DNA of 64,000 bases from Synechococcus sp. JA-3-3Ab (GTDB lineage: Bacteria > Cyanobacteriota > Cyanobacteriia > Thermostichales > Thermostichaceae): contig NC_007775.1 in assembly GCF_000013205.1 (NCBI RefSeq), forward strand, positions 930,001 to 994,000, written 5' to 3'. The position numbers and the translations under genes are program-made. A model generated the notes under the pieces. That model was not told the origin of the DNA, did no database searches, and was given only the letters and a program-made list of their open reading frames with translations. Each line of letters opens with the position of its first letter. The stretch's first letter is position 1. Shown one piece after another: positions 1 to 64,000 of this stretch.

Positions 1-349
1 GGTTGCGGCTGACAACCAGCTCCGCCACCCGGACGCGATCCTGAGGCGAGAGGATGCGCAACTCGTAGAGAATATCGCTGCCTTTGTGGGCAAAGTGCTC
101 CAAAACGGCTGAGCTGGCTCCTGCTTTCGCCATTCCTTCGTAAACCTGGGCGGCGACAACGATCTGGTTTTGGTGGGCGGGCTCAAACCCGGTCGCCTCG
201 AAGATGGCCTGGGGAGTCATTTTCTGTCGTTGCAAGCTTTGGCAGGCCTTTGCCCAATCCAGCCACCCCCCCTCTTTGCGCTGCAGCCGGCCCATCAACA
301 GGCTGGGATCCTCCTCCGGGGCAGTGGGTTCCGGCAAATGCTGACTCAT
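1..349 (-). CDS. raf1: Rubisco accumulation factor 1 (Raf1), N-terminal part; continues beyond the window edge
   Basis: Raf1 is a cytosolic assembly chaperone that helps RbcL dimers build form I Rubisco. The visible 116 codons start with ATG at 349 and run off the left edge without a stop. After an acidic, Pro-rich start comes a helical domain with segments such as MTPQAIFEATGFEP, QNQIVVAAQVYEGM and SDILYELRILSPQDR, which I recognise as the N-terminal alpha-domain of cyanobacterial Raf1. The beta-domain and the C-terminal dimerisation domain would lie outside the window. It is transcribed leftward, away from the mobile-element remnant in the next spacer. The identification rests on remembered family sequence, not an alignment. 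Confidence 0.85.
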   Translation of the reverse strand, partial: MSQHLPEPTAPEEDPSLLMGRLQRKEGGWLDWAKACQSLQRQKMTPQAIFEATGFEPAHQNQIVVAAQVYEGMAKAGASSAVLEHFAHKGSDILYELRILSPQDRVRVAELVVSRN

Positions 350-1130
350 GGCCACGCTTCCTCCGCAACGACAATAGCCCAAAATGAACGCATACAGAAC
401 CAACCCATCCAATACAGTAAACTACCCCATGGCTATAGCTTGCTTCCGCGAAGCAGTAGCCGGGGGCTTTGGGAAATCCTGTAGCCGGCAAGCCAGCCGC
501 GGATCCCTGGGCTGGTTGATAAGGGCAGCCTCAAATAACATAGGCCTACGGCCCACTAACGCGGGGGGCAGCGTTGGAGCTCGCATCCCCTTCCCGCCCA
601 CGTGCAAGAGTGACCCCCCAACCGCTGGCCAACCTGCAAACACAAAAGGATAGCTCGGTAGCCTCGTACTTTAGGGCGGGGCGGAAAAGCCCGTAGGCAA
701 CTTGAGTTGCTCATAATGGTATCGTTGTTACCGAGGCGTGCCGTTCCCAGGCAAGCACCTCATCACGATGAAAAACTCGACCGGTGGCCAGCGTCTGGGA
801 GATGCCAACGTCTCAGCCAACCTGCAAGGACTCTGCCCCCTGACGCGATCAGAAAAGTCAGCAGAACCTTGGGGCCTTGCCTCAAGGAACTGTCTAGCTA
901 GAGGCGCTTTGGCAGCGCCTTTACGAGCCCGTTTGTGAACTACGTTAAGCATCCCCCGCCTTCCGGCGGAGGGAGTGTCAATTGCTCTCGGCGCTCTCTC
1001 GGCACTCGCCCTCCGTCACCTGAATTCGATGAAGTAGCCGCGCCTTTTCCCCTCCCCTGACCCCCCATCCAGATCCAAAGGGATCCCTCTCCCGCCATAC
1101 CAGAAGATGAACTGGGGTGGGCAAAGCAAA
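350..1130. other. Long intergenic spacer without a convincing gene
   Basis: These 780 bases lie between raf1 (transcribed leftward) and the DUF4278 gene. Open frames here are short and overlap on both strands with no recognisable protein. The left part should carry the raf1 promoter. The right-hand third holds an IS200/IS605-type right end at 862-982, so part of the spacer is probably a decayed transposon. I see no tRNA or CRISPR repeat. Confidence 0.6.
862..982 (+). mobile_element. Orphan IS200/IS605-type right end, possible omegaRNA scaffold
   Basis: This 121-base block aligns by eye with the right end of the decayed tnpB element at 5780-5886 on the other strand. Shared stretches are GCAGAAC, TGCCTCAA, ACTGTCT, CAGCGCCTTTACGAG and the terminal GGGAGTGTCAA. 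It contains two hairpins, GGCGCTTTGGCAGCGCC and a GC-rich one just before the terminus, CCGCCTTCCGGCGG. In IS605-type elements the tnpB 3' end, the right end and the guide omegaRNA scaffold overlap. No intact tnpB lies upstream. I infer a right-end remnant; whether it is transcribed cannot be told. Confidence 0.55.
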
Positions 1131-1580
1131 CTAGCTCATGCTGACCCGGCTGCGGTCATAGGTGAGACGGAAGGTGGGATGCACCTTTCCTTGGATGCGG
1201 TTCCAGAAGTTGCGCACATTGGCCTGCAGGCCAACCCGCTCCGTGCCACGCACCAACATGGCTTGCTGACGAACCCGAATCGCCCGTTGGTGGCCCATCA
1301 TCAGGCGGCGAGCCAGCTCATCCAGAACGTGAGAACGGCCAGGAGCAGGTGCCTCGGCTGTCTGAACGGTTTGAGCCGGCGCTGCAGCAGCTTCGGAACG
1401 ATAGGCCGCGCCCCGATAGAGCAGGTCAAGCTTGGTGGGCAAAACCACCGGCTTGCTCAGGTGGCGAAATCGCCAGTCCAGCCCCCGATAGCGACCCCCC
1501 ACTTTGCCCGGAGAAACAGTCACCGTCGCCGGCGAGTGGGTGTAACCAACGCCACGGTAAGAGAGTTCCATGATCTTCAT
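1131..1580 (-). CDS. DUF4278 domain-containing protein
   Basis: Cyanobacterial protein of 149 residues and unknown function. The N-terminus MKIMELSYRGVGY followed by VGGRYRGLDWRFRH is the short DUF4278 signature. The middle (about residues 60-85) is Ala/Pro-rich, and the C-terminal half is basic and helical (QRAIRVRQQAMLVRG). I chose the ATG at 1580 because GGAGG stands five bases upstream. The frame stays open upstream but encodes low-complexity, family-unlike sequence. It is monocistronic, with a probable long leader. No catalytic motif is visible, so no function is assigned. Confidence 0.8.
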   Translation of the reverse strand: MKIMELSYRGVGYTHSPATVTVSPGKVGGRYRGLDWRFRHLSKPVVLPTKLDLLYRGAAYRSEAAAAPAQTVQTAEAPAPGRSHVLDELARRLMMGHQRAIRVRQQAMLVRGTERVGLQANVRNFWNRIQGKVHPTFRLTYDRSRVSMS

Positions 1581-2013
1581 CTTCGCCTCCAAACGTATAT
1601 GGTCTGTATCCACTTCACTTCCTGAGGAGTGACCTGAGATGTCCCGTGGACAGTCCCAAGGGTTGAGGCGCGTTCCTTCGGGATAGCTCCCTACTTCCGT
1701 CCTCCGGCTGCCGTCTTGCTCCACGATAAGCCAAACAGCAGGCGAGAGGATGAACGATTTCTTTCTACATTTTGTATTATAAGCTACGGTTTTGAGGTAT
1801 TGCCACCAACTTTTAACGAAAATTTCCACTGATCCTCCCTTTAGCTGGCCAAGAACCCAGCCTGAATGAGGCGGGATCCCCTGCGGGAGCCGGTTTGCAG
1901 CGCTTTGGGTTGGGCCCAGCCTTCCACTCTGTCCGCAGGGCCGAAGAAAGCATTATCGTGGAAGAATCCTCAGGATTGGCTACAAAAGTTCATACTCCTG
2001 GTGGGGTGTCTCT
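1581..2013. promoter_or_regulatory. Divergent promoter region between the DUF4278 and antiporter genes
   Basis: This 433-base spacer separates two divergent genes. On the minus strand a perfect TATAAT lies at 1781-1776, in an AT-rich patch unlike the GC-rich surroundings. It is a good -10 candidate for the DUF4278 gene and implies a leader of about 190 bases. No clear -35 box stands at the right distance. No hairpin terminator or known riboswitch was recognised. Confidence 0.35.
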
Positions 2014-3912
2014 GTGCAGGAAGACTTTCGCCTGATTCTGGACATCGTGACAGTGTTGGCGGCAGCGGCGGCGGGTGGTTTTCTGGCAGCGCTGCTGAGG
2101 CAGCCGGTGTTGCTTGGGTACCTGCTGGCAGGGATCCTGGTGGGACCAACGGGGCTGGGGTGGATCAAGGAGTTGGTGCAGGTGGAAACCCTGGCCCAGT
2201 TTGGGGTGACCTTTTTGCTGTTCAGCCTGGGAGTGGAGTTTTCCCTCAAAGAGTTGCGCCAGGTGCGGGGGATCGCCATTGGCGGCGGCGCTTTGCAGAT
2301 CGGCCTGACCATCGCGATCACGGCGGCGCTGGCAGTGGCCAGCGGCTGGCTGACGCCGGTGCAGGGGATCTTCCTGGGGGCAGTGCTCTCTTTGTCTTCC
2401 ACAGCGGTGGTGCTCAAAAGCCTCACCGAGACCAACCAGATGGGCACGCCCCAGGCTCACGCCATGCTGGGGATCTTGATTGTGCAGGATCTGGCGGTGG
2501 GGCTGATGCTAGCGGTGTTGCCGGCTTTGGATTGTCCTTTGCCGGAGCTGGCGGGATCCCTGGCCAAGGCGCTGGCGGAGATTGGCCTGGTGGGGCTGGG
2601 GGCGGTGGTGGGCGGGATGTGGCTGGTGCCCGCTTTCCTGCGCCTTTTGGCGCAGCAGGAGAGCAAGGAGGTGTTTTTGTTGGGGGTGATCAGCCTCTGC
2701 GTGGGGATTGCCCTGTTGACAGAGCGGCTGGGCATTTCCAGCGAGATCGGGGCCTTCCTGGCCGGGCTGATGATCTCAGAAGTGGAATACGCCGACCAGA
2801 CCCTGGCCTATGTGGAGCCGCTGCGGGATGTGTTTGCCGCCCTCTTTTTTGCCGCCATCGGCATGCTCATCGATCCCAGCTTTATCGCTGCCCACCTGCC
2901 CTTAATCTTAGGGTTAGTGGGGCTGGTGATGGTGGGCAAGTTTTGCCTGGTGGCCCCTTTGGCCGGTCTGTTCGGCTACCCGCTCCCCTCAGCGGTGTTG
3001 GTGGGGCTGGGCCTCTCGCAGATCGGCGAGTTCTCCTTTGTCCTGGCCAGCGAAGGGCAAGCGCTAGGGCTGGTGTCGCGGCAACTGTATTTGCTCGTCG
3101 TCAGCACCACCGCCGTTACCCTGCTGGTCACTCCCCTTCTGCTCAGGGGCGCGCCGCGGCTGCTGGCAAAATTACAAGGGATCCCTTTCTTTGCCCGTTG
3201 GCTGGAAGCGAGCGAGCGGCCCCCCGCCCTGTCCCCCGACGCTCCCCAACAGGATCACGTGGTGGTGTGCGGCTATGGACAGGTGGGGCAGGACATCGTG
3301 CGCATCCTGGAAGCCCGTCGCCATCCCGTCTTGGTGATCGACCAGTCGGAACGGGTCATCCAACACCTGCGCTCCCGTGGGATCCCCTATCTCTACGGCA
3401 ATGCCGCCAGCGCCCCGGTGCTGGAGAAAGCTGGCCTGCCCCGCGCCCGCGCCCTGGTGATCGCCCTGCCGGATCGCCTGAGCATGCGCCTTTGCCTGAA
3501 ACGGGCGCTGGAACTGGCGCCCCACCTGGATGTGGTGGTGCGGGCCACCCATGAAGAGGACATCGAACAGCTCTATCAGTTGGGGGCCAGGGAAGTCGTC
3601 CACCCGGAATTTGAGGCCAGCCTGGGCTTGTGCAGCCATGTGCTGCTGAAGCTGGACGAGCCCCTGGAGGTCATCCAGCAGGAGATTCTGGCCATCCGCA
3701 GCAGCCACTACCGCGATTTGCGCCCTCCTTACCCCAGTTGTCTGATCCCCACCCCCGTGAGTTGGCCGGCGCAGCCCCCATCCCCGCCGCTCCTCGGCCA
3801 TGCCAACGGCAGCCGCGACAGCGGCCCACCCGAGCCTGCGACCGCCTGGTGGGAGCACTGGCAGCGCCCTGTACAGCCGGAATGGGCAGGGATCTCGGGC
3901 TCGGCTGAGTAG
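2014..3912 (+). CDS. CPA2-family cation:proton antiporter with C-terminal RCK (TrkA-N) domain
   Basis: A KefB/KefC/NapA-like membrane antiporter of 632 residues that would exchange Na+ or K+ for protons. Residues 1 to about 385 hold 12 or so hydrophobic segments, including the family-typical SSEIGAFLAGLMIS near 242. A cytosolic nucleotide-binding RCK domain follows, starting near residue 413 with the Rossmann motif VCGYGQVGQDIVRILEA. The last 60 residues are Pro-rich and unlike any domain. GTG at 2014 puts the first membrane helix at the usual place. The substrate ion cannot be read from sequence. It stands alone, divergent from the DUF4278 gene. Confidence 0.9.
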   Translation: MQEDFRLILDIVTVLAAAAAGGFLAALLRQPVLLGYLLAGILVGPTGLGWIKELVQVETLAQFGVTFLLFSLGVEFSLKELRQVRGIAIGGGALQIGLTIAITAALAVASGWLTPVQGIFLGAVLSLSSTAVVLKSLTETNQMGTPQAHAMLGILIVQDLAVGLMLAVLPALDCPLPELAGSLAKALAEIGLVGLGAVVGGMWLVPAFLRLLAQQESKEVFLLGVISLCVGIALLTERLGISSEIGAFLAGLMISEVEYADQTLAYVEPLRDVFAALFFAAIGMLIDPSFIAAHLPLILGLVGLVMVGKFCLVAPLAGLFGYPLPSAVLVGLGLSQIGEFSFVLASEGQALGLVSRQLYLLVVSTTAVTLLVTPLLLRGAPRLLAKLQGIPFFARWLEASERPPALSPDAPQQDHVVVCGYGQVGQDIVRILEARRHPVLVIDQSERVIQHLRSRGIPYLYGNAASAPVLEKAGLPRARALVIALPDRLSMRLCLKRALELAPHLDVVVRATHEEDIEQLYQLGAREVVHPEFEASLGLCSHVLLKLDEPLEVIQQEILAIRSSHYRDLRPPYPSCLIPTPVSWPAQPPSPPLLGHANGSRDSGPPEPATAWWEHWQRPVQPEWAGISGSAE

Positions 3913-3939
3913 ATAGAGACAAAACCCCTCTCAGGGGAG

Positions 3940-5304
3940 CTAACCAGGATAGGGGATCCGCAGGAGCTGGTTGACCGGTGGGTGAGCCACCTGCACCTGT
4001 TTGCCGTCCGGCCACTGGATCTGGATGGCTTCTACTGCCGACTCGGATCCCAGGCCAAAATGGGCCACCGGCTCCATCTGGCAGAGGTAGCCGCTGCCGG
4101 CGTCGATGGGTCGGATCTGCGTGCGGGTAGAGGTAACCAGGCGTACCAAGGCGCCGCGGGCTGGGGATCCCTGGCGGGTGAGGGGCAGAACTCTCAGCCA
4201 GTTGTTGCCAGGGGCCAGCGGACGGTAGAAGCTCAGGGGCTGGGCGCCCGATTCTCCGTGGGCAACGAGCAGCTCTAGGCAACCGTCCCCATCCACATCC
4301 GCCACCGCCGCTCCCGTCCCCAGTCCCTGCGGCTCGACAGCATCTCCCATGTCGATAGCCTGCCAGCAGCCGGAGCGCCAGCCAAACAGCCGGTTGGGCT
4401 CGCCGATGTTGTTAAAAAACAGCTCTGGGTAACCGTCGTTGTCGAAGTCGGCAGCGATCACCGTGCGGATGCGGGAGGGCCTGGCCAGCTCGGGAGGGGC
4501 CACATTTTTGAAGACGCCGCTGGAAGTTTGGATCCAGAGGCGATGCGGCCCTTCCCAGTTGCCGTACACCAGATCCAACCGCCCGTCCCCATCCAGATCC
4601 ACCGCTGCCACCCCCCGTCCGTGCTCGCCGGGATCCGCCAACCCCACCTCGGCGGCAATTTCCTCAAAGGTGCCATCCCCGCGGTTGCGAAACAAAAAGT
4701 TGGGCCCCTGCTCGTTGACGGCAAAAATGTCCATCCGCTGGGAAACCAGGGGCACGGCCACCAGCCCCCGCCCTCCCGTTACCCGGTTTACCCCCGCCTC
4801 TGGCGCCACATCGGCGATCATCTGGCCGGCGGACAGCTCGTAAAGGCGCATGGGGCCGCCATAGTTGGCCACGAAAAACCCGTACCGCCCCTGGCCAAAG
4901 CGATCCACGCAGGCCACCGAGCGACCTGCCGTCAAGTTGAGGGCATCTTGGTTGTGGGGCAGAGAGAACAGATCCACCCAACGGGATCCCTGCCAGTCGA
5001 AGAGGCGATCCCCAAAGCGCTTGCGCCCGCCGAAGGTATCAGTATTCAAGACGTAGAGTTCTTCTTGCCCGTCGCCGTCGAAGTCGCCGGCAGCCACCCC
5101 AATGGCCATCCGCCCTGCATCGGCCAGAGTATCGTCCACCAAATCCACCAGCGCCTGGCCGTTCCACTTCAAAACCCGATTCGGGCCGCGGAAGCCGCAC
5201 ACAAACAGCTCAAAAGCCCCGTCCCGATCCACATCGCAAATGGCAACTCCATAGGAAAAAGCAGGCGGGTTGAACTGGATGAGGGAGCTGCAATCTTGGA
5301 ACAT
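3940..5304 (-). CDS. FG-GAP/VCBS-repeat protein with C-terminal ASPIC/UnbV domain (CRTAC1-like)
   Basis: A protein of 454 residues built of beta-propeller-like repeats with Ca-binding-type loops: DVDRDGAFE, DFDGDGQEE, DLDGDGRLD, DFDNDGYPE and DVDGDGCLE. The last 90 residues (NNWLRVLPL to IQIQWPDGKQ) form an ASPIC/UnbV domain. The architecture is that of CRTAC1-like proteins, usually extracellular and suggested to bind Ca2+ or surfaces. No signal peptide is visible from the chosen ATG (MFQDCSSLIQF), which is odd for the family; it may be cytosolic or exported by an unseen route. It converges with the antiporter gene. Confidence 0.85.
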   Translation of the reverse strand: MFQDCSSLIQFNPPAFSYGVAICDVDRDGAFELFVCGFRGPNRVLKWNGQALVDLVDDTLADAGRMAIGVAAGDFDGDGQEELYVLNTDTFGGRKRFGDRLFDWQGSRWVDLFSLPHNQDALNLTAGRSVACVDRFGQGRYGFFVANYGGPMRLYELSAGQMIADVAPEAGVNRVTGGRGLVAVPLVSQRMDIFAVNEQGPNFLFRNRGDGTFEEIAAEVGLADPGEHGRGVAAVDLDGDGRLDLVYGNWEGPHRLWIQTSSGVFKNVAPPELARPSRIRTVIAADFDNDGYPELFFNNIGEPNRLFGWRSGCWQAIDMGDAVEPQGLGTGAAVADVDGDGCLELLVAHGESGAQPLSFYRPLAPGNNWLRVLPLTRQGSPARGALVRLVTSTRTQIRPIDAGSGYLCQMEPVAHFGLGSESAVEAIQIQWPDGKQVQVAHPPVNQLLRIPYPG

Positions 5305-5392
5305 GGGGATCCCGTCGTAGGAGAGGCAGGAACTGGTGGGGCTCCAGACTCTAATGGTATGCTAGATCCTCGCTGTCGCTTCCCTTTCAACC

Positions 5393-5695
5393 ATGCCACG
5401 CATCAAATCTGCCATCAAGCGCGTCAAGATTGCGGAGCGAAATCGCCTGCGCAACAAAGCTACCAAAGCCATGGTGCGCGCGCTGATGAAAAAAGTCACT
5501 TCTCTCTCCTCTGCTTACGCCGCCAACCCCCAACCGGAAACCCTGCAGGAGATTCAAGCGGCGATGAGCGCTGCCTTTAGCCGCATCGACAAAGCGGCCA
5601 AAACAGGGGTTCTCCACAAAAACACAGCCGCCCGTCGGAAGGCGCGTTTGTCTCGGATCGTGCAACGATCCCTGGCCGCCACAAGTGCCTCCTAA
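5393..5695 (+). CDS. rpsT: 30S ribosomal protein S20
   Basis: S20 binds 16S rRNA at the bottom of the small subunit. The 100-residue product is rich in Lys, Arg and Ala, begins MPRIKSAIKRVKIAERNRLR and has the family's long helical hairpin. Length and composition are normal. The start follows a spacer that may contain the promoter (TATGCT near 5357). No strong Shine-Dalgarno sequence precedes the ATG. It is monocistronic and followed by the remnants of a tnpB element. Confidence 0.95.
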   Translation: MPRIKSAIKRVKIAERNRLRNKATKAMVRALMKKVTSLSSAYAANPQPETLQEIQAAMSAAFSRIDKAAKTGVLHKNTAARRKARLSRIVQRSLAATSAS

Positions 5696-5779
5696 GACAG
5701 GGTCTTGGACGGGCAGGGCCCAAAGGTCTCTACTGCTGCCCCGGAAGCAAGCTTGAGCATTTGCTTACCGAGCTTTTGT

Positions 5780-6184
5780 TTGACACTCCCACCCAGGGGA
5801 TTCTTACGCAGCCCAAAATGAACTCGTAAAGGCGCTGTCAAGACGCCCCCAGACAGTCTTTTGAGGCATAACCTCAAAGTTCTGCTTGCTTCGGATCTGT
5901 CTGGTTGCGCCGCTGTTGGTTGACACGCTTCTGGATCCCCCGCCCCCACACCCCCCGTATACGGGGCGATGGACCTACATACCTGCACAGCCAAGTTGCT
6001 GGACAGCCCAAACCGTGCATGGATTTCGCGGTCGCTCAGAGACTGAAGCTGAAGAGCGTTGGTTATCTTCTCTGGCGTGTTTTGGTTGACAGGCCTGGGC
6101 AAAGGCATCCAAAGTTGCATCCAGCTTTGTGGCTTGCGAGGCAGATACCTTGAGCTTGCAGAAGACAGTCAGGACTTGGGTCAT
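5780..6184 (-). pseudogene. Decayed tnpB (IS200/IS605-type) with right end
   Basis: Reading leftward from ATG at 6184, the sequence encodes MTQVLTVFCKLKVSASQ..., the N-terminus of a TnpB-type RNA-guided nuclease. A frameshift near 6070 moves the reading to VNQNTPEKITNALQLQSL and FGLSSNLAVQVCRS. Homology stops near 5955 at a CCGTATACGG palindrome. About 65 bases later begins the right-end block, ending in GGGAGTGTCAA (complement of 5780-5790). The central region with the catalytic RuvC motifs is missing. It is a dead deletion derivative that could only be mobilised in trans. Confidence 0.75.
5951..5966. repeat. GTATAC-centred GC palindrome inside the tnpB remnant
   Basis: CCCCCCGTATACGGGG contains a perfect 14-base palindrome (5953-5966). 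The same core, extended to 18 bases, occurs at 51504-51521 just upstream of another tnpB remnant of a different TnpB family. The palindrome marks the point where tnpB homology breaks off here. Confidence 0.55.
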
Positions 6185-6194
6185 GCAGGTTATA

Positions 6195-6623
6195 TTAGGC
6201 GCTATCCCTCCCCACCGTACAGACGATGGGGAATCCCGCGCGTTTTCTTGAAATAGAACTGACCGCGCGGCCACTGTCGGTGGCGGAAGCAATGCGGGAA
6301 ATCCGGGATCCTGTATCGGCCATGGCCCAGAAGCTGCCGATGCTTTTGGCCGTAGAGGTGCCCAGGGGAGATTCTACTGTCTCAGAGTCGGGGGATTTCT
6401 CCTGGGAAGCGATCAACACCGCCGCTTCCCCACCCTGCCGGGCTACCGCTGGAGTGGAAGGTTCCAGCGTGGGCTGAGAGGCTTCTGCTGGGCAGGTGAA
6501 AGATGACTGCGGCGGCCTCTTGCCAGGGGAGGTTTGTGGGGCCTTGCCTGTCCTGACGGCAGGGGGTACGGGAGGAGCCTTGCCGGCGATCTTTCCCCAT
6601 AAAGCCTGGAGGAGTTGCCACAT
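6195..6623 (-). CDS. Hypothetical protein, uncertain
   Basis: An open frame for 142 residues starting MWQLLQALWGKIAGK. It has an amphipathic N-terminus and then a long Pro/Ser/Ala-rich, probably disordered middle. I do not recognise it. AGGAG lies about 12 bases before the ATG. It is divergent from sulfiredoxin and ends 10 bases before the start of the tnpB remnant, so its C-terminus could have been altered by that insertion. Competing frames exist on the plus strand. Reality of this gene is uncertain. Confidence 0.4.
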   Translation of the reverse strand: MWQLLQALWGKIAGKAPPVPPAVRTGKAPQTSPGKRPPQSSFTCPAEASQPTLEPSTPAVARQGGEAAVLIASQEKSPDSETVESPLGTSTAKSIGSFWAMADTGSRISRIASATDSGRAVSSISRKRAGFPIVCTVGRDSA

Positions 6624-6771
6624 GGCTAAGTTGGCTCCTGAGCGAAAGGGCAGCGAGGGATGGTGCTATCCTGCCATGCTCTGACCTGAGAATCCACACC
6701 CTCTGCAAGCCTTGCTAGAGCAAAGTCATAACGAGTATGATTAAGGAGCTTACCTAGGGAGAGAATTCACC

Positions 6772-7035
6772 ATGGCGCAAATTCGCGAGATTCCCTTGGC
6801 CCAAATTCGTCGCCCCTTGCCGCGGCAGACGGATCCGGAGAAGGTGCGGGCACTGATGGCTTCCATCGAAGCAATCGGGCTGCAGGAGCCGATCGAGGTT
6901 TTGGAAGTGGAGGGAGAGTACTACGGGTTCTCGGGCTGCCACCGCTACGAGGCATTTGTCCGCTTGGGTAGGGAGCGGATTCCTTGCCGGGTGCGCAAGG
7001 CAACGCCTGCCGTCTTAAGACTCCACCTAGCCTAG
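6772..7035 (+). CDS. srxA: Sulfiredoxin
   Basis: Sulfiredoxin uses ATP and a thiol donor to repair over-oxidised (sulfinic) peroxiredoxin, part of the peroxide defence. The 87-residue product has the ParB-like fold typical of the family and the active-site motif FSGCHR at residues 53-58, with Cys56 as catalytic cysteine. The usual form is F(G/S)GCHR. Length is normal for cyanobacterial Srx. The ATG follows GGGAGAGAATTCACC, which supplies a Shine-Dalgarno. The gene is monocistronic and convergent with the response regulator. Confidence 0.93.
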   Translation: MAQIREIPLAQIRRPLPRQTDPEKVRALMASIEAIGLQEPIEVLEVEGEYYGFSGCHRYEAFVRLGRERIPCRVRKATPAVLRLHLA

Positions 7036-7056
7036 AAGGGATCCCTCTCTCCCAAC

Positions 7057-7728
7057 CTATTTTTTGTCGCTCGACTCTTCCCGGGGGATGTAGCCCCGTT
7101 CGTAGGCAAAGCGCACCAGTTGGGAGCGATTTTCCAGAGAGAGCTTGCTGAGAATGTTGGTCAAGTGGGTCTGCACGGTACGCGGACTGATGAACAGCTT
7201 CTCGCCAATTTGCTTGTTGGTGAGGCCGCGGATCACTTCCCGGAACACCCGCTCTTCGGCAGGGGTGAGGGGGAGATCTGCCAAGGTGGGACGGGGGGCA
7301 GCTTCAGCTTTGGCCTGGGTCTGCTGCTGGATTAGGCGCAGAATCTCCAACTGGGTGCGGCGGGCTCGTTCGATTTGCGCCTCGATCTTGGCCACCAGCT
7401 CCAGCGGCTCGAAGGGCTTGATGATGTAGTCGTCGGCTCCCCACTCGTAGCCCTGAACGCGGTCATCCAGCTCGCTGCGAGAGGAGAGGAAGATGAAAGG
7501 AACGAGTTCGCCGCCCCGCTGTTGGCGCAGTTGGCGGCAAAACTCGAAGCCATCCATTTCCGGCATCACCACATCCGATACCACCACATCCGGCTGCTCT
7601 TGGGCAAACAGGCGCAACCCTTCTACACCCGAAGCGCCTGTACAAACCCGATAGCCGTGCTGGGTGAGGTGGCGGCTCAGCACCTTTAAGGAGAGGGGAT
7701 CGTCATCTACGACCAATACGCGCTTCAT
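7057..7728 (-). CDS. NarL/FixJ-family response regulator (Ycf29/Rre1-like)
   Basis: A two-component transcription regulator of 223 residues. The receiver domain (about 1-115) has the acidic pocket at DDD (8-10), the phospho-acceptor Asp52 in VSDVVMPEMDG and Lys104 in IIKPFEP. A Gln-rich linker precedes a LuxR-type helix-turn-helix (about 150-212, LTPAEERVFREVIRGLTNK and ISPRTVQTHLTNI). This layout matches the Ycf29/Rre1 group of cyanobacteria and red-algal plastids, linked to stress responses. That subgroup assignment is from memory. No histidine kinase lies next to it. Confidence 0.88.
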   Translation of the reverse strand: MKRVLVVDDDPLSLKVLSRHLTQHGYRVCTGASGVEGLRLFAQEQPDVVVSDVVMPEMDGFEFCRQLRQQRGGELVPFIFLSSRSELDDRVQGYEWGADDYIIKPFEPLELVAKIEAQIERARRTQLEILRLIQQQTQAKAEAAPRPTLADLPLTPAEERVFREVIRGLTNKQIGEKLFISPRTVQTHLTNILSKLSLENRSQLVRFAYERGYIPREESSDKK

Positions 7729-7911
7729 GATGACCGGGGAGAGGCTGTTGAGGAATGGTTGAGGCGTAACAGAGGGATGACTTGAGGGCAGTGTTCAACC
7801 CTTGCCGCAAGATTGAAGTTTAGACAGGGATACTGGCAGTCAACTATAGATAGATCCTTGCCCCATGATAGTTTCGGAAGCGGTCTGGCTGCCGGCTCAG
7901 GCGGACTGGGC

Positions 7912-8700
7912 CTAAGCTCCCATCCCGGAGTAGTGTTGCAAACCCTTGCGCCACAGCCAGCGGTTGACCAGCCAAAACAGAACCAGCCAGGCCAGGCCCA
8001 TGGCAAAACCGCGCGGGATATCTTGCGGGATCCCCACCCAGAGGCTGGCGGGAAAATGCACCAAGTAGGGAAAGGGCGTCCAGGCCAAGGCCTGACGCAC
8101 CGCCGGCGGAAACACCTCCAGAGGGGCGATCACCCCTGAGAGAAATAGGTACACCAAAAAGTGGAATTGCTCCAAGGCCGATATTCGCTCCACCCAAAAG
8201 GCCAGCAGCGCCAGGGTGTACTGCATGAGAAAGCGCAGGGCAAACGCCAACAAAATGGCCAGGGATCCCAGCGCCACTTGTTGCCAAGACGGGATCCAAA
8301 AAGCGCGGGGGTAGAGCAGGAAAAAGAGGGCAATCAAAGCCACGGTAAAGGGGAGGCGGGCCAGGCGTTCCATCAGGTGGCTGGCCACATGGTGCCAAGC
8401 GGGATCCAGAGGCTGCAACAGAAGGGGCGAGAGTCTTCCCTCCACCACCTCCCGCTCAAAGTCCCAGATTACCCAGATGATGCTGAACTGGCGCACCAGG
8501 AACACGGCCAGGAAATAGCGGATGAACTCTAGGGAAGACAGCGAGAAATCTCCTGAACGGGCCGCCTCGCTCCAGAGCCCCATCATGATCAAGGGCAGGG
8601 ATCCGGCCAAGGCCCACAGGAGCAGCTCCGCCCGGTACTCCAGCATGTAGGCGTAGTAGGCGGCAAAGAGCGCGCTCAGCTTGCGAAAAAAGGCGTTCAT
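7912..8700 (-). CDS. ABC-2 family transporter permease (COG3694-like)
   Basis: A membrane protein of 262 residues with about six hydrophobic segments, starting MNAFFRKLSALFAAYYAYMLEYR. The N-terminal YMLEYRAELLLWALAG and the FEREVVEGRLSPLLLQPLDP loop are typical of ABC-2 permeases that usually work in pairs with a second permease and an ATPase. Neither partner is adjacent. Its ATG overlaps the cobA stop in an ATGA, so translation is coupled to cobA. The frame stays open upstream but only reads through cobA. Substrate unknown; the coupling to siroheme/corrin genes is suggestive but not proof. Confidence 0.82.
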   Translation of the reverse strand: MNAFFRKLSALFAAYYAYMLEYRAELLLWALAGSLPLIMMGLWSEAARSGDFSLSSLEFIRYFLAVFLVRQFSIIWVIWDFEREVVEGRLSPLLLQPLDPAWHHVASHLMERLARLPFTVALIALFFLLYPRAFWIPSWQQVALGSLAILLAFALRFLMQYTLALLAFWVERISALEQFHFLVYLFLSGVIAPLEVFPPAVRQALAWTPFPYLVHFPASLWVGIPQDIPRGFAMGLAWLVLFWLVNRWLWRKGLQHYSGMGA

Positions 8701-9455
8701 TGAGGTTCTGAAGGGGCAAGGGGGTACAAGGTGGGCAACAGGCTGGCCAAATTGACCACCGCCCCCACCACGACAATGGCGGGCGGCGCCGCAGGCGAGG
8801 GCTGACCGGCCAGAGACTCCAAACGGAGCAGATGAATCTCTTGCTCCGGGGTGGTGCCCCAGCGGATCAAGGCGACTGGGGTAGCGGGATCTTTTCCTCC
8901 CGCTAACAATTCGGCAGCGATGTAGCCGAGGTTGTGCATGCCCATGTAGATCACCAAGGTTTCTACGGCCTCGGCTAGGGCACGCCAATTGACCTGGGGG
9001 CGGTATTTGCCTGCCGCCTCGTGGCCAGTAACAAAAGCAACCGAGGAGCTGAGGTCGCGATGGGTGAGGGGGATCCCGGCATAGGCGCTGGCGGCCATGC
9101 CCGCTGTAATTCCCGGCACCACCTCCACCGGGATCCCGGCCTGCACCAGGGCCAGCATCTCCTCTCCCCCCCGCCCAAACATGAAGGGATCCCCGCCCTT
9201 GAGCCGCACCACTACAGCTCGTGTCTGCGCTTTTTCAATCAACAGGGCCGTGATCTGCTCCTGGGGCAAGGTGTGAGCCCCCCGCTGTTTGCCAGCATAG
9301 ATGCGCTCTGCTGTGGGGGGGATCAGATCCAAGATGGGGGATCCCACCAGGGCATCGTAGATGACCACGTCCGCATGGGCGAGCAGGGCCTTGCCCTTCA
9401 CCGTCAGCAGTCCCGGATCCCCAGGTCCTGCCCCCACCAGATACACTTTGCCCAT
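8697..9455 (-). CDS. cobA: Uroporphyrinogen-III C-methyltransferase
   Basis: SAM-dependent enzyme that methylates uroporphyrinogen III at C2 and C7 to make precorrin-2, the branch point to siroheme and cobalamin. The 252-residue product has the N-terminal loop VGAGPGDPGLLT, VIYDALVG, the GGDPFMFGRGGEE motif and PGITAGMAASAYAGIPLTHR, all family hallmarks. It lacks the oxidase/chelatase domain of CysG, consistent with a separate chelatase gene next door. I chose ATG at 9455; a TTG four codons upstream is also possible. It overlaps the permease by four bases and lies 67 bases downstream of cbiX on the same strand. Confidence 0.95.
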   Translation of the reverse strand: MGKVYLVGAGPGDPGLLTVKGKALLAHADVVIYDALVGSPILDLIPPTAERIYAGKQRGAHTLPQEQITALLIEKAQTRAVVVRLKGGDPFMFGRGGEEMLALVQAGIPVEVVPGITAGMAASAYAGIPLTHRDLSSSVAFVTGHEAAGKYRPQVNWRALAEAVETLVIYMGMHNLGYIAAELLAGGKDPATPVALIRWGTTPEQEIHLLRLESLAGQPSPAAPPAIVVVGAVVNLASLLPTLYPLAPSEPQ

Positions 9456-9522
9456 CTCGAGTCCCAATGGTTTTCCGGAGATATCTATTCTGCTGGAACA
9501 GGACAGTTTTGACCAACCAACT

Positions 9523-10278
9523 CTACTTCCAGGTCAGACAGGCCGTCTGCAGGGTCTCCTGAATGGCCTGCACCAGTTGGGGATCCCGCCAGAGGGGCGG
9601 CTCCACCGTGATCTGCAACAAGGGCCATTCTCGCTGCAGCCGCTGAGCCTGTTCCTGTAAAGCGCGCAGCAGACCGCCCGGAAAGAGAAAAAACGGCAGC
9701 ACCCGCAGGCGATACTGGCCGAGGCGCAGGCAATGGATTACGGCCGCTTCCAGTGTGGGGGGCTGGGCGGCAAAAGCCACATGCAAGCGGATTCCGGGCA
9801 AGCGCTGTTCCAGAGCTTGGATCCCCGCCTGGAGCTGGGCGGCAAATCCCGGCAGGCGGCTGCCATGGCCAAACAGGATCCAGCCGTGGGTCAGTTCCCC
9901 CAACCGCTGCGCCGCTGCCACCCGCGCTGCCACCAGATCAAGCAGGGCTGGATGCTGGCCAATCGGCGGTGTCAACAGCAGCTTCAGGTGCGGCCAGCGA
10001 GCTTGAACCTGCTCCAGGGCAGCCGGCAAGTCCTCCTCCACATGGGATCCCCCGCCCATAAACAGCGACAGCAGCACCACCGGCCCCTCCAGGCGGGCTG
10101 TCAGGTGTCTGTGAATCTGCTCCGCCAGGCTCAGAGGCTGACCTTCCAACTGGGCCAGCTCCACCGGTTGAGGAGCCAGCCGCTGCCGCACCCGGGCCAG
10201 CAAATCCGCCGCCGCTTGCTGGTATTCGGGATCCCGGCTGCCGTGACAAACCAAAAACACCAGCGGGGCTGAGGACAT
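9523..10278 (-). CDS. cbiX: Sirohydrochlorin chelatase, CbiX family (long, two-domain form)
   Basis: Inserts Fe2+ (or Co2+) into sirohydrochlorin. The 251 residues form two similar halves, the first with VCHGSRDP and FMGGGSHVEEDLP, the second with FGHGSRLPG and FFLFPGG. These carry the metal-binding histidines. It precedes cobA on the same strand, so the pair probably forms a siroheme operon serving the sulfite reductase encoded at 34.8 kb. ATG at 10278 gives the normal family N-terminus MSSAPLVFLVCHGSRD; further upstream the frame reads the asparaginase promoter region. Confidence 0.88.
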   Translation of the reverse strand: MSSAPLVFLVCHGSRDPEYQQAAADLLARVRQRLAPQPVELAQLEGQPLSLAEQIHRHLTARLEGPVVLLSLFMGGGSHVEEDLPAALEQVQARWPHLKLLLTPPIGQHPALLDLVAARVAAAQRLGELTHGWILFGHGSRLPGFAAQLQAGIQALEQRLPGIRLHVAFAAQPPTLEAAVIHCLRLGQYRLRVLPFFLFPGGLLRALQEQAQRLQREWPLLQITVEPPLWRDPQLVQAIQETLQTACLTWK

Positions 10279-10420
10279 GGCAGCAGTCAGGGATCCAGAC
10301 GCAACTGTTCTATTTTGCCACTTGGAAAGGTTCCGGCAACGTCTCGCGCCGCATCTGCGCGTATGATTTGATAAAGTACACACCTCCTTTTCAGACTCGT
10401 CGGCCCTTTCCCAGGATTTC

Positions 10421-11374
10421 ATGTCATTTGAGAATCGTTCTACCACCCCCGAACTGTTGATCCATGTCTTGCGGGAGGGGTTGACCGAATCCATCCATCA
10501 TTGCCAAGCGGTCGTGGCCGATAGCCGCGGGCGATCCCTGGCCATGGCCGGCAAGAGCACCACCCCTGTTTTTGCCCGTTCTGCGCTCAAACCCTTCCAA
10601 GCGCTGGCCATGCTCTCCACCGGCATCCGCGAGCGCTATCGCCTCAGCGAGAAAGACATCGCCATTATGTGCGCCTCCCATCAGGGCACCACGGCCCATG
10701 CGCGGCAGGTGTTCAGCATGCTCTGGCGGGCCGATCTGTCTCCCGATTTGCTGGTCTGCCCCACCCCACCCGGCAAGCCCAGCCCCCTCTGCCACAACTG
10801 CTCCGGCAAACATGCCGGCATGCTCCTGGCCAGCCGCGCTCAGAACTGGACTCTGCAGGACTACGCCCAGCGGCAACACCCCGTCCAGGCCCTGGTGCGG
10901 GCCAAGTTGGCCGACTTGTTGCAAATGCCCTCAGAAGAGTTTTTGTTTGCTCGTGACGACTGTGGCGTGCCCACCTACCAGCTACAACTCAACCACCTGG
11001 CTTCCCTATATGCCCAACTGACCGCCGGCGAGCGGCCGGACTTGGAGGCCATCGCCCGCGCCATGACCCACCACCCCGAAATGGTGGCTGGTGAGGGATG
11101 TTTCGACACCGAATTGATGCGGGCCACCCAGGGAGAGTTGGTCAGCAAGTCCGGCGCCGAAGGGATCCAGTGCATCGGGCGCGTCGGAGAGGGGATGGGC
11201 CTGGCCATCAAGGTACAAGACGGGGCCGCGCGGGCCAAATATGCCCTGGCCCTGCACCTGCTGCAGCGCATGGGCTGGATCCAACCGGCTGCCGCCGAGA
11301 TGCTGGGGGAACGCTTCCTCGCCGTCGGCCCCTACACCCGCCTGGAGGTGGAAGGGGAGCTGCGCATGCCTTGA
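10421..11374 (+). CDS. Asparaginase (rhizobial/thermolabile type, PF06089)
   Basis: Predicted to hydrolyse L-asparagine to aspartate and ammonia. The 317-residue protein shows HVLREGLTESIHHCQAVV, the ARSALKPFQALAML motif, CASHQGTTAHA, HNCSGKHAGML and DDCGVPTYQL, which belong to the Rhizobium etli AnsA-like family and not to the E. coli type. It is cytosolic without a signal peptide. It is divergent from cbiX with a 142-base shared promoter region and is followed after 72 bases by the BrxD-like operon on the same strand. Nitrogen metabolism is the likely context. Confidence 0.87.
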   Translation: MSFENRSTTPELLIHVLREGLTESIHHCQAVVADSRGRSLAMAGKSTTPVFARSALKPFQALAMLSTGIRERYRLSEKDIAIMCASHQGTTAHARQVFSMLWRADLSPDLLVCPTPPGKPSPLCHNCSGKHAGMLLASRAQNWTLQDYAQRQHPVQALVRAKLADLLQMPSEEFLFARDDCGVPTYQLQLNHLASLYAQLTAGERPDLEAIARAMTHHPEMVAGEGCFDTELMRATQGELVSKSGAEGIQCIGRVGEGMGLAIKVQDGAARAKYALALHLLQRMGWIQPAAAEMLGERFLAVGPYTRLEVEGELRMP

Positions 11375-11446
11375 GCAACCCAACGGGGGCTGAGTCTTGC
11401 ATCTCATTCCCTGGCAGTGTTACTTTGTCGAAAAACTGGAAGAGCA

Positions 11447-11581
11447 ATGATTGAGGAGGCTTTCAAAGCTCTCGACGGCGAGCTGGCCAGCTTGGTTGAG
11501 CTAACTAAGAAAGTGACGAAAGCGGTAGGCAGCGCTTAAGCTGCTAGCAGAAGGGGAGATCTCCAAGCAGTAAACCGCCAG
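11447..11581 (+). pseudogene. Probable severed 5' end of the first gene of the BrxD-like operon
   Basis: ATG at 11447, preceded by GGAAGAG, opens a frame for 30 residues (MIEEAFKALDGELASLVELT...) and stops at TAA (11537-11539). After the stop the same frame continues without further stops into the 11582 gene. The encoded helix fits the coiled-coil start of that protein. The likely ancestral gene thus ran from 11447 to 12214 (255 residues) and acquired a nonsense codon, or translation restarts downstream. Confidence 0.5.
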
Positions 11582-12214
11582 GTGGAAAGCTGCGGCTCTG
11601 CCTTGAACACAGCTCTCTCCCAAGCGGAGCTGGTGAGGCGAGCTCTTGAACAAGCCCAGCAAGTTTTGTCCACCCCCTCCCTCGAAGACCTGGCCCGCGA
11701 AGTGGGGGAACGGGTAGGCCAGCCCTGGCTTCCTACCGAGAATCCCAACATTTTTGTGGCCTTTCCTGTCTCAGTGCACTTTGCCAGAGAGCGGATACGT
11801 ATTGACCGCAAGATTTTCCGATCCCAGCGGCCCAGTGCTATTGCTGAAGCAATCAAGCGAGCAAGAGGCGGCAAGAGCAAAGAGACTGATCCCCAGGCTG
11901 TCCTTCAGCTCATTTGGAAGGCGGCAAGAATTGCGGCAGGCTACCTGAGAAAGTGTGTGGAGCAGCTACCTAACTCCATAAGCGTAGCTGCGCGAGATGT
12001 CTTTGAGGTTCTCCACCTCAATAACTCAGACTACACAGAAGTAGAATTTACCCGACATCTTTACCTTCTAGATCGAAGCCCAATCAACAATGTGGATGGC
12101 TATCGCTTGATCTTCTCTGCATCTACAGGCACTCGCTCAGGTCGCTGCTATCGCATTCGCGATGAACGCGGTGAGGAACATATTTACTATCTTTTGGAGT
12201 TTGAGCGTCTATGA
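11582..12214 (+). CDS. Unknown protein, first gene of the BrxD-like operon (probably N-terminally truncated)
   Basis: A soluble protein of 210 residues from a GTG start with no good Shine-Dalgarno. Residues 1-45 are helical (ALNTALSQAELVRRALEQAQ). The middle is basic and charged (ARERIRIDRKIFRSQRPSA, KRARGGKSKE). The C-terminal half is mixed alpha/beta, ending YRIRDERGEEHIYYLLEFE. I recognise no domain. Its TGA overlaps the ATG of the next gene in ATGA, so it is translationally coupled. An in-frame stop separates it from an upstream stretch with a better start at 11447. GC content is visibly lower than in neighbouring genes, suggesting transfer. Confidence 0.7.
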   Translation: MESCGSALNTALSQAELVRRALEQAQQVLSTPSLEDLAREVGERVGQPWLPTENPNIFVAFPVSVHFARERIRIDRKIFRSQRPSAIAEAIKRARGGKSKETDPQAVLQLIWKAARIAAGYLRKCVEQLPNSISVAARDVFEVLHLNNSDYTEVEFTRHLYLLDRSPINNVDGYRLIFSASTGTRSGRCYRIRDERGEEHIYYLLEFERL

Positions 12215-13161
12215 GTGGGGAAACCCATAGTTGTCTACAGCTTGATTTATGGCTGCGTTGTCTTGAGAAAGACTACCTGAGATCCTTCATACCTGAGGGC
12301 GGTGCAACCGTCAAGCTAGCTGTCGTCCCAAGAGATTCCTACTCCCGCCTCTACAAATCTCTTCGGGAAAAGCTATCCCCTCCTTCTTTTCAGCTTTTTG
12401 ATCTAACCAAAGAGTGCATCAATCTACATTCAATTGAGAATTTTTGGTTTGCCCTTGCTCAGAGGGTAGACTGGGAATCTTTTGCCAGAGAACTGCGCTA
12501 TAGCATTCTCAAAAAAGTTGGATATCCCCTCAGCTCAGAACCTCAGGACTGTACTTTAGAGGAACTGGCAGAGTTTTACCAAGTCGAGGCCCGCGAGATT
12601 AACATACAGTTCCAGCGAGAAATCAAGAGGCTGATTTTTCAGGACTACTCTCTGGCTCTCGACTTTCGCAAGGCTATTTCCCGTCTTATCTACGAGCCTC
12701 TCCAAAGTCCAGGCACTCTAGAAGGTTTGTGCCTTGCGGTTCAGGAGTGGCTCAAAGGCACGCTGAAATCTATTAGTCAAGTGCGTGGAGCAGCTATTTT
12801 TCGAAGGATTGATAGGACAAACTCCAGAGAGATCCTACTTTCTTTTCTGAGACTTTTTACACGCCAGTTCGGTTCTACGGCAATCCTTGTCAGTCTGTTT
12901 CATTACTACGAGCGAAGAGAAAGTGGACGTCCAATCTTTACCCGTAGGCAAATCATCGATCTCTATGAAACCTTGCGAGAGTTTATCGATGCAGAGAGTA
13001 AGCTTGAGAAAACAGCCATAATCTTCATGGCCCCTCCAGAGTTCATTGAATCAGAACTTTTGTCCTACCATAAGTACCGAGCCTTGCAAACTCGAATCCA
13101 GAACGAGGTATATTCCTCCAAGTATCCCAATCCTTGTACAACTATGGTTCAACTTCAATGA
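12211..13161 (+). CDS. BrxD-related protein lacking recognisable P-loop motifs
   Basis: A protein of 316 residues, all helical in appearance, without signal peptide or membrane segment. I see no Walker A motif. The C-terminal third resembles the second half of BREX BrxD/DUF2791 ATPases: a hydrophobic strand TAILVSLFHYYERRE where a Walker B would sit, then FTRRQIIDLYETLREFIDA, KTAIIFMAPPEFIE and YRALQTRIQNE. The Walker B acids are absent. It starts in an ATGA overlap with the previous gene and ends in one with the next. I infer a catalytically dead partner of the ATPase encoded next. This is tentative, since the similarity is by eye. Confidence 0.75.
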   Translation: MSGETHSCLQLDLWLRCLEKDYLRSFIPEGGATVKLAVVPRDSYSRLYKSLREKLSPPSFQLFDLTKECINLHSIENFWFALAQRVDWESFARELRYSILKKVGYPLSSEPQDCTLEELAEFYQVEAREINIQFQREIKRLIFQDYSLALDFRKAISRLIYEPLQSPGTLEGLCLAVQEWLKGTLKSISQVRGAAIFRRIDRTNSREILLSFLRLFTRQFGSTAILVSLFHYYERRESGRPIFTRRQIIDLYETLREFIDAESKLEKTAIIFMAPPEFIESELLSYHKYRALQTRIQNEVYSSKYPNPCTTMVQLQ

Positions 13162-14390
13162 GCGCATCACTTGTAGCCCGACGAGCGATTGAAGCGCTGC
13201 GAAACGGTGTTCCCAATCCATTTGCAGTTGCAGAACTTGGCTCCTGGCAACAAGAGGTCGAAGAGAAGTTTTGGGAATTATGCAACGCCCCCAGCTTAGA
13301 GCCTGGGGGGATGCTCGTGAAGGGGGACTTCGGAACTGGTAAGTCTCATCTTCTACTAACTCTGCAGGAAAAAGCAAAGAAGCAGGGTTTTGCCACCTCG
13401 CTGGTTGTCATCTCTAAAGAGCTGCCTCTTGGCAATCCTAGTCGCCTAATTCCCCGCATTCTTGCCGAAATCGAACTCCCTGACATGGCTGAGCGCGGGC
13501 TTCAAGGCATTGCAGCTCGTCTGCAGTACAAACAGCCTTCTTTCCAGGAGTTCCAGCTTTCGGTTAACCAATGGCGATTTGGAGAGGGCTGGTGGCCGGC
13601 TACTCTAGCTTTACACCAAAGGCTAGAGGGTGACGACGAGAAGTTAGACGCTATTGTCCGCTTTTGGGCTGGTGAACCTACCTTGAGGCTGTCAGAGGTG
13701 CGGCAGAGACTTCGGGATCACGGCCTGGCAGGGGCTTACTCCGTCAGCAAGCTACCTCCTGCGGAAAGTCTGCACTGGCAGCGCCTGGCTTTCTCTGCTC
13801 AGCTATGTCGGGCCATAGGGCTCAGGGGCTTGGTGGTTTTGGTGGATGAGATCGAGCTGATTGCACAGTACAGCATCCTGCAGCGGGTCAAGTCCTACCG
13901 CGTTCTTGGCCACTTGTTTGGCAAGGAAACTTTACCTGAAGAACTAAAAGCAGCTCCGCTAATTCTAGCGGGAGCAGTAACCCGCGACTTTGAGCAGTCT
14001 ATCTTGCAGGAAAAAGGGGATCGGGAGAAGGCACCTGAGATGGCGCGCCAGAAGCATATTTCTGAAGAAGCTGTAAAAGCGGGGATGGAGGCCATTCAGC
14101 AAGCTATCCCCCTCCGTTCCTGTTCGGAAGCTCAGGAGGCCATTCAAGCGATGTTGCACAAGGTGGCGGATCTCTACCAGAAGGCCTACCCTGATTGGGT
14201 ACGGCCATCACGGTCTGAGCTCCCTCCTCTTTACGGCACAACTACCGTGCGGTCAATTATTCGCCGTTGGATTACTGAGTGGGATGTGCGCCGGTACTAC
14301 AACCCCACTGGTACAGTTCAGATTGAGGAAGACAAAGCGACTGGACACACCCCTACGGAAGAGATCCAAGAACTGGAAGAGGAAGCTTAA
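13158..14390 (+). CDS. BREX-system BrxD-like (DUF2791) P-loop ATPase
   Basis: A 410-residue ATPase. The N-terminus ARRAIEALRNGVPN is the hallmark of the BrxC/BrxD (DUF2791) family. Walker A is GDFGTGKSH (residues 56-64) and Walker B is LVVLVDEIELI, with Asp230 and Glu231. Later GAVTRDFEQSILQEKGD and a basic region with TTTVRSIIRRWITEWD follow, then an acidic tail. Families like this act in type 2 BREX and TerB-linked loci. ATG at 13158 overlaps the previous stop (ATGA); a TTG eight codons upstream is possible. No methylase, PglZ, helicase or other BREX core gene is adjacent, so this is not a standard BREX locus. Confidence 0.85.
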   Translation: MSASLVARRAIEALRNGVPNPFAVAELGSWQQEVEEKFWELCNAPSLEPGGMLVKGDFGTGKSHLLLTLQEKAKKQGFATSLVVISKELPLGNPSRLIPRILAEIELPDMAERGLQGIAARLQYKQPSFQEFQLSVNQWRFGEGWWPATLALHQRLEGDDEKLDAIVRFWAGEPTLRLSEVRQRLRDHGLAGAYSVSKLPPAESLHWQRLAFSAQLCRAIGLRGLVVLVDEIELIAQYSILQRVKSYRVLGHLFGKETLPEELKAAPLILAGAVTRDFEQSILQEKGDREKAPEMARQKHISEEAVKAGMEAIQQAIPLRSCSEAQEAIQAMLHKVADLYQKAYPDWVRPSRSELPPLYGTTTVRSIIRRWITEWDVRRYYNPTGTVQIEEDKATGHTPTEEIQELEEEA

Positions 14391-14701
14391 GCAAGCCTAG
14401 GTGCTCCTCAAAGTTTTCTGAGTTTAGCTTAATCGGCGGGAAGCCCCGCACTGTATGGGTGAATTGTGTTGACTCAAGAGCCAATCAGTGTCGGGATGAA
14501 AGCCGTTCGTGCTTCAGTTGAAGAGATTGAGTTAAATCTCTGGAGAGCTTCCCTGACTGGTTTCCGCCGTGGGTTGCACGGTGGCAGCATGCTGAGACAA
14601 GTCAGTGAAGCGTGAAGCCGGTACGCTATCGGTTCGCGCAGCGTGGCGTCACCCATGTTTGAGGGTCGGGAGTCATCCCCCACCTAGTTTGCAGGAACTG
14701 C
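14391..14701. other. Spacer after the BrxD-like operon, possible transposon remnant
   Basis: These 311 bases hold no convincing gene. The stretch near 14437-14455 (GGGAAGCCCCGCACTGTAT) resembles the 3' end of the tnpB at 52498-52514 (GGGAAGCCCGCACTCTATG), where TnpB ends and the right-end hairpin begins. That suggests a degraded IS605-type end. Several small inverted repeats follow, for example GAGATTGAGTTAAATCTC at 14523-14540. They may be a terminator or RNA structure. Confidence 0.35.
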
Positions 14702-15376
14702 TCAACGCTGAAAGGGATTTTGGTAGGGGTTGGGGTTCTGGCCCTTGTTGCGGTACTTGGGATTGATGGTCAAGGTGCCGGATCCCAGGCCCCGCTGCGC
14801 CAGAAACTCCAGGTTGCGGCGGCGCATGGTGGTGTCGTAGTCGTTCTTGACGCGATCTTCCAGGATGGCCACCTGCTGCAACGCGCTCAGCAAAATGGCA
14901 GCCGCCTGTTCGGAGGTGTAGCCATTTTGGGAGGCGTAGCGCACGGCAAACTCGTCGGCTGCCACCTGGGCCTTCTGGCCTTTCTCTGCTTTGCGCAAAA
15001 GAAACACCGCCGACGCCGCCAAGCCGGCTGCCAAGCCCACGCCCAGGTTATCCCCCATCTGCAACTCCACCAAAATGCCCATGCTGCCGGCCCCGATCAG
15101 CGCGGGATACAGCAACAGGGCCGACCAGTTATCCCCCAAGGCCAGCTCGGTGGCCATCACCGCTTCCCGCAAAAAGTAGATCTTTTGTTGGTCAGGGCTC
15201 AGCTTCTGCCAGCGGCTGAGGTCAATGGCGAAGCGGGTGTACTTCTGCCAGGGGAAGCGCCAGAGCGGCTGCACAACCCGAGATTGGTCAGGGGTGCCGA
15301 TCTCGATCTGCACCTCGGGGCGGATCTCCACCGGGAGAAACTGGATCAGGCGATCGAACTCAGAGATAGTGTACAT
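14702..15376 (-). CDS. DUF3318-like protein
   Basis: A protein of 224 residues. The start MYTISEFDRLIQFLPVEIRP, the PLWRFPWQKYTRFAIDLSRW and QQKIYFLREAVM motifs, and a hydrophobic pair of helices (about 90-130, ALLLYPALIGAGSMGILV and GLAAGLAASAVFLLRK) resemble the cyanobacteria-specific DUF3318 family. It looks membrane-associated. The C-terminus is Asn/Pro-rich (NPNPYQNPFQR). The frame stays open upstream, but family sequence begins at the ATG at 15376. Function unknown. It lies downstream of yajQ on the same strand with a 175-base gap. Confidence 0.7.
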   Translation of the reverse strand: MYTISEFDRLIQFLPVEIRPEVQIEIGTPDQSRVVQPLWRFPWQKYTRFAIDLSRWQKLSPDQQKIYFLREAVMATELALGDNWSALLLYPALIGAGSMGILVELQMGDNLGVGLAAGLAASAVFLLRKAEKGQKAQVAADEFAVRYASQNGYTSEQAAAILLSALQQVAILEDRVKNDYDTTMRRRNLEFLAQRGLGSGTLTINPKYRNKGQNPNPYQNPFQR

Positions 15377-15551
15377 ACTGGCACGGCAGAGTCGCGGCTG
15401 GAGATGGAGATCATCCCCATAGTAAGGGATCCTAGCTTTTTCTGCAGACTGGTTCCAAGAGAGGCTGTGGCGATGGGATGGCGAGAGCCGGGATCGCTCT
15501 GCACCAATCCTTATCATCAACCAGGGATCCCCCCGACTTTGTATCGGCTCT

Positions 15552-16043
15552 CTATCGGTAATTGACAAATTGGAGCGCCACCGGGTAATCCTGCTGCTTG
15601 AGCATTTGAATGACCGCCTGCAGCTCATCTTTGTCTTTGCCGGAAACCCGCACCAGATCCCCTTGAATGGAGGGCTGCACTTTTTTGAAGTTGTCGCGGA
15701 TTTGTTTGGCAATCTGCTTGGCCAGCGCCGCATCGATGCCCTTTTTCAGCCGAACCACCTGGCGCACCCGGTTGCCGCCGGCACTCTCCGGAGGTTGAAA
15801 GTCGAAGATCTTTAGGGAGAGGCCCCGCTTGGCCGCCTTGGTGAGGAGGAGATCGCGAATGGAGTTGAGAGCCATCTCGCTGGCGGTGGTGATGATCAGG
15901 GATCCCTCCTCCAGCTCGATTTCTGTCTGAGTATCCTTGAGGTCATAGCGCTGTTTGATCTCCCGCCGGGCTTGATCCACGGCATTCACCAGTTCCTGCC
16001 GGTCGAAGTCGCTGACGATATCGAATGAGTAGGTAGAGGCCAT
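15552..16043 (-). CDS. yajQ: YajQ-family nucleotide-binding protein
   Basis: A small cytosolic protein of 163 residues with two ferredoxin-like halves. It begins [20 protein letters not shown] and contains [13 protein letters not shown] and [20 protein letters not shown], signature segments of the YajQ/DUF520 family. Members bind nucleic acids or nucleotides, and in Xanthomonas cyclic di-GMP. Length matches the family. ATG at 16043 is the conserved start; upstream codons in the same frame are not family-like. It is divergent from the SDR gene with a 118-base spacer. Confidence 0.92.
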
Positions 16044-16161
16044 AAACTGTATCTTCGCTACCGCTCCGTATCTTAAGCCCTCAGGCCAAGCAGGGATCCC
16101 CAACCCCCAAAGAAGCTACAACAGGTAAAGGGATCCCAGTCCAGATTTGCGGAGAAGCAGG

Positions 16162-17004
16162 ATGGCCGATGTTGTTTTAATTACAGGCGCTTCCGAAGGC
16201 ATCGGCAGGGCCACGGCCTTTACCTTTGCCCGTGGCGGCTACCGCTTGGCGCTGGCTGCCCGTACCGCCGAAACCCTGAGACAAACCGCCATCGAGCTGG
16301 AGCAAAGCCTAAACGCCGAGGTCTTGGCCGTTCCCACCGATGTCACGCAGCCAGAACAGGTGCAAAACCTGGTGGAGAGAACCCTAGAACGCTATGGCCG
16401 CATCGATTGCCTGATCAACAACGCCGGCATCTGCCTGAAGGGCCCTTTTTTGCAAACCACCCTGGAACACTGGCAGGCGCTGATGGCGGTCAATTTTTGG
16501 GGCTACCTGTACACCATCCGGGCCGTGCTCCCCGATATGCTGAAGCGCAAAAAAGGTCAGATCATCAACGTGGGATCGGTCGGCGGCAAGATGCCCCTGC
16601 CCCAAATGAGCGCCTATTGTGCCAGCAAGTACGCGGTCAGTGGGCTGACGGAGGCGCTGCGGCTGGAACTGCAACCCCACGGGATCCAGGTGATCGGCGT
16701 CCATCCGGGCATTGTCAGCAGCAATTTTCTCAAGCGAGCCATTTTTTTGGATGAGGGGGGGCCGGAGTCCTCTCCCGATGGCCAATCGCAAGCCTCAGGT
16801 GGGAAAGCCCGCGAGCAAATGCAACAGGCGCTGGAGAGTTTTTGGGCCAGCCGGCCAGAAGAAGTGGCCGCAGCCATTTGGGACGCCGCTCGCCAGTCCA
16901 AGTCGGAGGTGGTGGTGGGCATGGCCCAATGGGCAGTAGGAGCCTATGCCCTTTTCCCAGAGCTGGTGGGCCCGCTGCTGCAAAGGGCCGCTGGCCGACC
17001 TTGA
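16162..17004 (+). CDS. Short-chain dehydrogenase/reductase (SDR)
   Basis: A classical SDR of 280 residues that would oxidise or reduce a small substrate with NAD(P). The N-terminal Rossmann motif is LITGASEGIGRAT, followed by CLINNAGI. The catalytic set shows Ser in NVGSVGGKM and YCASK (Tyr-x-x-x-Lys). The C-terminus has a hydrophobic stretch. ATG at 16162 is preceded by GGAGAAGCAG. Substrate cannot be inferred. It is followed after 112 bases by the FHA gene. Confidence 0.9.
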   Translation: MADVVLITGASEGIGRATAFTFARGGYRLALAARTAETLRQTAIELEQSLNAEVLAVPTDVTQPEQVQNLVERTLERYGRIDCLINNAGICLKGPFLQTTLEHWQALMAVNFWGYLYTIRAVLPDMLKRKKGQIINVGSVGGKMPLPQMSAYCASKYAVSGLTEALRLELQPHGIQVIGVHPGIVSSNFLKRAIFLDEGGPESSPDGQSQASGGKAREQMQQALESFWASRPEEVAAAIWDAARQSKSEVVVGMAQWAVGAYALFPELVGPLLQRAAGRP

Positions 17005-17116
17005 GATTTGGCAGGTCATCTTAGGCGATTCTGCAGCTCTGCCAATTCTGGAGTCGAGCTTCTATTCTATAGTATGGTGCTAAGGTTAGATTCGGGCAGT
17101 TGCAGCGGAAGGGATT

Positions 17117-17479
17117 ATGGTTGATTCTGCGCCTTCTCCTCCGAGTGCTCAGCAGCACATCTTGGTCGTGGAGGATCGAGATGGCCGCCGCAGCCAGGTG
17201 CTGACCTCTGCGAAATACTTCATTGGTCGCGACCTGGCCAACGACATCTGCCTTAACTCCCAGTACGCCTCCCGCTACCACGCCATGCTGCTGCGCGTTC
17301 CTGCTGAGAAGGAGGGAGAGTACTACTACCGCATTCTCGATGGCGATCTGGAGGGTAGGCCCAGCACCAACGGCCTGCTGATCAACGGCCAGAAAATTTC
17401 TACCCACCAACTTAAGTCGGGGGATGTCATCAGCTTTGGTCCGGACGCCAAGGCCACCTACATCGTCAAGACCTCCTAG
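17117..17479 (+). CDS. FHA domain-containing protein
   Basis: A 120-residue protein that is almost entirely one FHA domain, a phosphothreonine-peptide-binding fold. Visible core motifs are YFIGRDLANDICLN, YASRYHAMLL (the S-R-x-H element) and STNGLLINGQK. The N-terminus (about 1-12) is a short disordered leader. It implies signalling by Ser/Thr kinases, but none is adjacent. Its stop codon overlaps the stop region of the convergent flippase gene by four bases. Confidence 0.92.
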   Translation: MVDSAPSPPSAQQHILVVEDRDGRRSQVLTSAKYFIGRDLANDICLNSQYASRYHAMLLRVPAEKEGEYYYRILDGDLEGRPSTNGLLINGQKISTHQLKSGDVISFGPDAKATYIVKTS

Positions 17480-18738
17480 TTCGAGCTGGGTTGGCCTCCC
17501 TCTGGAAAGCGCAATTGCTGTCGAATTAGCAGCAGCAAGGCCAGCACCAGCGCCACTTCTGAGAGCAAGGTGGCCGAAGCCGCCCCTCGCCAACCCCACC
17601 TCGGGATCCAAACCGCATTCAAAAGCCCGTTGAGCCCCAGAGCCAGCAGTTGCAGGCGGCTGCGGGGCTTTTGCAACCCTGACCCGGTGAGCAGGTGAGA
17701 CAGCAGCAGGTGGATCCCCTCCAGCAAGATCACCGGGCTAAGCCAGCGCAGGATGAGGGCCGTCTCTTGGTAAGCCGACCCCAGCACCCAAGGGATCCCG
17801 TAAGAGCCCAATGCCACCCCCAAGGCGGCCAAACTGCCGTAGCCCGCCACCCAAGGGGAAAGGTGCCAGGCGTAGCGGCAGCCCTGCGGCAGGCTTTTCT
17901 GTCCTTGGCGGCACAGCTCGGCAAAGTGGCTGGTGAGCAGAGCGATCATCGGCGTTTGCGAAAAGTTGATCACCCGGTAGGCAGCGCTGTAGAGCCCCCC
18001 CGCTGCTGCCGAGGCCAGGCGGGGCAAAAGCAGCTTGTCCAGGTCGGTGAAGGTTTTGGCCGCCGCCAGCCCCACGGCAAAGTCCCAGCCCGCCACCAGC
18101 CGTTCCCCCAGATCTCTCCAGGCCAGGGGGGGAGAAGGCTTGCTCCACCGCCCCATCCCCCGCGCCATCAGCAGCAGCACCGCCAGCACCATCAGCCCGT
18201 AGAGAATGGCCCATTGGGTTAGGGATCCCCAGCCCAAGGCCACCGCCAGCAGCACAGCCCCCAATCGCCCCAGCGCCATGCCGGTGTCGATGAGGGCCAC
18301 GCCGGCAACTTGCTCTTGCCCAATCAGGATCCCTCGGTACACCTCAGGAATGGCGATAAACAGCAGGTCGCTGGCCAGCAGGATCCCTACCAGCAGGGGA
18401 GAAGTCTCCGCCAGCCAGAGGCTCAGGAGGGGCGCCAACAGCAGCGCCATCCCGCCGCAGCCCAGTCCGGCCAGCCACAGGCTGGGACTGATCTCCGGGG
18501 CAGCCGCGGCAGATCTCCGGTTGCTTAGGCGCTGGATCAGCAATTCCGATTGGCCCCAGTAGCCAAAGGGGGCAGCTAGGTTGCTGCAGGCCAAAATCGC
18601 GGAGAACACTCCAAAAGCTTCCGGCCCCAACAGCCGCGCCAGCAGGATGAAATAGGCCCCGGACAACCCCAGGCGCAGGCCATTGCCCACCATCAGCCAG
18701 GCAGCCTGGCGTAGCCGTTGTTGTTCTGCTCTATCCAC
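17476..18738 (-). CDS. Polysaccharide flippase (Wzx/MATE-like, MOP superfamily)
   Basis: An integral membrane protein of about 420 residues with 12-14 hydrophobic segments. The N-terminal WLMVGNGLRLGLSGAYFILL and LLGPEAFGVFSAIL are typical of lipid-linked oligosaccharide flippases, which move glycolipids across the inner membrane for surface polysaccharides. I prefer GTG at 18738 because AGGAG lies eight bases upstream. An ATG at 18816 would add 26 residues but has its GAGGAG directly abutting. No glycosyltransferases are adjacent, so the polymer is unknown. Divergent from PBP2. Confidence 0.85.
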   Translation of the reverse strand: MDRAEQQRLRQAAWLMVGNGLRLGLSGAYFILLARLLGPEAFGVFSAILACSNLAAPFGYWGQSELLIQRLSNRRSAAAAPEISPSLWLAGLGCGGMALLLAPLLSLWLAETSPLLVGILLASDLLFIAIPEVYRGILIGQEQVAGVALIDTGMALGRLGAVLLAVALGWGSLTQWAILYGLMVLAVLLLMARGMGRWSKPSPPLAWRDLGERLVAGWDFAVGLAAAKTFTDLDKLLLPRLASAAAGGLYSAAYRVINFSQTPMIALLTSHFAELCRQGQKSLPQGCRYAWHLSPWVAGYGSLAALGVALGSYGIPWVLGSAYQETALILRWLSPVILLEGIHLLLSHLLTGSGLQKPRSRLQLLALGLNGLLNAVWIPRWGWRGAASATLLSEVALVLALLLLIRQQLRFPEGGQPSSN

Positions 18739-18863
18739 GCTGCCACTCCTGGACGAGGCTTGCCAGAGCCAGGGATACTGGATGGATGCTGAGAGGGCCC
18801 GTCCAAGAGCGGGCATCTCCTCTTGATTTTGGGTGTATCGGTTGCAATTCTTCTGGCAAGTTC

Positions 18864-20765
18864 ATGGCCAAACTCTACCCCGTCAGCAACGCCGCGCGAA
18901 GCCCCCACACCTTGGCAGGACGGGATCCAAAAGCCCTGTTCTCCCCCCATTCCAGACCGCCTGCCCCCCGCCGGGTGCTTCCCCCACCCCCGCCGGACGG
19001 CGGTAGCCCTCGTTGGCTGGGATCCGCATCGGCCAAAACGGTGGGGCAGGGCTATCGGGCCGTTGTCTTGCTTTTGCTGACCAGTCTGCTGCTGTTTGGA
19101 GGGCTGGGATCCCGCCTGGCCTACCTGCAACTGGTGCGCACCCAGTATTACCGCCAGTTGGCCGATACCAACCGCATTCGTCTCTTGCCCCAGCCGCCGG
19201 AACGGGGGCGCATTGTGGATCGCAACGGCGTGTTGTTGGCGGGCAGCCAGCTCTCCCACTCGGTCTTCCTGTGGCCGCTGGTGCAATCGCGGCAGGGCTG
19301 GCAGGAGACGATCCCCAAGCTGGCCCGGTCCTTGAACATGGCTCCCGAAGAGATTGCCCAAAAACTGGAGCAGGCGGGCTATCGCTCCCCGTTTCCGGTG
19401 CGCATCCTGCGCAACGCCAGCCCCCAGGTGGTCACTCAACTGGAAGAGATGAGCCGCGAGCTGCCGGGGGTGATGGTGGAGGCAGAGACGGTGCGGTTTT
19501 ATCCCCACGGCGACTTGGCCGCTCATCTGCTGGGCTATACCGGCGAGATCCCCCTAGAGCAACTGCGGGCGGATCCCAGCTATCGCCTGGGGGATATCGT
19601 CGGCCTGATGGGCGTGGAGGAATTGTTCGAGAGCCATCTGCGCGGCCAATGGGGCGGGCGCCAGGTGGAGGTAGACGCCATGGGAGAAGTGCTGCGGGTG
19701 CTGGGAGAGCAAGCGCCTCGACCGGGCAACACCCTGCAGCTGACTTTGGATGTACGCCTGCAGCAGGCAGCGGAGCAGGCCCTGGGCCAGCAGAAAGGAG
19801 CAGTGGTCGCCATGGATCCCCGCGACGGCTCGATCCTGGCCATGGCCAGCTATCCCACCTTTGATCCCAACCTCTTTTCCAGCCGCATCACCCAAGCCCA
19901 GTGGGAGAGCCTGCAACAGCGGGACTTCCCCTTCCTCAACCGCGCCCTGCGGCCCTATCCCCCCGCCAGCACCTACAAAATCGTCACCACCGCCGCCGGG
20001 ATCGAGTCGGGAGCCTTTCCCCCGGATACGGTGCTGCAGACCGGCCCCTACATCCAGGTGGGCGGGTGGAGGTTCTGGGACTGGAACCGGGCCGGTTTCG
20101 GGCGGCTGAACTACCGCCAGGCGATGGCCTACAGCAGCGACACCTTCTTCTACCAAATTGCCCTGGGCACCAAGGCCGCCCCCCTGCAAGAATGGTCGCG
20201 CCGCTTCGGGCTGGGGCAATTGACCGGGATCGGCCTCAAAGGGGAAGCTGCTGGGCTGGTGCCCGACGCCGAGTGGAAACAGCGCCACTGGCGCGAGCCC
20301 TGGTACGTGGGCGATACGGTCAACATGTCCATCGGCCAGGGATTTATCACCGCCACGCCGCTGCAGATGGCGGTGGTAACAGCAGCGGTGGCCAACGGCG
20401 GCTGGCGGGTTCGCCCCTTGCTCTCGCAGCAGGTGATCCCGGAAAGCCCCGTGCCCCTGCGGCAGAAGGTGGGTCTTTCCCCCGCCACGCTGGAGATCCT
20501 GCAGCAGGGGTTGCGGGATGTGGTGGTCTACGGCACCGGCGGCAACGCCAACCTGGGGCCGGGCTTTCCCCCCACCGCCGGCAAAACCGGCACCGCCGAG
20601 GATCCGCCGCGGCGCTCCCACGCCTGGTTTGTCGGCTATGCCCCCTACGACCGGCCCGAATTGGTAGTCGTGGTCTTTCTGGAAAACAGTGGCGGCGGGG
20701 GTGGATCCCGGGCCGCCCCGATCTTCCGCGAGGTGATGCGGGCCTACTTCCAACGTGACTCGTGA
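18864..20765 (+). CDS. mrdA: Penicillin-binding protein 2 (class B PBP, elongasome transpeptidase)
   Basis: Cross-links peptidoglycan during lateral growth, working with RodA/MreB. In 633 residues: a Pro-rich cytoplasmic tail, one membrane anchor (about 70-90), a dimerisation domain with RGRIVDRNGVLLA, then the transpeptidase domain. The active-site motifs are STYK (Ser about 369), SSD (about 422, in the SxN position, with Asp in place of Asn as in many PBP2) and KTGT (about 574). ATG at 18864 gives MAKLYPVSNAA; the frame remains open upstream. Not clustered with other shape genes. Confidence 0.93.
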   Translation: MAKLYPVSNAARSPHTLAGRDPKALFSPHSRPPAPRRVLPPPPPDGGSPRWLGSASAKTVGQGYRAVVLLLLTSLLLFGGLGSRLAYLQLVRTQYYRQLADTNRIRLLPQPPERGRIVDRNGVLLAGSQLSHSVFLWPLVQSRQGWQETIPKLARSLNMAPEEIAQKLEQAGYRSPFPVRILRNASPQVVTQLEEMSRELPGVMVEAETVRFYPHGDLAAHLLGYTGEIPLEQLRADPSYRLGDIVGLMGVEELFESHLRGQWGGRQVEVDAMGEVLRVLGEQAPRPGNTLQLTLDVRLQQAAEQALGQQKGAVVAMDPRDGSILAMASYPTFDPNLFSSRITQAQWESLQQRDFPFLNRALRPYPPASTYKIVTTAAGIESGAFPPDTVLQTGPYIQVGGWRFWDWNRAGFGRLNYRQAMAYSSDTFFYQIALGTKAAPLQEWSRRFGLGQLTGIGLKGEAAGLVPDAEWKQRHWREPWYVGDTVNMSIGQGFITATPLQMAVVTAAVANGGWRVRPLLSQQVIPESPVPLRQKVGLSPATLEILQQGLRDVVVYGTGGNANLGPGFPPTAGKTGTAEDPPRRSHAWFVGYAPYDRPELVVVVFLENSGGGGGSRAAPIFREVMRAYFQRDS

Positions 20766-21097
20766 GGCCCTGGGCGCGACTTGCCCCGGCATTCGAGGGG
20801 AGTGGATATTAGGATTATCGGTTGATCTCTCTTTGTTCCCAAAAAATTCCACTCAGCCCCCCTAAAATCCCTTCTCCAACCGGCTTCTGCCCTAACTTGG
20901 CTGTAGAATATGTCAGTGATTTGGAGCCAAACTGCCACAATCCTGCCATTCGCGCCAGCGGCGCCTTGGCGCAGTGCAGGGCAAGCCCCGCTCCTAAAAA
21001 CTGAGAACACTCTGGGCCGTGGTTGCTTCGCAGCACCTCGCAAGTACGCGGCCAGAGTCTGTTTTAACCCTATTGCCTAACTCACGAGGAGATCAGG
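20766..21097. promoter_or_regulatory. Spacer between PBP2 and HU genes
   Basis: These 332 bases contain no credible gene; open frames on both strands are short and unlike known proteins. The region must hold the hup promoter, and GAGGAGATCAGG directly before the hup ATG is a strong ribosome binding site, fitting a highly expressed protein. I recognise no riboswitch or clear terminator. Confidence 0.45.
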
Positions 21098-21415
21098 ATG
21101 AACAAGGCAGAGCTTGTGGATGCCGTCGCTCATCGCGCCAACGTAACCAAAAAAGAAGCTGAAGCTGTCCTGACGGCGGCGCTGGAGATCATTGTCGAAG
21201 AGGTCGCATCCCGCGATGAAAACGGTGAACCCAAAGGAAAGGTGACCCTGGTGGGCTTCGGCTCCTTTGAGGCCCGCAAGCGCAAACAACGGGAAGGTCG
21301 CAACCCGAAGACCAACGAGAAGATGGTGATCCCAGCCAGCATTGTCCCGACTTTCACTGCAGGCAAAACTTTCCGCGATGCGGTGGCAGGTGGCCACAAG
21401 TCTTCGGGAGTTTGA
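21098..21415 (+). CDS. hup: HU-family nucleoid DNA-binding protein
   Basis: A histone-like protein that bends and compacts DNA as a dimer. The 105-residue product starts MNKAELVDAVAHRANVTKKE and has VTLVGFGSFEARKRKQREGR, the beta-arm with RNPKTNEKMVIPAS, and FTAGKTFRDAV, all HU hallmarks. The C-terminus extends by about 12 residues beyond the minimal family end. A strong Shine-Dalgarno precedes it. The downstream aminotransferase frame overlaps its 3' end. Confidence 0.96.
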   Translation: MNKAELVDAVAHRANVTKKEAEAVLTAALEIIVEEVASRDENGEPKGKVTLVGFGSFEARKRKQREGRNPKTNEKMVIPASIVPTFTAGKTFRDAVAGGHKSSGV

Positions 21416-22631
21416 CGGGATCCCAGCCGTTCGCGCTCCTCAGGCGGAGTTCTCTCAGCGAACCTGGGCTTTGGGATGGACAGGCGTGCAACGGCCTCAG
21501 CATGGTGGCAATCGCGCTTGGGGGGCAGCCATTGCCGGCTGCCCTGCCGAGGCTATTTTGGATTTTTCGGCCAGCCTCAACCCCCTGGGTCCGCCGCAGT
21601 CGGTTTTGCAAGCTCTGGCTCGGGCCCTGTCGGCGTCGGATCCAGTTGCGATTAGCCGCTATCCGGATCCCGACTACCGCGAGCTGCGGGCCTGTTTGGC
21701 GCAGCGCTGGGCGGTCGATCCGGAGTGGATCTTCGTGGGCAACGGGGCGGCGGAATTGCTCACCTGGGCGGCCCGCGATGCCCAGGGACGGGAGGTTTGG
21801 CTGCCCCGGCCGGCTTTTGGGGACTATGAGCGGGCCCTGCGGGCGGCGGGTGTAACCCTCAGGGGTTTGGATCTTTTGCCCTCTCAGGGATCCCCCCCCT
21901 TGGCCTTGCTGCAGAAAGAGATCCGGGCGGACAAGACAGGCCGGGTGCTCTGGCTAAACAATCCTCACAACCCGACGGGCCGGCTTTTCCTCCGGCAAGA
22001 CATCTTGCCCCTTCTGCCCCAGTTCGAGCAGGTGGTGGTGGATGAGGCTTTTATGGACTTTTTGCCAGGAGACGCCCCGCAGGAGCTGCCCCCTCTGGAT
22101 GCCAGCTCAGAGGTGGGAGAGCTGCCCCGCAGCCAGACTTTGATCCCTCACCTGGAGGCCCACCCCAACACCATCGTCATCCGTTCGCTGACCAAGTTCT
22201 TTACCTTGCCCGGCTTGCGCATCGGCTTTGCTGTGGGGCATCCGGATCACTGGCGGCGCTGGCGGCAGTGGCGGGATCCCTGGAGCGTCAACGGATTGGC
22301 GGCGGTGGCGGCGGCGGCGGCTCTGGCAGATGAAGACTTTCGCCGGCGCACCCTGGCCTGGCTGCCTACGGCGCGGGAGCATTTGCTGAGAGGTCTACAG
22401 GGGCTACCCGGCTGGGATCCCTGGCCCGGCCAAGCCAACTTTGTGCTGGTGCGCTGCCCTGGCTCCGCTACGCAGATTCAAGAAAAGCTGTTGCGGCAGC
22501 ACCGCATCCTGGTGCGGGATTGCCTGAGCTTTCCAGAGCTGGGGGATCGCTATCTGCGCATTGGCCTAAGAACCCTGCCGGAGCAGGAGCAGTTGCTATC
22601 GGCCTGTCGAGAGATCTTGGAAAATAGCTAG
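21378..22631 (+). CDS. PLP-dependent aminotransferase, threonine-phosphate decarboxylase (CobD) type
   Basis: A fold-type I PLP enzyme of about 417 residues. The HGGN motif, ILDFSASLNPLGPP, RYPDPDYRELR, NNPHNPTGRLF and the PLP-lysine motif RSLTKFFTLPGLRIGF point to the CobC/CobD group that makes aminopropanol phosphate for cobalamin, or a histidinol-phosphate aminotransferase relative. The ATG at 21378 overlaps hup by 38 bases. The family-conserved part begins only near HGGN, so a later GTG (about 21486) could be the true start. A link to the cobA branch of corrin synthesis is plausible. Confidence 0.82.
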   Translation: MRWQVATSLREFDGIPAVRAPQAEFSQRTWALGWTGVQRPQHGGNRAWGAAIAGCPAEAILDFSASLNPLGPPQSVLQALARALSASDPVAISRYPDPDYRELRACLAQRWAVDPEWIFVGNGAAELLTWAARDAQGREVWLPRPAFGDYERALRAAGVTLRGLDLLPSQGSPPLALLQKEIRADKTGRVLWLNNPHNPTGRLFLRQDILPLLPQFEQVVVDEAFMDFLPGDAPQELPPLDASSEVGELPRSQTLIPHLEAHPNTIVIRSLTKFFTLPGLRIGFAVGHPDHWRRWRQWRDPWSVNGLAAVAAAAALADEDFRRRTLAWLPTAREHLLRGLQGLPGWDPWPGQANFVLVRCPGSATQIQEKLLRQHRILVRDCLSFPELGDRYLRIGLRTLPEQEQLLSACREILENS

Positions 22632-22657
22632 AGAGCTTCTTTCTGGCGAGAGGGATT

Positions 22658-23323
22658 ATGGTTGAGGTGGTGACTCCCCTTTGGCGGGAGTGCGAGGCCT
22701 CTATCGTGAAGGGGGTGGCCCACCACAGCGATCTGGAACTGCTGCGAGCCTTTCAACGGCAGCCGCAGGCGGCGCGCTACTTCATCGCCCTGTTTTGCCG
22801 CTACTGCGCCTGGGTGGATGGGATCCTGGCCGAGCATCTGCCCCCGGAGCAGCGGGCTGCTTGGCGAGAGGAGGTTTGGCTGCGCCTGTATGCGCGCCTT
22901 CAGCATCTCGATGTCCGCACGCTCCAGAGCGAGGGGGGCGGGGATCCGGTGCTGGCACCCTGGCTGGCGGCGCAAATCCGCGAGCTGATCTGGCCTTTTG
23001 CGGGGCGGTCTGACGGCGCTGCTGAGGGTGAGGCTGCCCCTCCTCAAACTGCGAGCGCTGGTGCAGCGAAGCCCCCTCTTTCGCCGGCATTGGCCTGTTA
23101 CCTGAGCGCGGCTCTGGACAACTTGCCGGGAGATATGCGCTTTATTCTGCTGCTACGGGATCGGTTTGGTTGGTCGCCGGAGCGCATCGCTGCCCAGCTC
23201 AAAGCTGACAGGTACTACCTCGCCCCAGAGGAGGTGGATGCCATTGTTGCCTCCGCTCGCCAGCTCCTGCTTCAGCATCTGCCGGCAGATGTGCGCGCCC
23301 TCTATCTTGCGGCCAATCCCTAG
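22658..23323 (+). CDS. Sigma-70/ECF-like domain protein, function uncertain
   Basis: A 221-residue soluble protein. The N-terminal half (ELLRAFQRQPQAARYFIALF, AAWREEVWLRLYARLQ) resembles sigma region 2. A poorly conserved linker (GAAEGEAAPPQTASAGAA) follows. The C-terminal part with LPGDMRFILLLRDRFGWSPE and RIAAQLKAD resembles a region 4 helix-turn-helix. This is the layout of ECF-type sigma factors or their cyanobacterial derivatives, but the match is loose. It follows the aminotransferase after 26 bases on the same strand and may share its transcript. No anti-sigma gene is obvious. Confidence 0.7.
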   Translation: MVEVVTPLWRECEASIVKGVAHHSDLELLRAFQRQPQAARYFIALFCRYCAWVDGILAEHLPPEQRAAWREEVWLRLYARLQHLDVRTLQSEGGGDPVLAPWLAAQIRELIWPFAGRSDGAAEGEAAPPQTASAGAAKPPLSPALACYLSAALDNLPGDMRFILLLRDRFGWSPERIAAQLKADRYYLAPEEVDAIVASARQLLLQHLPADVRALYLAANP

Positions 23324-23466
23324 AAGAAGGCCTTCGGCTTGTGGCATGGTAGTGATGGCTTGCCTTTGTCCCTGGGGTTGGCTCTGTGGTTAAGCGGTTC
23401 TCGGGTTCAGCACCGGATCGGTTCTGCTGGCTTCCTAGCTCTTAGTCTAGCGAGGGTGAGTTGCCT

Positions 23467-24468
23467 ATGAGTTTTTCTCCACTTCCCTCAGATGCTACTC
23501 GACCCCTACCGAGGGCCCCGCAAGCCCAGCCGACTCCTCAACTGACGCTTCAGGAAGCGCTAAGCTGCTTGCATCTGGATGAGCTCAAGGAATTGGAGCG
23601 ATTTCGCCTCTGGCAACGTTTGCAGCGCAGGCCATCTGTCCCCTTGCCGTGGGCAGATCCCCTTGGAAGCGATATCCCCGTGGAGCGCTCTTCACCTGTG
23701 CTGATGCAAGAAGTCGTGGAAGACTTGGAGGAGGAAGAAACGCCACGGCCGGCGGGGGTGCTCTCCCCTCTTTGGGTCTTGCTGGTGTGGGCCCTCTCCT
23801 GCGCGGGGATCGGCTTTGGGGTGCGCTGGCTGATCTGGCCGGAAGAGCTGTCGCTTCCCCAAACCGCTGTCCTGGCCCACAAGACGGAAAAAGGGATCCC
23901 TGCCCAGGTGGATTTGGCCCGGTTGCCCTTGCTTCCCCTGGAGCCGCTGCCAGGACAGGTAGGGGAAGAGTTCTATTCAGGTGGGCTGGATCCCAGTCAG
24001 TTGGCGCTAAGGTTGGCCAACACTCCCAATCTGGAGGAGCTGCGGGTCGATCCCCTTCAGGATGTCGCCAACTTGTTGGACAGCCTACAAACCAACTTGG
24101 CCGCGGCTGCACAGAAACCTGCTCCTTCCCGCCCGAAAACAGTGGAGAAAGTGGCAGCCAGCCTGGAGCGCCCCTCCCAGCCCAAAGTGGCCACTGTTTC
24201 AGAATCTTTGCTCACGGTGCCCCTGCACAGCAACGATCTCGATTCCTTGGGGCCTAACCGCGGCGAAGGAACTTTTTTGGTGCTGACCACCTACTCCGGA
24301 GAGGAAAGCTTGGCGCGAGCTCGGCAAGTTGCCAATGACGCTTTTGTAAGAGATGTGAACGGCCAGAAGTTCGTGCAGTTGGCAGCATTTGAACAACTGG
24401 AATATGCCCGCTACCACGCTGAAACTTTGAAGAACAAGGGCTTCAACGTCACCATTGCCGAGCAGTAG
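23467..24468 (+). CDS. Single-pass membrane protein with C-terminal SPOR-like domain
   Basis: A 333-residue protein. The first 100 residues are cytoplasmic with an acidic stretch. One membrane helix lies near 100-122 (LWVLLVWALSCAGIGFGV). A long Pro/Ala-rich, probably periplasmic linker follows. The last 75 residues (FLVLTTYSGEESLARARQV to NKGFNVTIAEQ) have the SPOR-like pattern, with FVQLAAFEQLEYARYHAETL. SPOR domains bind denuded peptidoglycan at division sites, so a role in the envelope is inferred. ATG at 23467 is chosen, with TTG two codons upstream as an alternative. A strong hairpin lies downstream. Confidence 0.8.
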   Translation: MSFSPLPSDATRPLPRAPQAQPTPQLTLQEALSCLHLDELKELERFRLWQRLQRRPSVPLPWADPLGSDIPVERSSPVLMQEVVEDLEEEETPRPAGVLSPLWVLLVWALSCAGIGFGVRWLIWPEELSLPQTAVLAHKTEKGIPAQVDLARLPLLPLEPLPGQVGEEFYSGGLDPSQLALRLANTPNLEELRVDPLQDVANLLDSLQTNLAAAAQKPAPSRPKTVEKVAASLERPSQPKVATVSESLLTVPLHSNDLDSLGPNRGEGTFLVLTTYSGEESLARARQVANDAFVRDVNGQKFVQLAAFEQLEYARYHAETLKNKGFNVTIAEQ

Positions 24469-24554
24469 CTTTGGCCAGCGGTCGGCAGGATACCCGAAGG
24501 TTAGTTACAGCCATTCATTGACAAGTAGCAGTGGAGCAGTGAGATGCCTAGTCC

Positions 24555-24575
24555 CCCTCTCCCAAAGGGAGAGGG
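24555..24575. terminator. Perfect GC hairpin, possible bidirectional terminator
   Basis: CCCTCTCCC AAA GGGAGAGGG forms a 9-bp perfect stem with a three-base loop, between the ends of two convergent genes. There is no T-run after the stem on the plus strand. The sequence CCCTCTCCCAAAGGGAGAGGG is also a widespread repeat type in bacterial spacers, so it may be a mobile palindrome used as a terminator. Confidence 0.5.
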
Positions 24576-24668
24576 TCTGGGGGTGAGGGCCTTTGGCAGA
24601 GCGGAACGGTCGGCAGCCCCCTCCAAACCGATGCAATCCCCTCCCCCTTCCCTTTTTCGCAACCTGAC

Positions 24669-25745
24669 CTAGCTTTTGTAATAGGCAGTGCCTTTATTGA
24701 CAAAGTCCAACGTGTAGGCGGCTTGGTAGTTAATGGTTGGCTCAAAGACACCCGCCACTGTCATGCTCTCGAAGAAGCTTTGCCAACGCTCGTGGGTCAT
24801 GGCGCCAATGCCCTTTTCCAGGGCATCGCCAGACAAAATGATGCCGTACTCCTTCAGCTTCTCAAAGCTGTAGGCCAACTGCTCATCAGTCATCTCCGGG
24901 TTATCCTGCTTGATGAGGCGGTAGGCGGGGCGGGGATCCTCCAAAAAGCTGTACCAGCCCTTGATAGAAGCATCCACAAACCGCTGCACCAAGTCAGGCT
25001 TGCTTTCCACCAGTTGGCGCCGCGTCTCGATGGTGGTGGCATAGGGGTTGTAGCCGTAGTCGGCCAGGAGGAAGACCACTGGCTTAAAGCCTCCTTGTTT
25101 TTCAATGGCAAAAGGCTCAGAGGTGAGATACCCCTGCTGGGCCGAGCTGGGATCCGCCAGGAAAGGACCGGGGTTGAAGTTGTAGGGGCGGGTCTGGTCG
25201 TCGGTGAAGCCGTACTTGGCCCGCAAAAAGGGCCAGTAGGTGGTAAAAGCCCCTTTGGCCACGAAGATGGGTCGGCCCTTGAGATCCTCCAAGCTCTGGG
25301 TGCCGGGATGGGCGAGGAGAACCTGGGGGTCTTTTTGGAAAATAGCCGCCACGCAGATAAGCGGGATCCCTTCCCGCACAGCGTTGATGACCCCTGCGCT
25401 TCCCCCCATGGCAAAGTCGGCGGCTCGGCCAGCCAAAATCTGGGTGATGTTGACGCCAGGGCCACCCATTTTGATGGTGACGTCTAGCCCATACTCGCGG
25501 TAAATGCCTGTGGCCACCGCCTGATAAAAGCCGCCATGCTCGGCCTGGGCATACCAGTTGGTAGCATAGGAAACTCGCTCGAGCTTGGATCTCTGGGCCA
25601 CTATCAGAGTGGGGGAAGCCCGTCGTTGAGCCTGAGCCCCTGCTGCGGCCAGCCAACTGCCTCCAAGAGCGGCAGCTCCTGCTTTGAGCAGCTGACGACG
25701 GCTGAAGGTGCCGCCCTTGGGTCTAGAGGATCCAACCGAGGCCAT
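24669..25745 (-). CDS. ABC transporter substrate-binding protein, NMT1/THI5-like, Tat-exported
   Basis: A periplasmic binding protein of 358 residues. The N-terminus has a twin-arginine signal (SRRQLLKAGAAALGG). The mature part shows TNWYAQAEHGGFYQAVATGI and GLDVTIKMGGPGVNITQILAGR, the fold of NMT1/THI5-like receptors, which bind thiamine precursors, riboflavin, pyrimidines or sulfonates. It stands alone without permease or ATPase. It is divergent from nadC with only 18 bases between start codons, so the promoters must overlap or lie inside the genes. A nicotinate-related or vitamin ligand is an inference from location. Confidence 0.88.
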   Translation of the reverse strand: MASVGSSRPKGGTFSRRQLLKAGAAALGGSWLAAAGAQAQRRASPTLIVAQRSKLERVSYATNWYAQAEHGGFYQAVATGIYREYGLDVTIKMGGPGVNITQILAGRAADFAMGGSAGVINAVREGIPLICVAAIFQKDPQVLLAHPGTQSLEDLKGRPIFVAKGAFTTYWPFLRAKYGFTDDQTRPYNFNPGPFLADPSSAQQGYLTSEPFAIEKQGGFKPVVFLLADYGYNPYATTIETRRQLVESKPDLVQRFVDASIKGWYSFLEDPRPAYRLIKQDNPEMTDEQLAYSFEKLKEYGIILSGDALEKGIGAMTHERWQSFFESMTVAGVFEPTINYQAAYTLDFVNKGTAYYKS

Positions 25746-25763
25746 AGGTAACTAAAGCGAAAG

Positions 25764-26606
25764 ATGACGCAAGCATTATACATCCCGGAGGAGACCCTGT
25801 GTGCCTGGCTACAAGAAGATCTCGGCCACGGCGATCTCACCAGCGAGCTGACCCTGCCCCCCAGCGTTGAGGGGGAGGCGGTGATCCTGGCCAAGGAGCC
25901 AGGGATCCTAGCTGGCCTGGAAATTGCCAGGCGGGTTTTCCGGCTGGTGGATCCCCAGCTAGCGTTCGCCTCCCAGGTAGAGGAGGGAGCCTCTGTTGTC
26001 GCTGGCCAGGAGGTAGTCCAGATCAAGGGATCCCTGCGGGGCATTCTGGCGGCAGAACGGCTGGCGCTGAACCTTCTCCAAAGGCTTTCCGGCATTGCCA
26101 CCCTCACCCGCACCTACGTAGAGGCGCTGCGGGGAACCTCAACCCAGCTTCTGGACACCCGCAAAACTACCCCCGGCTTGCGCGCCCTGGAGAAATACGC
26201 CGTGCGGGTAGGGGGCGGCAAAAACCACCGCTTTGGCCTCTTCGACGGCATCTTGATTAAGGAAAACCACATTCGCGGTGCCGGCGGCATCTTGGCAGCC
26301 GTCCAGCGGGCCAAAGCAGGTGCCCCCCACCACCTCAAGGTCGAGGTTGAGGTGCGCAACCTCCAGGAGCTGGAGGAGGCTTTGGCGGCAGGCGCCGATC
26401 TCATCCTTCTCGATAACTTCCCCTTGGAGCAGATCCGGGCTGCCGTTCAACGGGTAGGGGGGAAAGTTCCCCTAGAAGCCAGCGGCAACATGAACCTAGA
26501 GCGCGCCCGGAAAGCGGCTGAGGCAGGCGTGGATTACATCAGTGTGGGGGCCCTGACTCACTCGGCCAAGGCCCTGGATCTCTCCTTGCTCGTGGTGCGG
26601 CCCTGA
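25764..26606 (+). CDS. nadC: Nicotinate-nucleotide pyrophosphorylase (quinolinate phosphoribosyltransferase)
   Basis: Converts quinolinate and PRPP to nicotinate mononucleotide, CO2 and PPi, the last step of de novo NaMN synthesis. The 280-residue product has [15 protein letters not shown], the [18 protein letters not shown] motif, [34 protein letters not shown], and the C-terminal [19 protein letters not shown] and [11 protein letters not shown]. Length and motifs are normal. It begins a same-strand cluster with nadA and nadB. Confidence 0.96.
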
Positions 26607-26762
26607 GGTTTGCCCCAGGGAGCGCTGTTTCTAATGCTAGGCTAGGTAACGATCCCGCCTAAAGCAGGAAGGCCAGTTGCTGCCTGCTGGCAACTTCTCC
26701 TTAGCCCCGCACCAGTCCAGCTCTGCACCCGTGGCCGGCCCAGCCAAAACAGAAGGTTCACC

Positions 26763-27695
26763 ATGACCCAAGAAACCCTTGTCCAGGAAATTGCTCGACT
26801 CAAGCAGGAAAGGCAGGCCGTTATCCTAGCCCACTCCTACCAACTCCCCGAGGTGCAGGAAGTGGCGGACTTTGTGGGAGACTCCCTGGGCCTGGCCCGC
26901 GAGGCCCAAAAGACAGATGCCCAGGTCATTGTCTTTGCTGGCGTCCACTTCATGGCCGAAACGGCAGCCATCCTCAACCCGGAAAAGACGGTGCTGCTGC
27001 CGGATCTGGAGGCGGGCTGCTCTCTGGCCGACAGCATCCGCCCAGAGGACGTTCTGCGCTGGAAGGAGGCCAACCCCGAGGGGCTGGTGGTGGCCTATGT
27101 CAACACGGCCGCCGAGATTAAAGCCATGGCCGATGTCTGCGTTACCAGCGCCAACGCTGTGCAGGTGGTGGCCAGCCTGCCGCCGGATCGCCCCATCTTC
27201 TTTGTGCCGGATATGTTCCTGGGGGCCTATGTAGCCCAGACAACGGGGAGGGAGTTGGATCTGTTCCCCGGCGAGTGCCACGTCCATGTGGGCATTCGCG
27301 AGGAGCACCTCAAGGCAATGGCAGAGAAGCACCCAGAGGCGGAGTTCCTCATCCACCCCGAGTGCAGTTGCGGCTCCAGTTGTCTATTTCTCAAGCCGGA
27401 CGCCAAGCTCCTTTCTACCGAGGGGATGGTGCGTTATGCCAGAACTTCGGCCAGCCGCGAGTTTGTGGTTGCCACCGAAGTGGGCATTCTCCACCGGCTG
27501 CAAAAAGAGGCCCCCGATAAGACCTTTATCCCCGTCAAGGCGGACGCCGTCTGCGAGTATATGAAAAAAATTACCCTGGAGAAGATCTACCGCTCCCTAG
27601 TGGAGATGCGCTACGTGATCCAGGTGCCGGAGGCGGTGGCCGAAAAAGCCCGCAAGTCCATCCTGGCCATGCTGTCAGTGCCTGCTGGAGCCTAG
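26763..27695 (+). CDS. nadA: Quinolinate synthase
   Basis: A [4Fe-4S] enzyme that condenses iminoaspartate with dihydroxyacetone phosphate to quinolinate. The 310-residue product shows VILAHSYQLPEVQEVADFVG, VFAGVHFMAETAAIL, the Cys of LEAGCSLADSI, and the C-terminal HPECSCGSSCLFL and VPVPAG-like end. These cysteines include the cluster ligands; the sequence of three near HPECSC is family-typical. A 156-base spacer separates it from nadC. It is followed after 34 bases by nadB, so the two probably share one transcript. Confidence 0.95.
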   Translation: MTQETLVQEIARLKQERQAVILAHSYQLPEVQEVADFVGDSLGLAREAQKTDAQVIVFAGVHFMAETAAILNPEKTVLLPDLEAGCSLADSIRPEDVLRWKEANPEGLVVAYVNTAAEIKAMADVCVTSANAVQVVASLPPDRPIFFVPDMFLGAYVAQTTGRELDLFPGECHVHVGIREEHLKAMAEKHPEAEFLIHPECSCGSSCLFLKPDAKLLSTEGMVRYARTSASREFVVATEVGILHRLQKEAPDKTFIPVKADAVCEYMKKITLEKIYRSLVEMRYVIQVPEAVAEKARKSILAMLSVPAGA

Positions 27696-27729
27696 AGGGA
27701 GCACCCTTGGCGAGGGTCTGTTTTGTCCA

Positions 27730-29249
27730 GTGTTGTCTACGTCTTTCCTAGCGGAAACAGACCTCTTGATCCTGGGGGCAGGGGTGGCAGGGATCTATGC
27801 AGCCCTGTGGGCGGAAGCAGAGGGAGCCAGAACCCTGGTGGTAAGCAAGGATCCCTTGCCTTCTGGATCCACTCCTTGGGCGCAGGGGGGGATAGCTTTT
27901 CCACTGGATGCAGCAGATGTGGAAGCCCACCTCCAGGACACCCTGCAGGCAGGCCGGGGCCTGGTGGAGACCGAAGTGGCCCGCTCCATTCTGTGGGAAG
28001 CGCCCTTTCATCTGGAGAAGCTTTTGTCCTGGGATCTGCCCTTCCACCCTGAGCCAGTGCGGGAAGGGGGCCATTCGCGGGCGCGGGTACGCCATCTGGG
28101 AGGGGATCGAAGTGGGCTATGGCTTCTCAGAGGCCTGCTGGCTCGCCTGAGCAAGCCGCCTTTGGAGGGCTACACAGCCCTCAGCCTTTTGATGGCAGGG
28201 GAGAGAGTGGGAGGAGCCCTGCTCCTCGGGCCGGAGGGCTTTCTTCAGGTAAGGGCGGGGGCGGTTCTCCTGGCTACAGGCGGGTTTGGCAGCCTCTTCC
28301 CCCTCTCTACGGCGCCGCCGGGAGCTAGCGGCGATGGCATGGCCTTGGCCTGGCGGGCAGGGGCCATCCTAAGGGATCTGGAGTTTGTGCAGTTTCACCC
28401 CACCGTCCTGCCCAATGGAGCCCTGGTCAGTGAAGCTGCCCGAGGGGCAGGGGCCGTGCTCCTCAATGCCTGGGGGGAGCGCTTTATGCCTCGTTATGCG
28501 GAGCTGGAAGAGCTGGCGCCGCGGGATGTGGTGGCCCAGGCGGTGTTCTGGGAGCGGCAGCGGACGGGGGGAGTTTACCTTGACCTCCGGGCTGTGCCCC
28601 ATCTGGAAGAGCGCTTTCCCACCGTGGTTGCCTCTGCCCGCGCTTTGAGGCTGGATCCCGGCAAGGATCCCCTACCGGTTGCTCCTGCTGCTCACTACGT
28701 CATGGGGGGGGTGCGAACAGATGCTTTTGGCCGCACTGGCCTGCCGGGCCTCTATGCTGCCGGGGAGGTGGCCTCCACAGGGTTGCACGGGGCAAACCGT
28801 TTGGCTTCCAACAGCCTTTTGGAAGGGCTGGTCATGGGAAAGCGAGCTGCTCTGGCTGCCCTGCGGGACCTCCAGGAGCCCCCCCTTCAGGTGCAGGCTC
28901 TACCTGTGCTGACAGCGCCGCCCTCTCTACTTCCCCAGCTCAGGCAGCAAGCAGAAGAAGCCCTGGGGGTGGTGCGGGAGGGAGAGCGGCTGCGGGCTTT
29001 TCTGGCTTTTGCGGAAGCCCTGCCCCTGGAGGAGAAGCCGTGGGCCAGTCGGGAAGAGGTCGAGGCCGGGAGTTTGCTGTTGCTGGCTCGCTGGGTAGCC
29101 CAGGGGGCTTTGCTGCGGGAGGAAAGCCGGGGATGCCATTTCCGCAGGGATTTCCCCCAAGAAAGGGAGCCTTTCCACACCGAAGTCTGGGGCTCTACGT
29201 TTAAGCAAGCGCCGCTGGATCTGGCGGCTGCCCCAGGGCGGGGCCCTGC

Positions 29250-29253
<4 letters not shown>
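27730..29253 (+). CDS. nadB: L-aspartate oxidase
   Basis: An FAD enzyme that oxidises L-aspartate to iminoaspartate, feeding quinolinate synthase. The 507 residues start from GTG. The FAD-binding LILGAGVAGIYAALWAEAEG lies near residue 14. Further motifs are PSGSTPWAQGGIAFP, LEFVQFHPTVL, YVMGGVRTDAFGRT, and GLHGANRLASNSLLEGLV. It lies directly behind nadA with 34 bases between. The stop overlaps that of the convergent gnd gene by four bases. This completes the aspartate route to NaMN in one place. Confidence 0.95.
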
Positions 29254-30659
<1,406 letters not shown>

Positions 30660-30751
30660 GGTGGGGCAGGGTAACACCTCCCCCAATCTAAGGGGCGATC
30701 CGGCCAAGAGGGTTCAGGGATCCTGTTTTCTTCACCTTTTTTTGCCGGCTT

Positions 30752-31249
30752 TCAAGGACAGCCCAGACTCGCGCGGGTGGAAACCCCGGTTATGGGATGG
30801 GATCCCTCTGCTCGCTGGCACAGTTGCCGCAGGGCTGCCCGATCCACGTAGGCGTCGCTAAAGTCGGCGCCGGCAATCTGCGCCCCATCCCAAACGGCCC
30901 GCGCGGCGATTGCCCCCCTGAGGTTGGCCCCCCTGAGATCGGCGCCCGCTAGGTTGGCCAGATCCAGCAGGCTGTTGCTGAGATCTGCCCCCGCCAGGTT
31001 GGCTCCTGCCAGGTTGGCCTTGGTGAAGGCCACGCCGGCCAGGTTGGCCCCCTGCAAGTCGGCGCCCTGCAGGTTGGCGCTGACAAAGCTACTGCCCCGC
31101 CAGTCCTGACCCGACAGATCCTGCCCCTGCAGATCGGCGTTGCTGAAGTTGAGACGGGTCTGGCCACCCGCCGGGGATCCCCACAGGCCCCACAGCAGCA
31201 GCGTTGCCCCCAGCAGGATCCCTAGAAGGATGCAAAGTGTTGACGGCAT
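30752..31249 (-). CDS. Secreted pentapeptide-repeat protein, probably lumenal
   Basis: A protein of 165 residues with an N-terminal signal sequence (MPSTLCILLGILLGATLLLW, likely cleaved after AGGQ). It then has about 14 pentapeptide units of A(D/N)Lxx type (ADLQGQDLSGQDWRG, ANLQGADLQGANLAG, ADLRGANLRG), forming a right-handed beta-helix. It ends with QLCQRAEGSHPITGVSTRAS, which has a Cys pair likely to form a disulfide. This matches small lumenal or periplasmic cyanobacterial proteins of unknown role. ATG at 31249 gives the signal peptide. Divergent from larC by 76 bases. Confidence 0.88.
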   Translation of the reverse strand: MPSTLCILLGILLGATLLLWGLWGSPAGGQTRLNFSNADLQGQDLSGQDWRGSSFVSANLQGADLQGANLAGVAFTKANLAGANLAGADLSNSLLDLANLAGADLRGANLRGAIAARAVWDGAQIAGADFSDAYVDRAALRQLCQRAEGSHPITGVSTRASLGCP

Positions 31250-31325
31250 CTGGGATCCCCCCTTTAGTACCTCAGGACGCTTCAAAGGGCTCAACTCCTT
31301 CCGCAAGTTCTTATCATGCTTTGGT

Positions 31326-32519
31326 ATGAAAGTAGCTTACTTTGACTGCGCGGCGGGCATTGCCGGCGACATGTGTCTGGGGGCGCTGCTGGATTGCGGG
31401 CTGCCCCTAGAGTATCTCAACCAGCAGCTCCAGGCGCTGGGCCTCGAAGGAGAATACAGCCTACAAGTATGCCGGGTGCAGCGGTGCGGCCAGCCGGCTC
31501 TGCAAGCGGTGGTGGAGGTGTTGGACGAGTCCCCGCCCGCCCGCCCCTGGAGGGAGATCCAGGCTTTGATTGCCGGATCCCGGCTGGCCCCCGCAGTCAA
31601 GGCCCGCAGCCTCAAGGTTTTCGAGAAGCTGGCCCAGGCAGAGGCAAAAGTTCATCAGGTGCCCCTGGAAACAGTGCATTTCCACGAGGTGGGGGCCGTC
31701 GATGCCCTGGTGGATATCGTCGGCACCTGTGTTGGTCTCGATTGGCTGCAGGTGGAGCGGGTGATCTCTTCTCCCCACCCCATTGGCGGCGGCTGGGTGG
31801 ACACTGAGCACGGCAAGCTGGCCGTGCCCGTGCCGGCGGTGATTGAGCTGTGGGAAATGGGGCGTGTGCCAGTGTTCAGCAACGGCGTGGAAGCCGAGCT
31901 GGTTACCCCCACCGGGGCAGCCTTGGCGGTGGCGCTGGCAGAAGCGTTTGGGCCCTGTCCGCCGCTGCGGTTGGAAAAAGTGGGGCGTGGGGCCGGCAGC
32001 CGCGAGCTGCCCATTCCCAACATCTTTCGTCTCTGGATTGGCCAGTCCCAGGGGGAAGAGCCGACCGAGATCGTCTCGGTGTTGCAAACTCAGATTGACG
32101 ACCTCAACCCTCAAGTGATTGCCTATACCTGCGAGCAGTTGCTGGCCCTAGGTGCCTGGGACGTGTTTACCCAGCCCATCACCATGAAGCAAGGGCGGCC
32201 GGGAGTGTTACTGACGGTGATCTGCCCGCCGGAGCGGGTGCCGGAGTGCCAAGATTTCATCTTCCGGGAAACCACCACCCTGGGCATCCGCCACTCCCAG
32301 CAGCAGCGCACCGTCCTGGAGCGAAGGATCGAGCGGGTGGAAACCCCCTACGGCCTGGTGGACATCAAGGTGGCCTGCCGCCACGGCCACATCGTCAACG
32401 CCCAGCCGGAGTTTCGCGACTGTGTGGCCCGCGCCCAAGAGTTCCGCGTGCCGGTCCAGACGGTGTGGCTGGCAGCCCAAGCGGCCTGGCAAAAGCGGCT
32501 GCAGGGGGATCCCGCCTAA
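31326..32519 (+). CDS. larC: Nickel pincer cofactor biosynthesis protein LarC
   Basis: LarC inserts nickel into the pincer cofactor of lactate racemase and related LarA enzymes, using CTP. The 397-residue product begins MKVAYFDCAAGIAGDMCLGA, has the His/Glu-rich HFHEVGAVDALVDIVG, SSPHPIGGGWVDTEHG, and a C-terminal half with TQIDDLNPQVIAYTCEQL. In Lactobacillus the two halves are joined by a programmed frameshift. Here they are one continuous frame. No larA, larB or larE is in the window. ATG at 31326 fits the family; the longer frame upstream is not coding. Confidence 0.92.
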   Translation: MKVAYFDCAAGIAGDMCLGALLDCGLPLEYLNQQLQALGLEGEYSLQVCRVQRCGQPALQAVVEVLDESPPARPWREIQALIAGSRLAPAVKARSLKVFEKLAQAEAKVHQVPLETVHFHEVGAVDALVDIVGTCVGLDWLQVERVISSPHPIGGGWVDTEHGKLAVPVPAVIELWEMGRVPVFSNGVEAELVTPTGAALAVALAEAFGPCPPLRLEKVGRGAGSRELPIPNIFRLWIGQSQGEEPTEIVSVLQTQIDDLNPQVIAYTCEQLLALGAWDVFTQPITMKQGRPGVLLTVICPPERVPECQDFIFRETTTLGIRHSQQQRTVLERRIERVETPYGLVDIKVACRHGHIVNAQPEFRDCVARAQEFRVPVQTVWLAAQAAWQKRLQGDPA

Positions 32520-32557
32520 GAAGGTTGGGCCTTGGACAAGCGCATGCTCGTGCATAA

Positions 32558-32593
32558 GATCTGGCTGGATATAAGGATTTATGGAGCCAGATC
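32558..32593. terminator. Perfect 9-bp inverted repeat downstream of larC
   Basis: GATCTGGCT (32558-32566) and AGCCAGATC (32585-32593) are exact reverse complements with an 18-base AT-rich loop (GGATATAAGGATTTATGG). It lies 38 bases past the larC stop and 140 bases before the ABC exporter. It could terminate larC transcription or act as a protein-binding site. No T-run follows. Confidence 0.4.
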
Positions 32594-32730
32594 GGAAATG
32601 TTCCAGAGTAGGCAACGGGGCTCTTCCTCAGATTCCCGATGGATTGGCTCCTGTTGGACAGAGATGCGGATCCCTGACCTGCTAGCCTGAAAAATATCAA
32701 TACCCCGCGCTCTTGCCGACAACCGCAACC

Positions 32731-34725
32731 ATGGAATCCCAAGCCGCCCAATTTAACTTCGACCGCCAACTCTGGGATCGCTTTATCAGCGTAGCGCAAC
32801 CCTACTTCTACCCGCGGGTGCGCTACGGGGGCTGGATCTTCTTCGGCTTGCTAGCAGCATCCATGGTGTTTGTGGTTGCCCTCATGTTTTTTGTCGAGAT
32901 TGGGGTAACCCTGGTTGGACAGGCTCTTTTTCCAGAGTTCTTCCGCACCCTAGCAGCAGGCTTGGTCGAGCAAACAGAGAGGAATTTAGCCTCGCCGGTG
33001 CTATGGGTGGCCGCAGCCAGTTTGGCCCTGAGCAGCCTGGCCTTTGGGCTGGTGTGGCGCCAGATTTGCCGCCGTTGGCTGCAATGGGTGCTGCTGACCT
33101 TTTTGCTGTTCCTGTCGCTAACGGTAAACCGGCTGAACGTGATGATCAGCTTTATCTTCCGGTTTATCGACACGGCTCTGCAGCAAAAAGAAGAGAGCAC
33201 CTTCTGGCAATTTTTGATCATCTATGGCGTGCTGATCATCTCCGCCATCCCCATTTTGGTTATTTACCGATATACACGGCTAAAGCTGGCCCTGTTTTGG
33301 CGGGAATGGCTGACCGACTACTTTCTGGATCGCTACTTTGATCGGCGGGCCTACTACGAGCTGGATTCCAACGCCGCTAACACAGAGATCGATAACCCTG
33401 ACCAGCGCATCTCGGAAGATGTACGCTCCTTTACCGGCACCACTCTTTCTTTTTTGTTGGATATTCTTGACTCCATCCTCACCCTCTACGCCTTTACTGG
33501 GATTCTCTACAGCATTTCCCGCCCCCTAGCGGTGGGGCTGGTTATCTATGCTACCATCGGCACCGGGATCGCCATTTTGGCCGGCCGCAAGCTGATTAAA
33601 ATTAACTTCGATCAACTGCGCTACGAGGCCGACTTCCGCTACAGCCTAGTCCACGTGCGGGACAACGCCGAGTCCATTGCTTTTTACCAAGGGGAAGACC
33701 TGGAGCTGAGACAGATCTTGAACCGCTTTGCTGCCGCCTTGCGCAACTTTAATTTGCTGATCATCTGGCAGGCCATTATCGACATTTTTCAGTACGCCTA
33801 TAACTATTTCACTCGCATTGTGCCCTACGTAATTGTGGCCCCCCTTTACTTTAGCGGCGTGCGCGATTTCGGCACCATTACCCAGGCTACCATCGCCTTT
33901 AGCCAGGTGCTGAGCGCCCTTTCGATTGTGGCCAACCAGATCCAGAGCATCTCCAGCTTTGCCGCCGGGATCAACCGCCTGGGATCCTTTTACGAAGCTT
34001 TGGAGAATCCTGCCCTGCGCCAGCTGCGCCCTCGAGAAAGTACCATCCAAACCCGCATTGCTCCCCAACTGGCCCTGCAGCAGGTGACTTTGCTAACGCC
34101 TAATTCGGAACGAACCCTGGTGCGGGATTTGTCCTTGACTTTAGAGGCGGGCCAACGGCTGCTGATTGTGGGAGCCAGCGGCAGCGGCAAGAGCTCCCTC
34201 CTGCGGGCCATTGCCGGCCTGTGGAACAACGGCCAGGGATCCATTGCCCGCCCCGATACCACCGAGATGCTCTTCCTGCCGCAAAAGCCCTACATGCTGC
34301 TGGGATCCCTGCGGGATCAACTGCTCTACCCGGGCCGCCGCCGGGATCTTAGCGACGCAGATCTCCTCCGGGTTTTGGCCCAGGTGAACCTGGCCGATTT
34401 GCCGGAGCGGGTGGGCGGCTTCGACGTGGAGAAAGATTGGGCTAGCACCCTCTCTTTGGGCGAACAGCAGCGCTTGGCCTTTGCCCGCATTTTGATTACT
34501 CAGCCCCGCTACGCCATTTTGGACGAGGCCACCAGCGCCCTGGATGTGGCCAACGAAAAGCTGCTCTACCTGCAACTGCAGCACCTCAACACCACCTACG
34601 TCAGTGTCGGCCACCGACCCACTCTCCTGGCCTACCACGATCTGGTCTTGGAGCTGCAGGGCAACGCTGCTTGGAAGCTCTGGTCGGCGGCAGACTACGG
34701 CGCCCGCCTGGCGCTGGCCGGCTAG
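32731..34725 (+). CDS. ABC transporter, fused permease-ATPase of SbmA/BacA (ABC_membrane_2) type
   Basis: A 664-residue half transporter. The N-terminal 330 residues hold about six helices with VNRLNVMISFIFRFIDTALQ, the TDYFLDRYFDRRAYYELD and NPDQRISEDVRSF motifs, which belong to the SbmA/BacA-ABCD group (peptide, cobalamin or fatty-acyl transport). The ATPase domain has Walker A GASGSGKSS (about 481-489), signature LSLGEQQRLAFAR (about 575) and Walker B YAILDEATSALD (about 594). ATG at 32731 is chosen; a TTG six codons upstream is less likely. Substrate unknown, and a role in B12 uptake is possible. Confidence 0.9.
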   Translation: MESQAAQFNFDRQLWDRFISVAQPYFYPRVRYGGWIFFGLLAASMVFVVALMFFVEIGVTLVGQALFPEFFRTLAAGLVEQTERNLASPVLWVAAASLALSSLAFGLVWRQICRRWLQWVLLTFLLFLSLTVNRLNVMISFIFRFIDTALQQKEESTFWQFLIIYGVLIISAIPILVIYRYTRLKLALFWREWLTDYFLDRYFDRRAYYELDSNAANTEIDNPDQRISEDVRSFTGTTLSFLLDILDSILTLYAFTGILYSISRPLAVGLVIYATIGTGIAILAGRKLIKINFDQLRYEADFRYSLVHVRDNAESIAFYQGEDLELRQILNRFAAALRNFNLLIIWQAIIDIFQYAYNYFTRIVPYVIVAPLYFSGVRDFGTITQATIAFSQVLSALSIVANQIQSISSFAAGINRLGSFYEALENPALRQLRPRESTIQTRIAPQLALQQVTLLTPNSERTLVRDLSLTLEAGQRLLIVGASGSGKSSLLRAIAGLWNNGQGSIARPDTTEMLFLPQKPYMLLGSLRDQLLYPGRRRDLSDADLLRVLAQVNLADLPERVGGFDVEKDWASTLSLGEQQRLAFARILITQPRYAILDEATSALDVANEKLLYLQLQHLNTTYVSVGHRPTLLAYHDLVLELQGNAAWKLWSAADYGARLALAG

Positions 34726-34841
34726 AGCTTTGGGGCCGGCTGCAAGCGCTACAGCAGGCTGTAAAGAAGCCAACTGGACGTTGCTGGCAAGAGGTGATAC
34801 CCTATTTCACAGGTATTCCGACCGGATTACTGGGGAATTAG

Positions 34842-36620
34842 ATGACCTCCTCTGCCACCTCCGAAGCCAGGCGCTCCAAAGTAGAGCACATCAAGGCTGA
34901 AAGCAACTTTCTGCGGGATCCCTTGCAGCAGGAGTTGGCCCAAGACACCACCCACTTCAGCGAAGCGGCGGTGCAGGTGCTCAAGTTCCACGGTGTCTAC
35001 CAGCAGGACGACCGGGATCTGCGGCAGCAGCGAAAGCAGGAGGGACTGGAGCGGGCCTACCAGATGATGCTGCGCACCCGCATTCCGGGGGGGCATGTGC
35101 CGCCACAGTTCTATTTGACCCTGGATCGGCTGGCCGATGAGTACGGCAACGGCACCTTGCGCGCCACCACCCGACAAACCTTGCAATTACACGGGATCCT
35201 GAAGAAAAATCTCAAGGCCACAGTGGCCAGCATTATTCGGCAGATGGGATCCACCCTGGCTGCCTGTGGAGATGTCAACCGCAACATCACGGCGCCGGCT
35301 GCCCCCTACAAGAACCGGCCTGCCTACCGCTATGCCCAGGAGTATGCGCGCAAACTGGCAGATCTCCTGGCGCCGAAGACTTCTGCCTACTACGAGCTGT
35401 GGGTGGATGGGGAGGCGGTTCCCATCCCGCCGGTGGATGCGGAAGTCCGGGAAGCGGAGCAGTTTGTCGGCAACGGGGTGAGGCTGGAGGGGCCAGAACC
35501 TCTGTATGGCCCGGTCTATTTGCCCCGCAAGTTCAAGACGGCCATCGCCGTAGCTGGGGAGAACACCGTCGATGTGTACTCCCAAGACCTGGGTTTGATC
35601 GTGCTCACCGACCGCAAGGGCAACCTCAAGGGCTTCAACATCGTGGTGGGCGGCGGCATGGGGCGCACCCACGGCAAGGAGGAGACCCAACCCCTTTTGG
35701 CCCAGAAACTCTGCTTTGCCCCGCCGGAAGCGGTGTACCGGATTTGCCAGGCGGTTTTGGCGGTGCAGCGGGATCACGGCAACCGCTACGACCGCAAGCA
35801 GGCGCGGCTGAAGTATCTGGTGCGCGACTGGGGGATCCGCAAGTTTCGCCGCGTGGTCGAGCAGTACCTGGGGGAAAAGCTATTGCCCTTCCGACGGATG
35901 CCCAAGTTTGTCCCCAATAGCGACGACTACCTGGGCTGGCACGAGCAGGGGGATGGCCGTTGGTTTTTGGGCCTCTCCATTGAAAATGGCCGCATCCAGG
36001 ATACGCCGGAGCGGCAGCTGAAAACGGCCCTGCGCAAGATTGTGGAGGAATTTTCCCTGCACCTGCGGCTTACCCCCACGCAGGACGTGATCTTCATCGA
36101 CATCGAGGAGGGCCAGCGAGAGGCCATTAACCAGATCCTCAAGTCCCACGGGGTGCTCTCCAAAGAGGAGATCCCGGAGCTGGTGCGGCTTTCCATGGCC
36201 TGTCCGGCGCTGCCCACCTGTGGCTTGGCCATTACCGAGTCGGAGCGGGCCCTGCCCACCCTGATCCGCCAGTTGGATCAGGTGTTGCGGGAGCTAGATC
36301 TGCAGGATTCGCCCTTTTTGGTGCGCATGACCGGCTGTCCCAATGGCTGTGCCCGCCCCTACTTGGCAGAGCTGGGACTGGTGGGATCCGCTCCCGATCA
36401 CTACCAGATTTGGCTGGGGGCCAGCCCGCAAGGGGATCGCCTGGCTCAGCCGTTTCAGGATCGGGTGCACATCAGCCAAATTGTGCCTTTGATGAGGATT
36501 CTCCTGCAGCTCTACAAACAGGAGCGCCACCCCCAAGAGCGCTTTGGCGACTACTGCCACCGGGTGGGGATCCCCTACCTACAGGCCCAGGTGCAGCGGC
36601 TCCAGCAGGTTCAAAGCTAA
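34842..36620 (+). CDS. sir: Ferredoxin-dependent sulfite reductase
   Basis: Reduces sulfite to sulfide with six electrons from ferredoxin. The siroheme and [4Fe-4S] cofactors are held by four cysteines in MACPALPTCGLAITESE (about 453 and 459) and TGCPNGCARPY (about 498 and 502). Substrate-binding basic residues are seen in RATTRQTLQLHGI and ACGDVNRNITA. The 592 residues match the plant/cyanobacterial form. Siroheme would come from cobA and cbiX at 8.7-10.3 kb. It is preceded by a 116-base spacer with no recognised operator and is probably monocistronic. Confidence 0.95.
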   Translation: MTSSATSEARRSKVEHIKAESNFLRDPLQQELAQDTTHFSEAAVQVLKFHGVYQQDDRDLRQQRKQEGLERAYQMMLRTRIPGGHVPPQFYLTLDRLADEYGNGTLRATTRQTLQLHGILKKNLKATVASIIRQMGSTLAACGDVNRNITAPAAPYKNRPAYRYAQEYARKLADLLAPKTSAYYELWVDGEAVPIPPVDAEVREAEQFVGNGVRLEGPEPLYGPVYLPRKFKTAIAVAGENTVDVYSQDLGLIVLTDRKGNLKGFNIVVGGGMGRTHGKEETQPLLAQKLCFAPPEAVYRICQAVLAVQRDHGNRYDRKQARLKYLVRDWGIRKFRRVVEQYLGEKLLPFRRMPKFVPNSDDYLGWHEQGDGRWFLGLSIENGRIQDTPERQLKTALRKIVEEFSLHLRLTPTQDVIFIDIEEGQREAINQILKSHGVLSKEEIPELVRLSMACPALPTCGLAITESERALPTLIRQLDQVLRELDLQDSPFLVRMTGCPNGCARPYLAELGLVGSAPDHYQIWLGASPQGDRLAQPFQDRVHISQIVPLMRILLQLYKQERHPQERFGDYCHRVGIPYLQAQVQRLQQVQS

Positions 36621-36735
36621 GGGGACTGCCCCTCCCTTCCTCACTGAGGGCAAAGTGGGTCACTGGTTCAGGAGGCTGCTAGGCTTCCAGGGGAGCGAAT
36701 GATAGAGTACAAAGAGGTTTTGTGCGAGCCCCTTC

Positions 36736-37527
36736 ATGCCTCAGTCCAAACCTGACGAACCTTTCGTCCGCAAGGTCTTCAAAGCGCTGGTGCTGGTGGT
36801 CGGCGCAGCGATGTTCCTAAGCTTCTCCTTTGGCCCCATCCTCCAGGCGCTGGGGCCTTCGGACTCGCAAGACACCGCCAACTTGGTTACTGAGCAACTG
36901 CGGGCCCAGGCGGACGGCTACCGGGCTGTGCTGGAACGGGAGCCGGATAACCCCATCGCCCTGCGGGGGTTGATCGACACGCAACTGCAGCTCAACGAGC
37001 CGCAAGGGGCCATCGAGCCGCTGAAGAAGCTGGTGGAACTGGAGCCGGAAAATCGGCAACTGCGAGCTTTTTTGGCCCAGATTCAGCAAGATACAGGGGA
37101 TCTGGAAGGGGCATTAGAGCAGCTCCAGATCCTTCACGAGAAGGATCCCAAAGATAGCCAAGTCCTGCAGGAGCTGGCCGACGTTCAACTAGCGCTGGGC
37201 CGCCCTTCTCAAGCCATTGAACTACTGGAGAACTATCTGAAGGAAGTCCCGGAAGATAACGATGTCCGTCTGCGCTTGGCCTTTATCTACGTCCGCAATA
37301 ACCAGACGGAAAAGGCTGTCGCCCTCTACGACGAGATGATTGCGGCAGATCCCAGCGACTTTGCGCCCGTGTTGGGCAAAGCAATAGCCCTTACCTCCGC
37401 CACCGATGAAAACCTACGGGCAAAAGCCCCGGAGCTATTTGAGCAAGCAGCCCGCCTGGCCCCACCCAAGGTGCGGGAGGAAATCCGGCAACAGGCCAAG
37501 CTGTATGCCCAAAGAAACCAGCCTTAG
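36736..37527 (+). CDS. Tetratricopeptide-repeat protein with N-terminal membrane anchor
   Basis: A 263-residue protein. A hydrophobic segment near 14-35 (VFKALVLVVGAAMFLSFSFG) anchors it, and the rest is a TPR array of four to five units (DGYRAVLEREPDNPIALRGL, GAIEPLKKLVELEPENRQLR, GALEQLQILHEKDPKDSQVL, AIELLENYLKEVPEDNDVR and another around 190). TPRs are scaffolds for protein assembly. In cyanobacteria similar small anchored TPR proteins act in photosystem assembly (Ycf3/Ycf37 type). That role is only an inference here. The ATG follows a spacer of about 115 bases. Confidence 0.88.
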   Translation: MPQSKPDEPFVRKVFKALVLVVGAAMFLSFSFGPILQALGPSDSQDTANLVTEQLRAQADGYRAVLEREPDNPIALRGLIDTQLQLNEPQGAIEPLKKLVELEPENRQLRAFLAQIQQDTGDLEGALEQLQILHEKDPKDSQVLQELADVQLALGRPSQAIELLENYLKEVPEDNDVRLRLAFIYVRNNQTEKAVALYDEMIAADPSDFAPVLGKAIALTSATDENLRAKAPELFEQAARLAPPKVREEIRQQAKLYAQRNQP

Positions 37528-37594
37528 GCTGTAGAGAGTCAGGGGACTGCTGCCTGAGGATGTAGGTAGCAGAACTTGCAACTAGCCATCCCCC

Positions 37595-37939
37595 TCAGGC
37601 GTCAGAGAGATCCTTGAGGGCCGCTTCCACCGACGGATAAGTCTTGAAAAGAGAGTCCAGACGGGTAACCTTGAGAACTGTCTTGGCTTTCTCTCCTAAA
37701 CCGCAGAGCTTGAGATGACAGTCGGCGGCGGCGCAGGCGCGTCTTGCCCACACCAAAGCCGAAACCCCCCTGCTGTCGATCTGCGTGACCTGGCTCAGAT
37801 CCAGTAAGAGGTGCTTGGGTTTCTTGGCGAGAATCTGACTCAGCTCTTTCTGCACCAAAGCACGCTCCAGCTGTCCTGCAGGAAGCTTGACGAGGGCGAC
37901 AAGGGATCCCTTGGGGCTGAGCCGGGTGGAAACATTCAC
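37595..37939 (-). CDS. STAS-domain anti-sigma factor antagonist
   Basis: A single-domain STAS protein of 114 residues, as in SpoIIAA/RsbV partner-switching systems. The core has LLLDLSQVTQIDSRGVSALVW, with Ser56 in the DSRG motif, the position phosphorylated in relatives. The partner would be an anti-sigma kinase and a PP2C phosphatase. A PP2C-type response regulator is at 62.5 kb, but distance alone does not link them. It converges with the TPR gene and is divergent from the CruG-like gene by 107 bases. Confidence 0.88.
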   Translation of the reverse strand: MNVSTRLSPKGSLVALVKLPAGQLERALVQKELSQILAKKPKHLLLDLSQVTQIDSRGVSALVWARRACAAADCHLKLCGLGEKAKTVLKVTRLDSLFKTYPSVEAALKDLSDA

Positions 37940-38046
37940 AAAAGGCTGAGAAAGTCAAGGGCGGGAGCCACATTGATTCTGAACCAAAGCCACCGGGTTG
38001 GGTTCCGCCGGGCAACTTTTATTTGAGATGTGGGAAGGTAGCTCTA

Positions 38047-39234
38047 ATGGATACGCACGGGATCCCGGATTGGTTGGGGGATGCGGCTGCCCTGGGTTTG
38101 TTGGCCCTGCAGATGCCGATGGCGGCGGTGTTGCTGGCGCGGCTGCTGCCCTCTTTGTGGCGCCCTTCCCCTCTGCCCCCTGGCCAAGCGGGGATCCCCT
38201 TCCCGACGGGCCTGGTCAGCGTCTTGCTGCCCACCCTCAACGAGGCCGAGCGCCTGGATCCCTGTCTGGAAGGGCTGCACCGCCAGGGAGCGGTTGTGCG
38301 CGAAGTTCTGGTGGTGGATAGCCGCTCCCAGGATGGCACCCGCGAAAAAGTGCTGCAAATGGCCGCGCGGGATCCCCGCTTTCGCCTCGTTACCGACGAT
38401 CCCCTGCCCAGCGGCTGGGTCGGTCGCCCTTGGGCGTTGCACTATGGATTTCTCCAGTCGGATCCCGCCTCTGAGTGGATCTTGGGCATTGATGCCGACA
38501 CCCGCCCCCAGCCGGGCCTGGTGGAGCGGCTGCTGGAAACTGCCCAGGCCAAAAAGCTGGATCTCATCACCCTGGCGCCGCAGTTTATCCTGCAGCACTG
38601 GGGGGAAGGCTGGCTGCAGCCAGCTCTTTTGACAACCCTGATCTACCGCTATGGGGCGGCAGGGGAGACTCCCCACTTGCCGGAGCGGACGATGGCCAAT
38701 GGGCAGTGTATGTTGGTGCGCCGCTCGGTGCTGGAAGCCATGAACGGCTATACCCTGGCGCGGGCCTCCTTTTGCGACGATGTCACCTTGGTGCGGCAGA
38801 TCGCGGCAGCCGGCTTTAAAGTAGCTTTTTGCGACGGTCGGCACCTGCTCAAGGTGCGCATGTACACCTCTTTGGCCGAAACTTGGCGGGAGTGGGGCCG
38901 ATCCCTGGATTTGAAAGACGCCACCCCCAGGGCCCAACTGTGGGGGGATATGGCCCTGCTGGTGCTTACCCAAGGGATCCCACTCTTGGCAGTGGGGGGG
39001 CTGGGGATCAAGGCCGGGCTGGGGTTCCCCTTTTCCCTAACAGAGCAAGTGTTGTTGGGGCTCAACCTGGGCTTGCTGGCCCTGCGACTGGGGGTGCTGA
39101 TGGGCATTCGCGGCTCTTATCAGGATCCCCCCTGGACGTTTTGGGCTTCGCCGCTGGCGGATCCCTTGGCTGTCCTGCGGGTGATCTTGTCAGCCCTCAG
39201 CCGCCCCCGCTCTTGGCGCGGGCGCACCTACTAG
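38047..39234 (+). CDS. cruG: Family 2 glycosyltransferase, CruG-like (carotenoid 2'-O-glycosyltransferase candidate)
   Basis: A 395-residue membrane-bound enzyme. An N-terminal helix (about 10-30) precedes the GT-A domain with VSVLLPTLNEAERLDPCLEG, VLVVDSRSQDGTR and the metal-binding LGIDADTRPQPG. Acceptor-site segments LPSGWVGRPWALHYGFLQ follow, then three or four C-terminal helices (about 300-370). The set resembles CruG, which adds the sugar of myxol glycosides in cyanobacteria. I judge that from memory. ATG at 38047 is preceded by GGAAGG eight bases upstream; the frame also opens eight codons earlier. Confidence 0.75.
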   Translation: MDTHGIPDWLGDAAALGLLALQMPMAAVLLARLLPSLWRPSPLPPGQAGIPFPTGLVSVLLPTLNEAERLDPCLEGLHRQGAVVREVLVVDSRSQDGTREKVLQMAARDPRFRLVTDDPLPSGWVGRPWALHYGFLQSDPASEWILGIDADTRPQPGLVERLLETAQAKKLDLITLAPQFILQHWGEGWLQPALLTTLIYRYGAAGETPHLPERTMANGQCMLVRRSVLEAMNGYTLARASFCDDVTLVRQIAAAGFKVAFCDGRHLLKVRMYTSLAETWREWGRSLDLKDATPRAQLWGDMALLVLTQGIPLLAVGGLGIKAGLGFPFSLTEQVLLGLNLGLLALRLGVLMGIRGSYQDPPWTFWASPLADPLAVLRVILSALSRPRSWRGRTY

Positions 39235-39243
39235 TCGACTGCC

Positions 39244-40194
39244 TCAGGATCTCACCTGCCCCGCGAAGCGCAGCGGAGTGACAGCAGGCGCAAGCGAGTG
39301 TTGGGTGGCCCTCAAATAAGGCAACCCCTGATCGAGTAAGCCTAGCTGCACCGCTCTTTCAACAGGGTAGTTTGTGATCACTAGCTCCGTGATTTTGCCT
39401 CGTTTTGTCCCCTTGCAGTTGATAGCCCGGTTTGCTTGAACTTCATCAATAGCAAAGAAGGGCATAGCGTACAAAGAGCGAATGATTGCGGTGTCAGAAT
39501 TAGAAAGCATGATGTACACCTTATTCTTGCTTAAGTCAATGCAAATGTCTCGTAATCGCTCTTGATCCTCTAGGCCGAAGCCACTGGCATGATAGGAGGT
39601 AAAGTTTGATGTTTGCGAGACAGGAACGTAAGGCGGGTCGAAATACACCCAGTCGCCTGGCTTGGCCCTCTCAACAACCGTATCAAATGGCACGCACAAA
39701 ATTTCAACATTTTGTAGAGCAAGGGATGCAGCTAAAAGATTGTCCTTGTCTAGATACTTTGGAGCTTTATATCGCCCAAAAGGAACATTGAACTTTCCTT
39801 GCCGATTGACGCGATACAAACCATTATAGCCTGTCTTGTTCAGGTAAATCATGCGCGCTGCTCGTCCTACAAGACCCATTGACCAAGGATCTTTCTCTCG
39901 AATCTGGTAATAAAAACTTTCATTGTGTGGAAATTCGGAGAGTAGTTGAATAACTTCCCAAACATGATCGCGAATAGCCAGGTAAGTATCTATCAGCTCA
40001 GCGTTGATATCGGAAAGGATCGCCTGTTTGATTTTGCATTCTCTATACAGGCGAAAGAAAAGCGCGCCACTCCCAACAAAAGGCTCGTGGTAAGTTCTGA
40101 AATAGACCGGCATCCGCTCTAATAGGGCGTCTGTCAGTTGTGTCTTGCCACCGGCCCATTTTAGAAAAGGTCGCGGAAGAAGCAAATCGCTCAT
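39244..40194 (-). CDS. N6-adenine DNA methyltransferase, Dam/DpnII (D12 class, alpha) type
   Basis: SAM-dependent adenine methylase of 316 residues. Motifs: FLKWAGGK (10-17), [12 protein letters not shown] (36-47), [18 protein letters not shown] (118 on) and the catalytic DPPY (186-189). The [12 protein letters not shown] region and NVPFG are typical of enzymes that methylate GATC (Dam, DpnM, MboI group). Specificity is inferred. The last 30-odd residues go beyond the usual family end and look like read-through into non-coding DNA. ATG at 40194 lies two bases after the stop of a broken restriction gene. It is the intact half of a decayed restriction-modification pair. Confidence 0.9.
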
Positions 40195-40195
40195 G

Positions 40196-40568
40196 TTACA
40201 ATCCAAAATACAAACGTAACCAATCTTCTAAATCGCTGAACCAAACCACTTTCTCAGTAGACATCGGTTATCCTTGCATGTTCTTTGAAAACCCTTCGCC
40301 GTCAATTACCTCGATCCCTGGAATAGGCCAGTGCTCCATATCTTGAATGGTTGCAGGGATCTTCTCTTCCGCTGTGCCTGACGTCGCCTGAAACTTACAC
40401 TCCACTCCCAGTCGCTTGCCGCTTTTTTCATCGCTAATGACCACATCAATATACCGCTGTTGCCCCCACAGCCTTCGTGCTGGTCTTCAATCCAAGAGAT
40501 TGTGCCAGAGCAACAACTCGCTGCTTTAATTCGTCACCACTTTTAGGCGCTGTTCTTTTTCCTGACAT
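40196..40568 (-). pseudogene. Broken small PD-(D/E)XK restriction endonuclease
   Basis: Starting MSGKRTAPKSGDELKQRVV (ATG at 40568), the frame runs to about residue 29 and must shift by one base near 40465 to continue as LWGQQRYIDVV and GKRLGVECKFQATSG. There Asp of IDVV and the E-x-K of VECKF form the PD-(D/E)XK nuclease core. A TAA interrupts at QG-stop-PMSTEK (near 40267), where a Tyr codon is a likely ancestor. The rest is [19 protein letters not shown]. Its final TAA is one base before the methylase ATG. One frameshift and one nonsense codon mean no active enzyme. Confidence 0.8.
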
Positions 40569-40619
40569 AGAGAAAACTCCTCACAGACAATCAGCTTCGT
40601 TTGTTTTCACCACCCCTGC

Positions 40620-40870
40620 GCTCTCCCATCGCCACCCAACTCCCGAAGCTTTGCGGCTAGGCGCTGCTGTTCCTGACGGACTTGGGCGAGGGCTGCTACT
40701 GCCGCTCCTGCCCTACTTGTTCAATTCCCCCAGAAGCAAATTCCCGTCGGCAGTCCACCACTGCAAGTAGGTGGCTGTGGTTTCTACTTTTTGTCGGTGC
40801 CACACCCTCAAGAACCAGCCGATCTCCGGAGTCCAGTAGCAGTGGTTTTCATCTGCTGTTGCAGAAGCAC
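40620..40870 (-). pseudogene. Decayed Uma2-like (DUF820) endonuclease C-terminal fragment
   Basis: Read on the minus strand, pieces in two frames give WTPEIGWFLRVWH, WWTADGNLLLGE, and further on QVRQEQQRLAAKLRELGGD. This is the tail of Uma2/DUF820 proteins, which is usually a WF(D/T)xEGNLLL element then a Gln/Glu-rich coiled coil ending in LRELGIDP. A frameshift separates the pieces and there is no N-terminus. Uma2 proteins are abundant, mobile PD-(D/E)XK proteins in cyanobacteria of uncertain role. Confidence 0.5.
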
Positions 40871-40907
40871 ATAGCAACCTTAATACAGATTAGTGATCGG
40901 GGGCAAG

Positions 40908-41700
40908 ATGGATTTAATGCAGGGGCTCGTGGATTTCGTAGACAGCAACCCCGATCTCCGAGAGCTGGGGCAAGCCTTAGCTGTCAAAACAACACTCCAA
41001 GGCCATACTCACCCCTAGGTCTGTGACGTGTTGCAAGTGTCATCAAGCTTTATCAGCAACCGGAACTTATACTCCCAAACCAAGGAGCTGCTGGACTTGC
41101 TCTAGCTTATCGAGGCTCAAAGCCCTATCTCTCTCCCGAATAAAAAGCTGCTGCTATTGCGATGAGCTGAAGGAAAGTTTAGAAGAGGCAGTCCCAGAAG
41201 AATGAGGAAGCAGTTGCTCAAAAAAAGAGATACGGCATAAGGCAAAAAAGTAGAAGCTCCTGATGGACAAGGGGGAGCTAACAGTGTTTATGGTAGATGA
41301 GCGTCACCCGCTATGAGGTTACCTTTGTGGATAGAGGTGGGGGGTAAAGGAGAACAGATTGCGGCCGATATTAAGAATATCAGGGGGAGGCGAAGTTACT
41401 TTGGGGCATTAGATTATGACAAGAGAGAGTTTCTGTTGCAAGTATATAATAAGGCAGATTCTCAAAGCATGAGAGCGTTTATAGAGTACTTAAGACTTGA
41501 GAAAAAAGAACAAAGGATAGCGATTTTTTGGGATGGGGCGGACTATCGTTGCTGTAAATAGGTTAGGGCGTATTTAGAAGAAGTGAGCCAGAGGTTAAGA
41601 GAAGAGGAGTGGCCAGTCAGGTGCATTCTTTTTGTTCCTTATACAACCGGAACAGAATTTTGATTTTCCTATCATGAATATCTTAGGAATGCTACGATCA
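40908..41700 (+). pseudogene. Decayed IS630-family transposase
   Basis: From ATG at 40908 the sequence reads MQGLVDFVDSNPDLREL and VKTTLQG, an IS630-type helix-turn-helix start, and then breaks. Later pieces in other frames are VSSSFIS, then VFMVDERH (the catalytic DDE region, where an intact enzyme has DE-CH), GKGEQIAADIKNI, SYFGALDYDKREFLLQVYNK, and EEWPVRCILFVPYT. Several frameshifts and stops are needed to join them. GC content is far lower than the surroundings. It is a dead element; terminal repeats and the TA target duplication were not identified. Confidence 0.7.
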
Positions 41701-41754
41701 GCAGGGAAGTTACAGGAGCTATGCTATGCTGGGGTGTTAGTCATCGAAATCAGC

Positions 41755-42450
41755 ATGCGTGTCCATTACTTACAACATGTGCCCTTTGAAGGTCTGGGCT
41801 ATATAGAGTCCTGGCTCAAAGCCAAGGAATACCCTGTAACGGGCACAAGGTTTTTTGAATCGACGAGATTGCCGAGCCTAGATGAATTTGACATGCTCAT
41901 CGTCATGGGTGGCCCCATGAGTGCCAATGACGAAAGTGCATTTCCTTGGCTAGGTCAGGAGAAGGAGTTTATCCGCAATGCCATCGAGGCCGGCAAGTCC
42001 ATTTTGGGCATCTGTCTGGGGGCGCAACTGATTGCCAGCGCAATGGGTAGCCGAGTGTTTCCAAATCGTGTTAAGGAAATAGGCTGGTGGCCGGTACGAG
42101 GGGTACAGCCCCCTGATGAGCTAACCTTTCGCTTCCCGCCCTCGATTGAGGTTTTTCACTGGCACGGGGAAACTTTCGAGCTGCCGCCCAGTGCAATTCA
42201 CCTTGCCAAAAGCGAAGGCTGTGAGAATCAGGCCTTTCAGCTTGGACGCTCAGTGATCGGCCTCCAGTTTCACTTGGAAACCACGCCAGAATTGGTGCAA
42301 GGGCTTGTCTCCCACTGCCGCAACGAACTGTTGCCATCTACCTATGTGCAGTCGGAAGCAGAGATCCTCTCAGCCTCCCCTGAGAAGTACCAAGCCATAA
42401 ACCGTCTAATGGGCGAGGTTCTCTCCTTTCTCTGTCGCTCCGATCCCTAG
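41755..42450 (+). CDS. Class I glutamine amidotransferase (GMP-synthase-like, GATase1)
   Basis: A stand-alone amidotransferase domain of 231 residues that would release ammonia from glutamine or hydrolyse a gamma-glutamyl bond. Catalytic elements are the nucleophile Cys in GICLGAQLIA, and His/Glu in QFHLETTPE, with FHWHGETFELP near the substrate site. The start MRVHYLQHVPFEGLGYIE is the normal N-terminus of this group; the open frame before it belongs to the dead IS630 element. The natural promoter may have been altered by that insertion. Substrate unknown. Confidence 0.85.
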   Translation: MRVHYLQHVPFEGLGYIESWLKAKEYPVTGTRFFESTRLPSLDEFDMLIVMGGPMSANDESAFPWLGQEKEFIRNAIEAGKSILGICLGAQLIASAMGSRVFPNRVKEIGWWPVRGVQPPDELTFRFPPSIEVFHWHGETFELPPSAIHLAKSEGCENQAFQLGRSVIGLQFHLETTPELVQGLVSHCRNELLPSTYVQSEAEILSASPEKYQAINRLMGEVLSFLCRSDP

Positions 42451-42526
42451 GCCCCGCGCTGCGCTCTAGAGAGCGGCCAAAGCCGTAAGATGCAGATCTG
42501 CAAGCCAAAGTTCCAAGAGGATAGAC

Positions 42527-43936
42527 GTGGGCCATCAGGTTTTGGGACTGGGGATCGCGGGTTGGTCGGCTGCACGGCTGCTGCGGGCCCAGGGAAAAGA
42601 GGTGTGGGTCTGGGACGAGCAGGATTCGGAGCTCTTGCGGCAACGGCAGGCGGAGCTGGAACGGGAAGGGATCCCTGTCCACTTGGGCCAGCCTTTTCAA
42701 CTGCTGCCGGGAGTGAAGCAGGTGGTGGTCAGCCCGGGCATTGCCTGGGATCACCCGCTGCTGCAAGAGGCGCGGCGGCAAGGGATCGAGGTGGTGGGAG
42801 AGGCGGAGCTGGCCTGGCCGTTTCTTGAGCACCTGCCTTGGGTGGGGATCACGGGCACCAACGGCAAAAGCACCACCACGGCCCTGGTGGCGGAGATGTT
42901 CAAGGTGGCAGGGCTCGAAGGGATCCCCTGCGGCAACATCGGCTTACCTCTGTCGCAAGTGGCTCTAGAAACCTGGCAAGGGCGGCGGCAGCCGGCTTGG
43001 ATCGTGGCAGAGCTGAGCAGCTACCAACTAGAAGCCAGCCGCCACCTGATGCAGAGCTCCCCCGGCAGCCCGCCCCGCATTGGGGTGTGGACAACTTTCA
43101 CCCCCGATCACCTAGAGCGGCACGGCACCCTGGAGCGCTACGCCGGCTTTAAGGCGCGGCTGCTGCAGCGGGCCCAGTGGCGGGTGGTCAACGGCGAGGA
43201 TCCCTACCTCTTTCGCCGCCGGCAGGACTGGGAAAACACCTACTGGGTTTCGCTGCAAGATCCGCAAGCGGATGTTTTCCTGCGGGGGAGCACTCTTTAC
43301 ATCCAGGGAGAAGCGGTAGCCGAGCTGGAGGATTTTGCCGAGCGCTGCCCAGGCTCGCACAACTTGCAGAACCTGCTCCTAGCGGCAGCGGCTGCTCATC
43401 TGGCCGGGATCCCCAACACTGCCATTCAAGGAGCCATCCGCTCTTTTGCCGGCATGCCCCATCGCCTGGAGCGGGTAGCCCAAATCCAGGTGGGATCCAC
43501 CCCCATCCGCTTTGTCAACGACAGCAAAGCCACCAACTACGAGGCCGGCTGGGTGGCCCTCAACGCCCTCTCCCCGCCCATCATCCTCATTGCCGGTGGA
43601 AGGGCCAAACAGGGGGACCCCTCAGCCTGGCTGCGGCTTATTCAGGCTAAGGTGGCCCGCGTGTTGCTCATTGGGGAGGCTGCCCCTGCCCTGGCCCAGG
43701 CCCTCCAGGAGATCCGCTATACTGACCTCGAGATCCTGCCAACGCTAGATGTGGCGGTGGAAAGGGCTTTTGTAGCTGCTTGCTCCCTAGCGCAAGCCCT
43801 GGACAATCCGGCCCAGCCCATCACCGTCTTGCTCTCGCCTGCTTGTGCCAGCTTTGACCAGTACTCCAGCTTTGAGCACCGTGGCCACCACTTCCGCGCC
43901 TGCTGCCAAGCCCTTGTGGGATCCCTGGAATGCTGA
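42527..43936 (+). CDS. murD: UDP-N-acetylmuramoylalanine--D-glutamate ligase
   Basis: ATP-dependent ligase that adds D-Glu to UDP-MurNAc-L-Ala in peptidoglycan synthesis. The 469 residues have the N-terminal nucleotide-sugar domain (VLGLGIAGWSAARLL), the ATP loop GITGTNGKSTTTAL (about 107-120), AELSSYQLEAS, SHNLQNLLLA and NDSKATNYEAG. GTG at 42527 is preceded by AAGAGG. It overlaps the ftsW frame by 92 bases, so the two are cotranscribed. Murein cluster (dcw) genes other than these two are absent. Confidence 0.95.
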   Translation: MGHQVLGLGIAGWSAARLLRAQGKEVWVWDEQDSELLRQRQAELEREGIPVHLGQPFQLLPGVKQVVVSPGIAWDHPLLQEARRQGIEVVGEAELAWPFLEHLPWVGITGTNGKSTTTALVAEMFKVAGLEGIPCGNIGLPLSQVALETWQGRRQPAWIVAELSSYQLEASRHLMQSSPGSPPRIGVWTTFTPDHLERHGTLERYAGFKARLLQRAQWRVVNGEDPYLFRRRQDWENTYWVSLQDPQADVFLRGSTLYIQGEAVAELEDFAERCPGSHNLQNLLLAAAAAHLAGIPNTAIQGAIRSFAGMPHRLERVAQIQVGSTPIRFVNDSKATNYEAGWVALNALSPPIILIAGGRAKQGDPSAWLRLIQAKVARVLLIGEAAPALAQALQEIRYTDLEILPTLDVAVERAFVAACSLAQALDNPAQPITVLLSPACASFDQYSSFEHRGHHFRACCQALVGSLEC

Positions 43937-45005
43937 AGCCCGCTGGCTGCGCTGGCTGACGCTGGTCTGGTTGGGGATGGGACTAGCGATGCTGTTTTCC
44001 GCCTCCTACCCGGTGGCGCAGCAGACTACCGGCGATGGCCTCTACTTTTTTAAGCGCCAGGTGCTCTGGTCAGGGCTGGGGCTGGTCTGCTTCACCATCC
44101 TAGTGCGCATCCCCTTGCAGCGCTGGTTCCCCTGGGCGGGGATCCTCTGCCTGCTGGGCATTGGCTTGGTCTGGGCCACCCACGTGCCAGGTCTGGGGGT
44201 TTCCCGCCTGGATGCCAGCCGCTGGCTGGATCTAAAGGTGATCCCGATTATTCAGCCTGCGGAATTGCTCAAGCCCCTGTTGGTGCTGCAGGGATCCTGG
44301 GTGTTTGGCCGTTGGTTTTACCATCCCCTCTGGTTTCGCGGCGTCTGGGTCGGGCTCTTTGCTTTGGCGCTGCTGGGGATCCTCATCCAGCCCAACTTGG
44401 GTACCACCGCCATCTGCGGCCTTACCCTCTGGGTCATGGCCTGGACGGCTGGGCTCCCCCTTTTTACCCTCTTGGCTACCGCGGGACTGGGGATCTTGGC
44501 GGCTGGGGTGAGCATTCTCAGCAAAGACTACCAGCGGCGGCGCATCTTAGCCTTTTTGGATCCCTGGGGGAATGCTCAGGGGGACGGCTACCAGTTGGTG
44601 CAGAGCCTTTTGGCTATTGGCTCAGGTGGCTGGTGGGGCAAAGGCTATGGTCTTTCCCTACAAAAGCTGTTCTACCTGCCCATCCAGTACACGGACTTCA
44701 TCTTTGCTGTGTATGCAGAAGAGTTTGGCCTGGTGGGATCCCTTTTCTTCCTGGGGCTATTGAGCGCCTACACCTGGGTCAGCTTGCGGGTTATGCGGCG
44801 CTGTCTCGACCTGCCTGCCCGGCTGGTGGTCTGCGGCTGTCTGATGTTTTTGGTAGGGCAGGCACTGCTGAATATCGGCGTGGTCAGCGGCCTACTTCCG
44901 ACTACAGGGGTGCCCTTGCCCCTGTTTAGCTACGGCGGCAGCTCGATCCTGGCGGGGCTGATCATGGCGGGGCTGTTGGTCCGGGCCGCCCGCGAGGTGG
45001 GCTAA
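43845..45005 (+). CDS. ftsW: FtsW (lipid II polymerase of the divisome, SEDS family)
   Basis: SEDS glycosyltransferase that polymerises septal peptidoglycan together with a class B PBP. The 386 residues hold about ten helices with LGMGLAMLFSASYPVAQ, the IIQPAELLKPLLVL region, KDYQRRRILAFLDPWGNAQG, GDGYQLVQSLLAIGSGG, YTDFIFAVYAEEFGLVG and the C-terminal TTGVPLPLFSYGGSS. It starts inside murD (GTG at 43845). A later GTG, 12 codons on, would leave a smaller overlap, and the start is not settled. Its exact partner PBP is not in the window; the RodA/FtsW distinction rests on murD linkage. Confidence 0.9.
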   Translation: MPALTSTPALSTVATTSAPAAKPLWDPWNAEARWLRWLTLVWLGMGLAMLFSASYPVAQQTTGDGLYFFKRQVLWSGLGLVCFTILVRIPLQRWFPWAGILCLLGIGLVWATHVPGLGVSRLDASRWLDLKVIPIIQPAELLKPLLVLQGSWVFGRWFYHPLWFRGVWVGLFALALLGILIQPNLGTTAICGLTLWVMAWTAGLPLFTLLATAGLGILAAGVSILSKDYQRRRILAFLDPWGNAQGDGYQLVQSLLAIGSGGWWGKGYGLSLQKLFYLPIQYTDFIFAVYAEEFGLVGSLFFLGLLSAYTWVSLRVMRRCLDLPARLVVCGCLMFLVGQALLNIGVVSGLLPTTGVPLPLFSYGGSSILAGLIMAGLLVRAAREVG

Positions 45006-45019
45006 GGCCTGTAAGCTTC

Positions 45020-46778
45020 TCACTCGGTAGCCAGTAGATAAAGACTTGGGGGTTCAGAGGGGATCAATCGGTAGGGATCCGCCTGGTTAAGCTCTCGACA
45101 GAGGTGAGCAAAAGACTGGAGACCTTCGAGGCGCTCCGTGAGCTCGCTGAGGATATCCAAGTATTCGGCCAGGGCAGCTTGGGCAAGATACCAAGATTTG
45201 TCCAGCTCTTGGAAATAGGTCATCTGGAACTCGACGGAGAGGTTCTTTTCTCTGAGGAAGCGCTGCTCCGGCGTAAGGGCTCGGTCGAAGGGAGAAAGAC
45301 GAGCAATGCGCTGGATGCGCTCGCTAGAGATGCGGCCAGCAAAGCCGGGAGCTTTGTACGTGTAGGCCGTCCGGAGCTGAGGCCGATCCGCTGGCAAGAG
45401 AGCTGCACACCACCTTTCGCTTAGCTCCCGGAAGCGAGGAACCTCGAAGTCCAGGACATCAACAGCATCTTGAAGGTACCCATGTTTAAGCAGAAGCTGG
45501 GATTCCGCCGCTAGGGAAACCGCCCAACCCTTGAGAGCAATATCGCTGAGCAATAGGCAGTGGACCTGGCGCTCAACAGGGATCTGATGGGCTTGGTCAG
45601 AGAAAAAAATTCGGATATTTCCTGTCCTTCCTCGATGCTGTTCTCGAGGTTAAGTAGCCACGACCTCAGCTCCTTATCACCTCTCGTAGAGGCTTTAATG
45701 AAGTTATAGCAGTCTTTAAAAAGAGAGCTGACCATCCACCGCCTGGTACTGGGATCTACATCCGACGCTTCAGAAGAGTTAGCTCCCCAGGCACATTGAG
45801 CATAAAAGAGTGCAATAGCAGAAAGAGGAACGATGCAAGGCGGCTCTGGAAGAGCCAGAATCTCCTGAATTTCCTCCCTCAGCTCCTCGATCCTTTGCTC
45901 TAGAGGGTTGTCGGTTTGATTCCGCATGTCAACCCTGTTGAGCAAGAAGACCATCAAACTGGTTTGACCTCTGAGAAACTCTACGACATCCTTTAGCTCT
46001 CTCAAGAGAGTTTCCCGTCCTTGCCAATCTGTCTGAGAGTAATCCAGTGCAACAAAGCTAAAGCACTTGCTGACATGCTCTTGGATAATCCTAAGGCTTG
46101 TTTATCTTGAATTGAGTTTAGGCCAGGCAAGTCATAAATCTCGACCTGTAAGCCCTCAGGCAGGCCTAACAGAAAAGGATTTCTGACCGGCAGCAGCGGA
46201 CACTCAACGTCTACCTGAGGGATGCCCACCTCCGCTTCATCCCTCTTCTTCCTCTTCTTTCGCCGCTCTTGGTGGTAGGCCTCCATCGTCAGCTTGAGCC
46301 GGCTGTAGATTTCTTCGTCCCTCTGGTCTTCCCACGTGCCGCATTCCCAGGTAGCTCCTTCGGTATTGTGGATAACTAGCCTGCTCCGCTCGCTGTGCCT
46401 AATCCGCAGGATCCCGGCACTCATCTCCTGGGGCTCAATAGGCGCGATTTTCCGGCCAATGAGGGCGTTCACAATAGTGGATTTACCCGAAGAGGTGGTG
46501 CCAATGGTGGCGATCCGGAAGGAGGGCTTCTGTAGGCGGGCAACAGCCTCTTCGTAGACAACCCGAAAGGCCTGCAGCTTTTCCAGCAGCACAGAGCTGC
46601 TAATGACGTCGTGGTATTCGCTGAGGATCCCGGCAGTGAGGTTGCCAAGGGTGAACAGTGACTCTCCTGCGATCCGCAGGGCTACCGAGGGATCCGTAGA
46701 ATCAAGCCTGTGATGCGCTCCTTCAGATAGAGTTAAGATGACATGCCGACAGCTCTCAAGCCGCTTCGCCGGCATCAT
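45020..46778 (-). pseudogene. Dynamin-like GTPase, split by two frameshifts
   Basis: Reading leftward from ATG at 46778, the first 258 codons give a dynamin-type G domain: GTTSSGKSTIVNALIG (P-loop), MSAGILRIRHS and DLPGLNSIQDK (G3). A one-base shift near 46090 is needed to go on as EHVSKCFSFVALDYSQTDW and LLNRVDMRNQ (G4). A second shift, in the A7 run at 45603-45609, links to the C-terminal helical part (ALKGWAVSLAAESQLLLKHG to LYLLATE). The repaired protein would have about 585 residues. Bacterial dynamin-likes act on membranes, some in stress or phage defence. It converges with ftsW. Confidence 0.8.
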
Positions 46779-46925
46779 AGTCCTTTCGCTAGTGCCGTGG
46801 TTCGTTTTCTTCGCATTTTTTCAGCGTCCTTCTTGCCAGCAATGCTGATTTAGTAGCATAAAGAAATGGCTCTAAAATGCACATAGCCGCCGGCAGTTCT
46901 GGGGTCAACAAGAGGTAGTTTGCGA

Positions 46926-47528
46926 ATGATGGATGGCTCTTTGCAATCTTTCTTCGCCTCTGCCAGCCAGGTGGGGCTGGGAGTAGCGGTCTTCCTGGCG
47001 CTGCTCACTCTGCTGGCCTGGATCCGCAACTGGCCTTGGAAGTTTTCGCTGGTGGGCTACACGGCCTTTACGCTGGTTTTGACGGCGGGCTGTTTTGCCC
47101 TCAGTTTGGGGCCGATCTTTCGCTCCCGCATCCCCGGCGCTGCTCCCTACACCACGGTTTACGACCAAGGGGCGGAGCGGGCAGTCATCGCCGTCAGTCC
47201 GGACATCACCCCCGAACAGCTGATCCTCACGCTCAAGCAGGCGGCTAGCGATCTGGCATCCTCAGGCCGCTTCTCCACCGGTTCGCCGGTGTTTACCCTG
47301 CAGGCCCGCACCGTCATCCACCCTGAGCCGGGGGTTTCCGAGCCCTTGCTTTTGGGCACGCTGCAACAGCCGCTGGGAAAACGCCTGCGCACCCCGGAAG
47401 AACAACAGCAGCAGCAAATCCGGCTGGAGGAAGAGGCCTTTGCTCGGCTGCGCAAGCTGGCCCAGGTTCAGGCTGCGGCTTCTTCCGCTGAGGGTGGGTT
47501 GGGAGAGTCCCCCTTGTCCCAGTCTTGA
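46926..47528 (+). CDS. ycf51: Ycf51-family membrane protein (DUF2518)
   Basis: A small protein of 200 residues that occurs in cyanobacteria and red-algal plastids; function unknown. Two N-terminal hydrophobic helices (VGLGVAVFLALLTLLAW and LVGYTAFTLVLTAGCFALSL) lead into a soluble domain with YTTVYDQGAERAVIAVSPDI. The C-terminal part is Gln/Glu-rich and probably coiled coil (EEQQQQQIRLEEEAFARLR). ATG at 46926 is used; TTG two codons upstream and ATG one codon downstream are alternatives. Its 3' end overlaps the convergent hydrolase gene by about 60 bases. Confidence 0.88.
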   Translation: MMDGSLQSFFASASQVGLGVAVFLALLTLLAWIRNWPWKFSLVGYTAFTLVLTAGCFALSLGPIFRSRIPGAAPYTTVYDQGAERAVIAVSPDITPEQLILTLKQAASDLASSGRFSTGSPVFTLQARTVIHPEPGVSEPLLLGTLQQPLGKRLRTPEEQQQQQIRLEEEAFARLRKLAQVQAAASSAEGGLGESPLSQS

Positions 47529-48337
47529 GCGCTAAGCCAGCGCCGCAGATCCCGTCCTACCTGGTCGGGGATCTCCCAGGGGAAGAGGTGGGCCACATGG
47601 GGATAGACAATGCAGGTGCACTGGGGCAAGGCGCGGGCAGTGGCCAGGCTGCTGGCGGCAGTGATGTGGCGATCCCGCTCGCCAGCCATGAGCAACACAG
47701 GTATGTGCAGCTGCTGCAGCTCTCCCTCGCGGTTGTAGCCCTGTCGAAGGGCAGCGCGTAGGGCTTGGCGAGCCTGAGGAGAGGTATGCAGGTAAGCCGG
47801 CAAAGCTGCCTGGGCCAGGTAGCGATAGGTTCTCGGGGTATGTCTCTGGATTAGGTAGCGGTAGAGAGAGCGGCGGCCAAAGGTGTCGATGTTCCACTCC
47901 CAGCCGGGCCAGAGCCAGTTGAGCAGCGAGGCAATGCCAGTGTTGAGCTGATCCCAAAAATCGGTGGGGGGATGGTTGCTACGAGGACAGGCGGCGCTGG
48001 CCACCAAGACCAAGCCTTTGACCCGTCCCGGCAGCCGCAAGGCCAGCTCCAGGGCCAGGATCCCGCCCAGCGACCAGCCCAGCAGCAGGCACTCCCGCCA
48101 GCCCAGGCGATCCAGCAGCTCCTGCAAATCCTCCAGGTGGGCCGACATCTCAAAGGGATCCCGCACCTGCGAACGCCCGTAGCCGCGCAGATCCGGCGCC
48201 ACACAGGGGTGCATCCCCGCCACCGCCTCGGCAAAAACTTCCATGCAGTCGGCATTGCCCGGATGGCCGTGGAGCAGCAGGATGGGCAGCGAAGGGATCC
48301 CTTCTCCCCAAACACGACAGTGGAGCTGTAGGCCCAT
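47468..48337 (-). CDS. Alpha/beta-fold hydrolase
   Basis: A cytosolic hydrolase of 289 residues. The oxyanion region LLLHGHPGNAD, the nucleophile elbow LLGWSLGGI (Ser in GWSLGG), and the late VLLMAGERDRH (acid) and YPHVAHLFPWE (His) complete the catalytic triad. The fold is of haloalkane dehalogenase / epoxide hydrolase / esterase type. The substrate cannot be told. The ATG is at 48337. The last 20 codons overlap the 3' end of ycf51, convergent, which is unusual and may come from a lost stop codon. Confidence 0.88.
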   Translation of the reverse strand: MGLQLHCRVWGEGIPSLPILLLHGHPGNADCMEVFAEAVAGMHPCVAPDLRGYGRSQVRDPFEMSAHLEDLQELLDRLGWRECLLLGWSLGGILALELALRLPGRVKGLVLVASAACPRSNHPPTDFWDQLNTGIASLLNWLWPGWEWNIDTFGRRSLYRYLIQRHTPRTYRYLAQAALPAYLHTSPQARQALRAALRQGYNREGELQQLHIPVLLMAGERDRHITAASSLATARALPQCTCIVYPHVAHLFPWEIPDQVGRDLRRWLSAQDWDKGDSPNPPSAEEAAA

Positions 48338-48379
48338 CGGCTTACCAGAGCACTTTGAAATTGCACTGAAATCGCAGGG

Positions 48380-49045
48380 TCAGGCGCTGGCCGCCTTTTT
48401 TGGCGTCGGCTGCAGCTTCACCCCGTTGGGGATGCAGATTAAGTTTTGATCCAGCACCTGCACAAACCCCTTCGAGCGCAGGGATCCCAGCAGGCGAGTA
48501 ACCGTCACGCGGGTGGCACCAATGGCATCCCCGATCTGGGCGTGGGTGAGGGGCCAGGGGAGGTACATCCCCTGCTCACAGGGCTGCCCATACTCGTCGA
48601 TTAACAAGGTCAAAAAGCCCTTCAGGCGGTCGATGGCGCGACGCTGGCCCAAGTTGCCCAGCCAGAGCAACTTGCGTTGCAGTTGCTGGCGGAAGCTTTC
48701 TTGAATTTTCTGGTGCAGATAGGGCCACTGCTCCAAATCCTGCCAGTAAAACCACATCACCGTCGTGCGATCGACATGGGTGCAGGCTTTTAGCTCAAAG
48801 CGCTCCGGGTTGCTCAGCTCAAAGGGCACCCCGGGCGTGATAAACCCGACAAAAACCTCCCGCCGCTCCGGCGTTTGGCTGACCAGGCGCACCACGCCCT
48901 CTTGGGGGATGTACACCAATCCCGGACGAGTTGGAATGCGCACATCTTTAGGAAACGTACGAGAGCGGTAGTGCTCTTCGGCCCACTGGCGGAGTTCCCG
49001 CCATTCCTGAGCCTCTGCTGCCGATGTGATGGAAACAAGTGTCAT
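48380..49045 (-). CDS. Crp/Fnr-family transcriptional regulator
   Basis: A 221-residue regulator: an N-terminal cyclic-nucleotide-binding-like beta-barrel (about 25-110, GLVYIPQEGVVRLVSQTPER), a dimerisation helix (QLQRKLLWLGNLGQRRAIDR), and a C-terminal winged helix with THAQIGDAIGATRVTVTRLL. The cAMP-binding signature is not obvious, so it resembles the NtcA/NtcA-like group more than CRP. It has GATRVTVTR in the recognition helix. It is divergent from surE with a 372-base spacer. Target genes are unknown. Confidence 0.88.
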   Translation of the reverse strand: MTLVSITSAAEAQEWRELRQWAEEHYRSRTFPKDVRIPTRPGLVYIPQEGVVRLVSQTPERREVFVGFITPGVPFELSNPERFELKACTHVDRTTVMWFYWQDLEQWPYLHQKIQESFRQQLQRKLLWLGNLGQRRAIDRLKGFLTLLIDEYGQPCEQGMYLPWPLTHAQIGDAIGATRVTVTRLLGSLRSKGFVQVLDQNLICIPNGVKLQPTPKKAASA

Positions 49046-49417
49046 GGGATCAACTTCCTGTCGCTCGAGCGACCTGATGGGTTTTACAGACTCCCCAGCT
49101 TTACCTGGCTACTGTTGCAACACAACGCTTTCGCCTTCGCGTCCGCGGAACGGAGTCGTGAGAGGATGGGGAAACCGCAAGGGGGCAAAACAAAGAGGAG
49201 AGAACCTACAGGCTTACTTTACCTTAGCTTCATAATGGCACTGAACCCTATGGGGCGACATCGGGTTTCTACTGATATTGTTCAAAAGGCTACGTCCAAT
49301 AATAACCTCAAGAAGCCGTAAATTTTCAGAGCTTGTCGCCGAACTCAGCCAGCTAGGGGATGGCGCAGAATGGGGTCAGACTGGTGGATGTCTGAGTACA
49401 GGTGTGGGGTGGCTGCG
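49046..49417. promoter_or_regulatory. Intergenic region between the Crp/Fnr regulator and surE
   Basis: This 372-base spacer holds no gene I can support. It must contain the divergent promoters. No GTA-N8-TAC (NtcA) or TGTGA-type (CRP) palindrome was recognised by eye. The region 49180-49325 is more AT-rich than average. It resembles unmarked spacer or old insertion debris, but I see no element ends. Confidence 0.35.
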
Positions 49418-50197
49418 ATGAATATCCTTATCAGCAACGACGATGGCATCCAGGCGGCGGGGGTGCGATGTCTGGCCGCTGCGCTGGCTCAGGTGGGTGG
49501 ACATCAGATCACGGTGGTCTGTCCGGATCGGGAGCGCTCGGCTACCGGCCACGCCTTGACGTTGCACAAGCCGCTGCGAGTGGATCCGGTGCGGGAGGGG
49601 TTTCCGCCAGAGGTGCAAGCTTGGGCCTGTTCGGGCACGCCCTCGGACTGCGTCAAGTTGGGCCTGGACGGTCTGCTGCAGCAGCCCCCTGACTGGGTCA
49701 TTGCCGGCATCAACCAGGGAGCCAATCTGGGCACTGATGTGCTCTATTCCGGCACCGTCTCGGCAGCCATGGAAGGGCTGCTGGAAGGGATCCCCAGCCT
49801 AGCCGTGAGCCTGGCCAGCTTTACCCACCAGGATTTTCAGCCGGCGGCCCAGGTGGTGCTGATGCTGCTGGAGAAGCTGAGCCTGAAGCCTTTAGAGAAG
49901 CCGATGCTGTTGAACGTCAATGTCCCCCCGCTAGGGTTGGCTGAAATACGCGGCATGGTCTTGGCCCGCCTGGCCTGGCGCAAGTACACGGATCTCTACG
50001 AGAAACGGGTAGATCCCCGCGGCAAGGCCTACTACTGGCTGGCAGGAGAGGTGGTGGAAGAGGAGGTGGATCCCTGTTCCGATGTGCGGGCGGTTGCCGA
50101 GGGGTATGTGTCGATTACGCCCCTGCAGCCGGATTTAACGGCCTACGCCGCTTTCGAGAGCTTGCAGCGCTGGGGCCTCTCAGCCTTTGGCTTTTGA
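49418..50197 (+). CDS. surE: 5'-nucleotidase/survival protein SurE
   Basis: A metal-dependent 5'(3')-nucleotidase of 259 residues. The hallmark start [20 protein letters not shown] has the metal-binding Asp pair. Further motifs are [17 protein letters not shown] (SurE Ser/Gly motif), [14 protein letters not shown] and [23 protein letters not shown] at 49418 is right by family; the open frame upstream is not conserved. It is a housekeeping gene, not in an obvious operon. Confidence 0.95.
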
Positions 50198-50253
50198 AAG
50201 CAAAAATGGCCTAGGGCAAGCAGGCTTGGCCGGGATCGCAGCCAGGGGAAACC

Positions 50254-50715
50254 CTAGAGGGGAACGGCTGCCAAGGCCAGCAGCCGTTCTGCCACAGCCT
50301 GGGGAACAGGCATCACCGACAGTCGCGTGCCTCGCCGCACCACTTCTAACTCCGCAGGGGTAAAAGTGGCCCTTAACTGGGCCAAAGGGATCAAGCGCCC
50401 AAAGGCGGCAACAAATTGCACCCGCACTGTCTGCCAGCGGGGCGCTGCAGGGGTTGACTTGGGATCGTAGTAGGGGCTGGTGGGATCAAACTGGCTGGGA
50501 TCCACCACCTGGGTTTCCACGATCTCCATTAAGCCGGCTATGCCGGGAGGGTTGGCGTTGGAGTGGTAGAAAAAGGCGCGATCCCCAACCTGCATGGCCT
50601 TCAAGTAGTTGCGGGCTTGGTAGTTGCGCACGCCGTCCCAGAGAGTTTGGCCCTCCCGCTGCAGATCCCAGATGCTGTAGACGCTGGGCTCCGATTTCAT
50701 CAGCCAGTAGTTCAT
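50254..50715 (-). CDS. EVE domain-containing protein (ThyN1-like)
   Basis: A 153-residue single EVE domain. It begins MNYWLMKSEPSVYSIWDLQR and has LWDGVRNYQARNYLKAMQVG, ending with MPVPQAVAERLLAL. EVE folds belong to the PUA-like superfamily and are thought to bind modified bases in DNA or RNA. In many bacteria they accompany restriction or modification genes, though here they lie beside histidine biosynthesis. It follows hisH by six bases on the same strand, so the two are cotranscribed. Confidence 0.9.
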   Translation of the reverse strand: MNYWLMKSEPSVYSIWDLQREGQTLWDGVRNYQARNYLKAMQVGDRAFFYHSNANPPGIAGLMEIVETQVVDPSQFDPTSPYYDPKSTPAAPRWQTVRVQFVAAFGRLIPLAQLRATFTPAELEVVRRGTRLSVMPVPQAVAERLLALAAVPL

Positions 50716-50721
50716 GAAACG

Positions 50722-51372
50722 CTAGGCGCCGGCAGCAGGCAAGCGACGGGCAACAAACTCGACAAAGTTTTGCAATATCTTCAAGCCTACAGGGCCGGAC
50801 TTTTCGGGGTGAAATTGGGTGGCAAACAAGGTGCCGCGGGCAATGGCGGCCACACAGGTTTGGCTGCCGTGCTGGGTGGTGGCGACCACCCAGCTTGGAT
50901 CCTTGGGCACCGCGTGGTAGGAGTGGACAAAGTAAACCCAGCTTTGCTCGGGGATCCCTGCCCAAAGGGGAGAGTCGGGCTGGGTAAGGTGCAACTGGTT
51001 CCAGCCCATGTGGGGGATGCGCAGGCCCGGCTCCGGTCGAAAGCGCTGCACCCGCCCCGGCACGATGCCCAGCCCCGGCTCTGTCCCCTCTTCGCTGTCT
51101 TCGAACAAAACTTGCAAACCAATACAAATGCCCAAGAAAGGCTGCTGCCGCTCGATGGCTTGTCGGATTGCCTCCCCAAAGCCGCGCGCCCGCAACTGCT
51201 GCATGGCTGGGTCAAAGGCCCCATCGCCGGGCAGGACAAGGCCATCAAAAGCCGCTAGCCCAGCCGGCTCTGTGACTAGCTGCACCTCGGCCCCGGCCCG
51301 CTCCAGCCCTTTGCAAGCTGAATGCAGGTTGCCGGCATCATAGTCGATCACCGCCAGGCGCACGGCTTTCAT
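50722..51372 (-). CDS. hisH: Imidazole glycerol phosphate synthase, glutaminase subunit
   Basis: HisH releases ammonia from glutamine for HisF in histidine synthesis. The 216 residues show DYDAGNLHS, VLPGDGAFDPAMQQL, the nucleophile motif LGICIGLQVLFE with Cys, PHMGWNQL, and the His/Glu of FHPEKSGPVG. ATG at 51372 is the conserved start; the frame opens seven codons earlier. hisF and hisA are not nearby, as usual in cyanobacteria. It overlaps no gene and heads a two-gene unit with the EVE protein. Confidence 0.95.
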   Translation of the reverse strand: MKAVRLAVIDYDAGNLHSACKGLERAGAEVQLVTEPAGLAAFDGLVLPGDGAFDPAMQQLRARGFGEAIRQAIERQQPFLGICIGLQVLFEDSEEGTEPGLGIVPGRVQRFRPEPGLRIPHMGWNQLHLTQPDSPLWAGIPEQSWVYFVHSYHAVPKDPSWVVATTQHGSQTCVAAIARGTLFATQFHPEKSGPVGLKILQNFVEFVARRLPAAGA

Positions 51373-51470
51373 GGCTTTTCCTGAAACCTTCAAGAGCCTA
51401 TCAGTATAGTGGTTTTAGCTAATCCGCCGTTCGCGCTAGCGGGACGTAGTCCTGGAAGCCCCGCTCTGTA

Positions 51471-51532
51471 CCCCCCTATATCCCAGCCCCCCAGTCCCCC
51501 AGTCCCCCCGTATACGGGGGGATATAGGGGGG
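51471..51532. repeat. Nested GC-rich palindromes upstream of the tnpB remnant
   Basis: CCCCCCTATATCCC (51471-51484) and GGGATATAGGGGGG (51519-51532) are perfect 14-base inverted repeats. Inside lies an 18-base perfect palindrome CCCCCCGTATACGGGGGG (51504-51521) that overlaps the second arm by three bases. The two folds therefore compete: large hairpin or small cruciform. The core is shared with 5951-5966. It lies 60 bases before the tnpB start and may be part of a left end or an independent REP-like element. Confidence 0.6.
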
Positions 51533-51591
51533 CGGGCCGGCCAGAGTCAGGATGAGAGGCGGGAGCGTTCAACAGGTACAATGCATTCATC

Positions 51592-52526
51592 ATGAGAACC
51601 GCTTACCAGTACCGCTTGCGTCCTACCACCAGCCAGATAGCTCTAATGGAGCAATGGCTGGAGCTGCTACGTAGGCAGTATAACTATCGCCTGGCAGAAC
51701 GGTTCAACGGGTGGGAGCAAAATCGCTGCAATATCCATGCCTGCTCCTTGACGGTCTGTCATCTGCCTGTGTTGAAAGACAAGCCCACCTTCGACTCCCA
51801 GAAACGAGACTTGGTAAACACAAAGGCTCTCTTCCCCGAATACCAAGCGATTCATTCCCAGGTGCTCCAAGACTGCCTACAGCGGGTGCAAAGGGCCTTT
51901 GACCGATGGCTAAAAGGTGACCGCAACGGCAAAAGGGCAGGCAGGCCTAGGTTTAAGGGAGTAGGGCGGTATCGCTCCTTCACCTTCCCTCAGATGAAGC
52001 AGGACTGCATTCGAGGGCAGTTTATCCATCTGCCCAAGGTTGGGCCGGTCAAGCTGGTCCAACACCGCCCTTTGCCCGACGGTTTTACAAAGTAGCCAAC
52101 CAGCGCAAAGATTTTCACTACAAGATGGCAAAGAAGTTGTTAAGTAAGGGGAAGCACATTGCTCATGAGGCGCTTACTATTAGGGGTCTGGCTAGAAGCA
52201 GACTAGCCAAATCTGTTGATGATGCTGGGTGGGGTGAGTTCCTGCAAATTTTGGCAGCCAAGGCTGAAAGAGCTGGGCTGTTGACGATTGCAGGGGATCC
52301 CCGCGGCAGCAGTCAAGGGTGCTCGGGGTGTGGTCGAGATGTGCCCAAAAAGCTGCATGAGCGGTGGCACGATTGTCCGCACTGTGGGTTGAGGATTGGC
52401 AGGGATCACAGCTCGGCGAGGGTCATCAAATCTAGAGCGGTGGGGCGTCCCGTTCTTCAAGCTCAGGAAATGTCCTGCCATTGGGCAGGAGTCACTGGGA
52501 AGCCCGCACTCTATGCGTCAGCATGA
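51592..52526 (+). pseudogene. tnpB with internal deletion (IS200/IS605 or IS607 accessory)
   Basis: The 5' part encodes the TnpB N-terminus MRTAYQYRLRPTTSQIALME up to KLVQHRPLPDGF (168 codons), then a TAG stops it at 52093. In another frame the sequence directly resumes with VANQRKDFHYKMAKKLLSKG, and on to the zinc ribbon SSQGCSGCGRDV...CPHCGLRIGRDH and the end GKPALYASA. An intact TnpB has around 100 or more residues between, holding the first RuvC Asp. This is one deletion with a frame change, so it is dead. The right-end hairpin follows, abutting grpE. Confidence 0.85.
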
Positions 52527-52533
52527 GTGCGGG
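52503..52533 (+). mobile_element. Right-end hairpin of the tnpB element
   Basis: CCCGCACTC (52503-52511) pairs with GAGTGCGGG (52525-52533), and inside ATGC pairs with GCAT, giving a near-complete 13-bp stem with one T bulge and loop GTCA. The following GGGAGTACGTCA resembles GGGAGTGTCA at the other two right ends in this window. It is the folded end IS605-type transposases recognise and could be the 3' end of an omegaRNA. It spans the tnpB stop. Confidence 0.6.
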
Positions 52534-52539
52534 AGTACG

Positions 52540-53277
52540 TCACGAATGTTGGGGGTTTTGGGGAGAGGCAGGCGTGCTTTCCGGCTCGGGTTTGGGGGTG
52601 GCTGGGTCTGAGGGAGACGGTTCAGAGGTTGGGCTGCCCGACGAGACAGCCACCATGGCGTGGCGAATCACCAAGTCCCCCAGCTTGTAGCCCGGTTGAT
52701 ATTCGACGGCCACCACATCTTCGGGGTACTCGCTGCTGGGCTGGCGGGCTATGGCCTCGTGCAGGTTAGGATCGAAGGGCTGGCCTACCGATTTCATGCG
52801 GGATACGCCCATCTTTTTCAAGCATTCCACCAGCAAGCGATAGACGCTTTGGTAGCTGTTGTGCACCTCCCGCTCGCGGTCGGTCTCCAGCTTTAACTGC
52901 TGCTGCGCCCGCTCAAAGCTATCCACCACAGGCAGGATCTCCAGCACAAATTTCTGCCGTTCTTTTTGGCTGAACTCCTCTTTTTCCCGCTGGGTACGCC
53001 GTCGGTAGTTCTCAAAATCGGCATAGAGGCGGATGTAGGACTCTTCCTTCTCTTTCAGTTGCTGGCGCGTTATTTCCAACTCCTGCTGGAGCTGCTTTAA
53101 GGTTTCGCTGAGATCCTGAGAAGCCTCAGCGCTGGCTTCGCCAGAGGAGGTGCTGGCTTCCGCTTCACGGTCTTCCAAAATCAGCTTCTCCAGCTCTGCT
53201 TCTACGTCGATTTCCTCTTCCTGGAGTTCAGGATAGGCATCTTCTGTGGGCATCGGTTGCTTTTCTTCAGCAGTCAT
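52540..53277 (-). CDS. grpE: Nucleotide-exchange factor GrpE
   Basis: GrpE exchanges ADP on DnaK in the chaperone cycle and senses heat. The 245-residue product has an acidic N-terminal tail, a long coiled coil (about 60-100, TLKQLQQELEITRQQLKEKE, DFENYRRRTQREKEE), and the head domain with VVDSFERA and FDPNLHEAI, ending at GDLVIRHAMVAVS. After that comes a Ser/Pro-rich tail of about 28 residues, longer than usual. Its stop codon lies within a few bases of the tnpB right end, which may have shaped it. No CIRCE element was seen upstream. Confidence 0.94.
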   Translation of the reverse strand: MTAEEKQPMPTEDAYPELQEEEIDVEAELEKLILEDREAEASTSSGEASAEASQDLSETLKQLQQELEITRQQLKEKEESYIRLYADFENYRRRTQREKEEFSQKERQKFVLEILPVVDSFERAQQQLKLETDREREVHNSYQSVYRLLVECLKKMGVSRMKSVGQPFDPNLHEAIARQPSSEYPEDVVAVEYQPGYKLGDLVIRHAMVAVSSGSPTSEPSPSDPATPKPEPESTPASPQNPQHS

Positions 53278-53325
53278 GGGTTATGTCGACAAGCGTGATT
53301 AAGGAGCAGTAACGTCGGGTGCCGA

Positions 53326-53368
53326 CAGTTTGGCAGTCTCAAAACCAGCGTCGCAATCAGCCAAACTG
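53326..53368. promoter_or_regulatory. Inverted repeat upstream of grpE
   Basis: CAGTTTGGC (53326-53334) and GCCAAACTG (53360-53368) are exact 9-base inverted repeats with a 25-base loop, 48 bases upstream of the grpE ATG. They do not match the CIRCE consensus TTAGCACTC-N9-GAGTGCTAA. It could be an operator or an RNA hairpin in the leader. Confidence 0.35.
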
Positions 53369-53429
53369 GGCTCTGTGCTGATCGTATTCTACCGACTCCT
53401 CTGCCAGCCAGTTGAGATCCCTAGTTGTT

Positions 53430-55091
53430 CTAGCCTACCAGCAGGCTGTCCTGGAGCTGGCCCAAGCTCTGGGGAAAGTAGATCTCGGCCAAGTTGGGAA
53501 TGAGGTGCCAGTTGTGGCGGTAGATGGGCTGGATGGGGGAATGGGTGTGAATGTGGCGGGCGAGAAAGTCGCGGATGCTGTCGGCGGAGATCCAGAGGGT
53601 TTGGGCTTCTTGGAACATACTGTAGCCCCCCCCACCGCCGGCGCGGTAGTGGTTGATGGCCAGGCGAAAGGTCTGATCCGGCTGCACCGGCTGGCCGCGA
53701 AATTGTAGGGTCACCAAGCGCTCGCCTACAGGGCGGGTGAGATCGAAGCAGTAGTCGATGCCGTGGTAGAGGTCGAAGGTGTAGCCGCGGGCTTCGGGGG
53801 CGACGACAGAGGCGGGATCTGCCGGGAGATGCTCGGGATCCAACTGGCGAAAATAGCCAGCGGTTTGCTCGAGGGCGCGTCGCAAGATGTCGCCGGTGAT
53901 CTCCAAGACGCAGAGGGTGTTGTCGTAAACGGTGAGGCTGTAGGCGTCTTGCAGAAAGATGGGGCCCGCTGCCAGGCCGGCACTGCTGCAGATGTTGACC
54001 AGGGAGAGCTCCGCCGAAAGGCCGGCCTCCCGTACCGCCTGCAGTTGGGCCTGATGGAGCAGCTCTGCTAGGGGGTTGGCCCCAAAACGGGCTGCCAGCC
54101 CGCCGCGATAGGCACAACGGGCCTGCCCAATGGGCTGGCGGATGTAGCGCAAGGTGGCCTGGTGGTAGGGCTCTGTCAGGGCCAGGAGTTCGGGATCGGC
54201 AGGGATCCCTTCCGCAGCCAGCAACTGGGCAGTTTTCCCGACAACTTGCCAGCGTCCGCCGTGGCGCTCCAGCTCCAAAGACACGTGGGAAAGGTGGCTG
54301 CCCCAGTAGCCGGGCTGCACCACCAGGGCCTTGGCCCCCCCCAGGCCGGCAATGGTCTGATGGGTGTGGCCGGAGAGGATGACGTCGATGCCCTCGAGCT
54401 CGGCCAGGGCCAGCAGCTCGTTTTCCCCCACCAAGCTTTTGTTGCTGGCCCAGCCGCGGCGATCCGGGCTGCGCCAGCCCTCAGGGCTGCGCAGGGGAGG
54501 CAGTTGGCTGGAACCGCTGTGCAGGATCAGCACCAACACGTCCACCTGGGGCCGTAGCAGCGACAGGTAGTGCTGGGCAGTTTCCAGCAGGGGGGCAAAG
54601 CGCAGCCCCGCAATGTAGTCGGGCCGCTCCCAGGTGTCGATGCGGGGGGTGGTCAGCCCCAGCAGGCCGACGCGGATCCCGGCCTCTTCTCGGATGAGGT
54701 AAGGGCGAAACAGCGGATCCCCGTTGTGGCGGAGAATATTGGCGCACAGGGTGGGACAGCGGAGATCGGCGGTGAAATCCTGCAGCACCTGCAGCCCAAA
54801 GTTAAAGTCGTGGTTGCCGGGGGTAAAGGCGTCGTAGCCGAGGGCGTTGAGGGCGTGGGCCATGGGATGGGGGGAGACCCGCTCCACCTGGGCATAGTAG
54901 GTGCCCAAGGGGGATCCCTGGATCGTGTCGCCGCTGTCGATGAGCAACACTGGATCCTCGCTGGCTGCTCGCACACGCTTGATCAGGGTGGCCAGCTTGG
55001 CCAAGCCATGTTCTGCAGGGATCCCGGCGAAGTAGTTCCAGGGATGCAGGTTGGCGTGGAGATCGGAAGTGTGGAGAATTGTTAACCGCAT
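53430..55091 (-). CDS. Bifunctional metallophosphatase/5'-nucleotidase
   Basis: A 553-residue enzyme of the 5'-nucleotidase (UshA) family. The N-terminal metallophosphatase has LTILHTSDLHANLHPW, LLIDSGDTIQGSPLGTYYA, TPGNHDFNFGLQVL and LSGHTHQTIAGLG (metal ligands). The C-terminal nucleotidase domain starts near 325 with NPLAELLHQAQLQAV and holds the usual YDNTLCVLEITG and NHYRAGGGGGYSMF. No signal peptide is seen from ATG at 55091, unlike most periplasmic UshA; it may be cytosolic. It follows DUF445 on the same strand with a 63-base gap. Confidence 0.9.
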   Translation of the reverse strand: MRLTILHTSDLHANLHPWNYFAGIPAEHGLAKLATLIKRVRAASEDPVLLIDSGDTIQGSPLGTYYAQVERVSPHPMAHALNALGYDAFTPGNHDFNFGLQVLQDFTADLRCPTLCANILRHNGDPLFRPYLIREEAGIRVGLLGLTTPRIDTWERPDYIAGLRFAPLLETAQHYLSLLRPQVDVLVLILHSGSSQLPPLRSPEGWRSPDRRGWASNKSLVGENELLALAELEGIDVILSGHTHQTIAGLGGAKALVVQPGYWGSHLSHVSLELERHGGRWQVVGKTAQLLAAEGIPADPELLALTEPYHQATLRYIRQPIGQARCAYRGGLAARFGANPLAELLHQAQLQAVREAGLSAELSLVNICSSAGLAAGPIFLQDAYSLTVYDNTLCVLEITGDILRRALEQTAGYFRQLDPEHLPADPASVVAPEARGYTFDLYHGIDYCFDLTRPVGERLVTLQFRGQPVQPDQTFRLAINHYRAGGGGGYSMFQEAQTLWISADSIRDFLARHIHTHSPIQPIYRHNWHLIPNLAEIYFPQSLGQLQDSLLVG

Positions 55092-55154
55092 TCCAATATC
55101 GTAACTGAAGCAAAAGCCGCAATCCAAGCTCCCGTTTTCTGGGGAAGGGGGCCG

Positions 55155-56375
55155 TCACCTCAGCAAAAACAGCACCTGCACGCAGCCCACCAAAAAACCC
55201 AACAGCCCCCCCAAGTTGACGATGGCCTGCAGTTCCTGGCGCACAATTTGCTGAATGGCCTGCTCCAGCTCAGCAGGGGAGGTGGCGTTGACTTTGTCGG
55301 CAATCACCTGATCTAAGTTCAACACGGGGATCACCTGCATCATCAGCGATTCCAGATCCCGCTCTAGGTAGCGCTCCAGGATCAAAGCCAGGTCGGCGCT
55401 GATCTGATCGATGGAGGCGATCAGCGCCTTGGAGTTGCGCAGGCGACCCAACACCAGGCTGGCCACTTTTTCCCAATCGATGCTCTCCCCCAGCCCCTTG
55501 ATAACCTCTGGCCCTTGGCTGCGCAGGTAATCTTGGATCCCATCGCGCAGGGCACGGCGCAACTGACGTACGGCGGAAACCGGCAGGTTTTGCAGGGAGA
55601 GGTTCTGCAGGATCTCGGTCAGGCGGCGGGGGGCGTTGATGTCTTTGAGCAGATCTTCCAAGATGGCCTCTGCCCCTTCCGGCTCCTCCAGGCAATAGGT
55701 GCGCAGGCGCAGCAGGGCGTTTTTGAGGCCAAACAAGTTGGCCACCAGCCAGTAGGAGCCGGTGGCCCGCTCGCGAAATTCTTCATCCAAAGCTTCGATG
55801 TTGCGATCGGTGAGAAAATCCACCAGGTTCTGCCGCAACACCTTGGGGGGCAGCGCCTGCTTCAGGATCCACTCCGAAAGCTGCCGGGCTTGCTCGGCGT
55901 TGAGGCGCAGCTCTAGCAGCACCTGGTCGAACAGTTGGTTAATCGGCCCCTCCAAAAAAGTCTCCTGGCGGGCGAGCACCTTCACCAGGCGGGGCAACGA
56001 CTCGTTGAACAGATCGGCCAAGATGCGCGCCAGCACCTGAGCGGTTTGCTGCTGTTGCTCGGGGTTTTGCAGCCGATCCAGCGCCACCCCCAGCAGCCAG
56101 CGGATCCCTGCCTGCATGCGCTCAGTTCGCAGCAGCTTGCGGGCCAGATTGTGCAGCTCCTCTGGCGTGAGCAGGGATCCCATGATGGTCTTGGCAATCT
56201 GCTTGGCCAGGCGGGGCTGGTTCTGCGGGATCAGGCCGGGCGTGAAGGGGATGCGCCAGCCGAAAATCCGATAGGCCCGGTAGGGCCGGAAGAGCATCTT
56301 GATGGCGATGTCGTTGGTGAAATAGCCGATCACCAGCCCGGCCAGGGGGGGCACGACGTAGATCCAAAGGGCCAT
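55155..56375 (-). CDS. DUF445 family membrane protein
   Basis: A 406-residue protein. N- and C-terminal hydrophobic helices (WIYVVPPLAGLVIGYFTNDI and GGLLGFLVGCVQVLFLL) flank a long, mostly helical soluble middle with LTPEELHNLARKLLRTE, VLARQETFLEGPINQLFDQV and QEILAIVNLGGLLG-like end. This matches DUF445/YheB, with the conserved TNDIAIKMLFRPYR and PFTPGLIPQNQ motifs near the start. Function is unknown; a role in membrane organisation is suggested for relatives. ATG at 56375 is the natural start. It lies 63 bases after the next gene upstream, same strand. Confidence 0.9.
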   Translation of the reverse strand: MALWIYVVPPLAGLVIGYFTNDIAIKMLFRPYRAYRIFGWRIPFTPGLIPQNQPRLAKQIAKTIMGSLLTPEELHNLARKLLRTERMQAGIRWLLGVALDRLQNPEQQQQTAQVLARILADLFNESLPRLVKVLARQETFLEGPINQLFDQVLLELRLNAEQARQLSEWILKQALPPKVLRQNLVDFLTDRNIEALDEEFRERATGSYWLVANLFGLKNALLRLRTYCLEEPEGAEAILEDLLKDINAPRRLTEILQNLSLQNLPVSAVRQLRRALRDGIQDYLRSQGPEVIKGLGESIDWEKVASLVLGRLRNSKALIASIDQISADLALILERYLERDLESLMMQVIPVLNLDQVIADKVNATSPAELEQAIQQIVRQELQAIVNLGGLLGFLVGCVQVLFLLR

Positions 56376-56438
56376 GGAGCAAACTTGGGGGGATCTTCTC
56401 TACTCTACCGACCCGCTCCTGCTCGCTTCTTGTCAAGG

Positions 56439-57383
56439 CTATTGGATGATCAGGCTCTCGCTCAGTTCCAGTTCCACCAGGGCGTTGGGCTGCAGCGTCA
56501 CCACCCGGTCGATGTTGGTACTACCTGCAGCAGCACCCGCCAGGCCGCCGGCCAGGATGGGCAAAAAGCCCCATCCCCCTGTGAGCACCCCCAAGGCCAA
56601 CCCGCCCGCCGCCCCATAGCCCGCCCCACGGGCGACGGTGGTGCCCACATCGGCGTTGCGATCCAACCCAACCGGGAGCAGTGCAGACTGGCCTCTAATG
56701 AGATAGGTAGAAGGGCCGATGGTGAGGCGGTTGGCCACAAAGCGGTTGCCGAGGATCTGTTTCCGCAGGTCGGCATTGTCTTCGCCACGACTGAGGGGAT
56801 CCCTGGGCCTGTAAACCGGCTCAAAGGTGCCCCACACCACACTCCCTGGCGGGATCACCACCTGGCCAAAGCGATCCAGCACTGGCTCGGAGACTTCCAG
56901 GTTGGCGCTGATGGCCTGGTAGGGCTGGAAGGTGATGGGTCGGTAGACCGTAAGAGGAATACGGGTGCCGGCAGGCAGCTCGCCCCGCGCGGCCCCAGCC
57001 AGGTTCCCCCCTGGGCTGAGGTCGGGCCGCCGTTGATAGGAGTAGGCTTCGCCTGGCGGAGCTGGTCCACCTGGGGCCGCTTGAACGGGCACCACCGGAA
57101 TTGGGGCCGGGCTCGGATCCCCCGGTGGGGGGAGGGGATCCCCCGTGAGGGGCATTTGCGGCACCTGAGGCACAGGCGGCAGGGCTTGCGGAGCCGTGGA
57201 GCCGGGCGGGTTGCTGAGCAGAGGCAGGGTAGGGACGGGATTTGGCTGAGGGGCTTGGGGCGTGAACTCGAACTGCTGGGCAGTGATGGGAGCGACCGCC
57301 GCAGCCCACAACACCCCACTCACCAGCCACCCAAAGCCAACCCTTTGCCACGACGGCAAAAACGGCTGCAACGCTGAGCTCAT
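56439..57383 (-). CDS. Secreted Pro-rich protein of unknown function
   Basis: A 314-residue protein. A signal peptide is visible (SWQRVGFGWLVSGVLWAAAV, cleavage near AVAPITAQQ). Residues 40-125 are very Pro-rich and disordered. The C-terminal half is folded, with YRPITFQPYQAISANLEVSE and GSVVWGTFEPVYRP. A Gly/Ala-rich stretch near 250-285 (GAGYGAAGGLALGVLTGGWG) looks like a glycine-zipper membrane segment. Relatives of such proteins in cyanobacteria sit near wall genes. I do not recognise a family. It is in a same-strand run with the SLH protein and DUF445. Confidence 0.75.
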   Translation of the reverse strand: MSSALQPFLPSWQRVGFGWLVSGVLWAAAVAPITAQQFEFTPQAPQPNPVPTLPLLSNPPGSTAPQALPPVPQVPQMPLTGDPLPPPGDPSPAPIPVVPVQAAPGGPAPPGEAYSYQRRPDLSPGGNLAGAARGELPAGTRIPLTVYRPITFQPYQAISANLEVSEPVLDRFGQVVIPPGSVVWGTFEPVYRPRDPLSRGEDNADLRKQILGNRFVANRLTIGPSTYLIRGQSALLPVGLDRNADVGTTVARGAGYGAAGGLALGVLTGGWGFLPILAGGLAGAAAGSTNIDRVVTLQPNALVELELSESLIIQ

Positions 57384-57513
57384 GGATCCCGTCCAGTCAC
57401 AACTGGCAGTAGCTTAGCATCCTGACCAGCTCGTGCCCACTAGATGTAGTATCTAGGGGCAACCCATTGGCCTTTAAAACACCACTAAAGCCTGTTCATG
57501 GGATCCCTCTTGC

Positions 57514-59073
57514 CTAAGAAGGGCTGGGAGATGGAGAAGGCAAAGGCTCCACTACAGGCTCTGGGGTGGGGGTAGGCGTTGCTGTTGCGGTCGGAGTCGC
57601 TTCCGGTGTGGGCGTGGGTGTGGGAGTCGGCGTGGGTGTTGGAGTGGGTGTGGGTGTTGGAGTAGGGGTGGGCGTTGGAGTGGGTGTGGGCTGGGCGGCC
57701 TGCACCTGGAAAGACCACTGCTGGATGGCGGTGTTGCCGCTGGTATCGGCAATTTGGACGGCAATCAAGGTCGGTCGATCGGTGGGCAGCGGCTCGGCTG
57801 GGGTGTAGGCGAAGCCGGTGCGGCTGAGCTGAGCTTGGGCGGTAACGTCCACGTTGTTCACCAGCAGGGTAAAGCTATTGAGGTCGATTCCCTGGTCATC
57901 TTGAAAGCGAGCGGAGATGGATGGGCGCGGGTTGTCGGTCACCGCTCCGTTGGGCGGCGCCAGGTCGCTGATGGTGGGGAAGGTGGTGTCGGTCACCCGA
58001 CCGATGCTGATGGTTTTGTCCGGCAATCGCACCAGGGTCACCAGCCCATTCCGCTCCAGACGGGCAAATACTGGCGCTTCCGAGGCCCGGTCTTGGCTGC
58101 GGAAGGTGTAGCTGCCCTCGTATTGGCCGGGGCGGGTTTCCTGCAGGGGCAGGTTGTAGGCAATGCCGGGAATGGAGAAAGACGCCTGCGCCCCTGGCGA
58201 TCCCAGCAAATACACCGTCAAGGTATCTCCCGGCTTGACGGATCCCAGCTCCTCGCGGGCAAAGAAAGTTCTCACCTCTGGGGCGGCGGGCAGCGTTTCC
58301 ACCAGCGGCTCCACGGGGATATCCGGCGTGGCCAGGGGCTCAGGCGTGGGGGGGACCTGAGCCAGAAGCTCGGTGCGGATCCCTGGCCCGGGGATGGCAG
58401 CTCCCACAGGCGGGTCTAGGCTGGGCACCCGGCCCACCTTGGCCAGCGCTTGGTAGGTGAGAGCCGCCACTTCCCCCCGCGTGGCCACCGCCTGGGCATT
58501 CAGTCGGGTGGGATCAGGGTAGAGCACCAACAGACCTTCTTGAACTGCTGTCGCGATGGGGGCGCGGGCAAAATTGGGAACCAAATTGGCATCGGTAAAG
58601 CCGGACAGAATGGCTTCAATTTGACCGGGATCCTCGAGGAGCCTGCCGTTGGTGGCGGCGCGGGTCAGAACGGTGATGGCCTGGGCGCGGGTGAGGACAT
58701 CGTTGGGACGGAAGGTGCCGTCGGGAAAGCCGGAAACCAACCCCGCTGCTGCCGCCGCGCCGATGGAGGGAGCTGCCCAACTGGGAATGGGATCGGCAAA
58801 GGGGCGCACAGGGACGTTGGTATCTAGCCCAAAAGCTTTGGTGACGATAACGGCAAACTGGGCCCGCGTAATCGACTCGTTGGGGCGAAAGGTGCCGTCT
58901 GGGAAGCCGCCGATGATCTGCCGCTCATTGAGCCCGGCGATGTACTGGGCGCCCCAGTAGGTGCTGATATCGGAAAGTTGCGCCCAAACGGGATCCGCAA
59001 CCAGCAACAAACTGCCCCAGCTCGCTATCACGGCTGCCGCCTTCCAACTTTGCCAAAGAGAAAACCCACGCAT
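57514..59073 (-). CDS. S-layer homology (SLH) domain protein with Thr-Pro repeat tail
   Basis: A 519-residue exported protein. The signal peptide is [23 protein letters not shown]. Three SLH modules follow ([40 protein letters not shown] and a third ending [12 protein letters not shown]), which attach proteins to peptidoglycan-linked polymers. The middle (about 270-450) has Ig-like beta domains. The C-terminus is a (TP)n run then Pro/Ser-rich residues. Cyanobacterial SLH proteins often are outer-membrane-linked. ATG at 59073 gives the signal peptide. The tail DNA is a repeat prone to slippage. Confidence 0.9.
57605..57690 (-). repeat. Thr-Pro coding microsatellite in the SLH gene
   Basis: On the minus strand the segment is a run of ACN-CCN hexanucleotides coding for about 14 Thr-Pro pairs. 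The opposite strand is a GT-rich tract. Third positions vary, so it is not a pure repeat, but it could still expand or contract by slippage in multiples of six bases and keep frame. It would change the length of a flexible, possibly glycosylated linker. Confidence 0.75.
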
Positions 59074-59223
59074 CCCCTACAACTCCTCGCTACCTGCTAG
59101 AAAGGCTCTAAGAAAAGACATCGGCCCAAACAATCAACAATCGAAGAAGAGCCGGATGGAGTTACCCACTCCGTAACCCTAAACGAAAAAATCTCCTGAA
59201 AAGTTCTATCGGTTTCCGAAGTT

Positions 59224-60264
59224 TCACGGGGCGGGATTGGGGTAGCGCTGGTGCACCGCCTCAATTTCTGCCAGGATCGCAGGCGACAGCTCCACCTCGA
59301 GGCAACTGAGGTTTTCCTTGAGCTGGGCCAGGTTGGTGGCCCCGATGATGGTGCTGGTGACAAACCAACGGCTGCGCACAAAGGCCAAAGCCAACTGGGC
59401 AGGGGTCAGGCCGTGCTGGCGGGCAATGCGCACGTAGGCAGCCACGGCCTCTTCCACATTGGGCTTGCGGTAGCGCTGGCCAAAGCCCTCGAACAGGGCC
59501 AAACGGGATCCCGGCGGCTTGGCGCCCCCCAGGTATTTGCCCGTCAGCAGCCCAAAGGCCAGGGGGCTGTAGGCCAGCAGCCCTACCTGTTCGTGGCGAC
59601 AGACCTCCGCCAGCCCCATCTCAAAGGTGCGGTTGAGGAGGCTATAGGCGTTTTGAATCGAGACTACCCTGGGCAAGCCCAACTGCTCGGCCACGTGGCA
59701 GAACTCGCAGACTCCCCAAGGGGTTTCGTTGCTCAGGCCGATGTAGCGCACCAGGCCCTCCTGCACCAGTTCCGCCAGACCCTGCAGTTGCTCGGCAATG
59801 GGAACCGTGGGCCGCTCTTGAGAGGGATCGTAGGCCACACCCCCAAACAGGGGCACATAGCGATCCGGCCAGTGGATTTGGTAGAGGTCGATGTAGTCGG
59901 TTTTCAGGCGCTTGAGGCTGCCGGCCACCGCCTGTTTGAGGTTGTTGCGGCTAATCGAGAGAGACCCGCCGCGGATCCAGTGCCAGGGCCGCCCCGGGCC
60001 GGTGATCTTGGTGGCGATGACAAGGCGCTCCCGCGGCTGGTGCTGCAGCCACTCGCCGATGTAGCGTTCTGTGGCTCCCTGGGTTTCCGCCCGCGCCGGC
60101 ACCGGGTACATCTCCGCCGTATCGATGAAGTTGATCCCGTGTTCTACTGCGTAATCGAGCTGTTCCCAAGCCTCAGTCTGGGTATTCTGCTCACCAAACG
60201 TCATGGTGCCGAGGCAGATCTCCGAAACCTGCAGAGGACTGTGGCCAAGCTGGCGGTAGCGCAT
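59224..60264 (-). CDS. Aldo/keto reductase (Tas-like)
   Basis: A cytosolic NADPH-dependent oxidoreductase of 346 residues with the (beta/alpha)8 fold. It begins MRYRQLGHSPLQVSEICLGTMTFG and has NFIDTAEMYPVPARAETQGAT-type catalytic Asp-Tyr, KTDYIDLYQIHWPDRYVPLF, IGLSNETPWGVCEF and RSRWFVTSTIIGATNLAQL. The longer loops match the E. coli Tas group. Substrate is not known; some relatives reduce aldehydes from stress. It is 150 bases upstream of the SLH gene on the same strand. Confidence 0.9.
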   Translation of the reverse strand: MRYRQLGHSPLQVSEICLGTMTFGEQNTQTEAWEQLDYAVEHGINFIDTAEMYPVPARAETQGATERYIGEWLQHQPRERLVIATKITGPGRPWHWIRGGSLSISRNNLKQAVAGSLKRLKTDYIDLYQIHWPDRYVPLFGGVAYDPSQERPTVPIAEQLQGLAELVQEGLVRYIGLSNETPWGVCEFCHVAEQLGLPRVVSIQNAYSLLNRTFEMGLAEVCRHEQVGLLAYSPLAFGLLTGKYLGGAKPPGSRLALFEGFGQRYRKPNVEEAVAAYVRIARQHGLTPAQLALAFVRSRWFVTSTIIGATNLAQLKENLSCLEVELSPAILAEIEAVHQRYPNPAP

Positions 60265-60345
60265 GGGAACTTGCCGTCTCCAACCCTAAACAGCACACCA
60301 GTCCCCATTGTGCCCAAAACTTGCCAGCCCCTGGGATCCCTGCCC

Positions 60346-62151
60346 CTACTCTTGCTGCAGCACAGGCATGTACTCGCGGTAGATCTGGTTTAGGATTTCC
60401 AGGCCAATGCGGGTGCGACTGTCGGGGGGACGCAGCTCGATGGCTGCCCTTACTTGCAAGATGGTGCCCACCGGATAGGGCGAGCGCAGCTCCTCCCGCT
60501 TGCCCAAAAACACATCCGTGAAGTAGTCGATCAGCCGCCGTACCTGCGCCATGTCCTTGCGGGAGATCTCCATATCCAAAACGGTGGCCAATTTGGCTCG
60601 CATGGCTTGAAAGCTCTGTTGGCTGGTGTTGAGGGCCACCCGCTTGGCCAGGCTGTCTACCACAATTTGGCTGATCTTCTCCACATTTTGAGTCACGATC
60701 TCGCGGTGGCGGCCAGCAAAGCGCAGTTGCACTTCATCTAAAAATCGTTCGCGCTCCAGGATTTGGATGCCCTGCTGCTCTAGATCCACTCCGTAGCTTT
60801 GCAACTGCTTGTACTGATTCAAAACCCATTGGTTGTAGAACGAATCGGCCAAAACCCGCCAATAGCCAATGATCGTCGCCTCGGCAAAGGGGATGCTCAG
60901 CAAATAGGCCTCGCTGGTAATCTGGTGCAAATGTTCGGTCAGCTTGTCCCGCTCTTTTTCGTCCAAGTGGGAAGTGCGGGGCACCCAGACGGCTCCGTAC
61001 TCGCTTTTCACCTCCACCGGCAGGGATGTGAGGAGAGTGTCGAAAAATTGATGGAGGCTGAAAAGGAGAAACTTATTGGGATCCTGCAGGCGGTTGAGCA
61101 GCTCTTGTTTTTTCTCTTCTTGATATTGGGCTACCAGCTGCTGGGCCTCGGCGGCCTGGCTGCGCGCTGCCTCCACATCTTGCCGCAGCTTTTCGATCTC
61201 TTCTGCGCTCGGCACCTCGCCAGCAGCAGGCTCCCCCTCTCCACTGAAATAGCTGCCGCGCGGCCCTGGATCCCCAAGGCTTGCCAGCGGTTCGTCGCTG
61301 TCGTTGTCCAGCGTCAGCAGGTGAGAAAGAGCCTGCAGCCGAGCCCGTCGATTGGAAGAGTAGAGGGATCCCACTTCCACCGGATCCCGACTTTTCCAAC
61401 CGTCCAGTCCACCGATGCGATAGAGCGTGTAAAAATACTTGCTGAGCAGAATTGCCAACAGATGCTTGTTTTTGACCTCGTTGTACTCCAGGTAGGCCCG
61501 CAGACACAGTTGGAAAGCGATGTTGGGCAAGCTGCGACACACCCCTATGATGTGGGAGTACACCCTTTGCAGGTGCGGCCGAAAGCGGCGTGGGATCGCC
61601 TCGGGCCGCAGGCCGCGCAACAAGAACTCCGGCTGGCGTAGATCTTGAGGGGTGAAGTAAAAACTTTCTTGCCAAAGCAGCTCGTCCAGGTCGCGGGCAA
61701 AAATCGGCTTCAACTGATCGATGATCTGCTCGACAACCGCTTCGTTAAAAACCGGTATGATTTTTTCAATACGCAGTTCCTCGTAAATAGAATGCAGCCG
61801 CTTGCTGCGAAAGTCTTCGATCGAGATCAGCCCCTTCATGGTTCCAATCCGACCGTCGCTCAGCAGGAACTTATAGACAACTTCAGCAGTGGCGCCTGGG
61901 GAGAGAACGGGAGTTCCGGTCAAGTCGGGGCAAATTTGCAGGGGGCGCAGCAAGCGGCTGGTTTCACTGATGCTAAAGCAACTCCAAGCTGCCGGGTTGA
62001 GCACCACCGACGACAGGCCGGCCAGCAATTGCTTCTCGTCCAGATCCTCCAGCCGGATTTCTCCCCTGGGAGCTTGGCGGGGTGCCGCGGCTGAAGCCGC
62101 CTGCGAATCCCGAACGGACGGAGGAGATAACGGTAGAGGAGACGCGCTCAT
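60346..62151 (-). CDS. Large conserved cyanobacterial protein of unknown function
   Basis: A 601-residue soluble protein, start ATG at 62151. A disordered N-terminus (about 40 residues) precedes a mostly helical body with RLEDLDEKQLLAGLSSVVLN, FYFTPQDLRQPEFLLRGLRP, and RAYLEYNEVKNKHLLAILLS. A coiled coil lies near 295-345 (EEIEKLRQDVEAARSQAAEA) and the rest is helical again. I recognise no domain. The frame opens eight codons earlier from TTG, which I consider less likely. It stands alone, divergent from the response regulator gene. Confidence 0.85.
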   Translation of the reverse strand: MSASPLPLSPPSVRDSQAASAAAPRQAPRGEIRLEDLDEKQLLAGLSSVVLNPAAWSCFSISETSRLLRPLQICPDLTGTPVLSPGATAEVVYKFLLSDGRIGTMKGLISIEDFRSKRLHSIYEELRIEKIIPVFNEAVVEQIIDQLKPIFARDLDELLWQESFYFTPQDLRQPEFLLRGLRPEAIPRRFRPHLQRVYSHIIGVCRSLPNIAFQLCLRAYLEYNEVKNKHLLAILLSKYFYTLYRIGGLDGWKSRDPVEVGSLYSSNRRARLQALSHLLTLDNDSDEPLASLGDPGPRGSYFSGEGEPAAGEVPSAEEIEKLRQDVEAARSQAAEAQQLVAQYQEEKKQELLNRLQDPNKFLLFSLHQFFDTLLTSLPVEVKSEYGAVWVPRTSHLDEKERDKLTEHLHQITSEAYLLSIPFAEATIIGYWRVLADSFYNQWVLNQYKQLQSYGVDLEQQGIQILERERFLDEVQLRFAGRHREIVTQNVEKISQIVVDSLAKRVALNTSQQSFQAMRAKLATVLDMEISRKDMAQVRRLIDYFTDVFLGKREELRSPYPVGTILQVRAAIELRPPDSRTRIGLEILNQIYREYMPVLQQE

Positions 62152-62522
62152 GCAGCCAAGGCCGTTTAACCTCAAAGTTCACTCTAGACCGGCAAAGGAT
62201 GGATAAGATGTGATCCGTATCTCTTTGTCCAATGGAAGTCTCTAAAGCAGAATCTGCCCAAAAACCCCCCCGCTGTTATCTATTCCCACCAGTATCTTGA
62301 AACGGTCAGCTTTTGGGTAGCGTGCAACCACGGTTTTAGGGATCCACTAAGGGATACGCAACTTTAGCTCTGGGGGATGAGGTTGCTGAGGCTTTTCCGC
62401 TAACCGCCCTCCAAGCCGGTTTTTCTGCCGCAACTCCTGGGCTAGGATAAACGGTCTGCCTACCAGTACGGGCTAGAGTTGCGTTTTAATTCGGGTTGAT
62501 TCGGGATTGAGGTGCAGTGGTC
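62152..62522. promoter_or_regulatory. Divergent promoter region before the response-regulator phosphatase
   Basis: These 371 bases have no credible gene. They contain the promoters of two divergent genes. A possible -10 element (TAGGAT) with an upstream TTTTTC stretch lies at about 62445-62450. No operator or riboswitch was recognised. Confidence 0.35.
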
Positions 62523-63647
62523 ATGACGGCCATTTTGATTGTGGACGACGATCCCACGATTCGGCTGGTGTTGAAGCGATCCCTGGAGCGGCAGGGCTAC
62601 ACCGTCGAGATGGCCAGCGGTGGCTTGGAAGGGCTGGAGAAAGCTCATCTCCTAACCCCGGGGCTGATTATCTGTGACTGGATGATGCCGGATATGGATG
62701 GGCTGGAGGTCTGCCGGCGCATCAAGGCGGATCCCAAGTTTTCCACCACCTTCTTTATTTTGCTTACCGCTCGCACCGAAGTCGAAGACCGCATCCAGGG
62801 CCTGGATGCCGGGGCAGATGAGTTCCTCAGCAAGCCCATCGATCCCAATGAATTGCGGGCGCGGGTGCGGGCTGGGCTGCGCTTGCACCAGCTCAGCTAT
62901 GACCTGCAGCAGCAAACGGCCCGACTGCGGGCGGAGTTGGCCGAAGCAGCCAGCTATGTGCGTTCGCTTTTGCCCAAGCCGGCCGACTTCCCACCTCACC
63001 AAATAGCGATTGAGTGGTGCTTTTTGCCCTCCCAGGAGCTGGGGGGGGATTCGTTTAACTACCACTGGCTAGACGAGGATCACCTGGCCATCTACCTGCT
63101 AGATGTGTCAGGGCACGGGGTGGGATCCGCGTTGTTGTCGGTGTCGGTGATGAACCAGTTGCGTTCCCAGAGCCTGCCCGATACAGACCTGCGGCAGCCG
63201 GATGCGGTGTTGCGCGCCCTCAACCAATCCTTCCCAATGGGATCCCACCATGAAATGTACTTCACCCTTTGGTATGGGGTCTATCAGCCGGGATCTCGCT
63301 TGCTTTCTTTTGCCAGCGCTGGCCACCCCCCCGCTCTGTTGGTTGCGCAATCAGACCCCATCCCCCTAGAGCTGAAGACCCCCAATTTGCCGATTGGCAT
63401 TTTGCCCGATCAGGACTTTGCTAGGGACGAAGTCCGGATCCCGGCCAACAGTTGTCTCTACGTGTTCAGCGACGGGGTTTACGAAGTGTCCAGCTCGGAA
63501 GGGATCTGGGGGATAGAGAACTGGAAGTCCTTCCTAAGCAAGCATGCCTGCGTTGGCCTCGATCACGTTCTGCAGCACATTCAGTCTTTCCGCGGCAAGG
63601 CCGATCTTGAGGATGATTTTTCTCTGCTCCGTATTAGCTTTGGCTAG
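62523..63647 (+). CDS. Response regulator fused to PP2C-type (SpoIIE/RsbU) phosphatase
   Basis: A 374-residue signalling protein. The receiver domain has the acid pocket DDD (8-10), Asp52 in CDWMMPDMDG and Lys104 in FLSKPIDP. A short coiled coil (about 115-140) leads to a PP2C_SIG phosphatase with LGGDSFNYHWLDEDH, LLDVSGHGVGSALLS, SFASAGHPPALL and SDGVYEVSS (metal-binding Asp residues). It would dephosphorylate a STAS protein such as an RsbV-type antagonist when its receiver is phosphorylated. A STAS gene occurs at 37.6 kb, but no physical link exists. ATG at 62523 or GTG two codons upstream. Confidence 0.92.
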   Translation: MTAILIVDDDPTIRLVLKRSLERQGYTVEMASGGLEGLEKAHLLTPGLIICDWMMPDMDGLEVCRRIKADPKFSTTFFILLTARTEVEDRIQGLDAGADEFLSKPIDPNELRARVRAGLRLHQLSYDLQQQTARLRAELAEAASYVRSLLPKPADFPPHQIAIEWCFLPSQELGGDSFNYHWLDEDHLAIYLLDVSGHGVGSALLSVSVMNQLRSQSLPDTDLRQPDAVLRALNQSFPMGSHHEMYFTLWYGVYQPGSRLLSFASAGHPPALLVAQSDPIPLELKTPNLPIGILPDQDFARDEVRIPANSCLYVFSDGVYEVSSSEGIWGIENWKSFLSKHACVGLDHVLQHIQSFRGKADLEDDFSLLRISFG

Positions 63648-63658
63648 TGCAAGCCCGC

Positions 63659-63928
63659 TCAAGCTGAGCCGGGGGCTGCTCTCCGAAGCTCCTCCCACTG
63701 GCTAGGGGTAAAGGTACGGAGGGCTAGGGCGTGGAGACGGCCATCCTGAAGGTAGGGCTTCAAGGCCTCGTTCACCAGCCGGTGCTGTTTGATGAGGGGG
63801 AGGCCTTGGAATTGCTCAGCTACGACGACAGCCTGAAAATGGTTGCCATCGCCAACTGTATCTTCTACCTGCACCTTGGCTCCGGGCAGGGCAGCCTGTA
63901 TCAACGCCTCGATTTCCCGCGGATCCAT
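63659..63928 (-). CDS. BolA-family protein
   Basis: An 89-residue BolA protein. It begins MDPREIEALIQAALPGAKVQ and has DTVGDGNHFQAVVVAEQFQG and LIKQHRLVNEALKPYL. The conserved HRLV and the loop residues serve [2Fe-2S] binding together with a monothiol glutaredoxin (Grx4), in iron homeostasis. grxD often neighbours bolA in cyanobacteria but is not in the visible 72 bases upstream. It converges with the response regulator. Confidence 0.93.
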   Translation of the reverse strand: MDPREIEALIQAALPGAKVQVEDTVGDGNHFQAVVVAEQFQGLPLIKQHRLVNEALKPYLQDGRLHALALRTFTPSQWEELRRAAPGSA

Positions 63929-63960
63929 GCACCGTCTTCCTAGCTTCGGCTCAAGACAAC

Positions 63961-64000
63961 TTAGAGAAGCTCTCCCAATGCCTGCAGATGTTGAGTTCCT
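63961..64000 (-). CDS. Possible C-terminal end of a gene continuing past the right edge
   Basis: On the minus strand the last 40 bases read TQHLQALGELL and a stop (TAA, complement of 63961-63963). It would lie directly upstream of bolA in the same orientation. Too short to identify; a chance open frame is equally possible. Confidence 0.25.
   Translation of the reverse strand, partial: GTQHLQALGELL

What the first reader, a model, noticed from the sequence alone, without database searches (positions are those of the whole stretch)
11447..14390. Three-gene operon around a BrxD-like ATPase with a probable P-loop-less partner: candidate defence or DNA-maintenance system
Seen: three genes joined by two ATGA overlaps (12211-12214 and 13158-13161). 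The third has clear Walker A (GDFGTGKSH) and Walker B (LVVLVDEIE) motifs with the ARRAIEALRNGVPN start. The second resembles the same family's C-terminal part but lacks the Walker B acids and a Walker A. The first is unknown. GC is lower than in the flanks. Known: BrxD/DUF2791 ATPases occur in type 2 BREX and TerB-linked loci, with helicases and methylases that are missing here. Inferred: an ATPase/pseudo-ATPase pair plus a small protein forms a compact module, perhaps acting on DNA.
Basis: partly seen in the sequence, partly recalled or inferred. Interest (0 to 1): 0.8.

Follow-up and report, generated by a model that had tools for sequence, protein, structure and literature searches.

The report
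Twin AAA+ module with dead subunit
A three-gene operon in a hot-spring cyanobacterium encodes a working and a catalytically dead version of the same kind of DNA-handling ATPase plus a small partner, and it belongs to a little-studied family of such operons that jumps between bacterial phyla and in one case sits beside a known anti-virus system.

Summary
The operon is real: two ATGA overlaps, a Walker A/B ATPase (gene 3) and a P-loop-less partner (gene 2). One correction: the 11447 frame of gene 1 has an in-frame TAA at 11537-11539, so the open frame starts at GTG 11582. The near relative G004 has the same trio with an uninterrupted gene 1. The same g1-g2-g3 order recurs in cyanobacteria (17/390 sampled genomes), Bacillota and Coprothermobacterota. 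All 24 full-length relatives of gene 2 outside this lineage carry a Walker A motif. Only this genome and G004 lack both Walker motifs, yet gene 2 is under purifying selection (dN/dS 0.10), keeps a putative arginine finger, and is modelled as an AAA+ protein closest to RdrA, BrxC and ORC. A helicase-bearing version (g1-g2-g3 plus a BrxHI/SngC-like helicase) lies 173 bp after PglZ-BrxD-BrxHI genes (BREX type 2) on an Aulosira plasmid. All five Bacillota loci with enough upstream DNA have a divergent SNF2 helicase. Four congeners lack the trio at this site. Best reading: a divergent BrxD-type AAA+ module, probably antiviral, positioning a helicase supplied in trans, with gene 3 active and gene 2 as dead partner. 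Defence and mechanism are inferred. It is neither BREX nor Shango.

The parts
11447..11539 (+). former 5' part of gene 1, ended by an in-frame TAA (11537-11539)
   Evidence: Same frame as gene 1 and alignable with the uninterrupted gene 1 of G004.
11582..12214 (+). gene 1 (g1), 210 aa from GTG; small partner protein. Family model: N-terminal helical hairpin, alpha+beta middle, C-terminal winged-helix-like end
   Evidence: Profile A3 finds the family in 17 of 390 cyanobacterial genomes; family model pLDDT 87.3; weak ORC5 winged-helix match, Z 6.3; no Pfam/PADLOC family.
12211..13161 (+). gene 2 (g2), 316 aa, catalytically dead AAA+ subunit of the BrxC/BrxD class
   Evidence: Alignments A1/A6, motif table, model pLDDT 76.9 pTM 0.80, VIA-align Z 9.4 RdrA, 8.9 BrxC, 8.3 ORC2, dN/dS 0.103.
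12325..12348 (+). degenerate P-loop of g2 (V39-R46, VPRDSYSR in place of G..GxGKTH)
12871..12900 (+). lost Walker B of g2 (GSTAILVSLF in place of GLVVAIDDLE)
13093..13095 (+). Arg295 of g2 (ALQTR), putative arginine finger, kept in every g2 compared
   Evidence: Invariant and kept; role inferred from the ORC 'SRLG' position (own knowledge).
13158..14390 (+). gene 3 (g3), 410 aa, active-looking BrxD/SngB-type AAA+ ATPase
   Evidence: Pfam BrxC_BrxD 1.4e-14, PADLOC BrxD 1.1e-11, NCBIfam BrxD 1.4e-11 but below cut-off, dN/dS 0.141.
13323..13349 (+). Walker A of g3 (GDFGTGKSH)
13830..13856 (+). Walker B of g3 (LVVLVDEIE)
11375..14701 (.). segment present here (3.1 kb version in G004) but missing in G001, G002, G003 and G005, where the two flanking genes are direct neighbours
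14391..14701 (.). non-coding segment downstream of g3; only a short gap is there in G004
10421..11374 (+). left flank, asparaginase-like gene (96% identical in G004, dN/dS 0.033)
   Evidence: name from own reading of the sequence
14702..15382 (-). right flank, conserved cyanobacterial protein (97% identical in G004, dN/dS 0.025)

Best explanation
The operon is a divergent, helicase-less member of a horizontally moving three-gene module: a small adaptor (g1) and two related ORC/Cdc6-like AAA+ proteins (g2, g3) of the BrxC/BrxD/SngB class. Shown: conserved gene order, translational overlaps, intact ATPase motifs in g2 and g3 elsewhere, loss of both motifs in g2 of this lineage only, purifying selection on all three genes, gain or loss as a block. 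Inferred mechanism: g3 binds and hydrolyses ATP; g2 has become a structural partner that lends its arginine finger to the g3 site, in the way BrxC works with the inactive AAA+ protein BrxB in BREX; g1 joins the complex and may contact DNA through its winged-helix-like end; the assembly closes on DNA (probably invading DNA) and loads or regulates an SF2 helicase. The helicase is encoded alongside in other versions (a BrxHI/SngC-like helicase, or SNF2, with or without a recognisable SWIM domain) and would have to come from elsewhere in this genome. Most likely role: antiviral defence.
For: Same trio and order in 16 cyanobacterial loci and in Bacillota and Coprothermobacterota. Walker motifs. g2 fold. 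Putative arginine finger. Selection. Missing from the site in congeners. Quartet with BrxHI/SngC-like helicase (PADLOC BrxHI 8.8e-99, SngC 5e-82). Quartet 173 bp after PglZ-BrxD-BrxHI on an Aulosira conjugative plasmid (PglZ E=0, BrxD 2.1e-166, BrxHI 6.5e-280). Quartet on a Desulfomonile plasmid near AbiE. SNF2 divergent neighbour in 5 of 5 testable Bacillota loci. Precedents: BrxD-BrxHI dyad proposed as helicase loader (PMC12839542); BrxC with the inactivated AAA+ BrxB (PMC13326643).
Against: No defence gene lies next to this copy; no phage-resistance test exists. Several trio-only loci sit in the same chromosomal place within a genus (Gloeomargaritales, Phormidesmis), which looks stable rather than mobile. 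SNF2 with DUF3670 is absent from six trio-bearing cyanobacteria, this one included, so no single helicase is an obligate partner. The g1 winged helix is only Z 6.3. In-frame stop in g1. The tree places this lineage on very long branches.
Confidence: 0.5

Rival explanations
1. A DNA-maintenance module (replication, repair or chromosome organisation), not defence: an ORC-like AAA+ pair that serves a housekeeping helicase.
For: ORC-like fold matches; stable chromosomal position within Gloeomargaritales and Phormidesmis; SNF2 neighbours in Bacillota; no defence island here.
Against: Patchy presence (17 of 390 genomes), clean absence in four congeners, presence on plasmids and beside BREX type 2 genes, cross-phylum distribution, higher divergence than the flanks.
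Confidence: 0.25
2. A decaying remnant: the operon was once a working module and is now being lost in this lineage.
For: In-frame TAA in g1, both ATPase motifs gone from g2, no helicase next door, broken copies in other genomes (L043 in pieces, L045 cut by a transposase).
Against: dN/dS 0.10-0.14 for all three genes between this genome and G004, lowest for g2; g2 motif loss is shared with G004, so it predates their split, yet the frame and ATGA overlaps are intact in both; g1 remains open over 210 codons.
Confidence: 0.2
3. A TnsC/RdrA-like AAA+ regulator of another kind, for example a transposition target selector or a RADAR-like filament or ring.
For: RdrA Z 9.4 and TnsC Z 8.7 are among the top matches of the g2 model, tied with BrxC.
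Against: No adenosine deaminase (RdrB) or transposase partner recognised as a recurrent neighbour in the intact loci read; sequence profiles point to BrxC/BrxD.
Confidence: 0.04

Closest known systems
BREX type 2 BrxD-BrxHI pair
   Same: g2 and g3 belong to the BrxC_BrxD family; the quartet helicase matches BrxHI over its whole length; the quartet follows PglZ-BrxD-BrxHI genes on one plasmid.
   Different: Two AAA+ genes instead of one, an extra g1, no PglX, PglZ, BrxC or PglW of its own; here no helicase and a dead g2.
Shango (SngA-SngB-SngC)
   Same: BrxD-like ATPase plus, in the quartet, an SngC-like DEAD/DEAH helicase.
   Different: No TerB-like SngA found (g1 has no Pfam TerB match), a second ATPase, no helicase in the window operon.
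BrxC with BrxB of type 1 BREX
   Same: An active AAA+ protein paired with an inactivated AAA+ partner (PMC13326643).
   Different: g2 is a lineage-specific loss from an active paralogue, not BrxB; no PglZ partner.
Origin recognition complex / Cdc6
   Same: AAA+ fold class, mixed active and inactive subunits, helicase loading as the proposed job.
   Different: Similarity only at fold level.

Membership tests
BrxC_BrxD (PF10923) | Profile match above Pfam's cut-off | tested here: met
   g3 54.3 bits against 22.2; g2 of the window 18.0 (below); g2 of three relatives 74-179 bits.
BrxD equivalog (NF033438) | NCBIfam cut-off of 350 bits | tested here: not met
   g3 44.2 bits.
BREX type 2 | PglZ, PglX, BrxC/PglY, PglW, BrxD and BrxHI in one locus | tested here: not met
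   The trio stands between two unrelated genes; a BrxHI-like query finds only weak helicase hits in this genome.
Shango | SngA (TerB-like), SngB, SngC helicase | tested here: not met
   No Pfam TerB match in g1; no SngC-like helicase next to the trio.
AAA+ fold for g2 | AAA+ core of the ORC/BrxC type | tested here: met
   The top 20 structural matches are AAA+/P-loop ATPases: RdrA Z 9.4 over 206 residues, BrxC Z 8.9 over 204, ORC2 Z 8.3 over 166; near full-length alignment with active homologues.
Active AAA+ ATPase, g2 | Walker A lysine and Walker B acids | tested here: not met
   Lost here and in G004; Walker A kept in all other full-length g2.
Winged-helix DNA binder, g1 | Winged-helix fold | tested here: inconclusive
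   Helix and strand order fits; ORC5 match Z 6.3 over 83 residues only.
Anti-phage defence system | Reduces phage infection | not testable with these tools
   Only genomic context available.

The most novel reading that the evidence does not exclude
A new, so far unnamed antiviral module built on a heteromeric pair of ORC-like AAA+ proteins plus an adaptor, which plugs into different helicases (BrxHI-type, SNF2, or one in trans), and which in hot-spring Synechococcus has evolved a one-active, one-dead AAA+ pair comparable to BrxC-BrxB.
Probability: 0.35. Interest if true: 0.75.

Novelty: new variant of a known kind. Interest (0 to 1): 0.55.

Why it matters
BrxD and SngB are central but poorly understood parts of BREX type 2 and Shango. 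A stand-alone module with two such ATPases, several interchangeable helicase neighbours and one lineage where evolution has removed one active site gives a direct way to ask what these ATPases do: load a helicase, sense DNA, or both. The helicase-bearing version beside BREX type 2 genes suggests that BREX can be extended by add-on AAA+/helicase units.

Tried and rejected
Searching viral contigs with g3 alone and with the family alignment found no relative, and phage records gave none, so no phage carriage was seen. The obligate-partner idea for SNF2 was tested with PF12419 (SNF2 helicases with DUF3670) and rejected for cyanobacteria. BrxHI-like helicases elsewhere in G251, G096 and G172 (L091-L093) turned out to stand alone without ATPase genes of this family. 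The 1685-aa helicase of this genome (L097) was checked as a possible partner; it belongs to a separate ARMADA/DISARM-like locus. The segment 14391-14701 has no Rfam hit and no second copy. Promoter and terminator scans gave nothing above chance. Paper searches found no description of the trio, but only an open-licence library was searched. A wider Bacillota sample could not be drawn. The g1 fold search gave no confident match over the whole chain.

Full report
What is in the sequence. Three genes run left to right between an asparaginase-like gene (ending 11374) and a convergent conserved cyanobacterial gene (stop at 14702-14704). g1 overlaps g2, and g2 overlaps g3, by ATGA. [quoted passage not shown] g2 (316 aa) matches the same family only below it; g1 matches nothing. 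The low GC is real. The part after it is open from GTG 11582. The near relative G004 has an uninterrupted g1.

A conserved module. Searching relatives and then 390 genomes of the class found g1 in 17 genomes of 12 genera. In the 16 loci with a convincing g1 match the order is g1-g2-g3 on one strand, although three are interrupted or broken: L013 by a transposase gene between g1 and g2, L045 by a transposase gene within g3, and L043 in pieces. A scan of the collection of 84,980 species genomes with the g3 family added further cyanobacteria and, outside them, Sporomusa, other Bacillota and Coprothermobacterota, again with the same order where the contig is long enough. Proteins from Bacillota and Coprothermobacterota are 44-56% identical to the cyanobacterial query, and in the tree the Coprothermobacterota g2 fall among the cyanobacterial ones, though that fork is weakly supported. 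This suggests transfer between phyla.

g2 is a dead AAA+ subunit here only. In all 24 other full-length g2 proteins the P-loop is present, and a Walker B motif was found in 22 of them by pattern (L075 and L077 read QIDDLE in the alignment); g3 keeps both throughout (L013 g3 has A in place of the first G, and L046 g3 escaped the pattern for Walker A but matches BrxD over that stretch). Window and G004 g2 lack both. They share the loss, so it predates their split. g2 still evolves under purifying selection (dN/dS 0.103; g1 0.139, g3 0.141; flanks 0.025-0.033), and the whole operon has about twice the synonymous divergence of its flanks (dS 1.0-1.4 against 0.56-0.59), which hints at exchange or separate gain in the two lineages. 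AlphaFold2 models g2 at mean pLDDT 76.9, pTM 0.80; the best structural matches are RdrA, BrxC, TnsC and ORC (Z 8.3-9.4). Z values near 8-9 are modest, but they agree with the sequence alignment to active homologues. Among the few residues of g2 kept in every sequence is Arg295, which sits after the sensor-1 strand where ORC proteins carry their arginine finger (own knowledge). A dead subunit that keeps its arginine finger is what one expects of a partner that completes the neighbour's ATP site. In type 1 BREX, BrxC likewise interacts with the inactivated AAA+ domain of BrxB (PMC13326643).

g1. The family model (pLDDT 87.3) has a long helical hairpin, an alpha+beta middle part and a helix-helix-helix-strand end. 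The end resembles the ORC5 winged helix only weakly (Z 6.3), so DNA binding by g1 is a guess.

Helicases are the recurrent neighbours. In two cyanobacterial genomes (L013, L046) a fourth gene follows, matching BrxHI at 1.2e-92 and 8.8e-99 and SngC at 3.3e-78 and 5e-82. The same quartet is on a Desulfomonile tiedjei plasmid, with an AbiE-type toxin-antitoxin pair 3 kb away, and on a conjugative plasmid of Aulosira laxa, where it begins 173 bp after PglZ, BrxD and BrxHI genes of a BREX type 2 system (the two large upstream genes were not profiled). In all five Bacillota loci with enough upstream sequence (L073, L076, L079, L080, L082) a divergent SNF2 helicase stands next to g1; a SWIM zinc finger was recognised with it in two, as a separate gene in L073 and fused in L076. 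In cyanobacteria SNF2 proteins with DUF3670 do not track the trio. The window copy has no helicase beside it, and a quartet helicase query finds only weak hits in its genome. BrxD with BrxHI has been proposed to act as a helicase loader (PMC12839542).

Gain and loss. In G001, G002, G003 and G005 the two flanking genes are direct neighbours, in G003 four bases apart (sequence). The trio therefore came or went as a block. Copies in other genomes are cut by transposases or broken (L013, L045, L043). Nearby genes in some loci are of defence type: HsdM (L045), an AAA_15 plus DUF3226 pair (L013), a TIR protein (L042), and a VapE-like mobile-element gene lies near L068. But within Gloeomargaritales and Phormidesmis the trio keeps one chromosomal place, so it is not always mobile.

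Tree. g2 and g3 of the window and G004 each form the sister branch of the trio-only g2 and g3 (100/99 and 99/98), on long branches; long branches make the exact place unsure. They are best described as a third subtype: helicase-less with dead g2.

Verdict. The trio is a divergent member of a widespread but, in the sources searched here, unnamed BrxD-type AAA+ module. Membership in BREX type 2 and in Shango was tested and not met. How it works is inferred: g3 as motor, g2 as structural arginine-finger partner, g1 as adaptor, acting on DNA together with a helicase in trans. Defence is the more likely role for the family (about 0.6), less certain for this copy because of the stop in g1.

Noticed in passing
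window 14391-14701: About 310 bp of non-coding DNA between g3 and the right flank, nearly absent in G004, single copy in the genome, no Rfam match.
   Followed up: partly
window about 5692-6292, minus strand: Looks like a decayed TnpB fragment; G004 has a 419-aa open TnpB-like gene near the same place (L009:13168-14427).
   Followed up: no
L097 (same genome, 325001-340000), 3539-14967: An ARMADA type I/DISARM-like locus: a DruE-like YprA-family helicase, a DrmMI-like methylase and a BrxHII/DrmD/DpdE-like helicase part, in this genome but outside the window (ARMADA described in PMC12458937).
   Followed up: partly
L095/L096 (AP018310.1, about 12393-24287): BREX type 2 genes PglZ, BrxD and BrxHI followed at 173 bp by g1-g2-g3-helicase on a conjugative plasmid: a possible add-on unit of BREX.
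   Followed up: partly
L013:11968-13134: A transposase-like gene (looks ISL3-type) lies between g1 and g2; an AAA_15 plus DUF3226 gene pair (PARIS-like?) stands downstream.
   Followed up: partly
L045:5949-13803: g3 is split by a DDE transposase gene, with an HsdM gene and a second HsdM-like gene next door.
   Followed up: partly
L042:6405-7718: A TIR domain fused to an FGE-sulfatase domain lies upstream of the trio; a very similar gene is upstream in L044 and L069.
   Followed up: partly
L043:6653-9935: g2 and g3 are each split into two frames: pseudogenes or assembly errors.
   Followed up: no
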